DNA of 64,000 nt, from positions 2,477,125 to 2,541,124 of the forward strand of contig NC_012997.1 of assembly GCF_000023025.1 (NCBI RefSeq). The letters run 5' to 3'. The stretch comes from Teredinibacter turnerae T7901. Lineage in GTDB: Bacteria; Pseudomonadota; Gammaproteobacteria; Pseudomonadales; Cellvibrionaceae. Positions 1-64,000 of this stretch are shown one piece after another (within the stretch, counting starts at the first letter, position 1; the number at the start of each line of letters is the position of its first letter). The translations under genes were made by a program, and so were the position numbers. The notes beneath the pieces were generated by a model that saw nothing but the letters and a program-made list of their open reading frames with translations, did not search any database and had not been told where the DNA came from.

Positions 1-3
1 CCC

Positions 4-3000
4 ATGCCGGTGCAAGAGACTGAGTTGCCACATGATGGAAACTGTACCGAAAAACTAAAATTCAGCTTGTTTTACTTCGCTAATGATACCGGTGGGCGCA
101 CCGCGGACAAATACCAACTATTGTTGGAGGGCGCAAAATATGCTGATGCGAATTTTTTTGAGGCTGTTTGGACTCCGGAGCGACATTTTGATACTTTTGG
201 TGGGCTCTATCCAAATCCCGCGATTACATCTGCTGCGATTGCTTCAGTGACAAACAGAATAAAAATCCGGGCAGGAAGTTGCGTACTACCTCTTCATAGT
301 CCTATACGCTTGGCAGAGGACTGGTCAGTTATTGACAATATGTCGGGTGGCAGGGTAGGGATCGGTATCGCTGCGGGATTTCATCCTAAAGATTTTACTA
401 TTGCCCCTGCGTCTTACGAATCACGACAGACGTCGCTGTTTGATCAAGTTGAAATTATCCGACAATTATGGCGTGGAGACTCAATAGCATTGAAAAATGG
501 ATTGGGTGAAATTGAGAGCGTGAATATTAGGCCGCTGCCAATACAAGCAGAGTTGCCTATCTGGCTAACAACCACTGGTAATATTGAATCTTTTAAACGA
601 GCTGGAACTATGGGTATTAATTTGCTTACCCACCTTATGGGCCAGACTGCAGCAGAGCTGCGTGACAAAATATCTGCATATCGCGCTGCCTGGCGAAACG
701 CCGGGCATAGGGGGCGGGGTAGCGTGAGTGTTTTAATACACACTTTCGTATCGAGTGACCAAAACTATGTATACAGCATGGTGAAGGAACCCTTTAAAGC
801 CTATCTAAAAGAATCGATAGGCTCTCCGCAATTTCTGCAAAAACATCTCGGTGTAGCAGCTTCCTCAGAATCACAGTCTGACGATATGGAAGTTCTTATC
901 GAAAGAGCGTTTAGTCGTTACTATAAAACCAGCGCTCTACTCGGGACACCGCAAAGTTGCAAACCTATTGTTGACGAATTGCAATTGGCTGGCGTGGATG
1001 AAATTGCGTGTTTGATCGATTTCGGCATCGAAGATCAAATTGTTTATGAAAATTTAACTCATCTCAACACGCTTCGTGAGCTGGTGCAATTAAAAGAAAC
1101 TAAGGCGACTTCAGATATTCCTATTGTTGCAAGCGCTAAAAACAGTACCAAAACATGGGTAGAAATATTCGAAGCGCAGGCTGCAGCCACACCTCATGCA
1201 ATAGCTGTCAAATGTCTGGATCAGGTACTTGATTACGCGGAGCTAGAGCAGATAACGTCGAGTATCGCTAAAAAACTACGAAGTAGGAAAATCGAGCGCG
1301 ACTCGATAGTTGCGTTGCTGGATCATCGGGATATCGACCTCGTCATTATGATGATTTCTGTTTTGCGGGCGGGAGCAGCATTTTTACCGATTGACCCGAC
1401 ACACCCCCCGCAAAGGTGGTGCGATATTCTTGAAGAAGCTCAGCCCGATCTGGCCATTATAGGGCATCGGTTGAGCAATGAGCGAAGTACCGTAGAAGGC
1501 TCGATCGAGATTAAACGCCTGCTTAGCTTTGGCGAACTACTCAGCGAGCCTGAGGCTAATGAAAGTTTAAATTTTCCTAAGTCTGATGATTTGGCTTACG
1601 TTATTTACACATCGGGTTCGACGGGCAAACCCAAAGGGGCGATGGTTGAGCACTTTGGAATGCTTAACAATATGCATACAAAGCTCGATCCATTGGAGAC
1701 GACCTCAGCAGATGTCATTGCCCAAACTGCGTCGCAGTGTTTTGATGTTTCTGTTTTTCAGTTTCTCGGCGCTGTGACATTCGGTGGCTCAGTGGTAATC
1801 GTGCCTCACGCGTTGGTAATCGATCCTGAACGGTTTCTCCAGTATCTAGATCAACATCAGGTAAGTATATGGGTAGTAGTTCCGTCCGTTCTACATGCGC
1901 TGCTGCCCTTTAAGCAACCTCTGCCGAGTTTGCGCTGCTTGCACTCCACAGGTGAAGCATTTCCACCGTCGCTCACCGACCGTTGGTTCGCCCAGTACCC
2001 GGGCATTCCAATTTATAACGACTATGGCCCTGCTGAGTGTTCCGACACCGTAGCTTTCGACATTATTAGTGAGCCTTGCGAGAAAGTATTTATCGGCAAC
2101 GCAGCACCCAACGTACGCCTGTATATTGTCGATGAAAATTTAAGCCTCGTACCGATGGGCGCCGTAGGTGAGCTGGCGGTATCCGGTGCAATATTAGGCA
2201 GAGGTTATTTAAACCGACCCGACCTCACAGAAGCCGCATTTGTGCAAAATCCCTACGCTGTTGATGAGAGCGATCGGCGACTCTACCTCACCGGTGACTT
2301 GGTTCGACGACATAACGACGGTCGTTTGGAATATCTTGGCAGAAAAGACTTTCAAGTGAAAATACGGGGTTTTCGCATTGAACTCGGTGAAATTGAGAAA
2401 AATATTCTTAAATATCCGGGGGTCGCGCAGGCTGTCGTCCATCCGGTAGACTCGGGTGAGCTTGGAAAGCAGCTGGTTGCCTACTTGGTGGCGGACGACG
2501 CTGTTTCCTGGGACGGGCTTAGAGTCTTTTTAAGGGAGCGTCTTCCCGATTACATGGTGCCTGCAATATGCATAAAACTCGATGCTTTTCCGCTATCAGA
2601 GAATGGTAAGGTGGCCCGTCGCAGATTGCCAATTCCCGATGAAAAGGTTTGGCGACGTAACGAGTATGTAGCACCCGAGGGGCGGATTGAAACGGTTTTG
2701 GCGAATATATGGCAGGATGTACTAGGCGTGGGAAGCGTCGGTCGGTACGACAATTTTTTTGATCTGGGCGGAAACTCCCTGCTTGCTATCAGTATGCTCA
2801 GTCGTCTCAAGGTGTGCGATATACAACTATCTATTAATGAGATATATCAAAATCCAGTTTTAGTTGATTGTTGCGAAGGTCTTGTTCGTGCGAGTCGCGA
2901 AATTGGGGATTGGCTTTCGAGCGCGGATATTGACTTCCGAGAATTGCAACTGGAGATTGAGGGTAAGTCAGTACATATCGTGTTGATCAATAAGATTTAC

Positions 3001-4431
3001 CAAAGCAGATTTTTTGATTTGCGCAGGTCTAACGAATTTGGGTGTGAAAAATATCCTGCATTTATTAGATTTACTGATTCTTTAGACGACGCAGTGCAAG
3101 ACTTGCAAAGAAACGGACTCGCCTCCTTGCCGCGCAACGAAAAATCGACGCAATACACGTCTTTCGTTCAACTGGATGCAGCGCTGAAAAAATACGAGGA
3201 GGATCTTTTAGCGCTTGAAATTGTATCCCAGTTTCCCCTCAGCCCGATGCAAAAGGAATGGCTGATGTGGGACGCGCGCGAGGGCGTGGAATGGATGGTG
3301 TTTAATGGCGCCTATTCGGCTGAGGAGCTTCAACGTGCGAGCCAGAAATTTTTCAATCGACACGATCTATTGCACGCATGGCTGGATAAAAACGCGATTT
3401 TATGGAATGAAATGCGTACGGAGTGCAGCGAAATCACTATTCCTCTACTAAATGTAGAACTCGCTTCGCAATCAGAGAAAGACGAAATTTTACAAGAGGT
3501 TATCGAAACTCTTCTAAAGACCTGTAAAAAATCGTATTTGAATTATGCTGCGGTCTGGGTAAGCGTCAGCGACACAGAGCATCACTTTATCATGGCCGCA
3601 GACCATTTGGTGACCGACGGTGCATCCGCCACTATTATCGAACAGGGCCTACAGCAATTGCTAGACCAAGAAAGTGGTCCTCTTCCCGTAAATTACAGAG
3701 ACTATGTCGCGCAAGTCTGGTCCGGGGCCACAAACGATGCATTTGATATTGCCGATTCGCTGCTGAACTTTACTGAAATTGTTCGGCTGAGAACCCTGGT
3801 TAGTCAAAGGGGGGAGCTGCGAAAGGCATTTGATTTGATGCACCTACAACTGGAAGTCCCGTTCGTTGACAAATTTCGTATGGCGGAAGAGGCTTTCGAA
3901 ATATTTAAACGTATAGTGAGCTACTTATTTGATCTCGACCAGTTTGTCATGACTCTAAACCAATACGGACGAAAGGTCGGCCAAAAGACGTATTACGATC
4001 AAGTGGGATTGTTTCTGGATAAAATTCCAATGGTAGTAAACACGAGTACAACGTTGGCAGAGGTCAGTAGCAAAGTGGAGCAGTTGGTTAATAACAACGT
4101 AAACTTCCTAGCTTTAAAGCAAAGCGGTTTTGATGCCTGCGAAGCTGCGGCTCCTAAACTAACAGAAGAGATTGTATTTAACTTCGTTATGCAAAGCTTA
4201 ACCGCACAAACAGAGATAATTGTATCGAAAGTAAATATGAAGGAAGTATTGCGAGATTTTGAAGGCATATTGTTCGAAGCCTACCCCTCTGCCAACGGCT
4301 TGGTGATACAGCTCGCGTTTAAAGGGCAGCAGGACGAGGCTGCATATCTTAAAGACTTGCTAGGCGCAAATGATTTTAGCGTTACTCGTTTGCTTTCGGA
4401 AAGACACAGTAGCGAGCCAACTCCGGCGTAG
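4..4431 (+). CDS. NRPS protein: luciferase-like monooxygenase, A, T and C-like domains
   Basis: Non-ribosomal peptide synthetase. Residues about 18-340 form an FMN-dependent luciferase-like monooxygenase of the type embedded in NRPS/PKS proteins (FSLFYFAND start, WTPERHF motif). An adenylation domain follows (about 390-870): A3 [12 protein letters not shown]5 NDYGPAE, A7 LYLTGDL, A8 [14 protein letters not shown]10 ENGKVARRRL. The carrier domain is at about 890-965 (FFDLGGNSLL). The last 400 residues resemble a condensation domain: SPMQKEW matches core 1, and core 3 reads DHLVTDG, keeping the second, catalytic His but not the first. My hand-read specificity code is D-V-F-V-H-T-D-D-T, which I cannot match to a substrate. 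There is no thioesterase. The frame is open to the window edge, so the start at 4 may be internal to a longer gene. The next gene downstream is unrelated, so this is probably the last gene of its cluster. Confidence 0.9.
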   Translation: MPVQETELPHDGNCTEKLKFSLFYFANDTGGRTADKYQLLLEGAKYADANFFEAVWTPERHFDTFGGLYPNPAITSAAIASVTNRIKIRAGSCVLPLHSPIRLAEDWSVIDNMSGGRVGIGIAAGFHPKDFTIAPASYESRQTSLFDQVEIIRQLWRGDSIALKNGLGEIESVNIRPLPIQAELPIWLTTTGNIESFKRAGTMGINLLTHLMGQTAAELRDKISAYRAAWRNAGHRGRGSVSVLIHTFVSSDQNYVYSMVKEPFKAYLKESIGSPQFLQKHLGVAASSESQSDDMEVLIERAFSRYYKTSALLGTPQSCKPIVDELQLAGVDEIACLIDFGIEDQIVYENLTHLNTLRELVQLKETKATSDIPIVASAKNSTKTWVEIFEAQAAATPHAIAVKCLDQVLDYAELEQITSSIAKKLRSRKIERDSIVALLDHRDIDLVIMMISVLRAGAAFLPIDPTHPPQRWCDILEEAQPDLAIIGHRLSNERSTVEGSIEIKRLLSFGELLSEPEANESLNFPKSDDLAYVIYTSGSTGKPKGAMVEHFGMLNNMHTKLDPLETTSADVIAQTASQCFDVSVFQFLGAVTFGGSVVIVPHALVIDPERFLQYLDQHQVSIWVVVPSVLHALLPFKQPLPSLRCLHSTGEAFPPSLTDRWFAQYPGIPIYNDYGPAECSDTVAFDIISEPCEKVFIGNAAPNVRLYIVDENLSLVPMGAVGELAVSGAILGRGYLNRPDLTEAAFVQNPYAVDESDRRLYLTGDLVRRHNDGRLEYLGRKDFQVKIRGFRIELGEIEKNILKYPGVAQAVVHPVDSGELGKQLVAYLVADDAVSWDGLRVFLRERLPDYMVPAICIKLDAFPLSENGKVARRRLPIPDEKVWRRNEYVAPEGRIETVLANIWQDVLGVGSVGRYDNFFDLGGNSLLAISMLSRLKVCDIQLSINEIYQNPVLVDCCEGLVRASREIGDWLSSADIDFRELQLEIEGKSVHIVLINKIYQSRFFDLRRSNEFGCEKYPAFIRFTDSLDDAVQDLQRNGLASLPRNEKSTQYTSFVQLDAALKKYEEDLLALEIVSQFPLSPMQKEWLMWDAREGVEWMVFNGAYSAEELQRASQKFFNRHDLLHAWLDKNAILWNEMRTECSEITIPLLNVELASQSEKDEILQEVIETLLKTCKKSYLNYAAVWVSVSDTEHHFIMAADHLVTDGASATIIEQGLQQLLDQESGPLPVNYRDYVAQVWSGATNDAFDIADSLLNFTEIVRLRTLVSQRGELRKAFDLMHLQLEVPFVDKFRMAEEAFEIFKRIVSYLFDLDQFVMTLNQYGRKVGQKTYYDQVGLFLDKIPMVVNTSTTLAEVSSKVEQLVNNNVNFLALKQSGFDACEAAAPKLTEEIVFNFVMQSLTAQTEIIVSKVNMKEVLRDFEGILFEAYPSANGLVIQLAFKGQQDEAAYLKDLLGANDFSVTRLLSERHSSEPTPA

Positions 4432-4744
4432 TTGTGCTGGTTCGGATGGCGATAAGTCAATGACGAATCATGTGAATACGCCTGTCTAAGCATGGCAATT
4501 TTCGACTCGTTTAACGAGTAGCCAAGCCGCTGGCGTTTAGTCATTTTATGCGCAGACTATCCTCTTGGCTATTGCCGATTTTCGTTCCCATCTGAGCAAT
4601 TCGACAGAGCGCATTCAGTAATACTTAGGACTGAGGTTGCGAGCCTGCAAACACCGGTGTTAGCGCGCGTTCCAGAGGGTTATCGCGTTGCATACCCGGC
4701 TGTATTGGTAATACAATCCGGACCAAGTTTATTATTGGAAAAAT
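4432..4744. other. Intergenic region between NRPS and gntR
   Basis: This 313-base stretch has no convincing gene. A short minus-strand open frame overlaps the end of the NRPS gene but is compositionally a shadow. The only structured element is the palindrome at 4701-4716 just before the GntR regulator. No clear terminator with a T-run follows the NRPS stop. Confidence 0.6.
4701..4716 (+). promoter_or_regulatory. Candidate autoregulatory operator of the GntR/FadR regulator
   Basis: TGTATT-GGT-AATACA is a perfect 6-bp inverted repeat at 4701-4715. The overlapping TGGTAATACAA (4706-4716) fits TNGTNNNACNA, the operator form known for FadR-subfamily GntR regulators. It lies 28 bases before the regulator's ATG, where binding would block its own promoter. 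Function is inferred. Confidence 0.5.
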
Positions 4745-5458
4745 ATGAAGATTTTAAACGGTGGCCATAATCTGACTCACCAAGTGACTTACAATCTTGG
4801 GTTAGATATCGTACGTGGCAAATACAAGTTCGGAGGAGAGTTTCCGACAGAAGCCCAATTGGCAGATCAGTACGATATCAGTCGTAGTGTTATGCGAGAA
4901 GCAGTGAAAATGCTCACAGCGAAAGGGCTTATCTCTTCGCGGCCCAGGCAGGGTATTAGGTTGCAAGCTACTTCTGAATGGAATATGTTCGATTCCGATG
5001 TTTTGATGTGGACACTGAACAGTCGCCCTTCGCTTGAACTCCTCAAAGAATTTACCCAGCTCCGCGTAGCCATAGAGCCCGAAGCTGCCGCGCTCGCCGC
5101 CCAAGGGGCATCCGAAGAGCAAAAGACTGACATTCTCGCTGCATTGGAGCGCATGCGTCAGGCGGAACTGGGTAACGACGATGCACTCGAATCCGACATC
5201 GAATTCCATACGACGATTTTGCTCGCAAGCGGAAATCGTTTCTTCATTCAGTTGCGTGACTTTATTGAGACTGCACTTCGGGTAAGTATTACCCACACTA
5301 ATCGCATAAAAAATGTACATTTTGCCAGCTTCGCAGACCACAAGCGTGTTTGCGACCCCATCATCTCCGGCAACCCGGAATCGGCGCGCACCGCAATAAA
5401 AGCGCTTCTTAACGAGGCCATTGACTTGATCGACAGCTCACTATTAACCCGGCGATAA
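4745..5458 (+). CDS. GntR-family (FadR subfamily) transcriptional regulator
   Basis: DNA-binding regulator of 237 residues, the usual length for the FadR group. The N-terminal winged helix-turn-helix is at about 10-75 (FPTEAQLADQYDISRSVMRE, then GLISSRPRQG). An all-helical FCD ligand-binding domain covers about 90-230, including ELRVAIEP-like and DIEFHTTI segments, where His/Asp residues usually bind a metal and an organic acid. It stands ahead of galT-galK, so control of galactose or galactan genes is likely, perhaps in response to a sugar acid; DgoR-like galactonate regulators belong to this group. The neighbour relation is seen; the ligand is a guess. A candidate self-operator lies at 4701-4716. 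The ATG follows GGAAAAAT. Confidence 0.88.
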   Translation: MKILNGGHNLTHQVTYNLGLDIVRGKYKFGGEFPTEAQLADQYDISRSVMREAVKMLTAKGLISSRPRQGIRLQATSEWNMFDSDVLMWTLNSRPSLELLKEFTQLRVAIEPEAAALAAQGASEEQKTDILAALERMRQAELGNDDALESDIEFHTTILLASGNRFFIQLRDFIETALRVSITHTNRIKNVHFASFADHKRVCDPIISGNPESARTAIKALLNEAIDLIDSSLLTRR

Positions 5459-5485
5459 AATAGATGATCCTATCTTTTTTATCGC
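5452..5485 (+). terminator. Hairpin at the end of gntR, possible terminator
   Basis: GCGATAAAA at 5452-5460 pairs perfectly with TTTTATCGC at 5477-5485, with a further TAG/CTA pairing inside. The stem includes the gntR stop codon and a T-rich 3' arm. It could terminate or stabilise the gntR transcript; it lacks a separate T-run after the stem, so the call is tentative. Confidence 0.4.
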
Positions 5486-6007
5486 GCGCCCCTGACGTGC
5501 TGGCGTAAATGTGTGAATTTTCCAATACTTCAAAGGCTTACATTGCCCTTTGGGCAATCGCGGCGCATCCTTGCACTGCCTAGTAAGGTCGCAATTTTTT
5601 TTGTCGAGTTAATAGGTAAGGAAAAGCGCTAAATCTAAGTACACCTGACTTCTTTTGAATCGACTAGCTTTTGCCTAAACGTTGGACGTTGCTCGAAAGC
5701 GTTGAACCTTGTCGACTATTGTTATTCGCATGTAGTCACATTAATATGATAAATATGCATTGGTTTTGTTGTGGCCTTGCTTTGTGTTGTTTTTTAATTT
5801 CGATATAAAAAAGTAGAAACCAGGTGATAGCACAGCGAGGCGCTCAAGCGATATTGATGATTACTGCGCCAATATAGCGCTGGCAAAAGCAGAGCGAAAA
5901 TGGGTTGCCGAATTTGATATCGAGCGTATGGTGGATAATACCTAGCGCTGGCAGTCTGCGAACCCGAAAAGGTACCTGGTGTAAATTGTCGAGAAGGGTT
6001 AATGACA
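5486..6007. other. Intergenic region upstream of galT
   Basis: About 520 bases without a supported gene. It carries the palindromic site at 5744-5756 and the galT ribosome binding site AAGGG at 5994-5998. A short minus-strand open frame at 5844-6035 has no recognisable features and overlaps the galT start. Confidence 0.6.
5744..5756 (+). promoter_or_regulatory. ATATG-NNN-CATAT-like site upstream of galT
   Basis: Reads ATATGATAAATAT, one base off the palindrome ATATG-ATA-CATAT seen intact at 10655-10667. It lies about 250 bases before galT. Shared with sites before the symporter and the GH53 gene, it may be an operator of a galactose/galactan regulon; the cognate regulator is unknown. Confidence 0.4.
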
Positions 6008-7066
6008 ATGAATTTTGATCCAAAGGATCACCCACATCGCCGTTTTAATGCGCTAACTGGAGAGTGGGTGTTGGTGTCACCACACAGGGCTAAACGCCCC
6101 TGGCAAGGGCAATCTGAGACTCTAGATGTTACCGAGCGCCCAAGCTATGACCCTGATTGTTACTTGTGTCCGGGCAACAAACGTATAACCGGAGATGAGA
6201 ATCCAAATTACTTGAACACGTTCGTTTTTTCGAACGATTTCGCCGCTCTCCAGGCGAATACACCGAATATGTACAGCGATGACGAGCTATTTCGCCTTGA
6301 AGCGGAGCAGGGGGAAGCTCGAGTGATCTGCTTTTCACCTGATCACAGCAAAACACTTCCCGAGTTGGAGCTTACTCAAATAACAAAGATTGTCGAATGT
6401 TGGGTAGAGCAGACAAAGGAGCTCAGTGGTCGCTACGCTCATATCCAGGTTTTTGAGAATAAGGGTTCTATGATGGGGTGTTCTATGCCGCATCCGCATG
6501 GCCAGGTATGGGCGCAGAAGAACATGCCGACCCTTGTCGCGAAAGAGCATGAGCATCAAGGCACTTACTTCGAGAATAACAACCGCGCGTTATTGTTGGA
6601 TTATGCGGAGAGAGAACTCAAAGACGGCCAACGACTTGTGGTGAGTAATGATGACTGGATAGTTGTGGTGCCCTGGTGGGCGGCGTGGCCATTTGAAACC
6701 TTGGTGTTACCGCGTTTTAGCGTCCAAAAAATGGTAGATCTTAACTCAAGTCAACGGTTGTCGCTGGCAGATGTAGTCCGGCAAATAGCCATCCGATACG
6801 ATAATTTATTTAATATGTCTTTTCCCTATTCAATGGGTTGGCACGGTGCGCCAATCGATGGTGAGGAGCATTCTGCCTGGCAGCTGCACGGCCATTTTTT
6901 TCCGCCTCTTCTGCGCTCGGCTACCGTGAGAAAATTTATGGTGGGTTATGAAATGCTGGCCGAATCACAGCGCGATTTAACGCCCGAACAAGCCGCGGAT
7001 AAGCTGCGATCTCTGCCCGCCAGCCATTACAAAGCAGCATTAGGTGGCGAGGTGAGCCATGACTGA
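6008..7066 (+). CDS. galT: Galactose-1-phosphate uridylyltransferase
   Basis: Leloir-pathway enzyme that exchanges UMP between UDP-glucose and galactose-1-phosphate in the cytoplasm. It closely follows the classical GalT family: DHPHRR and [11 protein letters not shown] at the N-terminus, a zinc-ligand CxxC (YLCPGN), the active-site HPH motif in [10 protein letters not shown], and the C-terminal QLHGHFFPP. Length (352 residues) is normal. An ATG at 6002 is also in frame, but AAGGG at 5994-5998 is only 3 bases from it and 9 bases from 6008, and family members begin close to this point, so 6008 is preferred. The stop overlaps the galK start by 8 bases, indicating a coupled galT-galK operon. Confidence 0.96.
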
Positions 7067-8228
7067 AGTAACACCTGATGTGCGGGCAGCCCAGGCACAT
7101 GAAAAACACTTTTCGAAAGCGGCTGAACGTATCTTTAAAGCACCGGGCCGCGTAAATATAATTGGCGAACACACAGATTATAACGATGGTTTCGTATTGC
7201 CTGCGGCATTGAATTATTTTACTGCAATCGCTGCATCGAAGCGCGAAGATCGAGTGATCGAGGCAATCGCGCTCGACGAAAAAGGATCGCGCGTAAAGTT
7301 TAGTTTGGACGAACCCGTTACGCGGGACGCTGATGCCTCCTGGAGTAATTACCTGCGCGGTGTGGTTATTGAATTGCTGGGTGCGGGTTATCAGCTATGC
7401 GGTGCAAATATCGTTATTGCCGGCAATGTACCCTTAGGTGCAGGATTGAGTTCCTCGGCTGCGCTTGAAATTGTTTCTGCCGCGGCGCTTACCGGTCTCA
7501 GTGATGAAGCCATTTCTGGGGTTCAGGCAGCTCTATTTGGACAGGCCGCCGAAAACAATTTTTGTGGTTGTAGCTGCGGAGTGATGGATCAACTGGCGTC
7601 TGCCTTGTGCGAACCCCAAAAAGCCATGCTGTTAGATTGTCGCTCCCTGCAAGCGCACATGGTCGATCTGCCTGCTGAGTTAAGCCTCGTCATCATTAAC
7701 TCTAATGTGAAGCGTGGGCTGGTGGACAGTGAATACAATATACGCCGTCAGCAATGTGAAACCGTAGCCTCGTATTTTGGTGTCGATGCACTAAGGGATC
7801 TCTCGCTAGAACAGCTCGTTGCGAATAAAGCGCACATTGACATTTTGCCATACAAGCGTGCATACCATGTGATTACAGAAAATCGACGCACACTGGACGC
7901 TGCTGATGCGCTGTCGCGAGGAGATATAACTGCGCTAAGTAAACTAATGGTTGAATCGCACGAATCAATGCGTGACGATTTTGAAATTACTGTTCCAGAG
8001 ATTGATATTTTAGTCGACATTATCAATCAGACACTGAAGGGAAGGGGGGCTGCGAGGATGACTGGTGGTGGTTTCGGAGGTTGTGTTGTCGCACTGGTGC
8101 CTCGCGAACTGGAAAACAGCGTTATTCAATCAGTGAACGAACAGTATTTTTCTAACACGGGCTTGCAGCCGGAAATTCACACTTGCCAGGCAGCTGGTGG
8201 TGCATTTGCCTCACTTGCGGAGGGTTGA
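7059..8228 (+). CDS. galK: Galactokinase
   Basis: Phosphorylates galactose at C1 with ATP, supplying the substrate for GalT. GHMP-kinase hallmarks are clear: the galactokinase signature [15 protein letters not shown] at about 30-44, the ATP-binding [13 protein letters not shown] at about 125, catalytic-region CGVMDQLAS at about 173, and the C-terminal [13 protein letters not shown]. Length (389 residues) is standard. It overlaps galT by 8 bases and is read from the same message. No galE or galM is present in the window, so epimerase functions must be elsewhere. Convergent with the symporter gene, 129 bases away. Confidence 0.96.
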
Positions 8229-8357
8229 CTTAATCCTGATGGAGACAAAAAATTTATCTTCGCGACTATACGCCAGCGATTCACAAATAATTTTGCCTAT
8301 CACCATGCAGTGTTTTGGCGGCAATGCGCCGCTGGTAAACCAGCAGCGCAATTCAAT

Positions 8358-10064
8358 TTACCAAAATAATACATATAGCAGAACTGTAAGCAACACTACA
8401 GCAATGCCTGCGATTTTCACCGACGGTGAGTGTGTCATATCCATATCTGCATTGACTGGCAGTTCGACAGGGGCGGGTAGAGGGCGAACGATCGTCATGA
8501 GCGCGCAGTAGACTAAAACGAGAAAGCAACAGATTGCCATTCGGTCTAAAAAGGAAATCTCGTCCGAGAACCAAAGCCCAGCGTGGACAACAATGTCACC
8601 GAGCCACCATTTGATCAGGCCGTAAAGGCATGCATTGAGTACGATGCCACTCCAACCCAAAAACCGAGGTGCACGGGGTACCAACAGCCCAAACAGAAAA
8701 ATTGCAATTACGCCTGGGCTTATGAAGCCTTGGAATTCCTGAATGAAAGTAAAAATTCCACCGAATTCAGGTGCAGAGAGTGAAGGGGCGATTAGCGCCC
8801 CAATAATTACAAAAATGACCACAAATGCGCGACCCCATGCGGGTAACTTTTCTTCGGGAATACCAGGCGCATATTTGCGAACCAGATCCATAGTCGCAAT
8901 TGTCGAAGCAGAATTGAGCATGGAGGCCAGGGAGCTTACGATCGCACCGAAGATTGCTGCCAATACAAACCAGCTAATCCACGGGTAGGGTTTAATCAGG
9001 TTTCGCAAGAGTGTTGGAAAAGCGCCATCATAATCGTAGTTGCCGGTCGCTGAGGCTAACTGTTCGGAGTACAGGTTGAAAGCAAGAATGCCGGGAATTA
9101 CCACGACAAAAGGTATCAGTAATTTTAGAAAGGCGGCGAACACAATCCCCTTTTGACCTTCCGCGAGGGATTTGGAGCCTAGGGTTCGCTGTACGATGTA
9201 CTGATTAAAGCCCCAGTAAAAAAAGTTGGGAATCCATAGCCCAACAATTAACGCTGACCAAGGTATCTCTGGGTCATTAATAGGGCGAACCATGTGCAGT
9301 TTGCCACCCTCGGCTGCGGTTCCTGCATTGAGCATTTGGAATCGTTGCCACGCACCCGCCTGCTCGAGTTGGTTAATATCAATATTTTTGAGTGTGGCTG
9401 TTTTTGCGAGCATGGTTGGTTCTGCAGAGCCAAGTGCATCGAATGCGAGCCAGGCGACTATACCACCGCCAACAATCAAGGATGCCCCCCAAATGAGGTC
9501 TGTCCATGCACAAGCTTTAAGTCCTCCAACAAACACATAACCAGCCGCTAATAGTGCGATTAACCAGCAAGAAGCAGTTAAATTACCGAGTAGGGGCACA
9601 TCAGGGTAATAGCCTGAAATAACTTTAGCGCCAGAAAAAATTACGGAGGCAGTGGGAACACCGACGAGAATAACCAGCGTTGCCAGCGCCATCACTTGGC
9701 GAGAGAAAGGGTCATACCGGTATTCAAGAAACTCTGGAACAGTATATATACCGGTTTTGAGGAATTTAGGAAGAAAAACGAAGGCGACAAAAACCAGAGT
9801 GATCGCAGCAAACCATTCATAAGAGGCAATCGCCATGCCTAGCCAATCGGCTGCTTTGCCAGACATTCCAACAAATTGTTCAGTTGAAATATTTGCGGCA
9901 ATAAGCGAAAAGCCGACCAGATACCATGTGAGGTGGCGGCCAGCTAAAAAATAGCCGCTCGCAGCACCGGAACCATCGCTGGCAGTGCTTCGTCCCTGCC
10001 ATATACCAAAACTGATGACACTGGCGACCGCGGTCACAAATAGAAGTATTTCAATGATGTTCAT
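8358..10064 (-). CDS. Sodium/solute symporter (SSS family), probable galactose importer
   Basis: Inner-membrane secondary transporter with many hydrophobic helices and SSS-family sequence: FLAGRHLTWYLVGFSL, ANISTEQFVGMSG, YTVPEFLEYRY and FVGGLKACAWTDLIWG. These are typical of SglT-like sodium/sugar symporters. The last helix ends at the C-terminus (VVLLTVLLYVLFW). An in-frame TTG lies four codons upstream, but ATG at 10064 with GGGGGAA just before it is the better start, giving 568 residues. Its position beside galT-galK and facing GH53 makes galactose or short galacto-oligosaccharides the likely cargo; this is inferred from context. The upstream palindrome at 10154-10166 may regulate it. Confidence 0.9.
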   Translation of the reverse strand: MNIIEILLFVTAVASVISFGIWQGRSTASDGSGAASGYFLAGRHLTWYLVGFSLIAANISTEQFVGMSGKAADWLGMAIASYEWFAAITLVFVAFVFLPKFLKTGIYTVPEFLEYRYDPFSRQVMALATLVILVGVPTASVIFSGAKVISGYYPDVPLLGNLTASCWLIALLAAGYVFVGGLKACAWTDLIWGASLIVGGGIVAWLAFDALGSAEPTMLAKTATLKNIDINQLEQAGAWQRFQMLNAGTAAEGGKLHMVRPINDPEIPWSALIVGLWIPNFFYWGFNQYIVQRTLGSKSLAEGQKGIVFAAFLKLLIPFVVVIPGILAFNLYSEQLASATGNYDYDGAFPTLLRNLIKPYPWISWFVLAAIFGAIVSSLASMLNSASTIATMDLVRKYAPGIPEEKLPAWGRAFVVIFVIIGALIAPSLSAPEFGGIFTFIQEFQGFISPGVIAIFLFGLLVPRAPRFLGWSGIVLNACLYGLIKWWLGDIVVHAGLWFSDEISFLDRMAICCFLVLVYCALMTIVRPLPAPVELPVNADMDMTHSPSVKIAGIAVVLLTVLLYVLFW

Positions 10065-10153
10065 TTGTTCCCCCAATAGTTATTTTCGTTGTTATAGAGA
10101 GCGGCAGATATGCATACACGCATTTCCGCTTGGCATAATCTGCACAGAATATC

Positions 10154-10166
10154 TTATATATCATAT
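10154..10166 (-). promoter_or_regulatory. ATATGATA-type site upstream of the symporter
   Basis: On the minus strand it reads ATATGATATATAA: one half-site ATATG is intact and the other is degenerate. It lies about 90 bases before the symporter start. It matches the sites at 5744 and 10655 in core and spacing. Confidence 0.35.
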
Positions 10167-10654
10167 ATTATCGACAGGTAGCTTCGTTATTTGGATAACA
10201 AGTAAAACAAAATACTGGTCTCAAACTCAGACTGCTGCTGAAGGCCGGCGCTGCGCCCAATAATTCGGAAGGCGTCTTTGTTCAGTCAATTTTCCAGGCC
10301 GCTAAACCACATACCGTTCCCAGCAGAAATACCGGTTTTTCGAATGGCTTTTCGCATTGCCTATTTAATTAGTTCTGTTGCCCGCGCGTGTCGGATGTTA
10401 ATTAAGGTCTGTGAAAACCAATTCAATTCGATCTAGCTGAACGAGTTTTTTATGCTTAAAGCGGGCTGCGGCCTGGGCAATTTAAGGTTTGTTTTGCCGG
10501 CTGCACGAGTGAGAAAAATAATGCATCACTTGATAGAGCGATTTAGTTAGCCACAAATTAATGAATCGAACAATACGTGCAATGCTAACCTAAGCTAACA
10601 GATTGAAATGTGGGGTCGCGATCTTTTATCGCCCCCGAGTGCAAATGTTAATAT

Positions 10655-10667
10655 ATATGATACATAT
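10655..10667 (+). promoter_or_regulatory. Perfect palindrome ATATG-ATA-CATAT upstream of GH53
   Basis: Perfect 5-bp inverted repeat with a 3-base centre, about 215 bases before the GH53 galactanase. It is the best example of the motif shared with the galT and symporter upstream regions, hence a candidate operator of a galactan regulon. Confidence 0.45.
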
Positions 10668-10879
10668 GCCCGTCAGTGGCATGTCCTGTACCGTGTTGGC
10701 AGCAATTTAAACAGCTTTTGCCAGCGCAGACTATGACTCGCATAACGTACCCATGCATATCAAACATGGGTACTTATCAACTGGCGTTTGCTAGACCCGT
10801 TTTACAACTAATCTGCGAGATGTTGCCTGTTGTATCTCTCTTAACACTATAAAAATAGACAGAAAGAGGAATTTTCGTG

Positions 10880-12826
10880 ATGCAAACATATAGACGTTTT
10901 CAACCCGGTACATTCAAGTGGTATTTGGCTGGATGCCTGCTCTTTTTGATTCCTCAAGCCATTGCGCAGCAGTGCAATTGGTGGGGCACACTTTACCCAT
11001 TATGCCAAACCACGGAGGTAGGGTGGGGCTGGGAAAATAACCAGAGTTGTATTTCCACGAGCACCTGCACCACACAACCCGCTCCCTACGGTGTAGTAGG
11101 AGATTCTTCCAGCTCTTCCTCGAGCAGCAGCTCATCTTCTAGCAGTTCCTCAAGCAGTAGCTCGTCGGCTAGCAGCGCTTCCACGAGTAGCACGTCAAGC
11201 AGCAGTTCTTCCAGTTCGAGCACCAGTGGGGGAGGTCAGTGCGAGCAGATGTGCCAGTGGTACCAGGATGAACCTCGCCCAATCTGCACAAACCAAAATT
11301 CCGGCTGGGGCTGGGAGAACCAACAGAGCTGTGTCGGTATCGATACCTGCAACAGTCAAACTGGTGCTGGCGGAGTCGTGACAGTGTGTACGGGGTCGTC
11401 GTCCAGTAGCTCGAGTAGCAGCTCCAGCAGCTCGAGTTCCTCAAGCTCTTCGTCTGGTTCTGCCTGTCCTCCAGGCACCGTCACGCCCTATGTACAAGTT
11501 AATGGCGGTACTTGGCAGCAAACCGGCAGTGTGTCGGTTAACAGCGGAGCGACCCTAAAATTTGGACCTCAGCCAGTCACTGGTGGATCGTGGTACTGGA
11601 CTGGCTGTGGTACTTCCGGCAGCAGCCGAGAGCAAACGGTAATCGCTGCACAAAGCTGTCAGGCTGCCACGCGTTACACCAACGCCTGTGGGGCAACGAC
11701 TGATTACACATTTAATGTAAGCGTAAGTGGTTCCAGTTCAAGCTCCAGTAGCTCGTCCGGTAGCAGTGGCGGGGGGTACCAGGAGGGTGAGTTTATTCTG
11801 GGAATGGATATATCTTACTGGTCGGAGCAGCTGGATCGCGGCGCGACTTATGTGGACACCGATGGGCAGGCCAAAGATTTACTGACTCTTTTTAAAAACC
11901 ACGGCATCAATTTTATTCGCCTGCGCGCATTCGTAGATCCGACAGCGCCCTACGGCTACGCCTCAACTGCTGGCGGCTGCTCAGGTAAAGCTCAGGCATA
12001 TAACGGCACGGCTGATGTAGTCAGAATGGCCAAGCGGATAAAAGCGGCTGGAATGGGATTTTTATTGGATTTCCATTATTCCGATACCTGGGCAGATCCG
12101 GGCAAACAGGTTATTCCCTACGCCTGGCGCTATACCAGCTCAATTCAACAACTCGCTGCTGAGGTGCGTTCCTACACCGTCGATGTGATGCAAGCCCTGC
12201 AAGCGGAGAATGCTCTGCCGGATATGGTTCAGGTCGGTAATGAAATCACCCCGGGGATGATCGTACACCAGGCAACCAGCAGCACCGACTGCTGGGGAAA
12301 TAACTCGGCGGCGCGAAGTGGTCCAAACGGCCGCGCCAGCAACAGCAACTGGAGTAATCTTGGCGCACTGCTCTCGGCAGGCATCCAAGGTGTTAACCAA
12401 ATTGACCCGAATATTGAAACCGTACTTCATATCGAAAATTTCGATGACCCCGCGGGCGTGGAGTGGTGGGTCGACAGCGCACTCAATGCCGGTGTGCAAT
12501 TTGACGTACTTGGGTTATCCGCATATGAGGAATTTCAAGGTCCTGCCAGCGCCTGGCGATCAACTATGCAGAGACTGGCCTCCCGGTATCCGCAGCTCTC
12601 ATTTGCGATTGTGGAGTTTAACCCCCGCGGTCGATTGCTGGCTGATATTTTAAGAGAAATTCCCGACGGGCGAGGCTTAGGGACATTTTTCTGGGAGCCA
12701 ACGGAGTCCGGCTATTGGGGAAATGCCATATTTTCCCAACAAGGAAATAGTTACTATGCTAACAGTTCGGATTTCGCGGTATACGATCAAATCGTTGAAG
12801 ATTATGGGTTGCGCATACTTCAATAG
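10880..12826 (+). CDS. Secreted GH53 endo-beta-1,4-galactanase with two CBM10 modules
   Basis: Hydrolyses beta-1,4-galactan side chains of pectin outside the cell. Order: signal peptide (1-30, ending AIAQ), CBM10 (about 31-65, [11 protein letters not shown] and WGWENNQSC), poly-Ser linker, second CBM10 (about 120-170, WGWENQQSC), poly-Ser linker, an approximately 85-residue beta-rich accessory domain (about 195-285) that I do not recognise, short Ser linker, and GH53 catalytic domain (about 300-648). GH53 signs are [24 protein letters not shown], acid/base Glu in QVGNEITPG and nucleophile Glu in IVEFN. ATG at 10880 is chosen; a GTG directly before it is possible. Placed with galT-galK and a symporter, it supplies galacto-oligosaccharides to the same pathway. 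Confidence 0.94.
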
Positions 12827-12864
12827 ATAACTGTTGGACTTAACAACGTCGAACCGTAGAGGAG

Positions 12865-12900
12865 GCTGGGCGAGATTACCGCTCAGCTTTCTTTCCTTTT
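12865..12900 (+). terminator. Rho-independent terminator after GH53
   Basis: GCTGGGCG (12865-12872) pairs with CGCTCAGC (12880-12887), eight pairs including one G-T, with a 7-base loop, then a T-rich run (12888-12900). It begins 39 bases after the GH53 stop. Confidence 0.75.
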
Positions 12901-12955
12901 GCGTTGAAGAATTCTAGGTCACACCATATTAAATTCCTGATTCTCTTTTCCCTTA

Positions 12956-12978
12956 AACCAACCAACCAACCAACCAAC
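12956..12978. repeat. AACC tetranucleotide microsatellite
   Basis: Five perfect AACC units followed by AAC. It lies in non-coding DNA, so length variation would not shift a reading frame. Confidence 0.85.
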
Positions 12979-13380
12979 GAGCCACCCTCGATATTTCCTT
13001 GCCTTGGACCGCCCTAATGAAATGACGGCAATCCAGGAGGCTTCCTTAGGGGGCTGTAGTCTGAATGTGGCCCATCACTTATTTTGCGTGTAATGTCCGT
13101 TATGGAAATCAAACTTTTCACGGTTCGCCGTGCAGATCCAGGAAACTGGCGGCTGCCAACAAAAGTCAGCGTATTCCAGAATATCAGCATAGGCTTAGAT
13201 TTGATCAGGAAAACGCACAACAAGAATCGCTCGGTTGCGTTCCTGAATCGGGTGAATGTGTGTTCGGATTTGTTTCGGCCGATATAGCTGAGGAATTCGC
13301 GGCGAGCGGGAACATAGGGTGTGCGACGATCTGAGGGGCGCCTAAAGACCACAAACACCAAGCTCAACCGCCAAACCCAT

Positions 13381-13410
13381 ATATTCCGATAATAACAATT
13401 ATCGGAATAT
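13381..13410. promoter_or_regulatory. Perfect 13-bp inverted repeat with AACA loop
   Basis: ATATTCCGATAAT and its exact reverse complement flank a 4-base AACA loop. There is no T-run after it, so a terminator is unlikely. At 180 bases before the regulator gene it may be an operator or an RNA hairpin in its leader. Confidence 0.5.
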
Positions 13411-13590
13411 TAAAGTGTCCATAACACTGCCCTTGTGGCGTTGTTCTTCGAAACAGTCGGCAATATCGAGTCATTATCGCATCTGTCGCAAGTCATCTAT
13501 AACTCAGGCAATCCCACCCCGAAAGCCATTTGCTGATGGTGAATCTGCCGGTAAGATATCGCGATAAACCCTTACTTTCTCACGAGTTAA

Positions 13591-14787
13591 ATGAAATCGC
13601 GTAAGTTGTTCATTTGTTTGGCCGTGCTCACATTCTGTGCGGCCGCTGCATTTTTGTTGCTATCCCGGCTGCGAGTACAGTTGTTGCCGGCAATGGCGAG
13701 CGACCTGCCGTTTAGTCTGGTGTCCAGCTCCGATACGAGCGCTGGTGGGCAGTCGGAAATTTCCGTTATGAGTTTGCAGGATCATTTGGTTTTTAAATTT
13801 GAACTGGATGCGGCGTTTTCCTACCCATACGCCGCTGTTGGTCTTGTTTTTAAGGACAATACGCGCGGGAACAACTTGCAAGACCTGACTCGCTTTTCGA
13901 AGATAGCATTTAAAGTACAGTGTTCTTCTGCCACAACGTTGAATCTGGTGCTGTATACGTTGGATGCTGAGTCGAACAATGCCACCCGTTTTGAGAACTT
14001 GCGGCCGTCCCTGGTTTCTTTTCCCTGCGGAGCGCGAAGCACGCCGGTGGAGATCGGATTACGGTCTCTGGTCACTCAGGATTGGTGGCTCAGCGAACAG
14101 GGGCTACCGCCTACGGATACCTCTTACGACTTACACAGGGTATACAGTATTTCCCTGGTTAACTCCCGCCAAACTCCACGTTCCAAGCCGGTGCGCGTGG
14201 AGGTCGATCAGTTGACGCTGACAGGGTGGGATCTGCACTTATTGTTAATGGCTGTTGGCTGCGTATTTAGTGGATGCGCCCTACTTTTATATACGTTTTT
14301 ATATGCGATTGTTCGCAGCAGGCTCTCGAGCATAGAAACGCAGCCAGTGTTCGAAGTTGGGTCTGCTCAAGTTGAGCCCGATGAAGTCGAGCATGCTGTA
14401 GTAGTGAAACATCTGCAAGTAACTACCAAGAAAGATCGCGAAAAATTCGCGGTGCTTCAGTACCTTGCCACCGAATACACCCGTGCTGACTTAAGTCTTA
14501 ACCAGGCGATCTCGCAACTGGGCATCAACCGTACAAAGCTAAACAGCATATTGCGCGAAGAAACCGGGTTAACCTTCAGTAGCTACCTGAACAAGTTGAG
14601 GCTTGAGGAAGCGGCGCGGTTATTGTTGAAGGCGGACGGAGCCAGTATCGCGGAGGTTGCGCACTCGGTTGGCTACAATAATGCCTCCTATTTCAACCGG
14701 ATTTTTAAAACTGAATACGGCTGTTCTCCCACTACTTATCGTAAACGTGTTAACGATAACCAAACAGCGCACCCGCTTACCGACTAA
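13591..14787 (+). CDS. Membrane-anchored AraC-family regulator with periplasmic sensor
   Basis: 398-residue regulator of unusual layout. An N-terminal membrane segment (about 7-25, LFICLAVLTFCAAAAFLLL) is followed by an extracytoplasmic region of about 190 residues with beta-rich character (FKFELDAAF, YAAVGLVFKD) resembling galactose-binding-like folds. A second membrane segment lies at about 212-238 (LLLMAVGCVFSGCALLLYTFLY). A cytoplasmic AraC DNA-binding domain occupies about 285-390: ISQLGINRTKLNSILREETG is the first helix-turn-helix, and IAEVAHSVGYNNASYFNRIF is the conserved second one. It probably senses a sugar in the periplasm and acts directly on DNA without a kinase. It precedes GH44 and GH39 genes in the same direction, so these are likely targets. 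The periplasmic ligand is unknown. Confidence 0.88.
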   Translation: MKSRKLFICLAVLTFCAAAAFLLLSRLRVQLLPAMASDLPFSLVSSSDTSAGGQSEISVMSLQDHLVFKFELDAAFSYPYAAVGLVFKDNTRGNNLQDLTRFSKIAFKVQCSSATTLNLVLYTLDAESNNATRFENLRPSLVSFPCGARSTPVEIGLRSLVTQDWWLSEQGLPPTDTSYDLHRVYSISLVNSRQTPRSKPVRVEVDQLTLTGWDLHLLLMAVGCVFSGCALLLYTFLYAIVRSRLSSIETQPVFEVGSAQVEPDEVEHAVVVKHLQVTTKKDREKFAVLQYLATEYTRADLSLNQAISQLGINRTKLNSILREETGLTFSSYLNKLRLEEAARLLLKADGASIAEVAHSVGYNNASYFNRIFKTEYGCSPTTYRKRVNDNQTAHPLTD

Positions 14788-14815
14788 TTGACAAAATTTC
14801 TTATACTAGTATTAA
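14788..14815 (+). promoter_or_regulatory. Candidate sigma-70 promoter of the GH44 gene
   Basis: TTGACA (14788-14793), 16-base spacer, TATTAA (14810-14815). It begins directly after the regulator stop codon and about 220 bases before the GH44 start, implying a leader of roughly 185 bases. The leader holds a GGCCTG/CAGGCC hairpin at 14920-14940. Confidence 0.5.
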
Positions 14816-14827
14816 GTGTCATTATAC

Positions 14828-14856
14828 AAAATGCACTTTTACTTTAAAAAAATGCA
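14828..14856 (+). promoter_or_regulatory. Direct repeat AAAATGCA spaced 21 bp
   Basis: AAAATGCA occurs at 14828-14835 and 14849-14856, two helical turns apart, just past the candidate promoter. AraC-type proteins commonly bind direct repeats at this spacing, so it is a candidate site for the adjacent membrane AraC regulator. Confidence 0.35.
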
Positions 14857-15005
14857 AATTTCTACAAAACCTGCTACAGCTCCTCATCGTTTTTTTCAAA
14901 AAAGATAAACTTGCCCCTAGGCCTGATGCTCATCCAGGCCGGATACATATAAAAAAATAACGCGGGCCAACCCGCCTCTATATCAAATAGTCACGAGGAC
15001 TTTCC

Positions 15006-17273
15006 ATGAATGCTCCCAAACGTCTGCTACTTGCAGCGGCTATTGCCGCAGTAGCTCAGCCAGTGTTTGCGCTGGATGTTTCTTATTCAATTAACGCAGA
15101 CAGCGTAAAACACGAAATCAGCCCACTTATTTACGGCACCAACCACCGTATGTATATGACTGGGAATGAAAATATCAGTTTCTATCGGATTGGCGGAAAC
15201 CGTCTTTCGGCGTACAACTGGGAAAACAATTTTTCAAACGCTGGATCGGATTGGCTGAATTCCAGCGATACCTACATGGTGCCCACCGGTGTGGATGGGA
15301 GTATTCCCGGCATCACCTATACCGATTTTATTGATAATGACGTGGCTCCAGGTGCTAAAACGTTGGTTACGGTACAGATGGCAGGTTACGTATCCGCCGA
15401 TGGGGATGGCTCCGTCTCAGAAGCTGAGGCTGCACCCTCTTCGCGCTGGGTACCCGTGTATCCACGTAAAAGTAGCCCCTTCGTACTGTCACCCGACCTG
15501 AACGACAACGCGGTTTATATTGATGAAATGGTTAACTTTTTGGTGGATCGCTATGGGCGTGCGGACCAAGGCGGTGTTCATGCGTATTCACTCGATAATG
15601 AGCCTGCGTTGTGGTATCACACCCATTCGTTAATACACCCGGAAGCACTCGGTGCCGCTGAACTGGTAGAGCGCTCTACTGCTACGGCATCTGCGATCAA
15701 AGATGTCGACCCCAGTGCGCAAATTTATGGCCCTGCCCTGTTTGGTTTCGGAGCTTACACCGACCTTGTCGGCGCCCCCGACTGGGCGAGCTACTCCGGT
15801 GCCTACCCCTGGTACATTGACTACTACTTGGACCAGATGCGTATTGCTTCCGGCAATGAGGGCAAACGCCTGCTGGATGTGCTGGATCTGCATTGGTACT
15901 CCGAAGCAACCGGGGATTCTCGTGTAATTGATTCGAGCGCAACTTCGCGCAACGACCAGCTCGCACGCTTACAAAGTACGCGTACCCTATGGGACCCGGA
16001 TTATGTTGAAAACAGTTGGATCGGCCAGTGGTTTTCCGCAGACCTGCCACTTATTCCTCACCTGCAAGCGTCAATTGATACCTACTACCCAGGTACTGGC
16101 TTAGCTTTTACTGAGTACAGTTTCGGTGGCGCAGCAGATATAACAGGCGCTATCGCACAAGCTGACGCGCTGGGCATATTCGGCAAATACAACGTTGAAT
16201 CCGCGACTGCTTGGTTGCTGGAAACCGATTCCTCCTACATCGCAGCGGCCTATCGGTTGTTCCGTAACTACGACGGCAACAACGGAACCTTTGGTGACCA
16301 AAGTGTTGAAGCTGTTATGAGCGATAAAGAGAGCAGCTCGGTTTATGCGTCTTTGGACTCAGCAAGCGGTGATTTGCACGTAATTGTCACCAACAAAAGT
16401 TTGGACGAAACACTGACGGGGACTTTTGATATTAGCTCCAGCGTAAGCTACAACAGCGGGCAGGTGTACGGTATTGAGCAAACTGCGGCCGAGGTCCAGC
16501 AGCTGGGCTCGATCAATGTTATGGATAACGCATTCACGTATTCGCTGCCCGCTGCATCGGCTTACCATATTGTGCTGAGCGGTGAAAATTCTTCCAGCAG
16601 CAGCTCGTCCTCATCCAGCTCAAGCAGCTCTTCATCCAGTTCGAGCAGCTCGTCGTCCAGCAGCTCTAGCTCTTCCAGCTCTTCGTCCAGTTCCTCCAGC
16701 TCGTCTAGCTCCAGTTCTGGTGGTGGAGATTGCGCTGGTGTGAATGAATACCCCAATTGGACAGCAAAAGATTGGGCTGGAGGCGTTGCCAATCACGCGG
16801 AAGCCGGCGATCAGATGGTTTATCAGAGCACGCTCTATAAGGCTAACTGGTACACCAACAGTATTCCTGGCAGCGATGCATCCTGGACCACATTGGGAAG
16901 CTGTGGTGGCGGAAGTAGTTCTTCGTCGAGTTCTAGCTCTTCCTCCAGTTCCTCCTCTAGTTCTTCCAGTTCTTCGTCCTCAAGCTCTTCCTCCAGTTCC
17001 AGTAGTGGCTCTACTTCAAATGAACTGGCCGTAAACGTAGTAGTGACTAGCGACTGGGGCGCTGGTTATTGCGCGAACTTGAGTGTGTACAACCCAGGTA
17101 ATAGCGCACAGCCGTATGCGGTTTCATTTGCGGTAGAAGGCACGGTTACCAGTATGTGGAGCGGCAGCTACACGCAAAATGGTTCGGTGCTAAGCGTAAC
17201 CGCTGCGGCTTGGCACAACACGGTTGACCCTGGTGAAACAGATACAAACACCGGGTTTTGCGCTACACGCTAA
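15006..17273 (+). CDS. Secreted GH44 endoglucanase/xyloglucanase with CBM5 and CBM2-like modules
   Basis: Cleaves internal beta-1,4-glucosidic bonds of cellulose or xyloglucan. It has a signal peptide (1-22, ending VFA), then a GH44 catalytic domain (about 23-520): ISPLIYGTN, FYRIGGNRLSAYNWE, acid/base Glu in SLDNEPALW, nucleophile Glu in FTEYSFGG. A long poly-Ser linker (about 530-575) leads to a CBM5/12-type module (about 577-637, YPNWTAKDWAGG, VYQSTLYKANWYTN), a second poly-Ser linker, and a CBM2-like cellulose-binding module (672-755, SDWGAGYCANLSVYNPG). The start ATG has GAGGA before it. It is followed by a clear terminator, so it is probably transcribed alone. The poly-Ser DNA uses mixed Ser codons and is not a simple DNA repeat. 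Confidence 0.94.
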   Translation: MNAPKRLLLAAAIAAVAQPVFALDVSYSINADSVKHEISPLIYGTNHRMYMTGNENISFYRIGGNRLSAYNWENNFSNAGSDWLNSSDTYMVPTGVDGSIPGITYTDFIDNDVAPGAKTLVTVQMAGYVSADGDGSVSEAEAAPSSRWVPVYPRKSSPFVLSPDLNDNAVYIDEMVNFLVDRYGRADQGGVHAYSLDNEPALWYHTHSLIHPEALGAAELVERSTATASAIKDVDPSAQIYGPALFGFGAYTDLVGAPDWASYSGAYPWYIDYYLDQMRIASGNEGKRLLDVLDLHWYSEATGDSRVIDSSATSRNDQLARLQSTRTLWDPDYVENSWIGQWFSADLPLIPHLQASIDTYYPGTGLAFTEYSFGGAADITGAIAQADALGIFGKYNVESATAWLLETDSSYIAAAYRLFRNYDGNNGTFGDQSVEAVMSDKESSSVYASLDSASGDLHVIVTNKSLDETLTGTFDISSSVSYNSGQVYGIEQTAAEVQQLGSINVMDNAFTYSLPAASAYHIVLSGENSSSSSSSSSSSSSSSSSSSSSSSSSSSSSSSSSSSSSSSSSSSGGGDCAGVNEYPNWTAKDWAGGVANHAEAGDQMVYQSTLYKANWYTNSIPGSDASWTTLGSCGGGSSSSSSSSSSSSSSSSSSSSSSSSSSSSSSSGSTSNELAVNVVVTSDWGAGYCANLSVYNPGNSAQPYAVSFAVEGTVTSMWSGSYTQNGSVLSVTAAAWHNTVDPGETDTNTGFCATR

Positions 17274-17303
17274 ATTGTAAACGCTTTATTTCCTGAGACC
17301 TTC

Positions 17304-17327
17304 ATCCCGGTACGCCGGGATTTTTTT
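17304..17327 (+). terminator. Rho-independent terminator after GH44
   Basis: ATCCCGG-TACG-CCGGGAT, a perfect 7-bp stem with a 4-base loop, followed by seven T residues; 30 bases after the GH44 stop. Confidence 0.92.
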
Positions 17328-17430
17328 CATCTTTAACTATCAGGTACAGAGTGCGGCTGAACCCGCCCGCGAAGCGGAATAACCACCTGATATTGCACAT
17401 CCAAAAGACAAATAAAAAAGGCAAACCGAC

Positions 17431-18993
17431 GTGCTTCGAATATTAACACTGCTTTGTGTTCTATCGTTGTCTTGCGAAAGTCTGGGGCAAGATGACTATT
17501 TACGTAGTATTAAAATAAACCTAGCCAAAACCGATGGCGAAATAAACCGATTTTATAATCTCAGCGTCGGCGCGGGCCGTGCAAATGAGGGAATGCGAGC
17601 GGACTGGCGCCAACAGCTTGCAGAAGTACATCGCGATGCTGGCTTTAGATATATTCGGATGCACGGATTGCTCACTGACGATATGGCGGTTTATCGCATT
17701 GATGATAAAGGTCAGGATCAGTTTAATTTTCAGTATGTGGACGATCTTTACGACTACATTTTGAGCATTGGGATGAAGCCCTTCGTTGAATTGAGTTTTA
17801 TGCCAAACGCATTGGCCAGTGGTGAGCAAACGGTTTTTTGGTGGCGAGGAAATGTAACTCCGCCACACAGTTACGAAAAATGGGGTGCGCTTGTTAAAAC
17901 TTTAACTCAACACTTTACCAATCGTTACGGAGCCAAAGAAGTTGAATCCTGGTATTTCGAAGTATGGAATGAACCAAACCTGGAAGGCTTTTGGCAAGGC
18001 AGTCAAGCGGACTATTTTAAACTTTATGAATACGCAGCTAACGCGGTAAAAAGCGTAAACCCTAATTACAAGGTAGGCGGTCCAGCGACGGCAGGTGCGG
18101 CCTGGATAACCGACACTATAGGATTCTGTGTAGCAAATGACGTTCCCTTGGATTTTGTCAGCAGTCATTCATACGGTGTCAGCCAAGGCTTCCTGGATGA
18201 ATACGGTACTACAGGGACAGTGCTCGCCAACGAAGAGCGCGCTATTACGAATGACATACTAAAAAACCGTGAGGAAATTACGCGCTCCAGCATGCCTGCG
18301 CTGCCGTTACATTATACCGAATGGAGTACATCCTATACCCCTGCAGACCCAATACACGATAGCTACCATTCCGCTGCTTATATCTTGCAGAAAATTAAAC
18401 AAGTGGGTGACGCCGCCCAATCTATGTCCTATTGGACATTTACCGACATATTTGAAGAGGCTGGGCCCCGCTACGAAGTTTTTCACGGTGGGTTCGGTTT
18501 AATGAATATGCAGGGAATAAAAAAGCCCTCCTATTTCGCGTTTCAATTTTTGAATGATCTCGAAAAGGTCTCGCTACAAAATGAGGATAAACAATCATTT
18601 GCCAGCAAGAGCCAGAATGGTGATGTGCACGTGTTGCTTTGGGATTACACCTACACGCTACCTAAAAAGACCAATAATCAGCAGTTCTATAACAGGCTAC
18701 AAAAACCACGAGAAAAAGGTAACGTCCAGTTGAATCTGGATGGGCTTATAAAGGGGCGCTACCAATTACAGATCGCACAGGTGGGATTTAGGAAAAATGA
18801 CGCCTACTCTGAATATATTGATATGGGATCACCCAATCAACTCACTCGGAGGCAAGTTGAAAAGTTGAAAAAGACCGCAACAGGTGCGCCCCACACCACG
18901 CGGATTATTCGGATAGATAAAAGTGGTCGATTCGACCTGGAACTACCTTTGCGAGAGAACGATGTTTACTCTGTTAAGCTCACAAGGTTGTAG
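17431..18993 (+). CDS. Secreted GH39-family glycosidase, beta-xylosidase-like
   Basis: 520-residue enzyme with a signal peptide (1-19, LCVLSLSCESLGQ). GH39 features: RYIRMHGLL near residue 75, acid/base Glu in WYFEVWNEPNLEGFW, nucleophile Glu in LHYTEWSTSY, and SYWTFTDIFEE toward the end of the barrel. A beta-sandwich C-terminal part follows. GH39 members remove xylose, or sometimes other sugars, from the ends of oligosaccharides, which suits clean-up of xyloglucan or xylan fragments made by its GH44 neighbour. The start is GTG with AAGG about 10 bases upstream. No carbohydrate-binding module is present, unlike its neighbours, consistent with a periplasmic oligosaccharide enzyme (inference). 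Confidence 0.9.
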   Translation: MLRILTLLCVLSLSCESLGQDDYLRSIKINLAKTDGEINRFYNLSVGAGRANEGMRADWRQQLAEVHRDAGFRYIRMHGLLTDDMAVYRIDDKGQDQFNFQYVDDLYDYILSIGMKPFVELSFMPNALASGEQTVFWWRGNVTPPHSYEKWGALVKTLTQHFTNRYGAKEVESWYFEVWNEPNLEGFWQGSQADYFKLYEYAANAVKSVNPNYKVGGPATAGAAWITDTIGFCVANDVPLDFVSSHSYGVSQGFLDEYGTTGTVLANEERAITNDILKNREEITRSSMPALPLHYTEWSTSYTPADPIHDSYHSAAYILQKIKQVGDAAQSMSYWTFTDIFEEAGPRYEVFHGGFGLMNMQGIKKPSYFAFQFLNDLEKVSLQNEDKQSFASKSQNGDVHVLLWDYTYTLPKKTNNQQFYNRLQKPREKGNVQLNLDGLIKGRYQLQIAQVGFRKNDAYSEYIDMGSPNQLTRRQVEKLKKTATGAPHTTRIIRIDKSGRFDLELPLRENDVYSVKLTRL

Positions 18994-19332
18994 CTCGCTG
19001 TAGTAGCGCTCAAACTATTAATGAGACAATAATCCAGATGATATTTTTGTTGCTCGCTAACTTTGCACAATTAAAAAGTTGATTTTGTATTTCAAAAAAG
19101 TATGTAAAAGACGATAAAAAATGTGCATTTTAAATTATCATGCAGGCTAATTATTAGTTATATAGCCTGGTAGCCGAGCTGATAGCGCAGGGTTATTGTT
19201 CGGTAGCATATCTCTAATATGTTGTATTTCAAAAATAAAAATAAATCGCTTCGCTATTTTACTAATAAAACTGGTATCCGACTCTGTTCGCCTAAGTCTA
19301 ACTATTGGCACCACAACTACTACAGGTATTTT
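18994..19332. other. Intergenic region upstream of pectin methylesterase
   Basis: AT-rich, with no gene seen. The reading frame of the next gene is open from 19219, but the extra 38 residues lack a signal peptide, so this is treated as leader. It holds an AAAATG-TG-CATTTT inverted repeat at 19118-19131. Confidence 0.55.
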
Positions 19333-21618
19333 ATGAATAAAATAATACGCACTTTACTGGTGTTCGCAGTGACTACCGTTAGTCTTTTCCTAACACACAA
19401 AGCATTAGCGTTGAGCTGTTCCGCTTCGGCGGACACTTGGGGAAGTGGATACGTCATAAATGTGACGGTTGTGAATGACGGTAGTAGCGCAATTGATAGT
19501 TGGCAAGTTGAACTAGCGTTCGATCAAAATCCTGGGGTTACAGGTTCCTGGAGTGCAAATATTGAGGAATCAGGTAGCACAGTGATTGCCTCAAACGTTT
19601 CCTGGAACGGGTTTTTAGAGAGCGGTCAAAGTACAAGCTTTGGTTTTCAGGGTACCCATAATGGCAATTTTAGTTTGCCATCCTGTTCGGCGTCGAGTGT
19701 TGGTATACCTACTCCAACCCCATCTCCCAGCCCAAGCCCAGGTCCAACAGTTACGCCAACACCAACCAGCACACCTTCAATCACGCCGACCCCAACGGTT
19801 ACGCCTACGCCAGTGAGTGGTGAGTTGGTTATCGAAGAAAATACACCGGGGTTCTGCGGTGTAGATGGCACAATTGATACAAACAATGGCGGGTTTACCG
19901 GGAGTGGCTTTGCAAATACCAGTAACATTGCTGGTGCAACGATAACCTGGCAAGTGCAAGCGGAGTTCGCGGGTAACTACCAGCTCGACTGGCGGTATGC
20001 GAGTGCGTCTACAAACGGTCGCAGTGCGGCGGTCAGTGTTAATGGCTCGAACTTAGGTACGGTTAATTTCCCGACGACTGGTGCTTGGGATAGCTGGACA
20101 ATCGATTCAGCGCAGCTCTATCTGGCTCAGGGCAATAATACGATTACGCTAATAGCACAAACGAACGAAGGCCTCCCAAATGTGGATTCGCTGACACTGC
20201 TGGGCAACGGCGTCAATGCGGTAGATTGCCAGACCCCGACGCCTTCACCCTCTCCTAGCCCTACTCCTAGCCCTACGCCGACACCACCACCTGCGGACGT
20301 AACCGTGTTTATTCAGGAAAACGCTAACGGATTCTGTTCTGTAGACGGCAGTATTGATAATGAAAATTCAGGTTATACGGGAAGCGGCTATGCCAATACG
20401 GACAATATGACGGGGCAAGCAATAAATTGGAGTGTTGATACGAGTGCGGCAAACTATGTGCTCGAGTGGCGCTACGCAAACGGCTCCACAATCGACCGCG
20501 CGGGTACACTAAAGGTGAATGGAAATACGGTGCGTACGGTTTCATTTCCGACGACAGGTGATTGGGCCAGTTGGGCTGATACCCGTGTCTCTGTTGCCCT
20601 CGAGGAGGGTGTAAATAGCATCCGCCTTGAGTCCAGCACCACCGAAGGTCTGGCTAATATTGATTCGCTGGCACTGACCGGAATTAGCGTTGCTCCAGCA
20701 TCATGCCCGCTGCCGCAGGACTGCAACAATATCACAAGCGGAACAATACTAACGGTGGCTGCCAATGGTTCTGCACAATACTCATCCGTGCAATCGGCAG
20801 TCAACAGTGTTTCATCATCCAATAATCAGCAGGTTGTCATAAGAATTCGCCCTGGCACCTACTATGAAAAATTACTAATTAACAGACCCAATATCACTTT
20901 CTGTGGCGAAACGGGTGCAGAAAGCTCGACTATTCTCACCTACAGCGATGGTGCTGATACAGCCGGCGGTACTTCCGCCAGTTACAGTGTGTCCATTACT
21001 GCCAACGATATCTCGATGGAAAACTTGACGATCCAAAATACCCGAGGTGTTGGCTCGCAAGGCGTTGCATTGCGAGTTTCTGCGGAGCGCGCCCAGTTTA
21101 AAAACATGCGCTTCCTGGGCTATCAAGATACCCTTTATACCCATGGTGGAACGCAGTACTTCCGGGATTGCTATGTTGAAGGTAGCGTTGACTATATTTT
21201 TGGCGCGGCCACCGCTGTTTTTGAAAATTGCCACGTGCACAGTTTGGTGAATGGAACGGCGGTCGTCGCACCGAATACGGCAATCGAAAGGAGTTACGGC
21301 CTGGTATTTCTCGGCGGCCAATTAACTAAAGCATCTGCGGTACGCGACGGTGCAGTGGCGCTAGGTCGCAATTGGGGAGCCTACGGAGCAGCGACGTTTA
21401 TCGGAGTCTATCTCGATACGCATATCGCACCCGAAGGTTGGCGCCCCATGGGCTCGAATACCCTGGATACATCGCGTTTTAGTGAATATCAGAATACGGG
21501 GCCCGGGTCCGCCACTTCGCAAAGAGCACCGCAATCAAATCAGCTTAGCGCTTCACAGGCGTCGCAATATACGGTCGATAATATCCTCAGCCCCTGGATT
21601 CCGAGCTTTAGCCAGTAA
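19333..21618 (+). CDS. Secreted pectin methylesterase (CE8) with CBM2 and two CBM35-like modules
   Basis: Removes methyl esters from homogalacturonan. Order: signal peptide (1-27, ending KALA), CBM2 (about 28-115, WGSGYVINVTVVNDG), Pro-Thr-Ser linker, CBM35-like module (about 155-285, FCGVDGTIDTNNGGFTGSG), second Pro-Thr linker, second CBM35-like module (about 310-430), and CE8 beta-helix domain (about 450-760). CE8 catalytic motifs are FLGYQDTLY, YVEGSVDYIFG with the nucleophile Asp, and LGRNWG with the substrate-binding Arg. The ATG at 19333 starts a proper signal peptide and has AGG upstream, so it is preferred over the first ATG at 19219. The linkers are Pro-Thr rich rather than poly-Ser as in the other enzymes here. 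A strong terminator follows. Confidence 0.95.
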   Translation: MNKIIRTLLVFAVTTVSLFLTHKALALSCSASADTWGSGYVINVTVVNDGSSAIDSWQVELAFDQNPGVTGSWSANIEESGSTVIASNVSWNGFLESGQSTSFGFQGTHNGNFSLPSCSASSVGIPTPTPSPSPSPGPTVTPTPTSTPSITPTPTVTPTPVSGELVIEENTPGFCGVDGTIDTNNGGFTGSGFANTSNIAGATITWQVQAEFAGNYQLDWRYASASTNGRSAAVSVNGSNLGTVNFPTTGAWDSWTIDSAQLYLAQGNNTITLIAQTNEGLPNVDSLTLLGNGVNAVDCQTPTPSPSPSPTPSPTPTPPPADVTVFIQENANGFCSVDGSIDNENSGYTGSGYANTDNMTGQAINWSVDTSAANYVLEWRYANGSTIDRAGTLKVNGNTVRTVSFPTTGDWASWADTRVSVALEEGVNSIRLESSTTEGLANIDSLALTGISVAPASCPLPQDCNNITSGTILTVAANGSAQYSSVQSAVNSVSSSNNQQVVIRIRPGTYYEKLLINRPNITFCGETGAESSTILTYSDGADTAGGTSASYSVSITANDISMENLTIQNTRGVGSQGVALRVSAERAQFKNMRFLGYQDTLYTHGGTQYFRDCYVEGSVDYIFGAATAVFENCHVHSLVNGTAVVAPNTAIERSYGLVFLGGQLTKASAVRDGAVALGRNWGAYGAATFIGVYLDTHIAPEGWRPMGSNTLDTSRFSEYQNTGPGSATSQRAPQSNQLSASQASQYTVDNILSPWIPSFSQ

Positions 21619-21790
21619 TGGTTAATAGGATCGTCCAGCTTCGGGTTTTTTGTGTGCATTAGGTTGCATAGGCATATTGTGCGGTTCTTCTTTAGTATAA
21701 AAGAGAGTATAAAGAGAGCATAAAAACAGTATAAAATGCTGTACAAACCATAGAGTTTAAGAGCTGGCTAATATGTAAACTATCAAAGAT

Positions 21791-21838
21791 AGCAGATTCC
21801 AACACCTTAGAGACTAAGGTGATGAAACCTGCTTTTTT
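21791..21838 (+). terminator. Strong terminator between the convergent CE8 and dehydrogenase genes
   Basis: Long hairpin: AGCAG (21791) pairs with CTGCT (21829-21833), and the core CACCTTAG-AGA-CTAAGGTG (21803-21821) is perfect; the middle pairs with a few wobbles. A run of six T residues follows on the plus strand, so it terminates the pectin methylesterase message. Confidence 0.88.
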
Positions 21839-21841
21839 GTA

Positions 21842-22879
21842 CTACCAATCAGCAACTTTAATTAAACTTTTCATGGCCGTTGGATTGCCTTCGAGCGCTT
21901 CAAATGCTTGCTGAATGTTTTCTAAAGAGCCTACGTCAGTAATAATGGTGCCTGTGTCAATGGCTCCATTAGTTACCAATTCGATAGCTTTTTCATAATC
22001 TTCGTGGGTGTAAACCCTCGCCCCGATCAACTCAATTTCACGCCAAAAGAATTGAAACAAATCGATGGGGCGCTTTTCTGAATGAATGGCCGTCATAACA
22101 ATTCTTGCCCTGGACGCAGCGATTTTTGTCATGGTATCAACACCGGGCTGGGTGCCCGAAACTTCAAAAATAACATCGACGCCTCTAGCGTTAGTCTCAG
22201 TCATTACGCTCGCCACAATATCTTGCTGCGATGGGTTTAATACCTTAAACCCAAGTTTTTTTGCTATTGCAAGCCTTGCCTCGCTAACTTCAGAAATAAT
22301 GATGTTGCCGCCAGCGTGTTTCGCCACCATCGCAATCAGCAACCCTATAGGTCCACCGCCGATCACCAAAACATTTTCACCAGCTTGCAGGCGGCTGCGG
22401 CTCACTCCATGACAAGCCACAGAAACTGGCTCTATTAACGCGGCACATTCCAGCGGTAGGGATTCAGGAATCTGGTGAACTGTATATTCGGGTACGGTCC
22501 ACAGTTGTTGAAAAGCGCCATCTGTATCAAGGCCGAGAAATTTTAAATTATGGCAGATGTGTTGAAGCCCGGATTTACACGCGGGGCATTCTGAGCAGTG
22601 AGCCAACGGACGCACCACGACGTGTTGTCCAGGCTTTAGATGGCGTACGCCCTCCCCCACATTTTCGACGATTCCAGACATTTCATGACCAATAATTCGA
22701 TTGCAACCAATTCGTGTATCCATGCGGCCATGAAAAGCATGCAAATCTGTTCCGCATATGCCGACATAGGCTGTTCTGATTTGAACCTCACCCGCCAATG
22801 GAGGCGGTGCCATAATTTTAGCGATCTCAAACTGCTTGCTGCCTTTGTAATACGCAGCGCTAATTTCTGTTGTACTCAT
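21842..22879 (-). CDS. Zinc-dependent medium-chain dehydrogenase (polyol/sugar-acid type)
   Basis: NAD(P)-dependent alcohol dehydrogenase of 345 residues. Catalytic zinc ligands are in GICGTDLHAF and IIGHEMSG; the structural zinc is held by the four cysteines of CSECPACKSGLQHIC; the Rossmann motif is VIGGGPIGLL. The family includes sorbitol, butanediol, threonine, L-idonate and L-galactonate 5-dehydrogenases. It is the last gene of a three-gene operon with a gluconate-5-dehydrogenase-like SDR and an alpha/beta hydrolase. The pair recalls the known IdnD/IdnO route for L-idonate, so oxidation of a sugar acid released from pectin is plausible, but the exact substrate cannot be read from sequence. 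AGAGGTGA precedes the ATG. Confidence 0.87.
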   Translation of the reverse strand: MSTTEISAAYYKGSKQFEIAKIMAPPPLAGEVQIRTAYVGICGTDLHAFHGRMDTRIGCNRIIGHEMSGIVENVGEGVRHLKPGQHVVVRPLAHCSECPACKSGLQHICHNLKFLGLDTDGAFQQLWTVPEYTVHQIPESLPLECAALIEPVSVACHGVSRSRLQAGENVLVIGGGPIGLLIAMVAKHAGGNIIISEVSEARLAIAKKLGFKVLNPSQQDIVASVMTETNARGVDVIFEVSGTQPGVDTMTKIAASRARIVMTAIHSEKRPIDLFQFFWREIELIGARVYTHEDYEKAIELVTNGAIDTGTIITDVGSLENIQQAFEALEGNPTAMKSLIKVADW

Positions 22880-22938
22880 AAATCACCTCTAACCGTATAA
22901 TTGTTGCAGTCGCAGTTTTGCCAACAAATAACACATAG

Positions 22939-23772
22939 TTATCGCACAGCAGCTAGCGGAGCTTGAGATATATTCTCTGACGTGTTTTCGTTTTCGACAT
23001 AGCCAAAATTTGCAATAATCCCACCGTCGACATAGAGCACTTGACCATTCACGAAATCCGCAGCCTTAGACGCGAGAAATAACGCTGCTTTACCAACATC
23101 CTCCGGCTCTCCCCAGCGATTGGCTGGTGTACGCGTCATCACTAGATTATTGAATGGGTGACCATTAACTCGAATCGGCGCCGTCTGTTGAGTCGCAATA
23201 TAACCTGGACCAATGCCATTCACTTGTACATTGTATTTCGCCCATTCACAGCACATGTTTTGAGTTAATAATTTAAGCCCACCTTTTGCTGCAGCGTAAG
23301 CCGCCACGTTCTGACGGCCGTACACACTCATCATTGAACACATGTTGATAATCTTGCCTTCACGGCGCGCTATCATAGCGGGTGCAACCCGTTTGGAAAC
23401 GATAAATGGAGCTACAAGGTCGATATCAATGACCTGTCTATACTCATCCGTGGGCATATCTAGTATGGGGATGCGTTTTATTATTCCCGCATTGTTTACT
23501 AAAATATCGATAGAACCGATTTCTTCTTCTATTTGACTGATGCCTCTATGAACATCGGTCTCGTTTGCGACATCAAACTTCAATATATATACATCTATTC
23601 CTTCATTGTTATAGTGGCGCTTGCAGGTTTCCAGTTTTTCCTCGTCAATATCGTTTACAACAATTTTGGCCCCTGCTTTGCCAAGCATAAGGCCACACGC
23701 CATGCCTATACCGTGTGTGCCACCTGTGATAAGTGCAATTTTTCCGGATAAGTTAAACAGATCGTTAATCAT
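22939..23772 (-). CDS. Short-chain dehydrogenase, gluconate 5-dehydrogenase-like
   Basis: 277-residue SDR. It has the cofactor motif TGGTHGIG, NNAG at about 93, catalytic Ser region NMCSMMSVYG, and the Tyr-Lys pair in YAAAKGG. NNAGIIKRIPILDM, GPGYIATQQTAPI and NGQVLYVDGGI are typical of the gluconate 5-dehydrogenase (5-ketogluconate reductase) group found in sugar-acid loci. It would interconvert 5-keto and 5-hydroxy aldonates; a KduD-like role in uronate breakdown is an alternative. The C-terminal extension after the usual VDGG end (about 25 residues) is longer than normal. It lies 59 bases upstream of the zinc dehydrogenase gene in the same operon. GGGAA precedes the ATG. Confidence 0.87.
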   Translation of the reverse strand: MINDLFNLSGKIALITGGTHGIGMACGLMLGKAGAKIVVNDIDEEKLETCKRHYNNEGIDVYILKFDVANETDVHRGISQIEEEIGSIDILVNNAGIIKRIPILDMPTDEYRQVIDIDLVAPFIVSKRVAPAMIARREGKIINMCSMMSVYGRQNVAAYAAAKGGLKLLTQNMCCEWAKYNVQVNGIGPGYIATQQTAPIRVNGHPFNNLVMTRTPANRWGEPEDVGKAALFLASKAADFVNGQVLYVDGGIIANFGYVENENTSENISQAPLAAVR

Positions 23773-23886
23773 TGTAAAATTCCCGTATAGGTTAAGAATT
23801 AGAAGAGCTTGCGTACTTCAATAACTAGGGGCGCATAGCCTATTGCGATAGTAGATAGCTTTCTGGCTTGTTACGCGAAAAGCGCG

Positions 23887-24729
23887 CTAGTCACACAAAA
23901 AATGCTTTATTGAGGAAACAATTTTTGTTGCGCCGTTTCCATAGAGCATGGTTATGTGGTTTCCGGGAATATCTACATAGACGCCATTTTTTACCCCATT
24001 AACCACTGCCATAGCACTGTCTTTGGGAAGCATTGGTGGGGCTCCAGCACCACCGAACGGGCCTGTAGCGTTTAACATCAGCAAGGGCTGCTCAATACTT
24101 TTAAGAACGTGATTCCAATCGATTAGGAAAGCTTTATCCACCGTCTCTGCAATTGCGATAGCGCTGGAACGTGTGGTCACCGATCCATCGCTGAAGATTT
24201 CAGCATCGGCCCTGTAAAGACTCTCGATTCTGGGGTTCCACCACCCTTTTAAATGTGGCATTTGCTTGACACCGTTTATGAATTCTTCCCAGGAGGAATA
24301 TTTCTTACCAATGCGAGATACACCAGCCTGTATTTGCTTTCGAATTTCAGGATGTAACCCGCATGGTGTATCTAGGCTGATAAGGCTCGTAATCGTTTTC
24401 GGATTTTTCGCTGCCAGGTAGTAGCAAAGAAGCGCACCATAAGAGTGACCGGCTAGAGCAACATCGTTTAAATCAAGCGCTTTTATCAGTTCCAGAAGAT
24501 CATTTGAATGATCTTCTACACTGTAACCTGTTTCTGGTTTTTCGCTTAACCCGCGCCCACGCAAATCCGGCATAACCACATTGATATCGTTTGCCAGCCC
24601 TTCATCGATCAAGCCGTCGAATGAGGCAATATTTTGTGTCAGTCCGTGGACTAACAGGAGCGTTTTTCCTCCCCCGGGAAAATTTTTGTAATGCACTTTA
24701 ATGCCGTTTACATTGAGATATTTATCCAT
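23887..24729 (-). CDS. Alpha/beta hydrolase
   Basis: 280-residue soluble hydrolase with the full catalytic set: oxyanion HGLTQN, nucleophile Ser in LAGHSYGALL, and the terminal His in PGNHITML. The cap region is around residues 125-190. An ATG two codons earlier sits directly on the AAAAAGGA ribosome binding site, so the ATG at 24729, 6 bases from it, is the more likely start. It is the first gene of the operon with the SDR and zinc dehydrogenase. A lactone or ester of a sugar acid is a reasonable substrate class given the neighbours, but the fold alone does not say. No signal peptide, so cytoplasmic. Confidence 0.85.
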   Translation of the reverse strand: MDKYLNVNGIKVHYKNFPGGGKTLLLVHGLTQNIASFDGLIDEGLANDINVVMPDLRGRGLSEKPETGYSVEDHSNDLLELIKALDLNDVALAGHSYGALLCYYLAAKNPKTITSLISLDTPCGLHPEIRKQIQAGVSRIGKKYSSWEEFINGVKQMPHLKGWWNPRIESLYRADAEIFSDGSVTTRSSAIAIAETVDKAFLIDWNHVLKSIEQPLLMLNATGPFGGAGAPPMLPKDSAMAVVNGVKNGVYVDIPGNHITMLYGNGATKIVSSIKHFLCD

Positions 24730-25826
24730 AGTCATTCCTTTTTGCGTTGCAAGTTGAAATGCAGCTTTTCAGCGCCTAAGCCGCTATTTTAAGCGAGTGT
24801 TTTATGGCGCGCTTTGTATTGCCAGGATGTTCTAGTTCCTGCTCCGGATTCAGTATTGCTTAAATTTACGAGCACGTAGCCACATAATCAGTATCGAATG
24901 ATAGAAAAGTCGAGTGATAGAAAATTACGGCCTGTGTGAGTTTTCTTAAATCGTACAGTTGTGCTGGTTTTGCTTGACGCTACAAGTTGTTGCAGTGTGT
25001 TTTTTGTGCTGGCATGGCTAAAAGAGCAATCAAAAAATATTTATCTCTCTTTCTTGGCATTGTGTTGCTGATCTTTGGTGTGCTCAGTTGCGGGAGAGTG
25101 CATAAAATTCTGCGCACCCAAACATGAGCAGCAAACGATCGTATCAATTTATTTTTCGTTCGTGTGCGCGCGAATTGATTTCGTGTCTCGTAAAAAAAGT
25201 ATCTGATATGAGGAGTGAAGAAATGGTGATACAAAACATAACACATTAATAAATTTAGATAGGCGTATTTGCTTCGTGGTTATTTTGGCGCTATTTGTTA
25301 TTTTTTTGATCTTTTTAGTTAAAATGGTTTTTGGCCGCCTCCAATACGCTATTTTATGGCGGCTATTTTTTCATTCTCCGTAAATGGCTGTGGAAATGTG
25401 TGTTGATGTTTATGGCGCGCCCCACTTTGTCGAGGCGGTCCAAGCTGGGGCGTTCTAAAAATTTAGCGCGTGGTATAACAGATGGGGGTAATTTCATTTT
25501 TGGTCAGGCTCATCGTGGGGTCTAATTTAAAGTCTGCTAAATTTGACTGCACTTCATTTTCTTGTTCTATTTTGGTTTTGCAAAAAAACTATACGATCTT
25601 TTTAAAAATGTCTGAGGCGTCAAGCTGTTGTTGTCTTGGTTTCTATACGTGGGCTGATATCTTGTGTTGTCGGAGGGCTTGCTATTTTGGCTGGTCTAAT
25701 TTTTTGGGAGATATTGCTTTTTTTGAGGGCCTTAGGCTGTGTGCTTTATCAGTGGGCTTAGGTCCCCACCAATGATTCTTTGGCGGGGACCTAAGCCGCG
25801 TCAGCGAGCTGACATCGCTGGTGGAT
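24730..25826. other. Long AT-rich intergenic region
   Basis: Nearly 1.1 kb with only short, featureless open frames (for example 24980-25246 minus, 25331-25525 plus); no gene is supported. It must include the promoter of the minus-strand hydrolase-SDR-dehydrogenase operon and the 3' region of the CE12 operon. It contains the hairpin at 25755-25797 and a weaker GCCGCC/GGCGGC hairpin with T-run at 25334-25371. Confidence 0.55.
25755..25797 (-). terminator. Large hairpin downstream of the CE12 operon
   Basis: GGCTTAGGTCCCC (25755-25767) and its exact complement (25785-25797) make a 13-bp stem, continued inside by CCAA/TTGG around a 7-base loop. It begins 30 bases after the CE12 stop on the minus strand. 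There is no T-run on the minus strand, so it may be a message-stabilising or rho-linked structure rather than a classical terminator. Confidence 0.5.
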
Positions 25827-27923
25827 CTACCTCAGATACTCTGCGAGAGGCAGGTTTAGATCGCGAATTCCCTCTACAATTAAACCGCCGATTTCGGTTG
25901 CGCCGTCGGCATCAAAATGCGTGTGGTCATCGCAGAAAAATTCGCCTACCGCACCACCCGTTGTAGCAGAGATATCGCCACCTCCGGGTATGGGGCAGAA
26001 ATTCAACGTATTATAGAGTTGCACACTTCTGGCGTGTAGATCGATAACATCAACATCGTTGGCACTCCCAGCGTTGTAAGTTTCTGATAAAAATCCACGT
26101 GTCGCTACCGCAGTTGAACCCGAACACGCTATGGCACTCACAGGTGTAATAAATATTGGCGTCGCACCGCGCGCTTTTGCTGCATTGGCCATCATGGCGT
26201 ATTCCTGCATAAAAGCTGCGCTACTTACATGACGAGGGCAAATAGACGCACCGTCATTTATACCAAACTGGATAAAAAGGTAGTCGCCGCTCTGCATACC
26301 GTCCAACAGGGTTTGCCAGCGGCTTTGCAATATGGGTGTACCGTTGCTGGTATTTAACAAGCACTCCCCGTCGCCACCCATGGTTGACTGAACATCGTAT
26401 AACCACGTTCGTACACTGCGCCCGCCAGCGGCATAGTTTCTCACTGTTACATTGCTGTTGAAGTAACTTTGAAAACTTTTACCCCACCCCGTAGGACAAG
26501 GTGTCACGCCGTTGGCGACTGTAGAATCGCCTGCTAGCCACACGGAAATATTCGGTAATTCCGGGCAGGTGCCAGCGCTCAAGTCACTTCCGGTTACTTC
26601 GAGGTAATCGATATTTGCCAACCCGCTTTCGCTTGTGGCTGTCAGCCTCAGGGTGTTAGTACCCTCGTTGAGAAAAACGGATAGCGTTTCTATAGCCCAT
26701 ATGTTCCACGATCCTGTGTCGGTAAGGTTGATATCGTAGGTCCCGCTTGAACTATCGTTCACGGCCAAAACTCCTGGCCGTGCACTGCCGCCACCATTCG
26801 CGTAGCGCAGTGCAAGCTGATAGGTCCCCGCCGTGCCAACCTGGACGCTCCAGCTCACTGCGCTACCGAGATTGTTACCCGTGTTTGCAAACCCATCACC
26901 GGTAAATCCATCGTTATTGTTATCGATAGTGCCGTTAACACCGCAAAATCCAGCGGCATTTTCCTGCACTACCAAGGAAACAATTGCGCCGCTCGAGCTC
27001 GAGGAGCTACTGCTTGTACTTGATGAACTTGACGTGCTAGAGCTGCCAGCTCCACTACAGGAAGCTGCCGCAGGAGATAGTCCAGTCACACTTAAAGCGT
27101 CTATATTGGCGAGCCCTGTGGTTTCTATTGCTTCCAGGCGAACAATATTTATACCGCTCTCCAGGTTGACGGGGACCAACATCGAATCATTCCAGATTGT
27201 CCATTCACTCGTGGCTGGAAAGTCCAGGTCTGCCTGATTGACACCGTTGATAAATATTTTGCCCGGTCGGTTGGCGATCGATCCGTTTGCATAGCGCCAT
27301 TGTAAATCGTAATTGCCTCCGACGGCGGCGACAGCCCACTCTATTCCGCTCCCTACAGCATTATCTGTGTTGGCAAATCCAGCACCGCTGAAGCCGGGGT
27401 TATTATTGTCAATGCTACCTTCGACATGGCACAGTCCATCCGCTTCCTGCAGAACCAACGTGGTAAAGTTGCCACCACTTGAGGATGAACTCGAAGACGA
27501 GCCACTGGACGTGCTGTTGCTCGACGTGATTCCGGCAGCCGTGCAGCTCAAAATCGTCGCAGCTGCATCGGTGCCATCACCTTGGAAGCCGAAAGTTGCA
27601 GTGGCTCCGGGTGGGATGCTGTTATTCCAGCCAGCGCTGGTAGCGGTATAAGGGTTGGACCCGCTATACGTTGCATTCCATAAACTGGTTACAGTAGAAC
27701 TTCCATTTTGCTGCCATTTAACTTGCCAATCGTTGATGGTGGCCGCGCTATTGTTGGCGATGGTAATACTCGCGGTAAAGCCTGAACCCCAATCATTACT
27801 AACCTCGTAGCTACACTCCTGACCAAGTGTATGCCAGGAAAACATAGCGCAATGCGTCGCCAGCAAAGTCCTGAAAACAGCATGTCGATATTGGGAGCAT
27901 TTCAATAGCAATGTATTTAACAT
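25827..27923 (-). CDS. Secreted CE12 rhamnogalacturonan acetylesterase-like, CBM2-CBM35-CBM35
   Basis: Removes acetyl groups from pectic polysaccharide. 698 residues: an N-terminal region of about 35 residues that is a weak signal peptide, CBM2 (about 36-130, NDWGSGFTASITIANN), short Ser linker, CBM35-like module (about 150-285, LCHVEGSIDNNNPGFSGAG), Ser linker, second CBM35-like module (about 310-445), then an SGNH domain (about 455-698). SGNH blocks are complete: AGDSTV, AAGGRSVRTW, FGINDG and the Asp-His pair in CDDHTHFD, the CE12 pattern. It is the downstream member of a two-gene operon; the paralogue ends 31 bases upstream. AAAGGA is 9 bases before the ATG. Same architecture as its neighbour, implying tandem duplication and divergence. 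Confidence 0.92.
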   Translation of the reverse strand: MLNTLLLKCSQYRHAVFRTLLATHCAMFSWHTLGQECSYEVSNDWGSGFTASITIANNSAATINDWQVKWQQNGSSTVTSLWNATYSGSNPYTATSAGWNNSIPPGATATFGFQGDGTDAAATILSCTAAGITSSNSTSSGSSSSSSSSGGNFTTLVLQEADGLCHVEGSIDNNNPGFSGAGFANTDNAVGSGIEWAVAAVGGNYDLQWRYANGSIANRPGKIFINGVNQADLDFPATSEWTIWNDSMLVPVNLESGINIVRLEAIETTGLANIDALSVTGLSPAAASCSGAGSSSTSSSSSTSSSSSSSSGAIVSLVVQENAAGFCGVNGTIDNNNDGFTGDGFANTGNNLGSAVSWSVQVGTAGTYQLALRYANGGGSARPGVLAVNDSSSGTYDINLTDTGSWNIWAIETLSVFLNEGTNTLRLTATSESGLANIDYLEVTGSDLSAGTCPELPNISVWLAGDSTVANGVTPCPTGWGKSFQSYFNSNVTVRNYAAGGRSVRTWLYDVQSTMGGDGECLLNTSNGTPILQSRWQTLLDGMQSGDYLFIQFGINDGASICPRHVSSAAFMQEYAMMANAAKARGATPIFITPVSAIACSGSTAVATRGFLSETYNAGSANDVDVIDLHARSVQLYNTLNFCPIPGGGDISATTGGAVGEFFCDDHTHFDADGATEIGGLIVEGIRDLNLPLAEYLR

Positions 27924-27954
27924 AGTAATAGTCCTTTAATTTTTCGGGCTATAA

Positions 27955-30021
27955 TTAATTACGAAAATAGTCCAGCCCCAAAACCGCCTCACCTATTCCA
28001 TCCGCGACAAAGCCGGACAGGATACGTGCGCCATTTTCCTGAAAATGCGTTCCATCAACAGACCCATCCGCCCGCAGAAAGAAGAAATTTTCCGGGATTG
28101 GAGCGGGGCAAATAGCCGTTAAAAAAGTTACGGTTTTTAAATTTAGATCGATCAGCGGTACTCCTTCCTCATCGGCAAGCTCTCGCATCGCTTGGGCCCA
28201 CGCACCAGTGCCATTTCCGCCGGTGCAATATGCTGAGTTACGTGGCGTTGGTGTAACAAGGCCGACATGAATGCCGCGGTTGCGGGCACCGTCGATATAC
28301 AGTTTTAAATAGTCTTTAAAATCCGTTTGGGGATCGAGATAATATGGAATGGTCACGCCATCGATAACATAGGTTGCAGTCCTATGGCTGTCGTTGGTTC
28401 CGAATTGCAGCAACAGATAGTCTCCGGTGCTAGCGTTGGACCAGATGGTGTCCAGTCGACCTTCTTCTATAAACCGACGAGCCGTACGACCACCAATGGC
28501 CAGATTGTTTACCGTGACGTTGGTATTGTATTGTTCGCGCAGCATTTGCCCCCATCCCGCTTGGTCCCGGGTGCTGGACGTATCTGTATAGGTTTGGACG
28601 ATGGAGTCACCAGCCAGCCAAACCGTTGCGCTCGCCGCCGGGCACACTACGCCGCGAAGTCCGCTACTACCAGTAAGACTCAGATAATCGATATTCGCGA
28701 GCCCACTGTCACCGGTGGCGGTAAGCGTAATCACGTTTTTACCGGCATTTAAAAATATGGGCATAATTTCTGTTGCCCAGGTTGACCACGCACCGGTAGT
28801 CGCAAAGGTAATATCGTAACTCACGCTTGCACCACTGGTTACCGTTAGCACTCCCGAACGCGCAGCGCCACTGCCGTTGGCGAAGCGCAGAGTCATGTCA
28901 TAGTACCCTGCGGTTGTTGCATCGACAGCCCAGTTGACGCTGGTGTTTACGGCATTCGTGGTATTGGCAAATCCGCCGCCGGTGAAACCCGCTTCGTTGT
29001 TATTTACTGAGCCATCGACTCCACAAAATCCAGCAGTATTTTCCTGCACAGTCAACGTAGAGAGCGGCCCACCTGAGCTAGAAGATGAGCTGCTTGAACT
29101 CGAGCTATTATTGCAAGCGGCGGAGTCAGGCGAGGCGCCGGTGACACTCAGCGAATCGATGTTTGCAAGCCCCTCGCTGCTGGACGCCTGTAAACGAATA
29201 GTGTTAATTCCGTCAGCTAGATTTATGCTGACAGCAGAAGAGTCAACCCAGGTTGTCCAGCCTCCCGTGCTACCAAACGCGCTGCTTGTTTGTAAAGCGC
29301 CGTTAACAAATACATCCCCAGGGCGGTCCGCGCTGGAGCCATTAGCATAACGCCACTGCATTTGGTAATTGCCCCCTTGGGCAGCCACAGACCACTCAAC
29401 ACCTTTGCCAGCCGCATTCTCCGTATTGGCAAACCCTGAACCGGTATATCCCGCGTTGTTGCTATCAATGGTTCCTTCCACACTACACAGCCCCTCCCCT
29501 TCTTGAATGACGGCAGTACTTGTATTACTGCTGCCGCTCGAACTTGATGAAGAACTCGCGGAAGAGCTAGTGCTCGAAGATGAGCTAGAACTGGAGGATG
29601 AGCTAGAACTGGATGACGATGAACTAGAGGAGGCTCCACCGGCTGTGCAACTCAAAATTATCGCGGTGGGGTCATCGCCCTCCCCCTGAAAACCAAAGGA
29701 CACCGAGCTGCCAGGCGCTATGGTGGCATTCCAGCCTGCATCTGTAGCGGTGTACGGGTTGGTTCCAGAAAAGGTTGCGTTCCACAAGCCCGTTACAGCG
29801 GAGCCGCCGTTTTGCTGCCACTGTACTTGCCAATTATTTACCGCTGAGGTGCCATCGTTCGTTACCGTAATGCCAGCGGTAAAACCCGAGCCCCAATCGT
29901 TAGTGACGTCATAGCCGCACTCGAGCGCATGTGCCTGGCAGGCGAGCAACGTAAATACTGGTGCACAGAACAAATGCTTCGTCGTCATTTTGGGTGGGAA
30001 CAAATATTGTCGTTTGATCAT
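27955..30021 (-). CDS. Secreted CE12 rhamnogalacturonan acetylesterase-like paralogue, CBM2-CBM35-CBM35
   Basis: Paralogue of the next gene with the same order: signal peptide (ending QAHA, about residue 32), CBM2 (CGYDVTNDWGSGFTAGITV), poly-Ser linker, CBM35-like module (LCSVEGTIDSNNAGYTGSG), Ser linker, second CBM35-like module (FCGVDGSVNNNEAGFTGGG), and CE12 esterase domain. Catalytic blocks: AGDSIVQTY, AIGGRTARRF, FGTNDSH and GTHFQENG, the last carrying the His but with Gly-Thr where the sister has Asp-His-Thr. Translation from ATG 30021 (AAGGGAAA upstream) gives 688 residues; the frame is open for 27 more codons upstream without signal-peptide sense. First gene of the pair. The two esterases may act on different acetyl positions, which is inference. 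Confidence 0.91.
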   Translation of the reverse strand: MIKRQYLFPPKMTTKHLFCAPVFTLLACQAHALECGYDVTNDWGSGFTAGITVTNDGTSAVNNWQVQWQQNGGSAVTGLWNATFSGTNPYTATDAGWNATIAPGSSVSFGFQGEGDDPTAIILSCTAGGASSSSSSSSSSSSSSSSSSSSTSSSASSSSSSSGSSNTSTAVIQEGEGLCSVEGTIDSNNAGYTGSGFANTENAAGKGVEWSVAAQGGNYQMQWRYANGSSADRPGDVFVNGALQTSSAFGSTGGWTTWVDSSAVSINLADGINTIRLQASSSEGLANIDSLSVTGASPDSAACNNSSSSSSSSSSSGGPLSTLTVQENTAGFCGVDGSVNNNEAGFTGGGFANTTNAVNTSVNWAVDATTAGYYDMTLRFANGSGAARSGVLTVTSGASVSYDITFATTGAWSTWATEIMPIFLNAGKNVITLTATGDSGLANIDYLSLTGSSGLRGVVCPAASATVWLAGDSIVQTYTDTSSTRDQAGWGQMLREQYNTNVTVNNLAIGGRTARRFIEEGRLDTIWSNASTGDYLLLQFGTNDSHRTATYVIDGVTIPYYLDPQTDFKDYLKLYIDGARNRGIHVGLVTPTPRNSAYCTGGNGTGAWAQAMRELADEEGVPLIDLNLKTVTFLTAICPAPIPENFFFLRADGSVDGTHFQENGARILSGFVADGIGEAVLGLDYFRN

Positions 30022-30563
30022 GAAAATTTCCCTTTTAGCGTTTTTATTTAGGCTTTTTCGTGTTGTTTGCGTGGTGTCGACTCTAACAGCCGGAGACTGC
30101 ATGGATAGCTGACTCGCTATAAAACAATGTGGTTACGGTGTGAATATTGGAGCCGCTGTTGTGCTCTGTACTGTTCAGTCTGATGATTAACTTATTGTGT
30201 GGTGTTAGATAAATATTTCCCTATGTGTAACAGATGTAGCGTCTCTACCGAATCACTCCTTACCGCATAATGAGATTAGTTCAAATAATCCTCGTTAAAG
30301 CTCAGACGCCTGAGTTATCAACTGGAGTGCGACCTTTGCGGTAATTAAGCAGTTTGCCGTAAACCGACGGTTATTTTGGTGTCGCGGTGGCCCTTTTAAA
30401 TGTGATGGATATGTCAAACGAAACACGACTAAATAAAAGCGCCTGGAAACTAAGGTTTCGTTGTGTAGGTTTTCTATAAACGTGGCAATGAAAACTGCGA
30501 AGCAATAGCGGGTACAGGGAGTAACGCCATTACTCAAATGGCGACGGAAGCCCTTGATTTATC

Positions 30564-30659
30564 AGAAAAGTCCAAGATTCTTGTCAATAGTTTAGAAGCA
30601 CGCAATTAATCATAAAAGTCAACCATTCTTGCCAATAGTTCAATAGCGCGGAATTAAAT
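30564..30659. repeat. Imperfect tandem duplication, unit about 48 bp
   Basis: Two units, 30564-30610 and 30611-30659, share AAAGTC, ATTCTTG, CAATAGTT and the GAATTAA/CAATTAA end, with scattered substitutions. Non-coding. Confidence 0.6.
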
Positions 30660-30735
30660 GGATCGTATCGTCTGTTTAGTTGCCGGGGTAATAAAAAAAA
30701 CGACAAGCTTTTATTGTCATCCCAAAAAATTGTCG

Positions 30736-30800
30736 GCGTAACAACTTCGCGTAACAGCTTGGCGTAACAGCTTGGCGTAACAGCTTGGTGTAACAGCTTG
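30736..30800. repeat. Five tandem copies of a 13-bp unit
   Basis: Unit GCGTAACAGCTTG at 30736, 30749, 30762, 30775 and 30788; the first and last copies have changes. It lies about 690 bases before the TonB receptor start. Confidence 0.88.
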
Positions 30801-31280
30801 ATAGGTACACGATTACCGACATTCAAATTGAATCTATAAGTAGGTCTATAGTCGAGCTCAGCCTGTTTCGTTGGGAACTGCTAATTTGAAACGACCCGCT
30901 ATTAATTCGAGATGTCCTTGTTCGCTTACAAAGCGCAATAGGGAAAAATATCTACAGCTCGGCTGATTTGCCTGCCCGTAAAAATGTTCCACGGGGATGT
31001 TTCATGCGGGTGGTACCTCTTTGCAAACCAAACAATTGTTTGAGGTGCCCGTTTTACACAATTATGCGGCGGGCGGTGCGCACGATTTGATATACCGTAT
31101 CTGGTCGGATGCGCCGCAGGCATACGCTAAGAGCGGGCGCGTGCGTCTGGTCCTGGTGCAGCAATACCGATCGTCTATTCCTCAGATACGCCCTCCTTTC
31201 TTCTCATAAATGGGGGTTATAGAGCTATTTCGAAACGAAATTACAAGGGAATGTGGCACACTTGTATGCATGACTGTTGA

Positions 31281-31301
31281 CACACCAGAATTCTTTGTGT
31301 G
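31281..31301. promoter_or_regulatory. Inverted repeat upstream of the TonB receptor operon
   Basis: CACAC and GTGTG arms flank a central AGAATTCT palindrome, overlapping a TTGACA (31277-31282) that could be a -35 element; no good -10 is visible. Candidate operator about 190 bases before the receptor start. Confidence 0.35.
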
Positions 31302-31493
31302 AATATTTTGCACTCAGAGAATAACTGATAAAAATCTGGGTCCGCTCTGTGTCAATGTTCTTAGAGCGATCCTGTACATACTTACAATAAAATCAATTGC
31401 CGAAACGCCTGTCGTTTGTTTGCTGTCAGCAGTACCCGACGGCTTGCTTTAGGCCTTTTATGGAGGAGTCACCCTCGGTGGCTTTGGGAAATA

Positions 31494-34400
31494 ATGAATA
31501 AAAACCCCCGTTATGCCCATCTCGTTCAGCATTCACTTCCTGGTTTTCGACGCTCACTGTTAGCTGCTGCGGTAATCGCGTGCACCTCACAAGCGTTGGC
31601 TCAAGATGTTGAAACGACTGAAGACGATATTAATCTTGAGGAAGTCATGGTTACAGGGCAGCGTCAAGCTCTGGAAACTGCGATTGACCTCAAACGTGAG
31701 TCCGACACAATCGGAGACTCTCTGGTACTCGATGAAGCCGGCAAAGTCCCGAGCACATCATTGCTGGAAATTCTGGAACGCGCGCCTGGCGTGACTATGA
31801 ACCGCATCCGTGCCGGCTCCGACGGCTCGCCCGATGGTTTCGCGTTCGAAGGTTCGAACGTTCAGGTTCGCGGCCTTAACAAAACCAAAACCCTCGTAAA
31901 TGGCCGCGAAGTTTTCTCCGCAAACGGTGGTTCCGGCTTGAGCTGGGCAGACGTTGGCCCAGAACTGTTGCGCTCAGTTTCGGTATTGAAATCCAGCCGT
32001 GCCGACCTGATTGAAGGTGGTGTATCCGGTACTGTTAACCTGGAAACCTATATGCCATTCGACTTTGACGGCTTTAAGGTTAACGCCGCGGCTTCCTTGG
32101 ATTACGGCGATTTCGCCGAGGAAGTGACCCCTGCGCTGTCTGGCCTCGTTTCAAACCGTTACGACACCAGTATTGGTGAGATCGGCGTGTTACTGAACCT
32201 GGCATACTCCAAAATCTCTTCCAATGACAGCAACATCATTATTCCTCCCTATTTCGCCACCGAATACGAAGGTGAGCGTGTATACGCACCCGGCGGTATT
32301 CGACACACTCAGGACCAGTTCGAACGTGAGCGCAAAGGCTATTATGCGGCACTCCAATGGCGACCAAACGATCGCCTGGAACTGTTCCACACCACGTTTA
32401 TTTCTGAGCGTGATAGCGATCGCTATAGCCAGATTATTACCGTAGAACCTGCGGCACCTGTTGGTGTTTTACCTGGTGCGGAATTCGATGATGACGGTAT
32501 TTTTGTTAAGGGCACAATTTCGAGTACAGATCTGGCATCGGGTTTAGATGCCAGCGCGAACTCAAGCTTTTCACCTTCAAGCAGTAAAACCGCTGATTAC
32601 AGTACTGGCTTTGAGTATCGCGGTGATGGCTGGGATTTGAGCGGTAGCTACCAATACGTAAAAGCTGATTCCAGTTTGGGTAAATATAGTTTGGGTAGCA
32701 CTATCGGCGCTAAAGTACCAAACATTCAGATGGATATGAGTCGAGACCGACCATTGGCGATTGCTGGTGATGCCATATCCACACAGCAAGAAGCTGCGTT
32801 AATGTCACGAATCAACTGGCTGAATGATGAAAACGAAGGTGAGGCCCACGCGATACAGTTGGATGCAGACTTCGAAATCGGCGATGGCTTCTTCAAAAAA
32901 ATTGCTACCGGTGTGCGGGCTGCTGATCGTGAAGAATCCGATAACTTCGTAGGTACTTGGTGGTCAGCGACTGGTCGCGGTTGGAACGGCGTACCACGCG
33001 CTTCCGTGGATACAGCGCCCGAAGGCGACTTTTACCTGGAAGAATTTTCTGATTTCTTTAAAGGTGACGAACCCGCTTTAGGTGGTGCCTGGGTGGGCAG
33101 TACGCAAGTCAACTCTCAAGCCCAATTTGATCATGTTTACGACACCTATTTGGCTTGTGGACCCGATCTTCACTACCAGTGTGCCAACGATCCAAACGCG
33201 ACAACCTATCTCTACACTCAGAATGGTGTAACACGAGATCCAAACTTTGATCAGTTGCCGCAGATCTACACCACCAATCACAAAACGCAATCTGCCTACG
33301 TCATGGCCGGTTTCGCAAACGATAGCGAAAATTTCTTCGCCAATATCAGCGGTAATATCGGCGTGCGTTGGGTGAATTACGATATTGAGTCTGAGGGTAA
33401 CTTTAACTTCAACTCTGGTGGTCGTTACTATGCGTCACTGGCGGATGCGCAAGCATCTATCGAGGCCATGGGTGGAATTGACAACGTTAAACAGTGGAAA
33501 GAAGACAACAACGGCGTAGACGAGCCACTGTCCTACAATACTGTCAGCTATGAGAAAGTGCGTACTGGTAGTCTTCAGAAGGATTATTTGCTGCCTTCAT
33601 TCAATATCAAGTTCGAGTCTGATAAAAACCTGATATTGCGTTACGCCTTTACTGAAACTCTGACCGCCCCACGTTATCCCGATATTCGAGCGCAAGGTGT
33701 GGTTGCATCCCAGACAACGGCTAACCCAATCAATACAGAACTTGATGCTGCGTACCCGGATGACGATATTTCGATTCCCGATATTTTCGCTGGTTACACT
33801 AACACCACAGGTAATCCTTTCCTGGAGCCTGAACTGTCTTATAACCACGATATTTCGTTGGAGTGGTATCCACGTAAAGCGTCGTCAATGTATCTGGCTT
33901 TGTTCCACAAAACGATCGAGAACTACATTACGTTTAACAACTTCTCTGCACCTGCGAGCACCTTCTTTAATGAAGAAGATTACCCTCAGTCAGAACCGGC
34001 CGGCGGTGGCCAGAGCGTGTTAATCGATGGCCCTGTCACCAGCCGTTCGAACTTGAACGCAGATGGCGACACCATCGTAAAAGGTTTCGAATTTGGTGGC
34101 CGCACCTATTTCGATACTCTGCCCGGTATCTGGAGCAGTTTTGGTGTTGAAGCGAACGTGACCTTTATCGACAACGAAGCACCGGATTCCTTCGCGCAAG
34201 ACATTAACGGCGATCAACTCAGCGTGCCTGTTATCGGTCTTTCCGAGTGGGCTTACTCTACGACGCTCTTGTACGACCGCGACAAGCTGAGTGCGCGCCT
34301 GTCTTGGAACTGGCGTGACCGTTACTTGACCACCACCAACGACTCTGGTACTACCAACGTGTACACTGACCCGTTCTCTGGAGATGAAATCCAATACGGT

Positions 34401-34607
34401 TTACCCGTTTATGCGGCGTCCTCAGGTCGTTTGGATGCGAGCGTTTCCTATAAGTTTACCGACACTATGAACGTAAAACTGAACCTGCAGAACCTGACCG
34501 ATACAGATCAGCGTACCGAAATGGAAATTCTGGACGGCAAGTTTGTTGATCGTGCGGTGTTCGTAGCGGATCGTCGTATCAGCCTGCACTTTGGCTTTAA
34601 TTTTTAA
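31494..34607 (+). CDS. TonB-dependent outer-membrane receptor (TIGR01782-like)
   Basis: Outer-membrane active importer energised by TonB. Signal peptide ends near residue 36 (SLLAAAVIACTSQALAQ); a TonB box-like LEEVMVTGQR follows; the plug domain lies at about 60-190 (LERAPGVTMNR, VQVRGLNKTKTLVNGRE, SRADLIEGGVSGTVNLET); the remainder is a beta barrel ending in a terminal Phe (RISLHFGFNF). Length, about 1,037 residues, fits the Xanthomonas/Caulobacter-type receptor group, often found beside polysaccharide enzymes. ATG 31494 is chosen because it opens the signal peptide; the frame is open 26 codons further upstream. It heads an operon with two halogenase-like flavoproteins and an SGNH esterase. 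The cargo, perhaps a plant-wall oligosaccharide, is inferred from the neighbours. Confidence 0.93.
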   Translation: MNKNPRYAHLVQHSLPGFRRSLLAAAVIACTSQALAQDVETTEDDINLEEVMVTGQRQALETAIDLKRESDTIGDSLVLDEAGKVPSTSLLEILERAPGVTMNRIRAGSDGSPDGFAFEGSNVQVRGLNKTKTLVNGREVFSANGGSGLSWADVGPELLRSVSVLKSSRADLIEGGVSGTVNLETYMPFDFDGFKVNAAASLDYGDFAEEVTPALSGLVSNRYDTSIGEIGVLLNLAYSKISSNDSNIIIPPYFATEYEGERVYAPGGIRHTQDQFERERKGYYAALQWRPNDRLELFHTTFISERDSDRYSQIITVEPAAPVGVLPGAEFDDDGIFVKGTISSTDLASGLDASANSSFSPSSSKTADYSTGFEYRGDGWDLSGSYQYVKADSSLGKYSLGSTIGAKVPNIQMDMSRDRPLAIAGDAISTQQEAALMSRINWLNDENEGEAHAIQLDADFEIGDGFFKKIATGVRAADREESDNFVGTWWSATGRGWNGVPRASVDTAPEGDFYLEEFSDFFKGDEPALGGAWVGSTQVNSQAQFDHVYDTYLACGPDLHYQCANDPNATTYLYTQNGVTRDPNFDQLPQIYTTNHKTQSAYVMAGFANDSENFFANISGNIGVRWVNYDIESEGNFNFNSGGRYYASLADAQASIEAMGGIDNVKQWKEDNNGVDEPLSYNTVSYEKVRTGSLQKDYLLPSFNIKFESDKNLILRYAFTETLTAPRYPDIRAQGVVASQTTANPINTELDAAYPDDDISIPDIFAGYTNTTGNPFLEPELSYNHDISLEWYPRKASSMYLALFHKTIENYITFNNFSAPASTFFNEEDYPQSEPAGGGQSVLIDGPVTSRSNLNADGDTIVKGFEFGGRTYFDTLPGIWSSFGVEANVTFIDNEAPDSFAQDINGDQLSVPVIGLSEWAYSTTLLYDRDKLSARLSWNWRDRYLTTTNDSGTTNVYTDPFSGDEIQYGLPVYAASSGRLDASVSYKFTDTMNVKLNLQNLTDTDQRTEMEILDGKFVDRAVFVADRRISLHFGFNF

Positions 34608-34698
34608 GGTGTAAGCAAAAAGTAAGGTGTAAGCATAAAGACGCTCTTGAGCGCACTTATATCGATGTAGTAACCGTGTAATTTTTAGAGGTCTTGAT

Positions 34699-36255
34699 AT
34701 GAGCAAGAGCGTCTTGATTGTTGGAGGCGGCACCGCAGGTTGGATTACTGCAGCTTACATGGCGCGCATGTTGGCTGCAGATACCCCAGGGGGCGTTTCC
34801 ATTACGTTAGTAGAATCTGACGAAATAGGTATTCTCGGCGTTGGCGAGGGTACCTTCCCCATCATTCGTAAAACCATGAGCCGTATTGGCCTGGATGAAA
34901 GTGAGTTGATTCGCGATGCGGATGCCACTTTTAAGCAAGGTATTCGGTTTAACCATTGGAAAAAAAATCCGGCAGAATGCCCGGACGATACGTATTTTCA
35001 TCCTTTCCAAGTTGCTTCTCAGCACACGGATATGGATCTATTGCCCTATTGGTTGCTGGGTGTTGCTGGCGAGGTGCCCTGGGCGGAAGCTTGCACCGTA
35101 CAGGAACGCGTGGTTGAATCCAGCCTGGCTCCAAAATTAATCACCCATTCCAATTACAATGCTCCACTGAATTACGCTTATCACTTCGATGCATCCAAGC
35201 TTGCCGAGGTCGTGCGTAAACGCGCTACGTCTATGGGCGTGCGCCGTTTAATCGATACGGTCGAAGATGTAAAACTCGATGAGCAAGGCGCTATTGCTTC
35301 GGTGATAGGTCGCACACACGGCGAATTGACCGCAGATCTCTATATTGATTGCACCGGGTTTCGAGCGCGCCTGATTGGCGAAACACTCGGCTCCGAGTTT
35401 ACGTCCTATCGCGATCAATTGTTCTGTAACCGCGCCGTAGCCCTGCAAGTGCCTTACGAACAACCGGGTTGCCCTATTCCATCGTGTACCTATGCCACCG
35501 CTCAAGAAGCGGGCTGGACGTGGGATATCGGTCTTCATAACCGTCGCGGTATTGGCTATGTGTACTCATCAGACCACTGTAGCGACGACGAAGCCGCAGC
35601 CACACTTAAACGTTACATCGGGCCTGCGGCAGACAATCTCACACCGAGGCAGCTCGCGTTTGAAGCAGGATTCCGCAAAATACAGTGGCATAAAAACTGT
35701 GTCGGCATTGGTTTGTCCGTTGGCTTTATCGAACCCCTGGAGGCCACCGGTATCAGCTTCGCGGAGGTGGCAGCGTTGATGTTGTGCAACTTGTTTCCAT
35801 GGTCGGGTGACACGGAACTTTCCGCCAAGCAATTTAACGCAGCGATGACCAAGCGTTTTGAGCACGTCATCGATTTTATTAAATTGCACTACTATTTGAG
35901 CGAACGTACAGACACCGCTTTCTGGCGGGAAAACCGGGCGCCGGAAACCGCGTCAGACAATTTGAAAAACAAACTGGAACAGTGGCGACATCGCCCGCCG
36001 TCGTTCCTCGATATTGATGCAAGCCACGATATTTTTGACGAGAACAGTTGGCAGTACATACTGTATGGTATGGACTTCAAGACTGATATCTCGGCGCGCG
36101 CTGATGCGTTGCGCTTTTACGATGACGCGCGTCAGGAATTTGAGAATATTCGCAAGCAGAGCGAAAATGCGATGAATGCGGTTCCCACCCATCGCGACCT
36201 TGTCAGCGAGGTCGTGACCAACGGTTTTCGCCCCAAAGCCAAGGCTCGTGCATGA
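34699..36255 (+). CDS. Tryptophan-halogenase-family flavoprotein (first of pair)
   Basis: FAD-dependent protein of 518 residues in the tryptophan halogenase family. FAD-binding GGGTAGW starts at residue 7; GVGEGTFP follows; the Lys equivalent to the catalytic Lys of PrnA is in DATFKQGIRF; the family's W-x-W-x-I signature is present as WTWDIG, with Gly in place of the usual Pro; the catalytic Glu lies in GFIEPLEATGISF. By these residues it could be active. Homologues directly after TonB receptors are common in polysaccharide-using bacteria and their substrate is unknown. Starts 91 bases after the receptor and ends overlapping the next gene by 4 bases (ATGA). Whether it halogenates, or serves the NRPS 5 kb away, is open. 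Confidence 0.88.
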   Translation: MSKSVLIVGGGTAGWITAAYMARMLAADTPGGVSITLVESDEIGILGVGEGTFPIIRKTMSRIGLDESELIRDADATFKQGIRFNHWKKNPAECPDDTYFHPFQVASQHTDMDLLPYWLLGVAGEVPWAEACTVQERVVESSLAPKLITHSNYNAPLNYAYHFDASKLAEVVRKRATSMGVRRLIDTVEDVKLDEQGAIASVIGRTHGELTADLYIDCTGFRARLIGETLGSEFTSYRDQLFCNRAVALQVPYEQPGCPIPSCTYATAQEAGWTWDIGLHNRRGIGYVYSSDHCSDDEAAATLKRYIGPAADNLTPRQLAFEAGFRKIQWHKNCVGIGLSVGFIEPLEATGISFAEVAALMLCNLFPWSGDTELSAKQFNAAMTKRFEHVIDFIKLHYYLSERTDTAFWRENRAPETASDNLKNKLEQWRHRPPSFLDIDASHDIFDENSWQYILYGMDFKTDISARADALRFYDDARQEFENIRKQSENAMNAVPTHRDLVSEVVTNGFRPKAKARA

Positions 36256-37793
36256 ACCCCTCGCAAGTGAAGCGGGTAATAATCGTTGGCGGCGGGACCT
36301 CGGGTTGGATGTGCGCCGCAGCTATCGCTCGGGCGTCGCCACCAAACACAAGCATTACCCTGATCGAATCCAGTGACATTGGTGTAATCGGTGTTGGCGA
36401 AGCAACAATTCCCACGCTTATCGAATTCAATCGCTTTCTCGGCATCAACGAAAACGACCTTATTCGCGAGTGCCACGGTACCTTCAAGCTGGGTATCGAA
36501 TTCAGCGACTGGCAGGCTCTTGGCAAAAGTTATTTTCACCCATTCGGGTTTTATGGGCGCGATACCCCGGACTTTCCATTTCACCAACTTTGGCTGCGTT
36601 TAAAGCACATGGAAACGCAAGGTTTAGCCCCGGCGGAAGCCGCTGGCGAAATCAGCGATTTCAATCTGTGTACAGCGGCGGCCTATCAGGGCCGGTTTGC
36701 GCCTGCGCAAGGTGGAGCCGATACCATTTTGGCGACAATGCGCCACGCCTATCATCTTGACTCCCGCCTATACGGGAAAATGTTACGACGCTATGCCGAG
36801 GCCAAAGGCGTTACCAGAATAGAAGCGAATATCGTCAAAGCAAGCTGTAGTCCAGAAGGTGGGTTTATTGAATCTGTTCTGCTGGAATCGGGGGAATCGG
36901 TTTGCGGCGACCTCTTCATCGACTGCAGTGGATTTAAGTCGCTCCTAATCGAGGACGCGATGCAAAGCGAATTTGTTGATTGGAGTCACTACCTACTCTG
37001 CGATAGAGCCATAGCATTACCCACCGAATTGTCTGGCTCACCCCTGCCCTACACCCGCGCGACTGCGGGCGACGCCGGTTGGCGTTGGCGAATTCCGCTG
37101 CAAACGCGGATGGGCAATGGCCACGTATATTCCAGTCAGTTTACCGATGATGATACGGCACTGAGAGACCTACAGAATGCGATAGATGGAACCTCGCTGG
37201 CAGAACCATTACCGCTGCGCTTTAAACCGGGCCATCGCCACGAATTCTGGGTAAAAAACTGTGTTGCTATTGGCCTCGCCGGTGGATTTATCGAACCCCT
37301 GGAGTCAACGAGTATTCATTTGACTCAAGTGGGTATCCAGAGGCTTATTCAATTTTGGCCCGCTCACGGCGTTAATTATGCCGAAACGGCACACTACAAC
37401 AGTGAAATGACAGAGGACTATGAGCGCATTCGCGATTTTATTGTGCTTCACTATAAGGCAACCGATCGGGAAGACACGGCGTTCTGGCGTGCGGTAAAAA
37501 ATATGGCAGTGCCTGACTCCTTGTCGAACCGCATGGAGCTCTTTCGCAGCAGCGGGCGCGTAGTGGATATTCCACAGGATTTATTCCGCCCCCATAGCTG
37601 GCTCGCTGTAATGCTGGGCCAGAAGGTTCAGCCGCGAAATTACGATGCGTTTGTTGATCGCATACCTGTCGAATCACTATTGGCAAACATGCAGCACCTC
37701 AAGGATGCGGTAAATAAAACCGCTGCATCCCTTCCCGGTCATCAGGACTATATTAATCGTTGCTGTGCCGCTGCCGAATCTTCAAGAGTCTAA
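36252..37793 (+). CDS. Tryptophan-halogenase-family flavoprotein (second of pair)
   Basis: 513 residues, a clear homologue of the preceding gene and translationally coupled to it (ATGA overlap). FAD-binding GGGTSGWMCAAAIAR, GVGEATIPTL, Lys in CHGTFKLGIEF, the canonical W-x-W-x-I-P as WRWRIP, and Glu in GGFIEPLESTSIHL are all present, so it keeps the complete halogenase signature. The two proteins differ widely in the middle region that lines the substrate pocket, suggesting distinct substrates or a heteromeric pair (inference). Followed after 71 bases by the SGNH lipoprotein gene in the same direction. Confidence 0.89.
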   Translation: MNPSQVKRVIIVGGGTSGWMCAAAIARASPPNTSITLIESSDIGVIGVGEATIPTLIEFNRFLGINENDLIRECHGTFKLGIEFSDWQALGKSYFHPFGFYGRDTPDFPFHQLWLRLKHMETQGLAPAEAAGEISDFNLCTAAAYQGRFAPAQGGADTILATMRHAYHLDSRLYGKMLRRYAEAKGVTRIEANIVKASCSPEGGFIESVLLESGESVCGDLFIDCSGFKSLLIEDAMQSEFVDWSHYLLCDRAIALPTELSGSPLPYTRATAGDAGWRWRIPLQTRMGNGHVYSSQFTDDDTALRDLQNAIDGTSLAEPLPLRFKPGHRHEFWVKNCVAIGLAGGFIEPLESTSIHLTQVGIQRLIQFWPAHGVNYAETAHYNSEMTEDYERIRDFIVLHYKATDREDTAFWRAVKNMAVPDSLSNRMELFRSSGRVVDIPQDLFRPHSWLAVMLGQKVQPRNYDAFVDRIPVESLLANMQHLKDAVNKTAASLPGHQDYINRCCAAAESSRV

Positions 37794-37864
37794 GCAGCAA
37801 AATCGCGCAGCAACACATTCCTAATCCGTTGCCGTATTGCGCAAACTACCAATAAGAGTTGAGT

Positions 37865-39118
37865 ATGAAGTTTATTTCAACGTCCGCCAAATTGGCTATT
37901 ACATTTATTTCCGCACTATTCGTTTTAATGCTCAGTGGTTGTATGTCAACGTCTGAACCGCATTCAGACAATCGCGCCTGGGTAACAACCTGGGCAACCG
38001 CCACCGAGGATATACGGGAAGGGTTTTGGATGTCCAAAGGCCATTTTCCTCCCAAACCTCTAAAAAATGACACCCTGCGAATGTTTATGCGTACATCGAT
38101 CGGCGGAGATACGCTGCGCATTAAATTCTCGAACGAATTTGGCATGAGCCCGATAACCATTCAGGTTGCGCATATCGCGGAAGCGGCTACGCCAGACGCC
38201 AGCGCGACCGATGGTGCGATTAACACGGCCACCGACACGGCCCTGACCTTTGGTGGAGCGACTGGAACGGTAATAGCGGCTGGCGAAACTGTCTACTCCG
38301 ACCCGGTAGAATTTAAACTTGCTCCCCTGGACGTTGTTGCGTTGAGCGTTAAATATGGTGATATCGCAGAGAAACCGATTACCGGCCATAGAGGTGCACG
38401 TACGACCTCTTTCTTCGCAACTGGTGATAAAGTGTCTGCACCGAACTTGGCCGATGCGGTTAAAAAAGATGTTTGGTACACCACAACGGCCATTGAGGTG
38501 TTACAACCTGACTCATTTAAAACTATCGTTGCGATGGGTGACTCCATCACCGATGGCTATGGTACCAAATACAATCACCACACCCGCTGGACCGACTATC
38601 TCGCCGAGCGCCTGACCAACAATCCGGCGACTGCAACGGTTGGTATGGCCAACGTTGGTATCGGCGGCGCAGGTTCCGAAATGTCCGTTGAACGTTATGG
38701 TCGGGACGTTAGCAATATTAAGGGCGCGAACTGGCTGATTATTTTTATTGGGGTTAACGATATTGTGTATGGCAACAATCGCCCGGCTTCATATGTTATC
38801 GACAACTACAAAGCGATGGCAGACAAAGCTCACGCGGAAGGCTTAATGGTCTATGGTGTTACGATTACCCCTATGGGCAAACACAGCGAAGACGCTGACA
38901 AAGAGAATGTCAGGCAAGAGGTAAACCACTGGATACGCGTAACCGCGCAGAAAGAAGGCTATTACGACGGGTTTATTGACTTCGATGAAATCGTGCGCGA
39001 TCCGCAAAAGCCGACGCATATGCTACCGGAGTATGCTGTCGATGATCTGCATTTGAATATAACAGGCTATAAAACGCTGGCTGATGCCGTAGATCTGACC
39101 CTGTTTGAAGATAAATAA
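37865..39118 (+). CDS. SGNH/GDSL-family esterase lipoprotein
   Basis: Hydrolase of about 417 residues, probably a carbohydrate esterase. The N-terminus has a lipoprotein signal with lipobox LSGC (cleavage before Cys at about residue 26), so it is anchored in a membrane facing the periplasm or outside. WVTTWATATED marks the start of the mature enzyme family. Catalytic blocks are MGDSITDGYG with the nucleophile Ser, GIGGAGSEM, FIGVNDIVYG, and the Asp-x-x-His pair in DDLHLNITGY. ATG 37865 is chosen; a TTG two codons earlier is in frame but less likely. Fourth gene of the receptor-halogenase operon. De-esterification of an oligosaccharide brought in by the receptor would fit. Confidence 0.9.
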   Translation: MKFISTSAKLAITFISALFVLMLSGCMSTSEPHSDNRAWVTTWATATEDIREGFWMSKGHFPPKPLKNDTLRMFMRTSIGGDTLRIKFSNEFGMSPITIQVAHIAEAATPDASATDGAINTATDTALTFGGATGTVIAAGETVYSDPVEFKLAPLDVVALSVKYGDIAEKPITGHRGARTTSFFATGDKVSAPNLADAVKKDVWYTTTAIEVLQPDSFKTIVAMGDSITDGYGTKYNHHTRWTDYLAERLTNNPATATVGMANVGIGGAGSEMSVERYGRDVSNIKGANWLIIFIGVNDIVYGNNRPASYVIDNYKAMADKAHAEGLMVYGVTITPMGKHSEDADKENVRQEVNHWIRVTAQKEGYYDGFIDFDEIVRDPQKPTHMLPEYAVDDLHLNITGYKTLADAVDLTLFEDK

Positions 39119-40005
39119 CCGACGCTTTACTCTGCGTCTGCGGTTAAAAAATAAAACGCGACGCAGCTTCATGTGAGCAACTATTATTCTGGGGTCAATG
39201 ACTCTCTCTGGCCCTAGAATTAGCATGAAGACAATCCAACAAATAACGAGCTACGTAAGTGGTCCGTTTAATCGTACTACTAGTTCCACACATATCACTT
39301 GTACATATCACTTGTACATATCACTTATACATATCACACAAAAATACTGCAACCACTACACATTGTGGTAAATGTAACTGCGTTATTAATTCTATACACA
39401 AGCTGACTTCAGTGATTTCGTAGTAATTTTCGCTTCCACAGATATCGGCAAAGCTTTTTGCAACACTCATAAAACCAATTAACTGAGGTAATGCAAACGC
39501 GTGCTACTACCTCGCGGTCGAGGGCGCACTTTACCAATATTTCCCCTCCCAGCCCCCCCAAAAAAAAGTATCGATGCCTGACCACAGCGAAATTGGCCCG
39601 GTCAGCGTTTAAACGGAACCTCTGCGCTAGCACGCCTCAAGTGTTGTGCTAGGGCTTCCAAACACAGATAGACTTTGCTGACCTAGTTTGTTGGCCATTG
39701 CTTAACCAGAACACTTTTTTACCAAGATCGAAACTTTTTAAGTTATCAAGCTGTACGCGTCATTTGTGTAAAGGCTTCGACTGTGTCTAGCTGTTAGAAA
39801 TGTTTTGTAACGACAAAAATCACACCTAATTAAAATTGCGGAGAGTTTTGCCATCTATGTATTTTTTATACGCCATTGCTTCGCAAGGAGAAATGAGAAC
39901 AGGTGGCTGGCGCACAGTGCGCTTGACACTTAGTATGTGTGATTTATCGGGTCGTGATTACATTAGGTCTAACATCATTTTTAAAAAGAAACTTCGGTAA
40001 ATAAT
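39119..40005. other. Intergenic region upstream of the GH43-type gene
   Basis: About 890 bases, no supported gene. It starts with a hairpin at the SGNH stop (TAACCGACGC...GCGTC..CGGTTA, 39116-39146) that is followed by A rather than T residues, and contains the tandem repeat at 39290-39337. Confidence 0.55.
39290..39337. repeat. Tandem repeat, 13-bp unit, 3.7 copies
   Basis: ACATATCACTTGT at 39290 and 39303, ACATATCACTTAT at 39316, then a partial ACATATCAC at 39329. Non-coding, between the SGNH and GH43-type genes. Confidence 0.88.
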
Positions 40006-41634
40006 ATGAAAAATATCAAGCGTAGAACTCTTTTTAAAGGCATAGGCGCAAGTGCCCTTCCTCTCCCTGCTTTTGGAGGTACGGCAACTTCTGCTTTCTC
40101 ATCACCACAAAATCCCTGTGAATCCAACCCTCCAATACAATGGGGTGTCGGCGTTGAGGGGCAGCGAAAGGCAGATCTTGGCAATGGGCGCTATATCAAC
40201 CCGATTGTACCGGGAGATCACCCTGACCCGACTGTGTTGAAAGATGGTGACGATTATTACATGACATTTTCATCTTTCAATTCTTATCCCGGTATAACCA
40301 TTTGGCATTCAAAAGATCTGGTGAACTGGGTTCCTATCGGCTCCGTCCTGCAACAATACATCGGCACGGTGTGGGCGCTAGACATGTGTAAGGTGGGGAA
40401 TCGCTACTATGTGTATATTCCGGCGGCACCAGAGGGCAAGCCGTGGTCAATATATGTTATCTGGACAGATGATATCCGTGGCAAATGGAGCGATCCGATC
40501 GATCTAAAAATTGAAGGCTGTATAGATCCTGGTCACGTTGTGGGGGAAGATGGCAAACGCTACTTATTCGTAAATGGGATTCGAAAAATTCGTCTGACAG
40601 ATGACGGTTTGGCCACTGACGGTACATTAGTTCACGCCTATGACCCGTGGCGCTACCCAGAAAACTGGGTGGTAGAAAACTTTGCTCCAGAAGGCCCCAA
40701 ATTACTACGCAAAGACGATTGGTTTTATTTAGTAACGGCTGTTGGTGGTACCGCGGGCCCGGTAACTGGGCACATGGTCATTGCCGCACGCTCAAAATCC
40801 ATACATGGGCCATGGGAGCACTGTCCGAATAACCCACTGGTGCGCACAGTGTCAGATCAAGAACTCTGGTGGTCCAAAGGTCACGCGACCCTGGTGGAGG
40901 GGCCTCATGGTAAATGGTATATGGTGTACCACGCCTACGAGAATGGCTTTCGGACACTTGGTCGGCAAACACTGCTCGAGCCTATTGAATGGACGGAAGA
41001 CGGTTGGTTCCGCGCGGTAGGTGGAGATTTGTCTCTCCCCTTATCTAAGCCGGCAGATCTGGAAAATCAACCCAATGGTAGTGCTTTGTCCGATGAGTTC
41101 TCCACTAATAAATTCGGCGTGCAATGGGTTTTTCACGAGCCAAAACGTAGCGAGAACCAACGAGTAACATATAAGAACGGCGCTCTCGTGCTAAAGGCCG
41201 CGGGTACGTCACCCGCAGACAGCTCCCCTCTCGTGTTCAATGTCCCTGATCGTTCCTACCAGGTGGAGGTGGATATTGAAATTGAGCCAAATGCTGAAGG
41301 TGGCCTGATGGTTTTTTACAATCACAAAGCGTTTGTAGGTGTTGGCTTCACGGAAACATTTGTTAAAAACTACCAATATGCGGAAGAGCACCCTTGGGCT
41401 CGTGTACCCGTAAATACAAAAAGAGTTCGTGCAAGGATGGTGAATAATAAGAACGTACTAACGTTTTATTACTCCCACGACAAAGGTAAAACCTGGCGAC
41501 TGCACCCCACCAGAATGGAAGTTTCTGGGCTGCATCACAATGTGTTTGGAGGTTTTTTGGCGCTACGAGTGGGACTGTTCAGCGTTGGTGGCGGCAAGGT
41601 AGAATTCGGTAAGCTTACCTATTCGGCACTCTAG
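40006..41634 (+). CDS. Tat-exported GH43-family glycosidase
   Basis: 542 residues. The N-terminus carries a twin-arginine signal (KRRTLFKG, then a hydrophobic Ala/Leu stretch), so it is exported folded. The five-bladed propeller catalytic domain (about 60-350) begins NPIVPGDHPDPTV with the base Asp; GCIDPGHV holds the pKa-modulating Asp; APEGPKLL holds the acid Glu. A C-terminal beta-sandwich (about 360-540, ALSDEFSTNKFGVQW, EGGLMVFYNH) is the accessory domain usual in GH43 beta-xylosidase/arabinosidase groups. The substrate is probably xylose- or arabinose-containing side chains. It stands alone after a 0.9-kb gap from the receptor operon and is convergent with the NRPS operon. Confidence 0.9.
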   Translation: MKNIKRRTLFKGIGASALPLPAFGGTATSAFSSPQNPCESNPPIQWGVGVEGQRKADLGNGRYINPIVPGDHPDPTVLKDGDDYYMTFSSFNSYPGITIWHSKDLVNWVPIGSVLQQYIGTVWALDMCKVGNRYYVYIPAAPEGKPWSIYVIWTDDIRGKWSDPIDLKIEGCIDPGHVVGEDGKRYLFVNGIRKIRLTDDGLATDGTLVHAYDPWRYPENWVVENFAPEGPKLLRKDDWFYLVTAVGGTAGPVTGHMVIAARSKSIHGPWEHCPNNPLVRTVSDQELWWSKGHATLVEGPHGKWYMVYHAYENGFRTLGRQTLLEPIEWTEDGWFRAVGGDLSLPLSKPADLENQPNGSALSDEFSTNKFGVQWVFHEPKRSENQRVTYKNGALVLKAAGTSPADSSPLVFNVPDRSYQVEVDIEIEPNAEGGLMVFYNHKAFVGVGFTETFVKNYQYAEEHPWARVPVNTKRVRARMVNNKNVLTFYYSHDKGKTWRLHPTRMEVSGLHHNVFGGFLALRVGLFSVGGGKVEFGKLTYSAL

Positions 41635-41949
41635 TATTATTCGCAAAAACTCGTTTGAAAATTTAAAGACGAAAAGGCGATTAAAAGCTTCGCTAAACTT
41701 ATTGCCGACATACTAGACGTTCAGTGAAAGCCTAGGAGAAAGCCGTCACGAAGATGAAATTGAAGCTAGAGTTCAGCTAGCTATGCTTGATGTAACTATG
41801 CTTGATGTGTTGAATACAAAAGGCTCATATACTCTTTCAAGCCAATTCAAGTCAAGCATTTTTTCTATATGAAAACTGCACCTCCGGTGTGCTAGATAAC
41901 CGAAAATAGTGGGGTAAATCCCCCACTAAACATAATTTTCAGCAGAGTA
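41635..41949. other. Intergenic region between convergent GH43 and NRPS operon
   Basis: 315 bases; no gene seen. Two near copies of CTATGCTTGATGT lie around 41781-41807. The NRPS-operon terminator is at its right end. Confidence 0.55.
41902..41928 (-). terminator. Terminator of the NRPS operon
   Basis: TAGTGGGG (41907-41914) pairs perfectly with CCCCACTA (41921-41928) around a 6-base loop; on the minus strand it is followed by TTTTC. It begins 21 bases after the stop of the last operon gene. Confidence 0.8.
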
Positions 41950-43545
41950 TTAGAGTACGATTATTTTTTTTCCGAATAATCGTTCAGCTGGAATATTGCG
42001 CTTTTCGCATTCGTCTAAAGCTTTTTGTGACTCCTGTATTTGCTCTGCATCGTCGGTGTAATCCAGACCGATAAAGTACTTGTACCATGGCTCCATCCCA
42101 AGCGCATAAATAAATACGCTTTTCGGTGCCAACAGGTCAATTATTTCAAGTGCCTGGGTAGAATCCGACCCGTTCAAACGTCGCGAGTCACGAATATTCT
42201 GTGCGACTTTTTTTGTGTTAAGCGCGCCGTATAACCAGGTGTAGGGTGCCCCGACACATTCCATGCCCACAGCAAAAATGTCGGCATCGTGTAATAGAGG
42301 TTGCAAATGACGGTACAAATTTATATCCGGGTTGGCGGAATCTGCACCGAAAAAGCATTTCTTACCTTGTAGCTCAACCAGCCACGCAGATTTACTGCGT
42401 ATGTCCAGGTCGCCGTGCTCGCCGAGGAATGGGATGGCGGTTATTCTACCTTCGGGCAAATTAACTTGATCCAAGTCTTCAACTTCCTCCACTTTAAAGC
42501 CTAGTTGCCTCAAAATTAGCTTCATTGAGGGGTCCGCTAAACTGCCACCGTTATTTTTGGGGACCAGAATAGTGCCTATTTTGTATCTAAGCTGTAATAG
42601 CGTCTCGATGTTGATGTGATCTTGATGATTATGGGTTACACATACGTAATCAATAAAAGGTGGAAGTTCACTGAAGCTAATAATTTCATCAGCGTATTGC
42701 TCACCTCTGCTCGCGATTACTGGGTCGATCAGCACACACACTTCGCATGTTTCTACCATAAAACCGGCGTGCCCGGTATAGGTTAATCGGACTTCGGACG
42801 CGGCTGGCCGAACGTATTGTTTTGCGGGTGCGCTTTCGGTAAATATCTCACCGACTGAGAGCCCGCCATTCAGCGTTTTATCGGCGAATAAGGCGTCCAG
42901 TTCGCTCGCTGATATTGGTGTTTCTCGGCTTTTGCATAAAATATCCCAGAACTCGTCATTAAATTGCGCATTAATTTGCAGATGGTTTTCATCCGGCAGT
43001 CTGGGTGTGCTAAAAACGAATGGACGATCCCCTACTTTAGAAATCATACCTATTGAAAGCGACTGTAGCTCCGGCTTGTAATACGGACTGCGGTACATGA
43101 GCGGTTCGATAAATCGATAGGATGGATGGTGATCCAAGTGCATAAAGAGTTCAACATATCCCTTTAACCCGTCGGGTACCTGTTGATAAAGGTAATCGAT
43201 ACTTTCGCCGCTGGTGTGATTAGCCACGTGTTCGTTCAGTTTTTTAATATCTGTCGATAGAGAAACCAGATCACCGCATTTTTGTTCAATTTCTCCAATC
43301 AAACGCTTTATATCGCCCAATTGTTCCAGTGAACAATCAACGAAATCGCCACCAGTCATTGAGTTATAGTCCTTCGCCAATATATGCAGTTCGTGATTTT
43401 TTACATACGACTTCATTATGCGGCGGTGAGTATTGGTGATATGACGAGCTGCGGTTGCGGGGGCAATAAGATATGGCCACGCGTACCATTGGTTAAACAG
43501 TGGTTCAATATAGACGTCTTCTTTTAAGTAAAATTGTTGGCTCAT
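41950..43545 (-). CDS. CmlA-like diiron beta-hydroxylase (MBL fold) of the NRPS operon
   Basis: 531 residues, the size of CmlA, the chloramphenicol-pathway enzyme that hydroxylates the beta carbon of a carrier-bound amino acid. The N-terminal half matches the CmlA-type N-terminal domain (VYIEPLFNQWYAWPYLI, HRRIMKSYV, GGDFVD). The C-terminal half is a metallo-beta-lactamase fold with metal motif THNHQDH, a Glu in FLGEHGDLD at the place of the extra diiron ligand, Asp in FFGADSANPD, and YALGMEPW near the end. It lies 131 bases downstream of the thioesterase-ending NRPS gene in the same direction and before a terminator, so it is the last gene of the operon. Likely role: beta-hydroxylation of one NRPS-tethered residue; which one is unknown. 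A plain MBL hydrolase is the alternative. Confidence 0.8.
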   Translation of the reverse strand: MSQQFYLKEDVYIEPLFNQWYAWPYLIAPATAARHITNTHRRIMKSYVKNHELHILAKDYNSMTGGDFVDCSLEQLGDIKRLIGEIEQKCGDLVSLSTDIKKLNEHVANHTSGESIDYLYQQVPDGLKGYVELFMHLDHHPSYRFIEPLMYRSPYYKPELQSLSIGMISKVGDRPFVFSTPRLPDENHLQINAQFNDEFWDILCKSRETPISASELDALFADKTLNGGLSVGEIFTESAPAKQYVRPAASEVRLTYTGHAGFMVETCEVCVLIDPVIASRGEQYADEIISFSELPPFIDYVCVTHNHQDHINIETLLQLRYKIGTILVPKNNGGSLADPSMKLILRQLGFKVEEVEDLDQVNLPEGRITAIPFLGEHGDLDIRSKSAWLVELQGKKCFFGADSANPDINLYRHLQPLLHDADIFAVGMECVGAPYTWLYGALNTKKVAQNIRDSRRLNGSDSTQALEIIDLLAPKSVFIYALGMEPWYKYFIGLDYTDDAEQIQESQKALDECEKRNIPAERLFGKKIIVL

Positions 43546-43676
43546 ATGATTGACTCAATTCCTTTATTCATAAAGCTTGGATTCTTGGAGAGCGGCAGAT
43601 TGTTCAGCGGTAAGCGGCATTTTTTACAATGCCCGCCCTGATAACGCTCCAATCGTTCGCTCTGAGTACAAAGCTA

Positions 43677-46600
43677 TCAGGCCGAAACCCATTTTCGATT
43701 TCGCTGCATCTCTTTTTTAATAAGCCCGCCAATCTCAGCTGCCGCTTCCCCACGCATCATGAGGTGATGTTCCGCTGAGATTTCGCAGTGCTGGTTTTCA
43801 CTTGCATGTACGGTGTTAAGCCAGTCTTCGAATATGTCGCGCTTGAGTTGCGATGGGTTTTTGGAGGCGGTAATTAGCATGGACTTTCCGCCTATGCTGA
43901 ACTCCGGAACAGACCTGTCGACTTTGTTAAAGTCGATTCCAAATTGCAATCCCACAGAGATCTGCTCGGCTGACATAGGATTATCCGCACCGGTCAGGTT
44001 CGCGAGGTAATCCGCAACGAGCGTGATTTGTTCTGTCATGGGCTTACCATTGATTGCTGACTGGATATCACTTGGAAGAACAAAAGACGTTTCTGGACTT
44101 TCTTCGTCCTGGAGCTCTATTTGAAGCACATCCATCAAGTGTTGCTCGTCAGTTTGTTCCGCTTTATTGGTACGTTGTAAAAGTGCGTCGATGATAAACA
44201 ATCGCTGTACCTCGTCCTTGTGACGAACCAGCCTGTTTGCGACCATTGCTGCGATATTACCCCCTGCTGACCAACCGGCGATGTTGTACGGGCCTGATGG
44301 TTGATAAGCGCGCATTTCATGAATATAAAATTCAGCCAACTCGCTAAACTGTTCAAACCTTACTACCTGACTATCGTTAAAGGGGGCTTGCACACCATAA
44401 ACAGGGCATACTTTTTCGAGTGCTTTGGCGAGACCCAGATAGCCATCACAGCGACCGCCGTAGGGATGAAATATAAATAGCGGACTGCCCTGTGTGCACT
44501 GATTTAAGCGGATAATACATCGACCATGATTTTGCGTACCTGGCTGTTTTAGTGTTCGCGCAAAATCGCGAATAGATGGTTTTTCATAAAGCTGTTTGAG
44601 CGATGCGTCAATTCCCTGCTGCTTCATTTTCGCCAACACCTTAAGCATGAGTAATGAATGCGCGCCTAGTGAGAATATATTTTGGGTAACGCTGATACTG
44701 TTCTCGTCCAGTTCTAACAGTTCGCTCCAGATCGACAGAAGTTGGCTTTCCAATTTGTTCGTCGGTCTGACTACGTCACCATCGCCCATTGTCTCTGCTG
44801 GTATGGGCAAACGCGATCTATCAATTTTGCCGTTTTCGTTTAGCGGCAGCTTGTCGAGCGGGACTATAAACGCGGGAACCATAAAGTCTGGCAGTAGGGA
44901 CAACAACGCCTGTCTAATTTGGGCAACCTGAGTGGCATCGTCTTCTGGCCCGCTGGCAAGGGTTACATAAGTAACGATTTGCGTGCCCGTATTTTTACCG
45001 TGCTGCGCACAGCTGAATGAAGTGACAACAGAGGGGTGATCGGACACATGCTGGTTGATTTCGTCGAGCTCCACTCTAAAACCACGAATTTTCAACTGAT
45101 TATCTGTACGACCAATAAACTCCAGGGTCCCTTTCTCTGTTAAGCGTGCTTTGTCGCCAGTTTTGTAAAGCCGCCGATCGTGACCTGCAATAGAGACTGT
45201 GACAAACGACTCTTCAGTGTTCATCGCTCGGTTTAAATATCCGCGCGCGAGGCCAGTTCCCTCAATATACATCTCCCCTGCACAACCGACGGGTACACTA
45301 CGTCTACTGCTGTCCAGCAAGTGCACGACCATATTATCTATTGGCAAACCAATCGTGCTTGTCTGGCTTTCATTTATGACGGCATAGGTCGTATCGACCG
45401 TTGCCTCTGTTGGACCGTAAACGTTGATAAAATTGCGATCAATCTGACTGCCAATTTTCACCAGTTGCTGCCAAAGACGCTGAGTTATCGCTTCACCGCC
45501 AATCAGAATGTGTGGCAAACGGCGCGCCCTGGTTTCTGCGCAGGTTAAAACGATTTCGGTAAGTGACGGCGTCATGTCAACTACATCAATCGCGTTGTCC
45601 GTCAGATAAGTTATGAGCGCGTCTGGATCTAAGCGAATGTCCGCATTTATCAGGTATAAAGTGCGACCAAAGCCAAGCTGAGTGATAACTTTAAGAGACG
45701 AATCAAACGCAACGGGCGCGTTAAGTGCCCAGTTTTGCGCATGGTGACCAAATTGCTCATTCGCCAGCGCATTCATCCAGCAGGCAAGATTGACTATCGA
45801 GCGATGCTCTACCATCACACCCTTAGGCTTTCCGGTAGATCCGGAGGTGTAGATGACATAGGCGAGCGCGCGGGGGTTGATGTCGCTGAGGTTGAGGTTG
45901 TCGTTATCCAGGGTAAGGAGTTCGGCCTGGATGTGGTCGCTGTCGAGGGCGAGGGTTTGGCACTGGTGCTCGGTGCTGGCGAGTTCGCTGACCCCGGCGG
46001 TGACCACCCAGTTGACGCCGCTGTCTTCCAACAGGTGCGTCTGCCGCGCAGGCGGGTAGTTCGGGTCGATAGGCACATAGGCAGCGCCGGCTTTGAGGAT
46101 GCCGATCAGGCCGACCAGCATGGCGCAAGACCGCGTGGCGCACAGGCCAACCAGGGTCTGGGTGCTAACCCCCCTCGCCCGCAACGCCCGCGCCACCTGG
46201 TTTGCTTGCGCGTTTAGCTGGGCATAGCTGAGTTCGCCGTCGTCGGCGACAACCGCTATTGCATCCGGTGTCCGTGTGACCTGGGCTTCGAACTGGGTGT
46301 GCAGGCAGGTATCGGGGTACGCCACCCTCGGCCCTTGCAGCGCGGTGAGCGCCTGCTGGGTCTCCGCCGCACTGAGCAGACTCAGCTCGCCGACGTGCGT
46401 GGCGCTGTCCAGTTGTTGCAGCACCCGCAACAGCTGCTGCCCCAGGCGTTCCACCTGGGCCTGGGACAACTGGGCCGGCTGATAGGTCAGTTTCACATGC
46501 AGGCAGTCCGACAGGCTGGCGGTGATCGATAAGGGGTAGTTGGTGGCTTCCACGCTGGCGCTACCGACCACCCGCAACGCCGCCGGATCGACCTCATCAC

Positions 46601-49600
46601 GTTGCTCGCGCAAGCGATCCACCGGGTAGTTTTCAAACACCAGCAGGCTGTCAAACAGCGGGCTGATGCCCCGCTCCCGCTGAAGATCCGCCAGCGGGAT
46701 GTAGCTGTAGGTGTTGCGCGCATGTTGTTGCTGATGGAGTGTCTGCAGCCAGGTCTCGATGGGGCTGTCGTTGGGGACGGTCACCACCACGGGCAAGGTA
46801 TTGATAAACAGGCCAACCATACTTTCCACACCGGGCAGGTCGGCGGGCCGTCCGGAGACCGTGGTGCCGAACACGACGGTATCGTCACCGCTGTAGCGTG
46901 CCAGGAGGTAAGACCAGGCCGCCTGTAACAGGGTGTTGACGGTGGTTTGTGTGGATCGCGCCAGGGCGCTGAGGCGGTCGCTGGCGGCGGCGCTGAGCTG
47001 CAGGTGATGCTGGACGGCCGGTGCGGCGAGGTCGTCGACGCTCACCCGTCCACCGGGTAAGGGGGTCGGGCCGTCGATATCGGCCAGCACCTGCTGCCAG
47101 TAGGTGCGCGCGGCGGCCATGTCCTGGCGCTGCCACCAAGCAATGTACTCGCGGTACGGGGTGACCGGGGGCAGCGCGGGGGCCTGCCCGTGTAATGCGG
47201 CGCGGTAAGCGCTTTGCAGTTCGCTGAAGATCAGCCCCAGGCACCAGCCATCACTGAGGGCGTGATGGTGACTCCACAGCAGCTGCGTTTGCGGTTCGCC
47301 CGCCGCGCTCAGGGTCTGGAACAGCGCAACGGCCATCAGTGGTGCCGCATGCAGATTAAACCCCGCCTCGTATTCGGCGTCGCGATACGCTTCGATATGG
47401 GCATTTTGCGCCTCGGCCGATAAGTGGCGCAGGTTATCGCTATGCCAGGGAACCGGCGCATTGGCGAGTACCGCCTGGTGCAACTGGCCGTGATCTTCGC
47501 CCACAAAGGCGGTGCGGAAGATGGCGTGGCGTTGCTGCAAGGTGTGCCAGGCCTGGCGGAAGGCCTGGGTGTCGAGATCCCCCTCGAAGGTCAGCCGCAA
47601 TTGGGTGACGTAGGCGCTGCGTACCAACAGGCTGTGGAACAGTAAGCCGGATTGCATCGGGGTGGCGGGATAGAGGTCTTCCACATCCCTTGGCCGGCAG
47701 TTGAGCTGGTGTGGCCAGTCCCGCACCACGGCATCGTCCATAGCCACCAACGGGAAGTCCGCGGCACTGACGGCACCGCTTTCCGGGTCCAGGCAGTGTT
47801 GGATCAACGCCGTCACACTGTGTTGCACCGCGTCCGCCAGCGCCGCCATGGTCTCGGCACTGTATTGCTGGGGGTCATAACTCAAGTCAAACGACAGGCA
47901 GCCGTCGGCGACCAGGCCGTTGAAGTTCAACGCATGGCTCATGGCGCGCTCAGGACTGACGTCATCGCCACGGGATTCCGGTGCCCCCGCGAACGGGCCA
48001 TCGTCGTTGACGACCTGGTCGAACTGGCCGAGGTAATTGAACACCACCGGGGCCTGGGGCCCATCGGCCAGCACCGGGTCATCGGCCAGATAGCGCAGCA
48101 GGCCATAGCCGATACCGTGATCGGGCACCGCGCGGTACTGCTGTTTTACCTGCTGGATTAACCGGCCCAGGTCGTCGTTGTCGCCGTCCGGCAGACTCAA
48201 CGCCAGGGGGTAAACGCTGGTAAACCAGCCCACGGTTTGCGTGAGGTCGATGCGTTCGTCGCGGCTCTCACGGCCGTGCCCTTCCAGGTCGATAAGGACC
48301 TGAGTACAACCGGACCAGCGGCTAAGCCCCAGCAGCAGCCCGGACAGCAGCAGCTCATTGACCTGGGTGCGGTAGGCGCGCCCGGCCTGGGACAGCAGCG
48401 CGCGGGTGTGTTCGGCGCTCCAGTCGAGGGTGATGTGCCCGGCGTCGCCGTGCTGGCAGCGCGGTTGTTCGGCGTGCAGTCGCTGTGCGTCGGCACTGGC
48501 CAGGCGTGATATCTGCTGATGCCAGTAGGCCTTTTGCGACTGGAAGGCGTCACTGTGAACGTAATCCTGCAACCACTCGCCCCACTGCTGGTAGGCACTG
48601 GTCTTGGCGGCAGGCCGTAGCGGTTGGCCCCGGCTGGCCTGACCCAGCCACTGTTGTGCGTCGTCCAGCAAGATACGCCAGGACACCCCGTCGACAATCA
48701 GGTGGTGTGCTACCAGCAACAGCCGGTAACCGTCTGGGGCACCGTCGTCTGGCCGGTAGTGGATCGCTTTAAACAGCGGGCCGGTGTGGATGTTCATGGC
48801 GCGCTGCTGGGTCTGGGCGTTGCGACTTACACTGTCGGCATCGCGGTAGTCTACCTGTTCCCAGCTGGCGGCCAGCATAGCGTCGTCCAACGGCTGGTGC
48901 TCGGCGCTCCAGTGGTGGTTGGCATCCTGCACAAAGCGCAGGCGCAAGGCATCGTGGCGTTGATACCAGTGGTGCACCACCGCTTGCAGTGCGGCGCTGT
49001 CCAGGTCGGCAGGAACACGTAACAGGACGGCCTGATTAAAATGCTGGCGGTCGCCCGCTTCTTGTAAAAACCGGCGCTGGATCGGCAGCAGTGGCATGGC
49101 GCCGGTGACCGGCCCCTGCGGGATAGCGATACCCTGCCCTTGCGTCACGCACGGCGCGAGGCGGCGGATGGTCTGGTGGGCAAAAAGCTGTTTCACACTC
49201 AGCTGCAAGCCCTGTTGCAATGCCCGCGAGACCAGTTGGATCGACAGTATCGAGTCGCCGCCCAGTTCGAAGAAGTTGGCGTTGACACTCAAGGTGGCGG
49301 GATCGCGACCCAGCAGCTCCGCCCAGAGGTTGACCAGTTGCTGTTCGATGGCGTTGGCCGGGGGCTGGTAGTCGGCCCCGGCGGACTCGCTCAGGGTGGG
49401 TACCGGTAAGGCGTTGCGGTCGATCTTGCCGTTGGCGGTGAGCGGCAAGGCGGCCAGGGGTTCAATGGCGGCGGGCACCATGTAGTCCGGCAGGTCCTGT
49501 TGTAAGGCGTCGCGCAGGCGGGTGCGCAGGGCATCGGCGGTCGCGGCATCCAGACTGGGATGCTCATCACTGACGACATAGGCACAGAGGGCTTTTTGCC

Positions 49601-52600
49601 CGGGGCTGTCTTCGCGCAGGATCACAATGGCTGAGCGGATACCGGGCTGTGCCAGCAAGGCCTGCTCGATCTCGCCCAGTTCAATGCGGAAGCCGCGCAG
49701 CTTAATCTGGTGGTCGACACGGCCGACAAACACCAGTGCGCCGTCAGCGCGCATGCGCACCAGGTCACCGGTGCGGTACAGCCGCGCGCCCGGGTCGGAG
49801 TTGAACGGATCGCGTACAAAGCGCTCGGCGTTGAGTTCCGGTCGCTGCCAATAGCCGTCGGCAACCCCATCGCCACCCACGTAGAGTTCCCCTTCACTGC
49901 CCTGCGGGACCGGCTGTTGCCACGGGTCCAGGACATGGACACTGGACTGTGCCAGCGGAAAGCCGATGGGATAACTCGCGGTCTCGGCCTCTGTGACCTC
50001 GTAAGCGGTGCTGAAGGTGGTGTTCTCGGTGGGACCGTACACGTGAAGCAGGTGCGCAGGCCGACCATGGTGGAGGATGGTGCGCACCCACTGGTTATCG
50101 ACCGCTTCACCGCCGAAGCGAAGCACCCGCACATGGGCAAAGCTGTCGGGGGCGGCCTGGGCGATCTGGTTAAACAGTGCGGTGGTGACAAACAGGACGC
50201 TGACGTGCTGATCGCGCAGTTGCTGGCGCAGGGTTACCGGGTCAAGCAGGTCGTCTTTGCTAATCCCCACCAGCTGGGCGCCCTGGGTTAAGGCGCCCCA
50301 GACTTCAAAGGTGGCGGCATCGAAGGCGTGGTTGGAGGCCTGGGCGACGATATCGGTCTCAACCACCGGGTAGTCGTTGCGCGCCGCGCTGCCCGGGTGT
50401 ACCAGGCGCACGACGTTGCGATGGGTTACCGCGACGCCTTTGGGTTGGCCGGTGGAGCCGGAGGTGTAAATCACGTAGGCGCGATCGGTGGGCGCAATGG
50501 TCACGGCGGGCGGGTGGTCTGTACTGCGCTGCCACTGGTCCAGCGCCACCGGATTAACTGACGCCAGTGGCGGCAGGTGTGATTGGGTCAACACGCAGTG
50601 CACACCGGCGTCTTGCACCATGTACGCGAGACGGTCGGCGGGGTATGTGGTATCCAGCGGCACATAGGCACCACCGGCTTTAAGGATACCCAGCATGCCG
50701 ACCAGCATGTCCAGCGAACGCTCCACATACAGCCCCACGTGATCACCGGGGCGCACGCCATGATCCACCAGGTGATGGGCGACACCATTGGCGCGCTGAT
50801 CAAGGGCGGCGTAGGTCAGACTGGCGTCGCCGTAGCGGGCGGCGATGCGCTGCGGGTGCTGGGCGGCGCGGGCGGCAACCAGTGCGGTCAGATCGGTATC
50901 GCGGGGATAGTCGCTGTGGGTGGCGTTGTGCTGTTGCAGCCACTGGTGTTCGCTGTCGGTCAGTAGCGGCAGGTCGCTGAGCCGGCTGTTGGGGTTGGCG
51001 GCCAAGCCTTGCAACAAGGTGCCATAGCGGGCGGCCATCGCCTCAACCGTGGCGGCGTGCCAGAGATCGCAGTTGTACTCGAGGGTGACGGTGAGCGCCT
51101 CATCGTCATGTTCTTCTACCGCAATGATCAGGTCGAACTTGGCGGTAATGGCATCGCTGGCCAGGGGGCTCAGGGTTAAGCCTGGCAGGCTGCGGCCGCT
51201 TGCGGTGTTGGTGTTCATGCTGAACATGATCTGGAACAGCGGTGCGTACTGCGGGGTGCGCTCGGGCTTGAGGTCGTCGACCAGCAGTTCGAACGGAATA
51301 TCCTGATGGGCCTGGGCGTCGAGGTTGACGTTGCGGACCTGGGCCAGGTAGTCGCTAAAGCGGCTGTCGCTGTCAGGCACCTGGGTGCGCAGCACCAGCG
51401 AGTTAACAAAGAAGCCCACCAGCGGTTGCAGCTGGGCGTCGAGGCGGTTGGCGACCGGGGTGCCCAGCACGATGTCACGGCTGTGACTGTGGCGGCTCAA
51501 CCACAAGGTGGCGGCGGCGTGCAGGACCATAAACACGGTGGCGTTGTGCGCTTGCGCCAGCTGTTTAAGGGCGGCGGTGGTGGCCGGTGCAACGGTGACA
51601 TTGGCGTGGCCACCGGTGTGTCCCGGTTCAGCCGGGCGCGGGCGGTCCAGCGGCAGGCTGTGCACCGGCGGCAGGTCGGCGAGGGTCGTGCGCCAGAAGT
51701 CCAGCTGCTGGTCACGCAGTTCACCTTGCAGGTACTGGCGCTGCCAGTGGGCGAAGTCGGCGTATTGAATGGTCAAGGGTGGCAGTGGATCAGGCTCGCC
51801 AGCCTGAACCGCCTGATACTGGGTGATGAACTCATCGACCAGTACGCCCATGGACCAGCCATCGGACACAATGTGGTGCATGGTAAACAGCAGTACGCCA
51901 TCGTCCACGCCCAAATCGAGAAAATGCGCGCGCAATAACACGTCGCGCTCCAGGTCAAACGCGGTCAATGCATCGGCATCCACCGCGGCCTGTACCGCTG
52001 CGGTTTGTTCGGCTGCAGGCCGTTCGCGCAAATCGGTGCGACGAAGCGTGAACTCAACCTGTTCCCGGATCACCTGCTCGGCGCCCTCCCCGCTCTCGCG
52101 AAACACCGTGCGCAGCGGCTCGTGACGCGCAACGATCCGCTGCAGCGCCTGCTCCGCCGACACCACATCAAACGCACCCGATAACCGCAGTGCCGACGGA
52201 ATATTGTAGTGCGCACTACCTCCCGACAACCGGTCTACAAACCATAAACGCTGCTGCGCGTAGGAGAGCGGGAAACATACCTCAGCTTGGCGCTGATCTT
52301 CATTGCACGTAAAGCTGCGGGGTTGTGCAACTAAAGGCAGCTTGTGGATGCTGTTGTTTTCACTCCGAGCAATACAGTCAGCCAATTGTGACAAAGTGCT
52401 GTTCTCAAACACATCGCGAATTGAAATGTCCGCGCTCATACGTTTGGCGATGAGCGTAATCAAGCGAATGGTTAACAGTGAATGCCCGCCCAGTGAGAAA
52501 AAATTTCCATTGCGACTAATGGAATCTACGGGAAGCTGAAATAATTCCGCCCAGATTCCCGCCACCTGTTTTTCCAAAATAGAGCTCGGCGCAACAAATT

Positions 52601-55600
52601 CAGCACTTGCCACTGCGCGTTCGGGTACCGGCAATGCCTTTTTATTAATCTTTCCATTCGCCGTAAGTGGCATTGTTTCTAGAATCACAAATACCGACGG
52701 CACCATATAATCGGGCAGTACTTGCTTGATATGTTTTTGTAGCTTGTCTTCGGGGTAAGGGATAGTTTCAGTCAACGTGACGTAGGCTGCAATATAGGGC
52801 CCCGAAGATGTATCTGTACACACAATAACGGCCGCCGACTTTACTGCGTAGAATTGGAGAAGTTGCTGCTTAATTTCCTCCAACTCAATACGAAATCCGC
52901 GGATTTTGACCTGATCGTCTGCGCGCCCTAAATATTCCAGCTCATTGGTATCCAGCCAACGCACCAAATCACCGGTTTTGTATAGGCGTGAATCGCCAGT
53001 AAATGGTGTAGTAATAAAACGCTCATCCGTAAGGTCAGTACGATTGCGGTAACCTCGAGCGACACCTTCTCCAGCAAGATAGAGCTCGCCAACAACACCT
53101 TTAGGTACTGGCTCCAAGTACGCATCCAGAATATACGCTTGAGAAAAATATATAGGCCGCCCAATAGTGACTTTGCTGGTAGGTTCTCTGTATTCGGCAA
53201 TGGTTGAATAGGTCGTATCTTCCGATGGCCCGTAAAGATTCAACACCCGCTCACATTGAGAACCCGTGAGTAATGCGTTGACTGTTGCTTCCGGCAGTGG
53301 CTCACCGGCCAGATTTATTGTAATTGCCGAGCTTGGGATACAATCCGCGTCGATTAAAGCCGCGATACCGGACGGCACCGTATTTATCAGTGTAGGGAAA
53401 TACGGCTGATCGATCAGCGCGAGGATATTTTCAACGAGTAAAACAGTCGCGCCGGACACCAGAGGCAGAAAAATCTCAAACACTGACAAATCGAAATTAA
53501 TAGAGGTGCTTGCGAGGGTTAACGATAACTCCTCGACCGAAAAGACCGTTTGCGCCCAGCGCAACATAGCACAGGTATTGCGATGCTCAATTTCAACACC
53601 TTTGGGTAAACCGGTTGAGCCGGAGGTATATATAATATACGCCAGATTACTTGCTGTAACTGGAAGGTTCGGGTTTGTCACCGCATAACATTGCAGCGGC
53701 TCCCAGATGTTATCGACCTGAATAATTTGGAGCGAGGAATCGCTCGTATCGAGCGGTACGTTTGAAGTGCTGAGTATGATTTGTAAACCACTGCTCGTAA
53801 TAATGTTTTTCAGTCGTTGTGTTGGATATGCCGGGTCCATTGGCACATAAGCGCCACCAGCTTTTAATACTGCCAACAATGCGACGACCAAATCCATACT
53901 GCGAGGCATCGACACCCCGACCGGTGTTTCCCGTTGCACGCCCTGCTCCAGCAGATAGTGAGCTAGGCGGTTTGCGCGCTGGTTCAGTTCTCTATACGTG
54001 AGAGACTCATCGCCGCAATGGATAGCAACACCTTCTGAGGACATCTCAGCTTGACGTTCAAACAGCTGATGAATACAGGTGTTACTAAATTCACTGGTTC
54101 CGCTTAGGTCTTCCAGTGAGACCTGGTCCTCTGCAATTTCGCTAAGTTCATCTAACTCGATGCCAGTCATCAATGGCAGTTGCATTATCGTTTGGGTTGA
54201 GTTTTCCATTACCCCTTGCAACAGCGTTTGGTAGTGGGCAGCCAAACGATGAATGGAAGCCGGCGTAAATAAATCCGTACTGTAAATGAAATGGAAGTCC
54301 AACTCTTCGCCGTGTGTTTGAACGTCTAGCGTTATCTCAAAATTGGCTGAAGTAACGTCGGTTGCCAAGGACTTCAGATTCCAGCGCTCGTTACTTTGGC
54401 CGGTTTCCGCCACAGTATTCATGCTAAACAGGATCTGAAAAACCGGATCGTGACTGGTGCTTCTCGGCGGGTTAAGAACATCAACCAAATAATCAAAAGG
54501 CACATCCTGGTTGGCTTGGGCAGCAACATGGACCGCTTTAATATGTTGCAGAAAATTCTCAGCCTGGAGATTGTCGTCACACAGGGTTCGCAACACCAGG
54601 GTGTTGGCAAAAAAGCCGACAAGATGTTCACTGGCTTCGTCTACCCGATTCGCGATTGGCGTACCCATAACCACATCGCCATCTTGACTGTGGCGCGCAA
54701 TCAGCAGTGCAAAAACACCCTGCAACAGCATAAATGGCGTAATACCCTGTTCAGCAGCAAAGGCTTTTAATTCACTCAGACCAAATGCACAACGACTGAT
54801 GTACTGCGCCCCTTGCTTGCTCTGGACGGGTAAGCGAGGAAAATCTAACGGTAAACTGTGGACCTGCGGAAGGTCGGCAAGTTGAATTTTCCAGTAAGCC
54901 AGCTGATTACTGAACAGGTCGCTCTGGAGAAACTTTTTTTGCCAGTGAGCATAATCTGCATACTGAATATTCAGCTCCGGTAAAATGTAGTTGGCCACCG
55001 AATGCTGACTTGAATCTTTGTTGTCCTGGCTGCAAGCGTCCCAAGAGGTCTTTCTGTCGGCAATTGCCTCATAAAGCTGCGAGAATTCGCTCATTAGCAA
55101 ATTTAATGACCAACCATCGGCCGCGATGTGGTGGAGAGTAAACTGTAAAACCCCGTGACTTTCGCTTTGACGAAAGAAGCAGGCGCGCAGCATGAGGTCA
55201 TTTGCCAGATCGAACGGCCTGTTGGCGAAGCTTGTAATCTCTGTGTTAACTGTTAATGTGAATTCCCTATCGGATAGATCATCGAGGAGAACACGTTCCA
55301 GATTAAAACTGGGGTAGTCCTGAACCTGCTGCCAGATTGTTTCACCGTCGTGCTCATAGACTGAGCGCAAGACCTCATGGCGATTGATCAGGTTTTGTAA
55401 ACTTGCCTCTGCAATAGCCTCATCAAAATCACCTGTTACCGAAAACGCTCCAGACAAGTGATAACCTTGACTACCCCCATCCATCGCATCGATAAACCAT
55501 AAGCGCTGCTGAGAAAAAGACGCCGGTAGACGTTGACCATCTCTGGGTACCGGGCTGATCCGATATAGTTCAGATGTATCGGATTTCTCAGATGCCAGCG

Positions 55601-55754
55601 TTAAATAGTCGATAATCGCTGGCTTGTGCGCCAGGATCTCCTGCTTTATTGATTCAGGAAATTCATCCACCGATAATTTGAAACGCAGCCCGCGATCTTC
55701 GACGAAAAGAAATACGCCCGCTTCTGCAGCGCGTTTTATTAAGGCTTCAACCAT
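43677..55754 (-). CDS. NRPS, three modules plus thioesterase (C-A-T-C-A-T-E-C-A-T-TE)
   Basis: 4025-residue terminal synthetase. Order: TubC-like docking domain (1-55); module 1 C (about 70-510, HHIAADG), A, T (LGGHSLL); module 2 C (from about 1158, HHIVSDG), A, T (LGGDSIL), E (HHLIVDG, NYLGQFD); module 3 C of the type that follows E ([18 protein letters not shown]), A, T; thioesterase (about 3740-4025, GWSAGG, terminal EHH). Hand-read codes: module 1 D-L-F-N-N-A-L-T-Y-K, identical to the known Ala code; module 2 D-A-F-F-R-G-V-T-F-K, aliphatic-like with an odd Arg; module 3 D-S-K-D-L-G-V-V-D-K, one change from a Glu code. Predicted order Ala, X made D by the E domain, Glu, then release. The start shares one base with the previous stop (TAATG). 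Residues about 1161-3312 are the repeat copy. Confidence 0.95.
45818..52273 (-). repeat. 6,456-bp direct repeat, copy 1 (within the 3-module NRPS)
   Basis: Near-identical to 57115-63570 at a constant offset of 11,297; one mismatch noted (45846 G versus 57143 T) and no indel seen in the lines compared or in the translations. It encodes C-A-T-E-C and the first part of an A domain. Edges: the C-domain core 1 (SYAQQRLW) at 52273 and the A3 core ([10 protein letters not shown]) at 45818. Confidence 0.95.
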
Positions 55755-58700
55755 TACAGAGATCCTTCACTTTTTATTTCTACTGCGGCTTCCCGCTGCT
55801 TTAAATAGTGTTGTAACTGAATGCTGTCTATTTGTTTGGCGGTATGTTCCAGAACGGCTGATTCAAACAGTGCACTAATTTCAATTTCAATCGCGAACTC
55901 GCGACGTATTTCGGAGGCCAGTTGCACCACCAGCAATGAGTGACCGCCGAGACGAAGAAAATGAGAGTTTGCCCCAATGGCTTCCGTAGGGATGCTCAAT
56001 ACCTTTGCCCAAATACCGGCAAGCTTGCGTTGCGTATCAGTAGTTAAGGGTGTTAACTCCTGGAGATGGCTAAGAGTGTCAATCGCCGGCAGTGCTTTCT
56101 TATCAACCTTTCCATTGGGTGAGAGCGGTATCGCATCGAGCAGCATTAGTCGACTGGGGACCATGTATTCCGGCAATCGCGTTCCCAGCTCGCCTAACAA
56201 CTGGGTGATAAGCGTTTCTTTTTGCTCTGCGTTCTGATTCAGATTTTCCGGTACCACATATGCCACAAGTGAACCATTTTGGGCCAGAACCACAGCGCGT
56301 TTTACTGCCGTAAGCATTCCGAGATGACGCTCAATTTCGGACAGCGAAATTCTGTAGCCGCGAATTTTTACTTGGTCGTCGTCACGACCAATAAAATAAA
56401 TACCGCCTGATTCATTCCAATAGGCTCTATCACCTGTTTTATAAATTTTTTCTTCCGCATCTGAACGGAGAGAATGAGGGTGAGGAATAAATTTTTCTTT
56501 GGTCAGGGACGTATTGCCAAAATAACCGGCTCCGACGCACTCACCACCGATATACAAATCACCAGCAACACCTTGCGGGCATGGCTTGAGTGATTCGTCC
56601 AATACGAATAGATGTATATTGGCAAGCGCATTCCCAACTGGCGGATTCCAGGCGTTTTCACTTAACAATGCATCGTCACGATCAAACTCATATGCCGCCA
56701 CCACATCTGTGCACTCGGTGGGACCATAAGAATTCCAAAGCCGACAATCGCTCGTTAAAAACCAGTCGCGCACTCTGGCCCAGGCAATAGGTTCACCGCC
56801 GAGATAAACCGCTTTCAGGCCCGCAATTTCGGTTTCCGCATTGCATTGCTCGAGTAATGGATAAAAGGCGCTCGGGGCACAATTGATATAGTCGATACGG
56901 TGTTTGGCAATTGTGTTGTTAATGACTTTCGGATCGAAGAATGACGCTTCGTGAAGCACCAGAGTGCCGCCTTTAAACAGCGGCGTCCAAAGGTTTTTTT
57001 GGGTTAAGTCGAAAGACAAAGAACTGAATACAAGCACATGCCCGCGCGAGATTTCGCCAAGGCTCGTTGCATACCATGCACAGAGATTGCTGAAACTGTA
57101 CTGGTACACCTGCGCACCCTTAGGCTTTCCGGTAGATCCGGATGTGTAGATGACATAGGCGAGCGCGCGGGGGTTGATGTCGCTGAGGTTGAGGTTGTCG
57201 TTATCCAGGGTAAGGAGTTCGGCCTGGATGTGGTCGCTGTCGAGGGCGAGGGTTTGGCACTGGTGCTCGGTGCTGGCGAGTTCGCTGACCCCGGCGGTGA
57301 CCACCCAGTTGACGCCGCTGTCTTCCAACAGGTGCGTCTGCCGCGCAGGCGGGTAGTTCGGGTCGATAGGCACATAGGCAGCGCCGGCTTTGAGGATGCC
57401 GATCAGGCCGACCAGCATGGCGCAAGACCGCGTGGCGCACAGGCCAACCAGGGTCTGGGTGCTAACCCCCCTCGCCCGCAACGCCCGCGCCACCTGGTTT
57501 GCTTGCGCGTTTAGCTGGGCATAGCTGAGTTCGCCGTCGTCGGCGACAACCGCTATTGCATCCGGTGTCCGTGTGACCTGGGCTTCGAACTGGGTGTGCA
57601 GGCAGGTATCGGGGTACGCCACCCTCGGCCCTTGCAGCGCGGTGAGCGCCTGCTGGGTCTCCGCCGCACTGAGCAGACTCAGCTCGCCGACGTGCGTGGC
57701 GCTGTCCAGTTGTTGCAGCACCCGCAACAGCTGCTGCCCCAGGCGTTCCACCTGGGCCTGGGACAACTGGGCCGGCTGATAGGTCAGTTTCACATGCAGG
57801 CAGTCCGACAGGCTGGCGGTGATCGATAAGGGGTAGTTGGTGGCTTCCACGCTGGCGCTACCGACCACCCGCAACGCCGCCGGATCGACCTCATCACGTT
57901 GCTCGCGCAAGCGATCCACCGGGTAGTTTTCAAACACCAGCAGGCTGTCAAACAGCGGGCTGATGCCCCGCTCCCGCTGAAGATCCGCCAGCGGGATGTA
58001 GCTGTAGGTGTTGCGCGCATGTTGTTGCTGATGGAGTGTCTGCAGCCAGGTCTCGATGGGGCTGTCGTTGGGGACGGTCACCACCACGGGCAAGGTATTG
58101 ATAAACAGGCCAACCATACTTTCCACACCGGGCAGGTCGGCGGGCCGTCCGGAGACCGTGGTGCCGAACACGACGGTATCGTCACCGCTGTAGCGTGCCA
58201 GGAGGTAAGACCAGGCCGCCTGTAACAGGGTGTTGACGGTGGTTTGTGTGGATCGCGCCAGGGCGCTGAGGCGGTCGCTGGCGGCGGCGCTGAGCTGCAG
58301 GTGATGCTGGACGGCCGGTGCGGCGAGGTCGTCGACGCTCACCCGTCCACCGGGTAAGGGGGTCGGGCCGTCGATATCGGCCAGCACCTGCTGCCAGTAG
58401 GTGCGCGCGGCGGCCATGTCCTGGCGCTGCCACCAAGCAATGTACTCGCGGTACGGGGTGACCGGGGGCAGCGCGGGGGCCTGCCCGTGTAATGCGGCGC
58501 GGTAAGCGCTTTGCAGTTCGCTGAAGATCAGCCCCAGGCACCAGCCATCACTGAGGGCGTGATGGTGACTCCACAGCAGCTGCGTTTGCGGTTCGCCCGC
58601 CGCGCTCAGGGTCTGGAACAGCGCAACGGCCATCAGTGGTGCCGCATGCAGATTAAACCCCGCCTCGTATTCGGCGTCGCGATACGCTTCGATATGGGCA

Positions 58701-61700
58701 TTTTGCGCCTCGGCCGATAAGTGGCGCAGGTTATCGCTATGCCAGGGAACCGGCGCATTGGCGAGTACCGCCTGGTGCAACTGGCCGTGATCTTCGCCCA
58801 CAAAGGCGGTGCGGAAGATGGCGTGGCGTTGCTGCAAGGTGTGCCAGGCCTGGCGGAAGGCCTGGGTGTCGAGATCCCCCTCGAAGGTCAGCCGCAATTG
58901 GGTGACGTAGGCGCTGCGTACCAACAGGCTGTGGAACAGTAAGCCGGATTGCATCGGGGTGGCGGGATAGAGGTCTTCCACATCCCTTGGCCGGCAGTTG
59001 AGCTGGTGTGGCCAGTCCCGCACCACGGCATCGTCCATAGCCACCAACGGGAAGTCCGCGGCACTGACGGCACCGCTTTCCGGGTCCAGGCAGTGTTGGA
59101 TCAACGCCGTCACACTGTGTTGCACCGCGTCCGCCAGCGCCGCCATGGTCTCGGCACTGTATTGCTGGGGGTCATAACTCAAGTCAAACGACAGGCAGCC
59201 GTCGGCGACCAGGCCGTTGAAGTTCAACGCATGGCTCATGGCGCGCTCAGGACTGACGTCATCGCCACGGGATTCCGGTGCCCCCGCGAACGGGCCATCG
59301 TCGTTGACGACCTGGTCGAACTGGCCGAGGTAATTGAACACCACCGGGGCCTGGGGCCCATCGGCCAGCACCGGGTCATCGGCCAGATAGCGCAGCAGGC
59401 CATAGCCGATACCGTGATCGGGCACCGCGCGGTACTGCTGTTTTACCTGCTGGATTAACCGGCCCAGGTCGTCGTTGTCGCCGTCCGGCAGACTCAACGC
59501 CAGGGGGTAAACGCTGGTAAACCAGCCCACGGTTTGCGTGAGGTCGATGCGTTCGTCGCGGCTCTCACGGCCGTGCCCTTCCAGGTCGATAAGGACCTGA
59601 GTACAACCGGACCAGCGGCTAAGCCCCAGCAGCAGCCCGGACAGCAGCAGCTCATTGACCTGGGTGCGGTAGGCGCGCCCGGCCTGGGACAGCAGCGCGC
59701 GGGTGTGTTCGGCGCTCCAGTCGAGGGTGATGTGCCCGGCGTCGCCGTGCTGGCAGCGCGGTTGTTCGGCGTGCAGTCGCTGTGCGTCGGCACTGGCCAG
59801 GCGTGATATCTGCTGATGCCAGTAGGCCTTTTGCGACTGGAAGGCGTCACTGTGAACGTAATCCTGCAACCACTCGCCCCACTGCTGGTAGGCACTGGTC
59901 TTGGCGGCAGGCCGTAGCGGTTGGCCCCGGCTGGCCTGACCCAGCCACTGTTGTGCGTCGTCCAGCAAGATACGCCAGGACACCCCGTCGACAATCAGGT
60001 GGTGTGCTACCAGCAACAGCCGGTAACCGTCTGGGGCACCGTCGTCTGGCCGGTAGTGGATCGCTTTAAACAGCGGGCCGGTGTGGATGTTCATGGCGCG
60101 CTGCTGGGTCTGGGCGTTGCGACTTACACTGTCGGCATCGCGGTAGTCTACCTGTTCCCAGCTGGCGGCCAGCATAGCGTCGTCCAACGGCTGGTGCTCG
60201 GCGCTCCAGTGGTGGTTGGCATCCTGCACAAAGCGCAGGCGCAAGGCATCGTGGCGTTGATACCAGTGGTGCACCACCGCTTGCAGTGCGGCGCTGTCCA
60301 GGTCGGCAGGAACACGTAACAGGACGGCCTGATTAAAATGCTGGCGGTCGCCCGCTTCTTGTAAAAACCGGCGCTGGATCGGCAGCAGTGGCATGGCGCC
60401 GGTGACCGGCCCCTGCGGGATAGCGATACCCTGCCCTTGCGTCACGCACGGCGCGAGGCGGCGGATGGTCTGGTGGGCAAAAAGCTGTTTCACACTCAGC
60501 TGCAAGCCCTGTTGCAATGCCCGCGAGACCAGTTGGATCGACAGTATCGAGTCGCCGCCCAGTTCGAAGAAGTTGGCGTTGACACTCAAGGTGGCGGGAT
60601 CGCGACCCAGCAGCTCCGCCCAGAGGTTGACCAGTTGCTGTTCGATGGCGTTGGCCGGGGGCTGGTAGTCGGCCCCGGCGGACTCGCTCAGGGTGGGTAC
60701 CGGTAAGGCGTTGCGGTCGATCTTGCCGTTGGCGGTGAGCGGCAAGGCGGCCAGGGGTTCAATGGCGGCGGGCACCATGTAGTCCGGCAGGTCCTGTTGT
60801 AAGGCGTCGCGCAGGCGGGTGCGCAGGGCATCGGCGGTCGCGGCATCCAGACTGGGATGCTCATCACTGACGACATAGGCACAGAGGGCTTTTTGCCCGG
60901 GGCTGTCTTCGCGCAGGATCACAATGGCTGAGCGGATACCGGGCTGTGCCAGCAAGGCCTGCTCGATCTCGCCCAGTTCAATGCGGAAGCCGCGCAGCTT
61001 AATCTGGTGGTCGACACGGCCGACAAACACCAGTGCGCCGTCAGCGCGCATGCGCACCAGGTCACCGGTGCGGTACAGCCGCGCGCCCGGGTCGGAGTTG
61101 AACGGATCGCGTACAAAGCGCTCGGCGTTGAGTTCCGGTCGCTGCCAATAGCCGTCGGCAACCCCATCGCCACCCACGTAGAGTTCCCCTTCACTGCCCT
61201 GCGGGACCGGCTGTTGCCACGGGTCCAGGACATGGACACTGGACTGTGCCAGCGGAAAGCCGATGGGATAACTCGCGGTCTCGGCCTCTGTGACCTCGTA
61301 AGCGGTGCTGAAGGTGGTGTTCTCGGTGGGACCGTACACGTGAAGCAGGTGCGCAGGCCGACCATGGTGGAGGATGGTGCGCACCCACTGGTTATCGACC
61401 GCTTCACCGCCGAAGCGAAGCACCCGCACATGGGCAAAGCTGTCGGGGGCGGCCTGGGCGATCTGGTTAAACAGTGCGGTGGTGACAAACAGGACGCTGA
61501 CGTGCTGATCGCGCAGTTGCTGGCGCAGGGTTACCGGGTCAAGCAGGTCGTCTTTGCTAATCCCCACCAGCTGGGCGCCCTGGGTTAAGGCGCCCCAGAC
61601 TTCAAAGGTGGCGGCATCGAAGGCGTGGTTGGAGGCCTGGGCGACGATATCGGTCTCAACCACCGGGTAGTCGTTGCGCGCCGCGCTGCCCGGGTGTACC

Positions 61701-63811
61701 AGGCGCACGACGTTGCGATGGGTTACCGCGACGCCTTTGGGTTGGCCGGTGGAGCCGGAGGTGTAAATCACGTAGGCGCGATCGGTGGGCGCAATGGTCA
61801 CGGCGGGCGGGTGGTCTGTACTGCGCTGCCACTGGTCCAGCGCCACCGGATTAACTGACGCCAGTGGCGGCAGGTGTGATTGGGTCAACACGCAGTGCAC
61901 ACCGGCGTCTTGCACCATGTACGCGAGACGGTCGGCGGGGTATGTGGTATCCAGCGGCACATAGGCACCACCGGCTTTAAGGATACCCAGCATGCCGACC
62001 AGCATGTCCAGCGAACGCTCCACATACAGCCCCACGTGATCACCGGGGCGCACGCCATGATCCACCAGGTGATGGGCGACACCATTGGCGCGCTGATCAA
62101 GGGCGGCGTAGGTCAGACTGGCGTCGCCGTAGCGGGCGGCGATGCGCTGCGGGTGCTGGGCGGCGCGGGCGGCAACCAGTGCGGTCAGATCGGTATCGCG
62201 GGGATAGTCGCTGTGGGTGGCGTTGTGCTGTTGCAGCCACTGGTGTTCGCTGTCGGTCAGTAGCGGCAGGTCGCTGAGCCGGCTGTTGGGGTTGGCGGCC
62301 AAGCCTTGCAACAAGGTGCCATAGCGGGCGGCCATCGCCTCAACCGTGGCGGCGTGCCAGAGATCGCAGTTGTACTCGAGGGTGACGGTGAGCGCCTCAT
62401 CGTCATGTTCTTCTACCGCAATGATCAGGTCGAACTTGGCGGTAATGGCATCGCTGGCCAGGGGGCTCAGGGTTAAGCCTGGCAGGCTGCGGCCGCTTGC
62501 GGTGTTGGTGTTCATGCTGAACATGATCTGGAACAGCGGTGCGTACTGCGGGGTGCGCTCGGGCTTGAGGTCGTCGACCAGCAGTTCGAACGGAATATCC
62601 TGATGGGCCTGGGCGTCGAGGTTGACGTTGCGGACCTGGGCCAGGTAGTCGCTAAAGCGGCTGTCGCTGTCAGGCACCTGGGTGCGCAGCACCAGCGAGT
62701 TAACAAAGAAGCCCACCAGCGGTTGCAGCTGGGCGTCGAGGCGGTTGGCGACCGGGGTGCCCAGCACGATGTCACGGCTGTGACTGTGGCGGCTCAACCA
62801 CAAGGTGGCGGCGGCGTGCAGGACCATAAACACGGTGGCGTTGTGCGCTTGCGCCAGCTGTTTAAGGGCGGCGGTGGTGGCCGGTGCAACGGTGACATTG
62901 GCGTGGCCACCGGTGTGTCCCGGTTCAGCCGGGCGCGGGCGGTCCAGCGGCAGGCTGTGCACCGGCGGCAGGTCGGCGAGGGTCGTGCGCCAGAAGTCCA
63001 GCTGCTGGTCACGCAGTTCACCTTGCAGGTACTGGCGCTGCCAGTGGGCGAAGTCGGCGTATTGAATGGTCAAGGGTGGCAGTGGATCAGGCTCGCCAGC
63101 CTGAACCGCCTGATACTGGGTGATGAACTCATCGACCAGTACGCCCATGGACCAGCCATCGGACACAATGTGGTGCATGGTAAACAGCAGTACGCCATCG
63201 TCCACGCCCAAATCGAGAAAATGCGCGCGCAATAACACGTCGCGCTCCAGGTCAAACGCGGTCAATGCATCGGCATCCACCGCGGCCTGTACCGCTGCGG
63301 TTTGTTCGGCTGCAGGCCGTTCGCGCAAATCGGTGCGACGAAGCGTGAACTCAACCTGTTCCCGGATCACCTGCTCGGCGCCCTCCCCGCTCTCGCGAAA
63401 CACCGTGCGCAGCGGCTCGTGACGCGCAACGATCCGCTGCAGCGCCTGCTCCGCCGACACCACATCAAACGCACCCGATAACCGCAGTGCCGACGGAATA
63501 TTGTAGTGCGCACTACCTCCCGACAACCGGTCTACAAACCATAAACGCTGCTGCGCGTAGGAGAGCGGGATTGTTGTTCCGTCTCTTGGTACAGCCTCCA
63601 ACGGAAGTCGCTGAGCCGTACTCGCTGCATGCGATGCGGCTTTAAGATGATCCAAAAGATCGGCTTTGTGCTGCTTTATCAATGCCACGATCGGTGGCGT
63701 TAAGTTGCCTTTTTGGCTACGTGCTTTCAGCTTGTCGCCATCGAGGGCCAGCTCGACGCCTTGCGTATTAAGCTGCTTTATTACATTCAAAACGTGATTC
63801 TGCGCGCTCAT
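55754..63811 (-). CDS. NRPS, two modules with epimerase (C-A-T-E-C-A-T)
   Basis: 2685 residues. A TubC_N docking domain (1-60, [18 protein letters not shown]) shows it receives its chain from an upstream synthetase. Module 1: C (about 75-510, [15 protein letters not shown]), A ([20 protein letters not shown]), T (LGGDSIL), E (HHLIVDG, NYLGQFD). Module 2: C ([18 protein letters not shown]), A, T (LGGHSLL). Hand-read codes: module 1 D-A-F-F-R-G-V-T-F-K (same as module 2 of the next protein); module 2 D-L-K-N-Y-G-S-D-V, not recognised. A TTG seven codons upstream is in frame, but ATG 63811 with AGGA before it and one base after the previous stop is the natural start. Ends TAATG into the next NRPS gene. 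Residues about 80-2232 are the repeat copy. Confidence 0.95.
57115..63570 (-). repeat. 6,456-bp direct repeat, copy 2 (within the 2-module NRPS)
   Basis: Partner of 45818-52273. It makes up about four fifths of this NRPS gene. Flanking sequence on both sides is unrelated at DNA level between the two genes: docking/N-terminal region to the right, the substrate-selecting half of the second A domain to the left. Confidence 0.95.
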
Positions 63812-63812
63812 T

Positions 63813-64000
63813 TTAAAATTCCATTTCCTCAATACTGTCTTCGTCCATCGCAGCTAGCGACGCGGAAAGATTACGTTGAGCAGCCAGACCGTCGATGTAA
63901 TTTGATAATTCTCGGATAGAGGCTGATTCAAAAAGTACCTTAATATCCAGATCGAGCCCGAGCTCTTTTTTGATCAAGACCAATTGTTTAATCGCGAGTA
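63813..64000 (-). CDS. 3' end of an upstream NRPS gene (carrier-domain tail)
   Basis: Partial gene entering from the right edge on the minus strand and stopping with TAA at 63815-63813, one base before the next NRPS start. The 62 visible residues include LAIKQLVLIKKELG, LDIKVLFESASIRELS and a tail ending DSIEEMEF. This is the typical second half of a peptidyl carrier domain (helices after the phosphopantetheine Ser). The gene therefore ends in a T domain and hands its chain to the TubC docking/C domain of the next protein. The acidic end (DEDSIEEMEF) may be a docking peptide for TubC_N, an inference from its place. Confidence 0.88.
   Translation of the reverse strand, partial: LAIKQLVLIKKELGLDLDIKVLFESASIRELSNYIDGLAAQRNLSASLAAMDEDSIEEMEF

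Follow-up and report, generated by a model that had tools for sequence, protein, structure and literature searches.

A near-identical 6.46-kb direct repeat in two adjacent NRPS genes of Teredinibacter turnerae T7901 evolves in concert and forms a GC island that biased gene conversion may have raised

The window analysed here is a stretch of 64,000 nucleotides of the genome of T. turnerae T7901 (contig NC_012997.1, positions 2,477,125 to 2,541,124 of the forward strand), in which two neighbouring NRPS genes share a long direct repeat. Its features, in window positions, are the following:

57115..63570, minus strand: copy B of the repeat, part of the upstream gene, with C-A-T-E-C-A' (the second A domain only up to A3), GC 64.4%, GC3 78.5%
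45818..52273, minus strand: copy A of the repeat, part of the downstream gene, with 1 difference in 6456 from copy B, GC 64.4%, GC3 78.6%
55754..63832, minus strand: NRPS gene of 2692 aa, with TubC-type docking, the repeated C-A-T-E-C-A', the remainder of the A domain (code DLKNYGSDV) and T
43677..55754, minus strand: NRPS gene of 4025 aa, with TubC-type docking, C-A-T (DLFNNALTY), the repeated C-A-T-E-C-A', the remainder of the A domain (DS-DLGVVD), T and thioesterase
60443..62215, minus strand: A-T of the duplicated module in copy B, code DAFFRGVTF
45818..45860, minus strand: copy A, 3' edge (A3 core motif), containing the only mismatch (45846)
52240..52273, minus strand: copy A, 5' edge (C-domain start motif)
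57115..57160, minus strand: copy B, 3' edge (A3 core motif)
63537..63570, minus strand: copy B, 5' edge (C-domain start motif)
41950..43545, minus strand: neighbouring gene encoding a CmlA_N domain (diiron beta-hydroxylase) and one of the metallo-beta-lactamase fold

Domain scans show the order of a type I modular NRPS, with C, A and T together with E and TE in sequence, and Pfam and motif scans place C-A-T-E-C-A' in frame in both genes. From its domains the CmlA_N gene is likely a tailoring enzyme of the cluster. Region 4 of the genome paper (PMC2699552), a 74-kb NRPS cluster, is probably the one described here; separately, the ORF of about 22 kb mentioned in that paper matches a frame of 7466 residues in our data. 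The literature passages found contain no tie between turnercyclamycin and this cluster.

The sequence-only reading of this DNA had proposed a near-identical 6.46-kb direct repeat, and base-by-base alignment confirmed it: at the offset of 11,297 the segments 45818-52273 and 57115-63570 differ at a single position of 6456 (G at 45846, T at 57143) and share an exact run of 6427 bases, so that the scattered mismatches which that reading had named as its refutation were not seen. Outside 45818 and 52273 the identity at this offset falls to 0.1-0.5 (30-base steps). The flanks are thus unrelated at that offset, as had been said, but they encode homologous NRPS domains. The edges sit on conserved motifs of 11 residues each, at the 5' side (in gene sense) the C-domain start motif and at the 3' side the A3 core motif; the A3 position lies between A2 and A4. 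A search of the whole genome of 5,193,164 bases (40 of the 78 first-look candidates scored) returned these two full copies only, the remaining 22 of 24 matches being short, weak NRPS homologies.

The same reading had seen here two identical modules, the same D-configured residue twice in the product, and a substrate for deletion. The first of these stands for C-A-T-E, which is identical in both genes (code DAFFRGVTF), and fails for the second, partial module, where identity ends at A3 and the codes downstream differ (DLKNYGSDV against DS-DLGVVD). Since C-A-T-E is identical and a 10-residue E motif is present in it, the same D-residue is predicted twice, a prediction drawn from the sequence with no link to a product. 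The two genes would then have the same D-residue module, and in each of them a chimeric A domain would come next, with a specificity half that the other gene lacks. As for deletion, the geometry is right, and a crossover between the copies would join the genes in frame into one of about 2950 aa, as computed from the segment lengths. Nevertheless, both genomes that have the region retain both copies (n = 2), and neither a single-copy nor a fused version was seen in them.

A second Teredinibacter genome (G006) carries the same pair with the same edges and the same offset, and its comparison with T7901 bears directly on the age of the duplication, which had been read as either very recent or subject to ongoing gene conversion. 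The copies differ at 1 site in T7901 and at 37 in G006, while 96-108 sites separate the genomes; paralogues within a genome are thus closer than orthologues between genomes, the mark of concerted evolution. The site patterns were 0011 at 83 sites, 0010 at 24, 0001 at 13, 0100 at 1, and 0101 and 0110 at none. Because both copies of one genome carry a genome-specific base at 83 sites and no site pairs copies across genomes, gene conversion between the copies, and with it their concerted evolution, is well supported, and the second of the two proposals is borne out. A second family, t3285, gave 51 sites of the 0011 type against 3 cross-genome pairings. G006 has identical runs of up to 3785 bases, a length reached in 0 of 20,000 random placements, which points to patchy homogenised tracts. 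As to a fading of homogenisation toward the ends of homology, 15 of the 37 differences lie in the 461 bases nearest the A3 edge, but only 2 in the last 1033 bases at the other end.

The single mismatch in 6456 bases is what a very recent duplication, or a duplication in the assembly, confined to T7901 would produce. The presence in G006 of the same pair, edges and offset, with 37 differences between its copies, and the 83 genome-specific sites found in both copies make this practically inconceivable as the sole cause, unless both assemblies are wrong alike. The same edges and offset place the duplication before the two lineages separated, though the pair might also have passed from one to the other afterwards. 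An assembly artefact is unlikely because the second genome also has both copies, told apart by 37 sites. The T7901 genome was built from Sanger and 454 reads with insert libraries of 3-4 kb, 8-10 kb and 33-39 kb, as stated in the available part of PMC2699552, and the 33-39 kb inserts could be long enough to span both copies.

The repeat is also a sharply bounded island of GC, 64.4% against about 48%, a feature with the repeat's own edges that the earlier reading had missed. The best-fitting GC step lies at most 75 bases from each of the four cassette edges, third-position GC in the cassette is unlike the remainder of both genes, and its composition is unlike that of host genes. Its GC exceeds that of homologous controls by 0.165, a value reached by 0 of the 32 controls.

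Sharp steps at the edges and odd third-position GC are classic signs of import, and our first reading was that a foreign high-GC cassette was transferred in, copied to the neighbouring gene and kept alike by unbiased conversion, its GC reflecting its origin. External homologues of E-C2 and C1 that score slightly above the native ones, and private mutations that lower GC in the manner of amelioration, speak in the same direction. However, no close GC-rich relative appeared in the sample of the order, which comprised 293 genomes for A-T and 115 for C1 and E-C2, the host's own among them. The closest homologue found for the cassette A-T is the next-door module (63903-65678, mostly beyond the window), with 51% identity and a GC of 49.7%, and it outscores the best A-T match of the other sampled genomes of the order. 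In the order sample the best external matches for C1 and E-C2 have GC of 42-50%, and the external A-T ranking begins with three GC-poor genomes, followed by GC-rich ones (0.65-0.67). A scan of genome contigs for a donor (21 loci, with partial sampling and scoring) gave best identities of 31-44% and one of 21%; no plasmid record covered 80% of the query, the best listed being 69% identical over 22%. A donor may have been missed, since the order was only sampled and few candidates were scored (4, 14 and 7 per genome at first look). With the nearest A-T homologue next door and other homogenised repeats also raised in GC, import lost ground, and we now consider it unlikely: it leaves unexplained both the GC-raised, edge-matched modules elsewhere and the graded relation of GC to identity.

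In the genus survey (7 of 8 genomes, G007 left out; clusters taken from the C-domain and KS matches listed), 6 of 7 repeat families have a mean GC above that of homologous single-copy modules of the same genome, and a GC step falls within 100 bases of the repeat edge at 13 of the 22 edges tested. One other homogenised pair, 1.2 kb long with copies 29 kb apart, shows raised GC with matching edges. As would be expected of biased conversion, GC is raised relative to matched homologues except in the 5696-base tandem of T7901 taken as a whole. This tandem, 99.7% identical, shows that near-identity need not raise GC, a point in favour of import and against the bias: its array has a GC of 0.466 against 0.463 for the region, and its window GC3 is 0.440 against a genome baseline of 0.498. 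The only raised part is a segment of 1445 bases (+0.043, n = 29 controls), the unit beyond it spanning a gene boundary and so admitting a comparison of GC only. A tandem of 155-base units (G000, 2657560-2658286), not counted among the families, is at the average GC of its region.

Across 13,479 windows the GC3 excess over each genome's low-paralogy windows (2 of the 44 genomes or loci had no such baseline) grows with paralogue identity, from +0.04 at 70-80% through +0.10 at 80-90% and +0.11 at 90-97% to +0.17 at 97-100%, the last being +0.11 when the cassette is left out. In a second sample the first three of these classes rose little (-0.002, +0.009 and +0.035). Windows with a paralogue at least 85% identical exceed homologous single-copy windows in GC3 in 15 of 17 genomes or loci, scored, as in the graded comparison, where at least 3 such windows were present; the rise is absent from L025 (-0.002, 4 windows) and from the GC-rich G250 (-0.028, 93 windows). 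These 17 are not independent, as the four Photorhabdus loci represent a single family and three families are common to G000 and G006, and near-identical repeats are under-counted because draft assemblies break at them.

The correlation of GC3 with identity carries no direction, and high GC might itself be the cause of homogenisation if GC-rich module DNA were prone to recombination or selected for codon usage. This seems to us quite improbable given the GC step at the limit of paralogy in the cassette and in three other families. The homologues in G003 of the PKS1041 tracts (48-51% protein identity), which are not homogenised, have GC of 0.480 and 0.443, near the background of 0.449, and this too speaks against high GC as the cause. 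The PKS1041 family itself counts against biased conversion: it has no GC edge, its surrounding DNA is also at 0.55-0.59, and it is not in concert now (3 sites of 0011 against 10 of 0101).

GRINS (genetic repeats of intense nucleotide skew) were reportedly described in assembly-line PKSs by Nivina in 2021. In the available passages of PMC9899208 and PMC10394414 they are near-identical repeats of about 1 kb in assembly lines, tied to gene conversion, which they are known to drive in PKS genes, and our cassette resembles them in its high internal identity, its conversion and an identity above 80% over at least 500 bases within the same assembly line. It differs in its length of 6.46 kb, its raised GC and its weak skews: the GC skew of -0.08 and TA skew of -0.03 lie under the threshold of 0.15 or 25% given in those passages. 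In the 17 genomes or loci the mean absolute skews of the high-identity windows never exceed 0.15 for both, and GC skew does so in one Photorhabdus locus only (0.18). On these skews we hold it to be very improbable that the cassette is a GRINS element; it may share a mechanism with them.

We regard it as probable that the block was copied before the split of the two lineages and has been held alike by GC-biased conversion, which made the GC island. The C-A-T-E-C-A' segment would have been copied between the adjacent genes before the two Teredinibacter genomes parted, with its ends at the conserved C-domain start and A3 motifs. Conversion since then has kept the copies near-identical within each lineage, as the comparison of the genomes shows, and a repair favouring G and C would let the exchanging stretch alone drift from about 48% to 64% GC. 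The correlation across genomes suggests that the same process may mark other homogenised NRPS and PKS modules. We infer the bias from composition, because the converted changes are unpolarised, the genomes being compared without an outgroup, and are symmetric between them (31:34 and 20:22). By parsimony, the changes private to one copy in three families run from GC to AT in 82 cases and from AT to GC in 43 (18:14 in the cassette alone); therefore new mutation does not sustain the high GC.

Parts of this picture have precedents, all of them cited here from the accessible portions of the sources. Once modules have duplicated, internal recombination homogenises domains within a PKS or NRPS cluster (Medema et al. 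2014, PMC4256081); here, in contrast, we deal with a defined multi-domain tract, base-level patterns in two genomes and an imprint on GC, a phrase (GC content) absent from the accessible text of that paper. GC-biased gene conversion has been argued for bacteria, where genes with signs of intragenic recombination were higher in GC than genes without them (Lassalle et al. 2015, PMC4450053); the word paralog is absent from the accessible text, whereas here it is paralogous modules that convert and the GC steps lie at the limits of paralogy. Palindromes of the mammalian X, which pair near-identical sequences within one genome, also have GC-biased conversion in their past (PMC8981503), but on sex chromosomes rather than in bacterial coding modules. 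In A-core subdomain swaps (Baunach 2021, PMC8097286; Calcott 2020, PMC7486941) the breakpoint falls inside the A domain, as here, and a hotspot between A2 and A4 has been described (Calcott 2020); unlike in those swaps, the genes here have the block upstream of A3 in common, while each has a specificity part of its own. We found no earlier account of GC islands in homogenised modules in the open-licence literature, although one may exist.

It is perhaps marginally better than an even bet that conversion between modules of bacterial NRPS and PKS lines has a general bias toward GC. Modules homogenised over a long time in genomes of low or middle GC would thereby become sharp GC islands, many of them now read as imports, and their GC would be a clock of exchange. 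If so, young tandems such as the 5696-base one would not yet have been raised. Such a system would offer a direct bacterial test of GC-biased conversion: the limits of the paired paralogous tracts within a gene are known, single-copy homologues alongside can act as controls, and the comparison can be made in two genomes. It would also call for caution before GC islands in biosynthetic clusters are taken for imports, and would show which modules are tolerant of exchange, knowledge that may be useful for module engineering.

Segments 45818–52273 and 57115–63570, which the sequence-only reading had described as practically identical at a constant offset of 11,297, were aligned base by base, and the alignment bears this out with a single mismatch in 6456 bases; beyond both repeat ends the comparison at the same offset gives only chance-level identity. 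The features concerned are:

43677–55754, minus strand: downstream NRPS gene, 4025 aa
45818–52273, minus strand: copy A of the cassette
55754–63832, minus strand: upstream NRPS gene, 2692 aa
57115–63570, minus strand: copy B of the cassette

A whole-genome search (single contig, 5,193,164 bases; 40 of 78 first-look candidates scored) found two full copies, the 22 other matches among the scored candidates all being short and weak. The reading frames of both genes are uninterrupted, and a 7466-residue open frame is present in this genome. Pfam and motif scans give the order TubC-type docking, then C-A-T-E-C-A-T for the upstream gene, and TubC-type docking, then C-A-T-C-A-T-E-C-A-T-TE for the downstream one, where three T domains were found by Pfam and two by the motif scan. 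The repeat comprises C-A-T-E-C and the initial portion of the next A domain, and runs from what we take to be a C-domain motif (11 residues, 5' limit) to what we take to be the A3 motif (11 residues, 3' limit), with the specificity pocket presumably lying downstream of the A3 edge. Elsewhere in the window (31494–37793 and 15006–30102) a tryptophan-halogenase-like gene has a TonB-dependent receptor gene nearby, and CBM_2 cellulose-binding domains occur in four of the eight proteins that were scanned.

Among eight Teredinibacter genomes searched, only one other (G006) matched 20 kb of the region at full length, and it has the same two copies with the same edges and offset. Its copies differ at 37 clustered sites: the first 461 bases, at the A3 end, hold 15 of them, the stretch from repeat position 4246 to 5422 another 20, and two are nearer the other end, leaving an identical run of 3785 bases, a length reached in none of 20000 random placements. 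Between the two genomes the copies differ at 96–108 sites. Across all four copies there are 121 variable sites: at 83 the two copies within each genome agree and the genomes differ, at 38 a single copy carries its own base, and none pairs copies across genomes, which is the pattern expected of inter-copy conversion after the split; we are close to certain that the two copies undergo gene conversion. The cassettes are 98.3 and 98.5% identical between the genomes, the spacer 96.0% and the outer flanks 94–95%; since the region is closer than its surroundings, its exchange between the two lineages after their split is possible. At window coordinate 64500 the identity between the genomes falls sharply from 98% to 90% and then runs at about 94%, which suggests an exchange boundary between the lineages.

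The homogenised cassette is also a GC island, with 64.4% GC (79% at third codon positions) against about 48% and 46–51%, respectively, in the rest of the same genes. The best-fitting GC steps lie 43, 73, 43 and 71 bases from its four edges, and its GC exceeds that of 32 homologous single-copy-module tracts, from regions sampled from this genome, by 0.165, none being as high. Self-repeats (at least 300 bases, at least 80% identity) were then compared in 34 NRPS/PKS regions of seven of the eight genus genomes, among the matches listed, yielding at least seven families, plus a 155-base tandem that was set aside. These include:

G000 (this genome) C1:2432208-2439262 (L084/L085) and G006 C1:2810980-2818034: tandem NRPS modules, 3285-base unit, 99.3% identical, GC 0.56 against 0.40–0.44 in the flanks
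G000 C1:3162375-3163558 and 3191428-3192611: a pair of 1184-base tracts with 97.7% identity, separated by 29 kb, GC 0.556 against 0.40–0.46 outside
G003 C1:1757545-1765830 (L069/L070): NRPS tandem, 3219-base unit, 99.0–99.9% identical, GC 0.59 against 0.47 regionally
G004 C2:700344-702513 and 708844-711013 (L119): PKS tract pair, 96.8% identical, GC 0.62 against 0.47 regionally

The 3285-base-unit tandem likewise evolves in concert in G006. In six of seven families GC is on average above that of matched controls (+0.165, +0.080, +0.067, +0.076, +0.117, +0.143). The seventh, a 5696-base tandem in this genome (C1:3175852-3188688, L067), which may be a young duplication, is 99.7% identical and not raised overall (0.466 against 0.463 regionally), its only GC-raised portion being a 1445-base segment (+0.043) present once more than the unit. 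Of the 22 repeat edges tested, 13 have a GC step no more than 100 bases away, and no such step accompanies the four edges of the PKS1041 family or the two of the 5696-base tandem; at three of the four edges of family PKS2171 the steps lie 165–198 bases inward. G003 tracts homologous to PKS1041, which are not homogenised, have GC near background.

Over 13,479 windows from 44 genomes or loci, GC3 (GC at third codon positions) excess rises with paralogue identity, and windows of at least 85% identity exceed those below 70% in all 13 genomes or loci with at least three such windows. Against homologous single-copy control windows the GC3 excess is positive in 15 of 17 genomes or loci, not all of them independent. 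Another 11 genomes were drawn as a second sample from search matches to the cassette parts C1, A-T and E-C2, before their repeats were examined; four of them had windows of at least 85% identity (+0.211, +0.081, +0.149 and, in a GC-rich genome, −0.025), and the sample showed little GC3 rise in the 70–97% identity bins. Photorhabdus loci L020–L023 carry 1.5-kb NRPS tract pairs, 88–90% identical, with GC of 0.49–0.51 against 0.45–0.46 in the locus and absolute GC skew of 0.13–0.18 against 0.09.

Such an island could be imported DNA, which we consider unlikely. For A-T, the strongest match apart from the two copies themselves is to the neighbouring module (51%, 577.6 bits, GC 49.7%), and the top match elsewhere in 293 genomes of the order scores lower (49%, 518.6 bits, locus GC 37%); the next external matches by rank come from two loci of 37% GC, then from loci of 67 and 65%. 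For C1 and E-C2, compared across 115 genomes, the top external matches outscore the native ones by a small margin (402 against 392 and 595 against 549 bits) and lie in DNA of 42–50% GC. A scan of genome contigs for cassette relatives gave a top identity of 44%, and no close GC-rich donor was seen in the genomes sampled for A-T or for C1 and E-C2. Copy-private changes in three families comprise 82 GC-to-AT against 43 AT-to-GC, concerted changes being outside this polarised count, so the high GC is not maintained by mutation. We favour, with some reservation, a GC bias of inter-copy conversion as the probable cause of the island. It is already known that recombination and GC are linked in bacteria at the level of genes (PMC4450053), that assembly lines undergo concerted evolution (PMC4256081) and that A domains recombine between A2 and A4 (PMC7486941). 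In the open-licence literature we found no report of homogenised modules as GC islands.

By motif scan, the six NRPS genes examined contain 17 A domains. The A domain shared by both copies has the specificity code DAFFRGVTF, and the A-domain halves downstream of the repeat differ in code (DLKNYGSDV against DS-DLGVVD); the code of the next-door module, DAFFLGVTF, looks to us isoleucine-like. With an identical shared code and differing downstream codes, the module pair is predicted to insert the same epimerised residue twice, which would be followed by a different residue each time.
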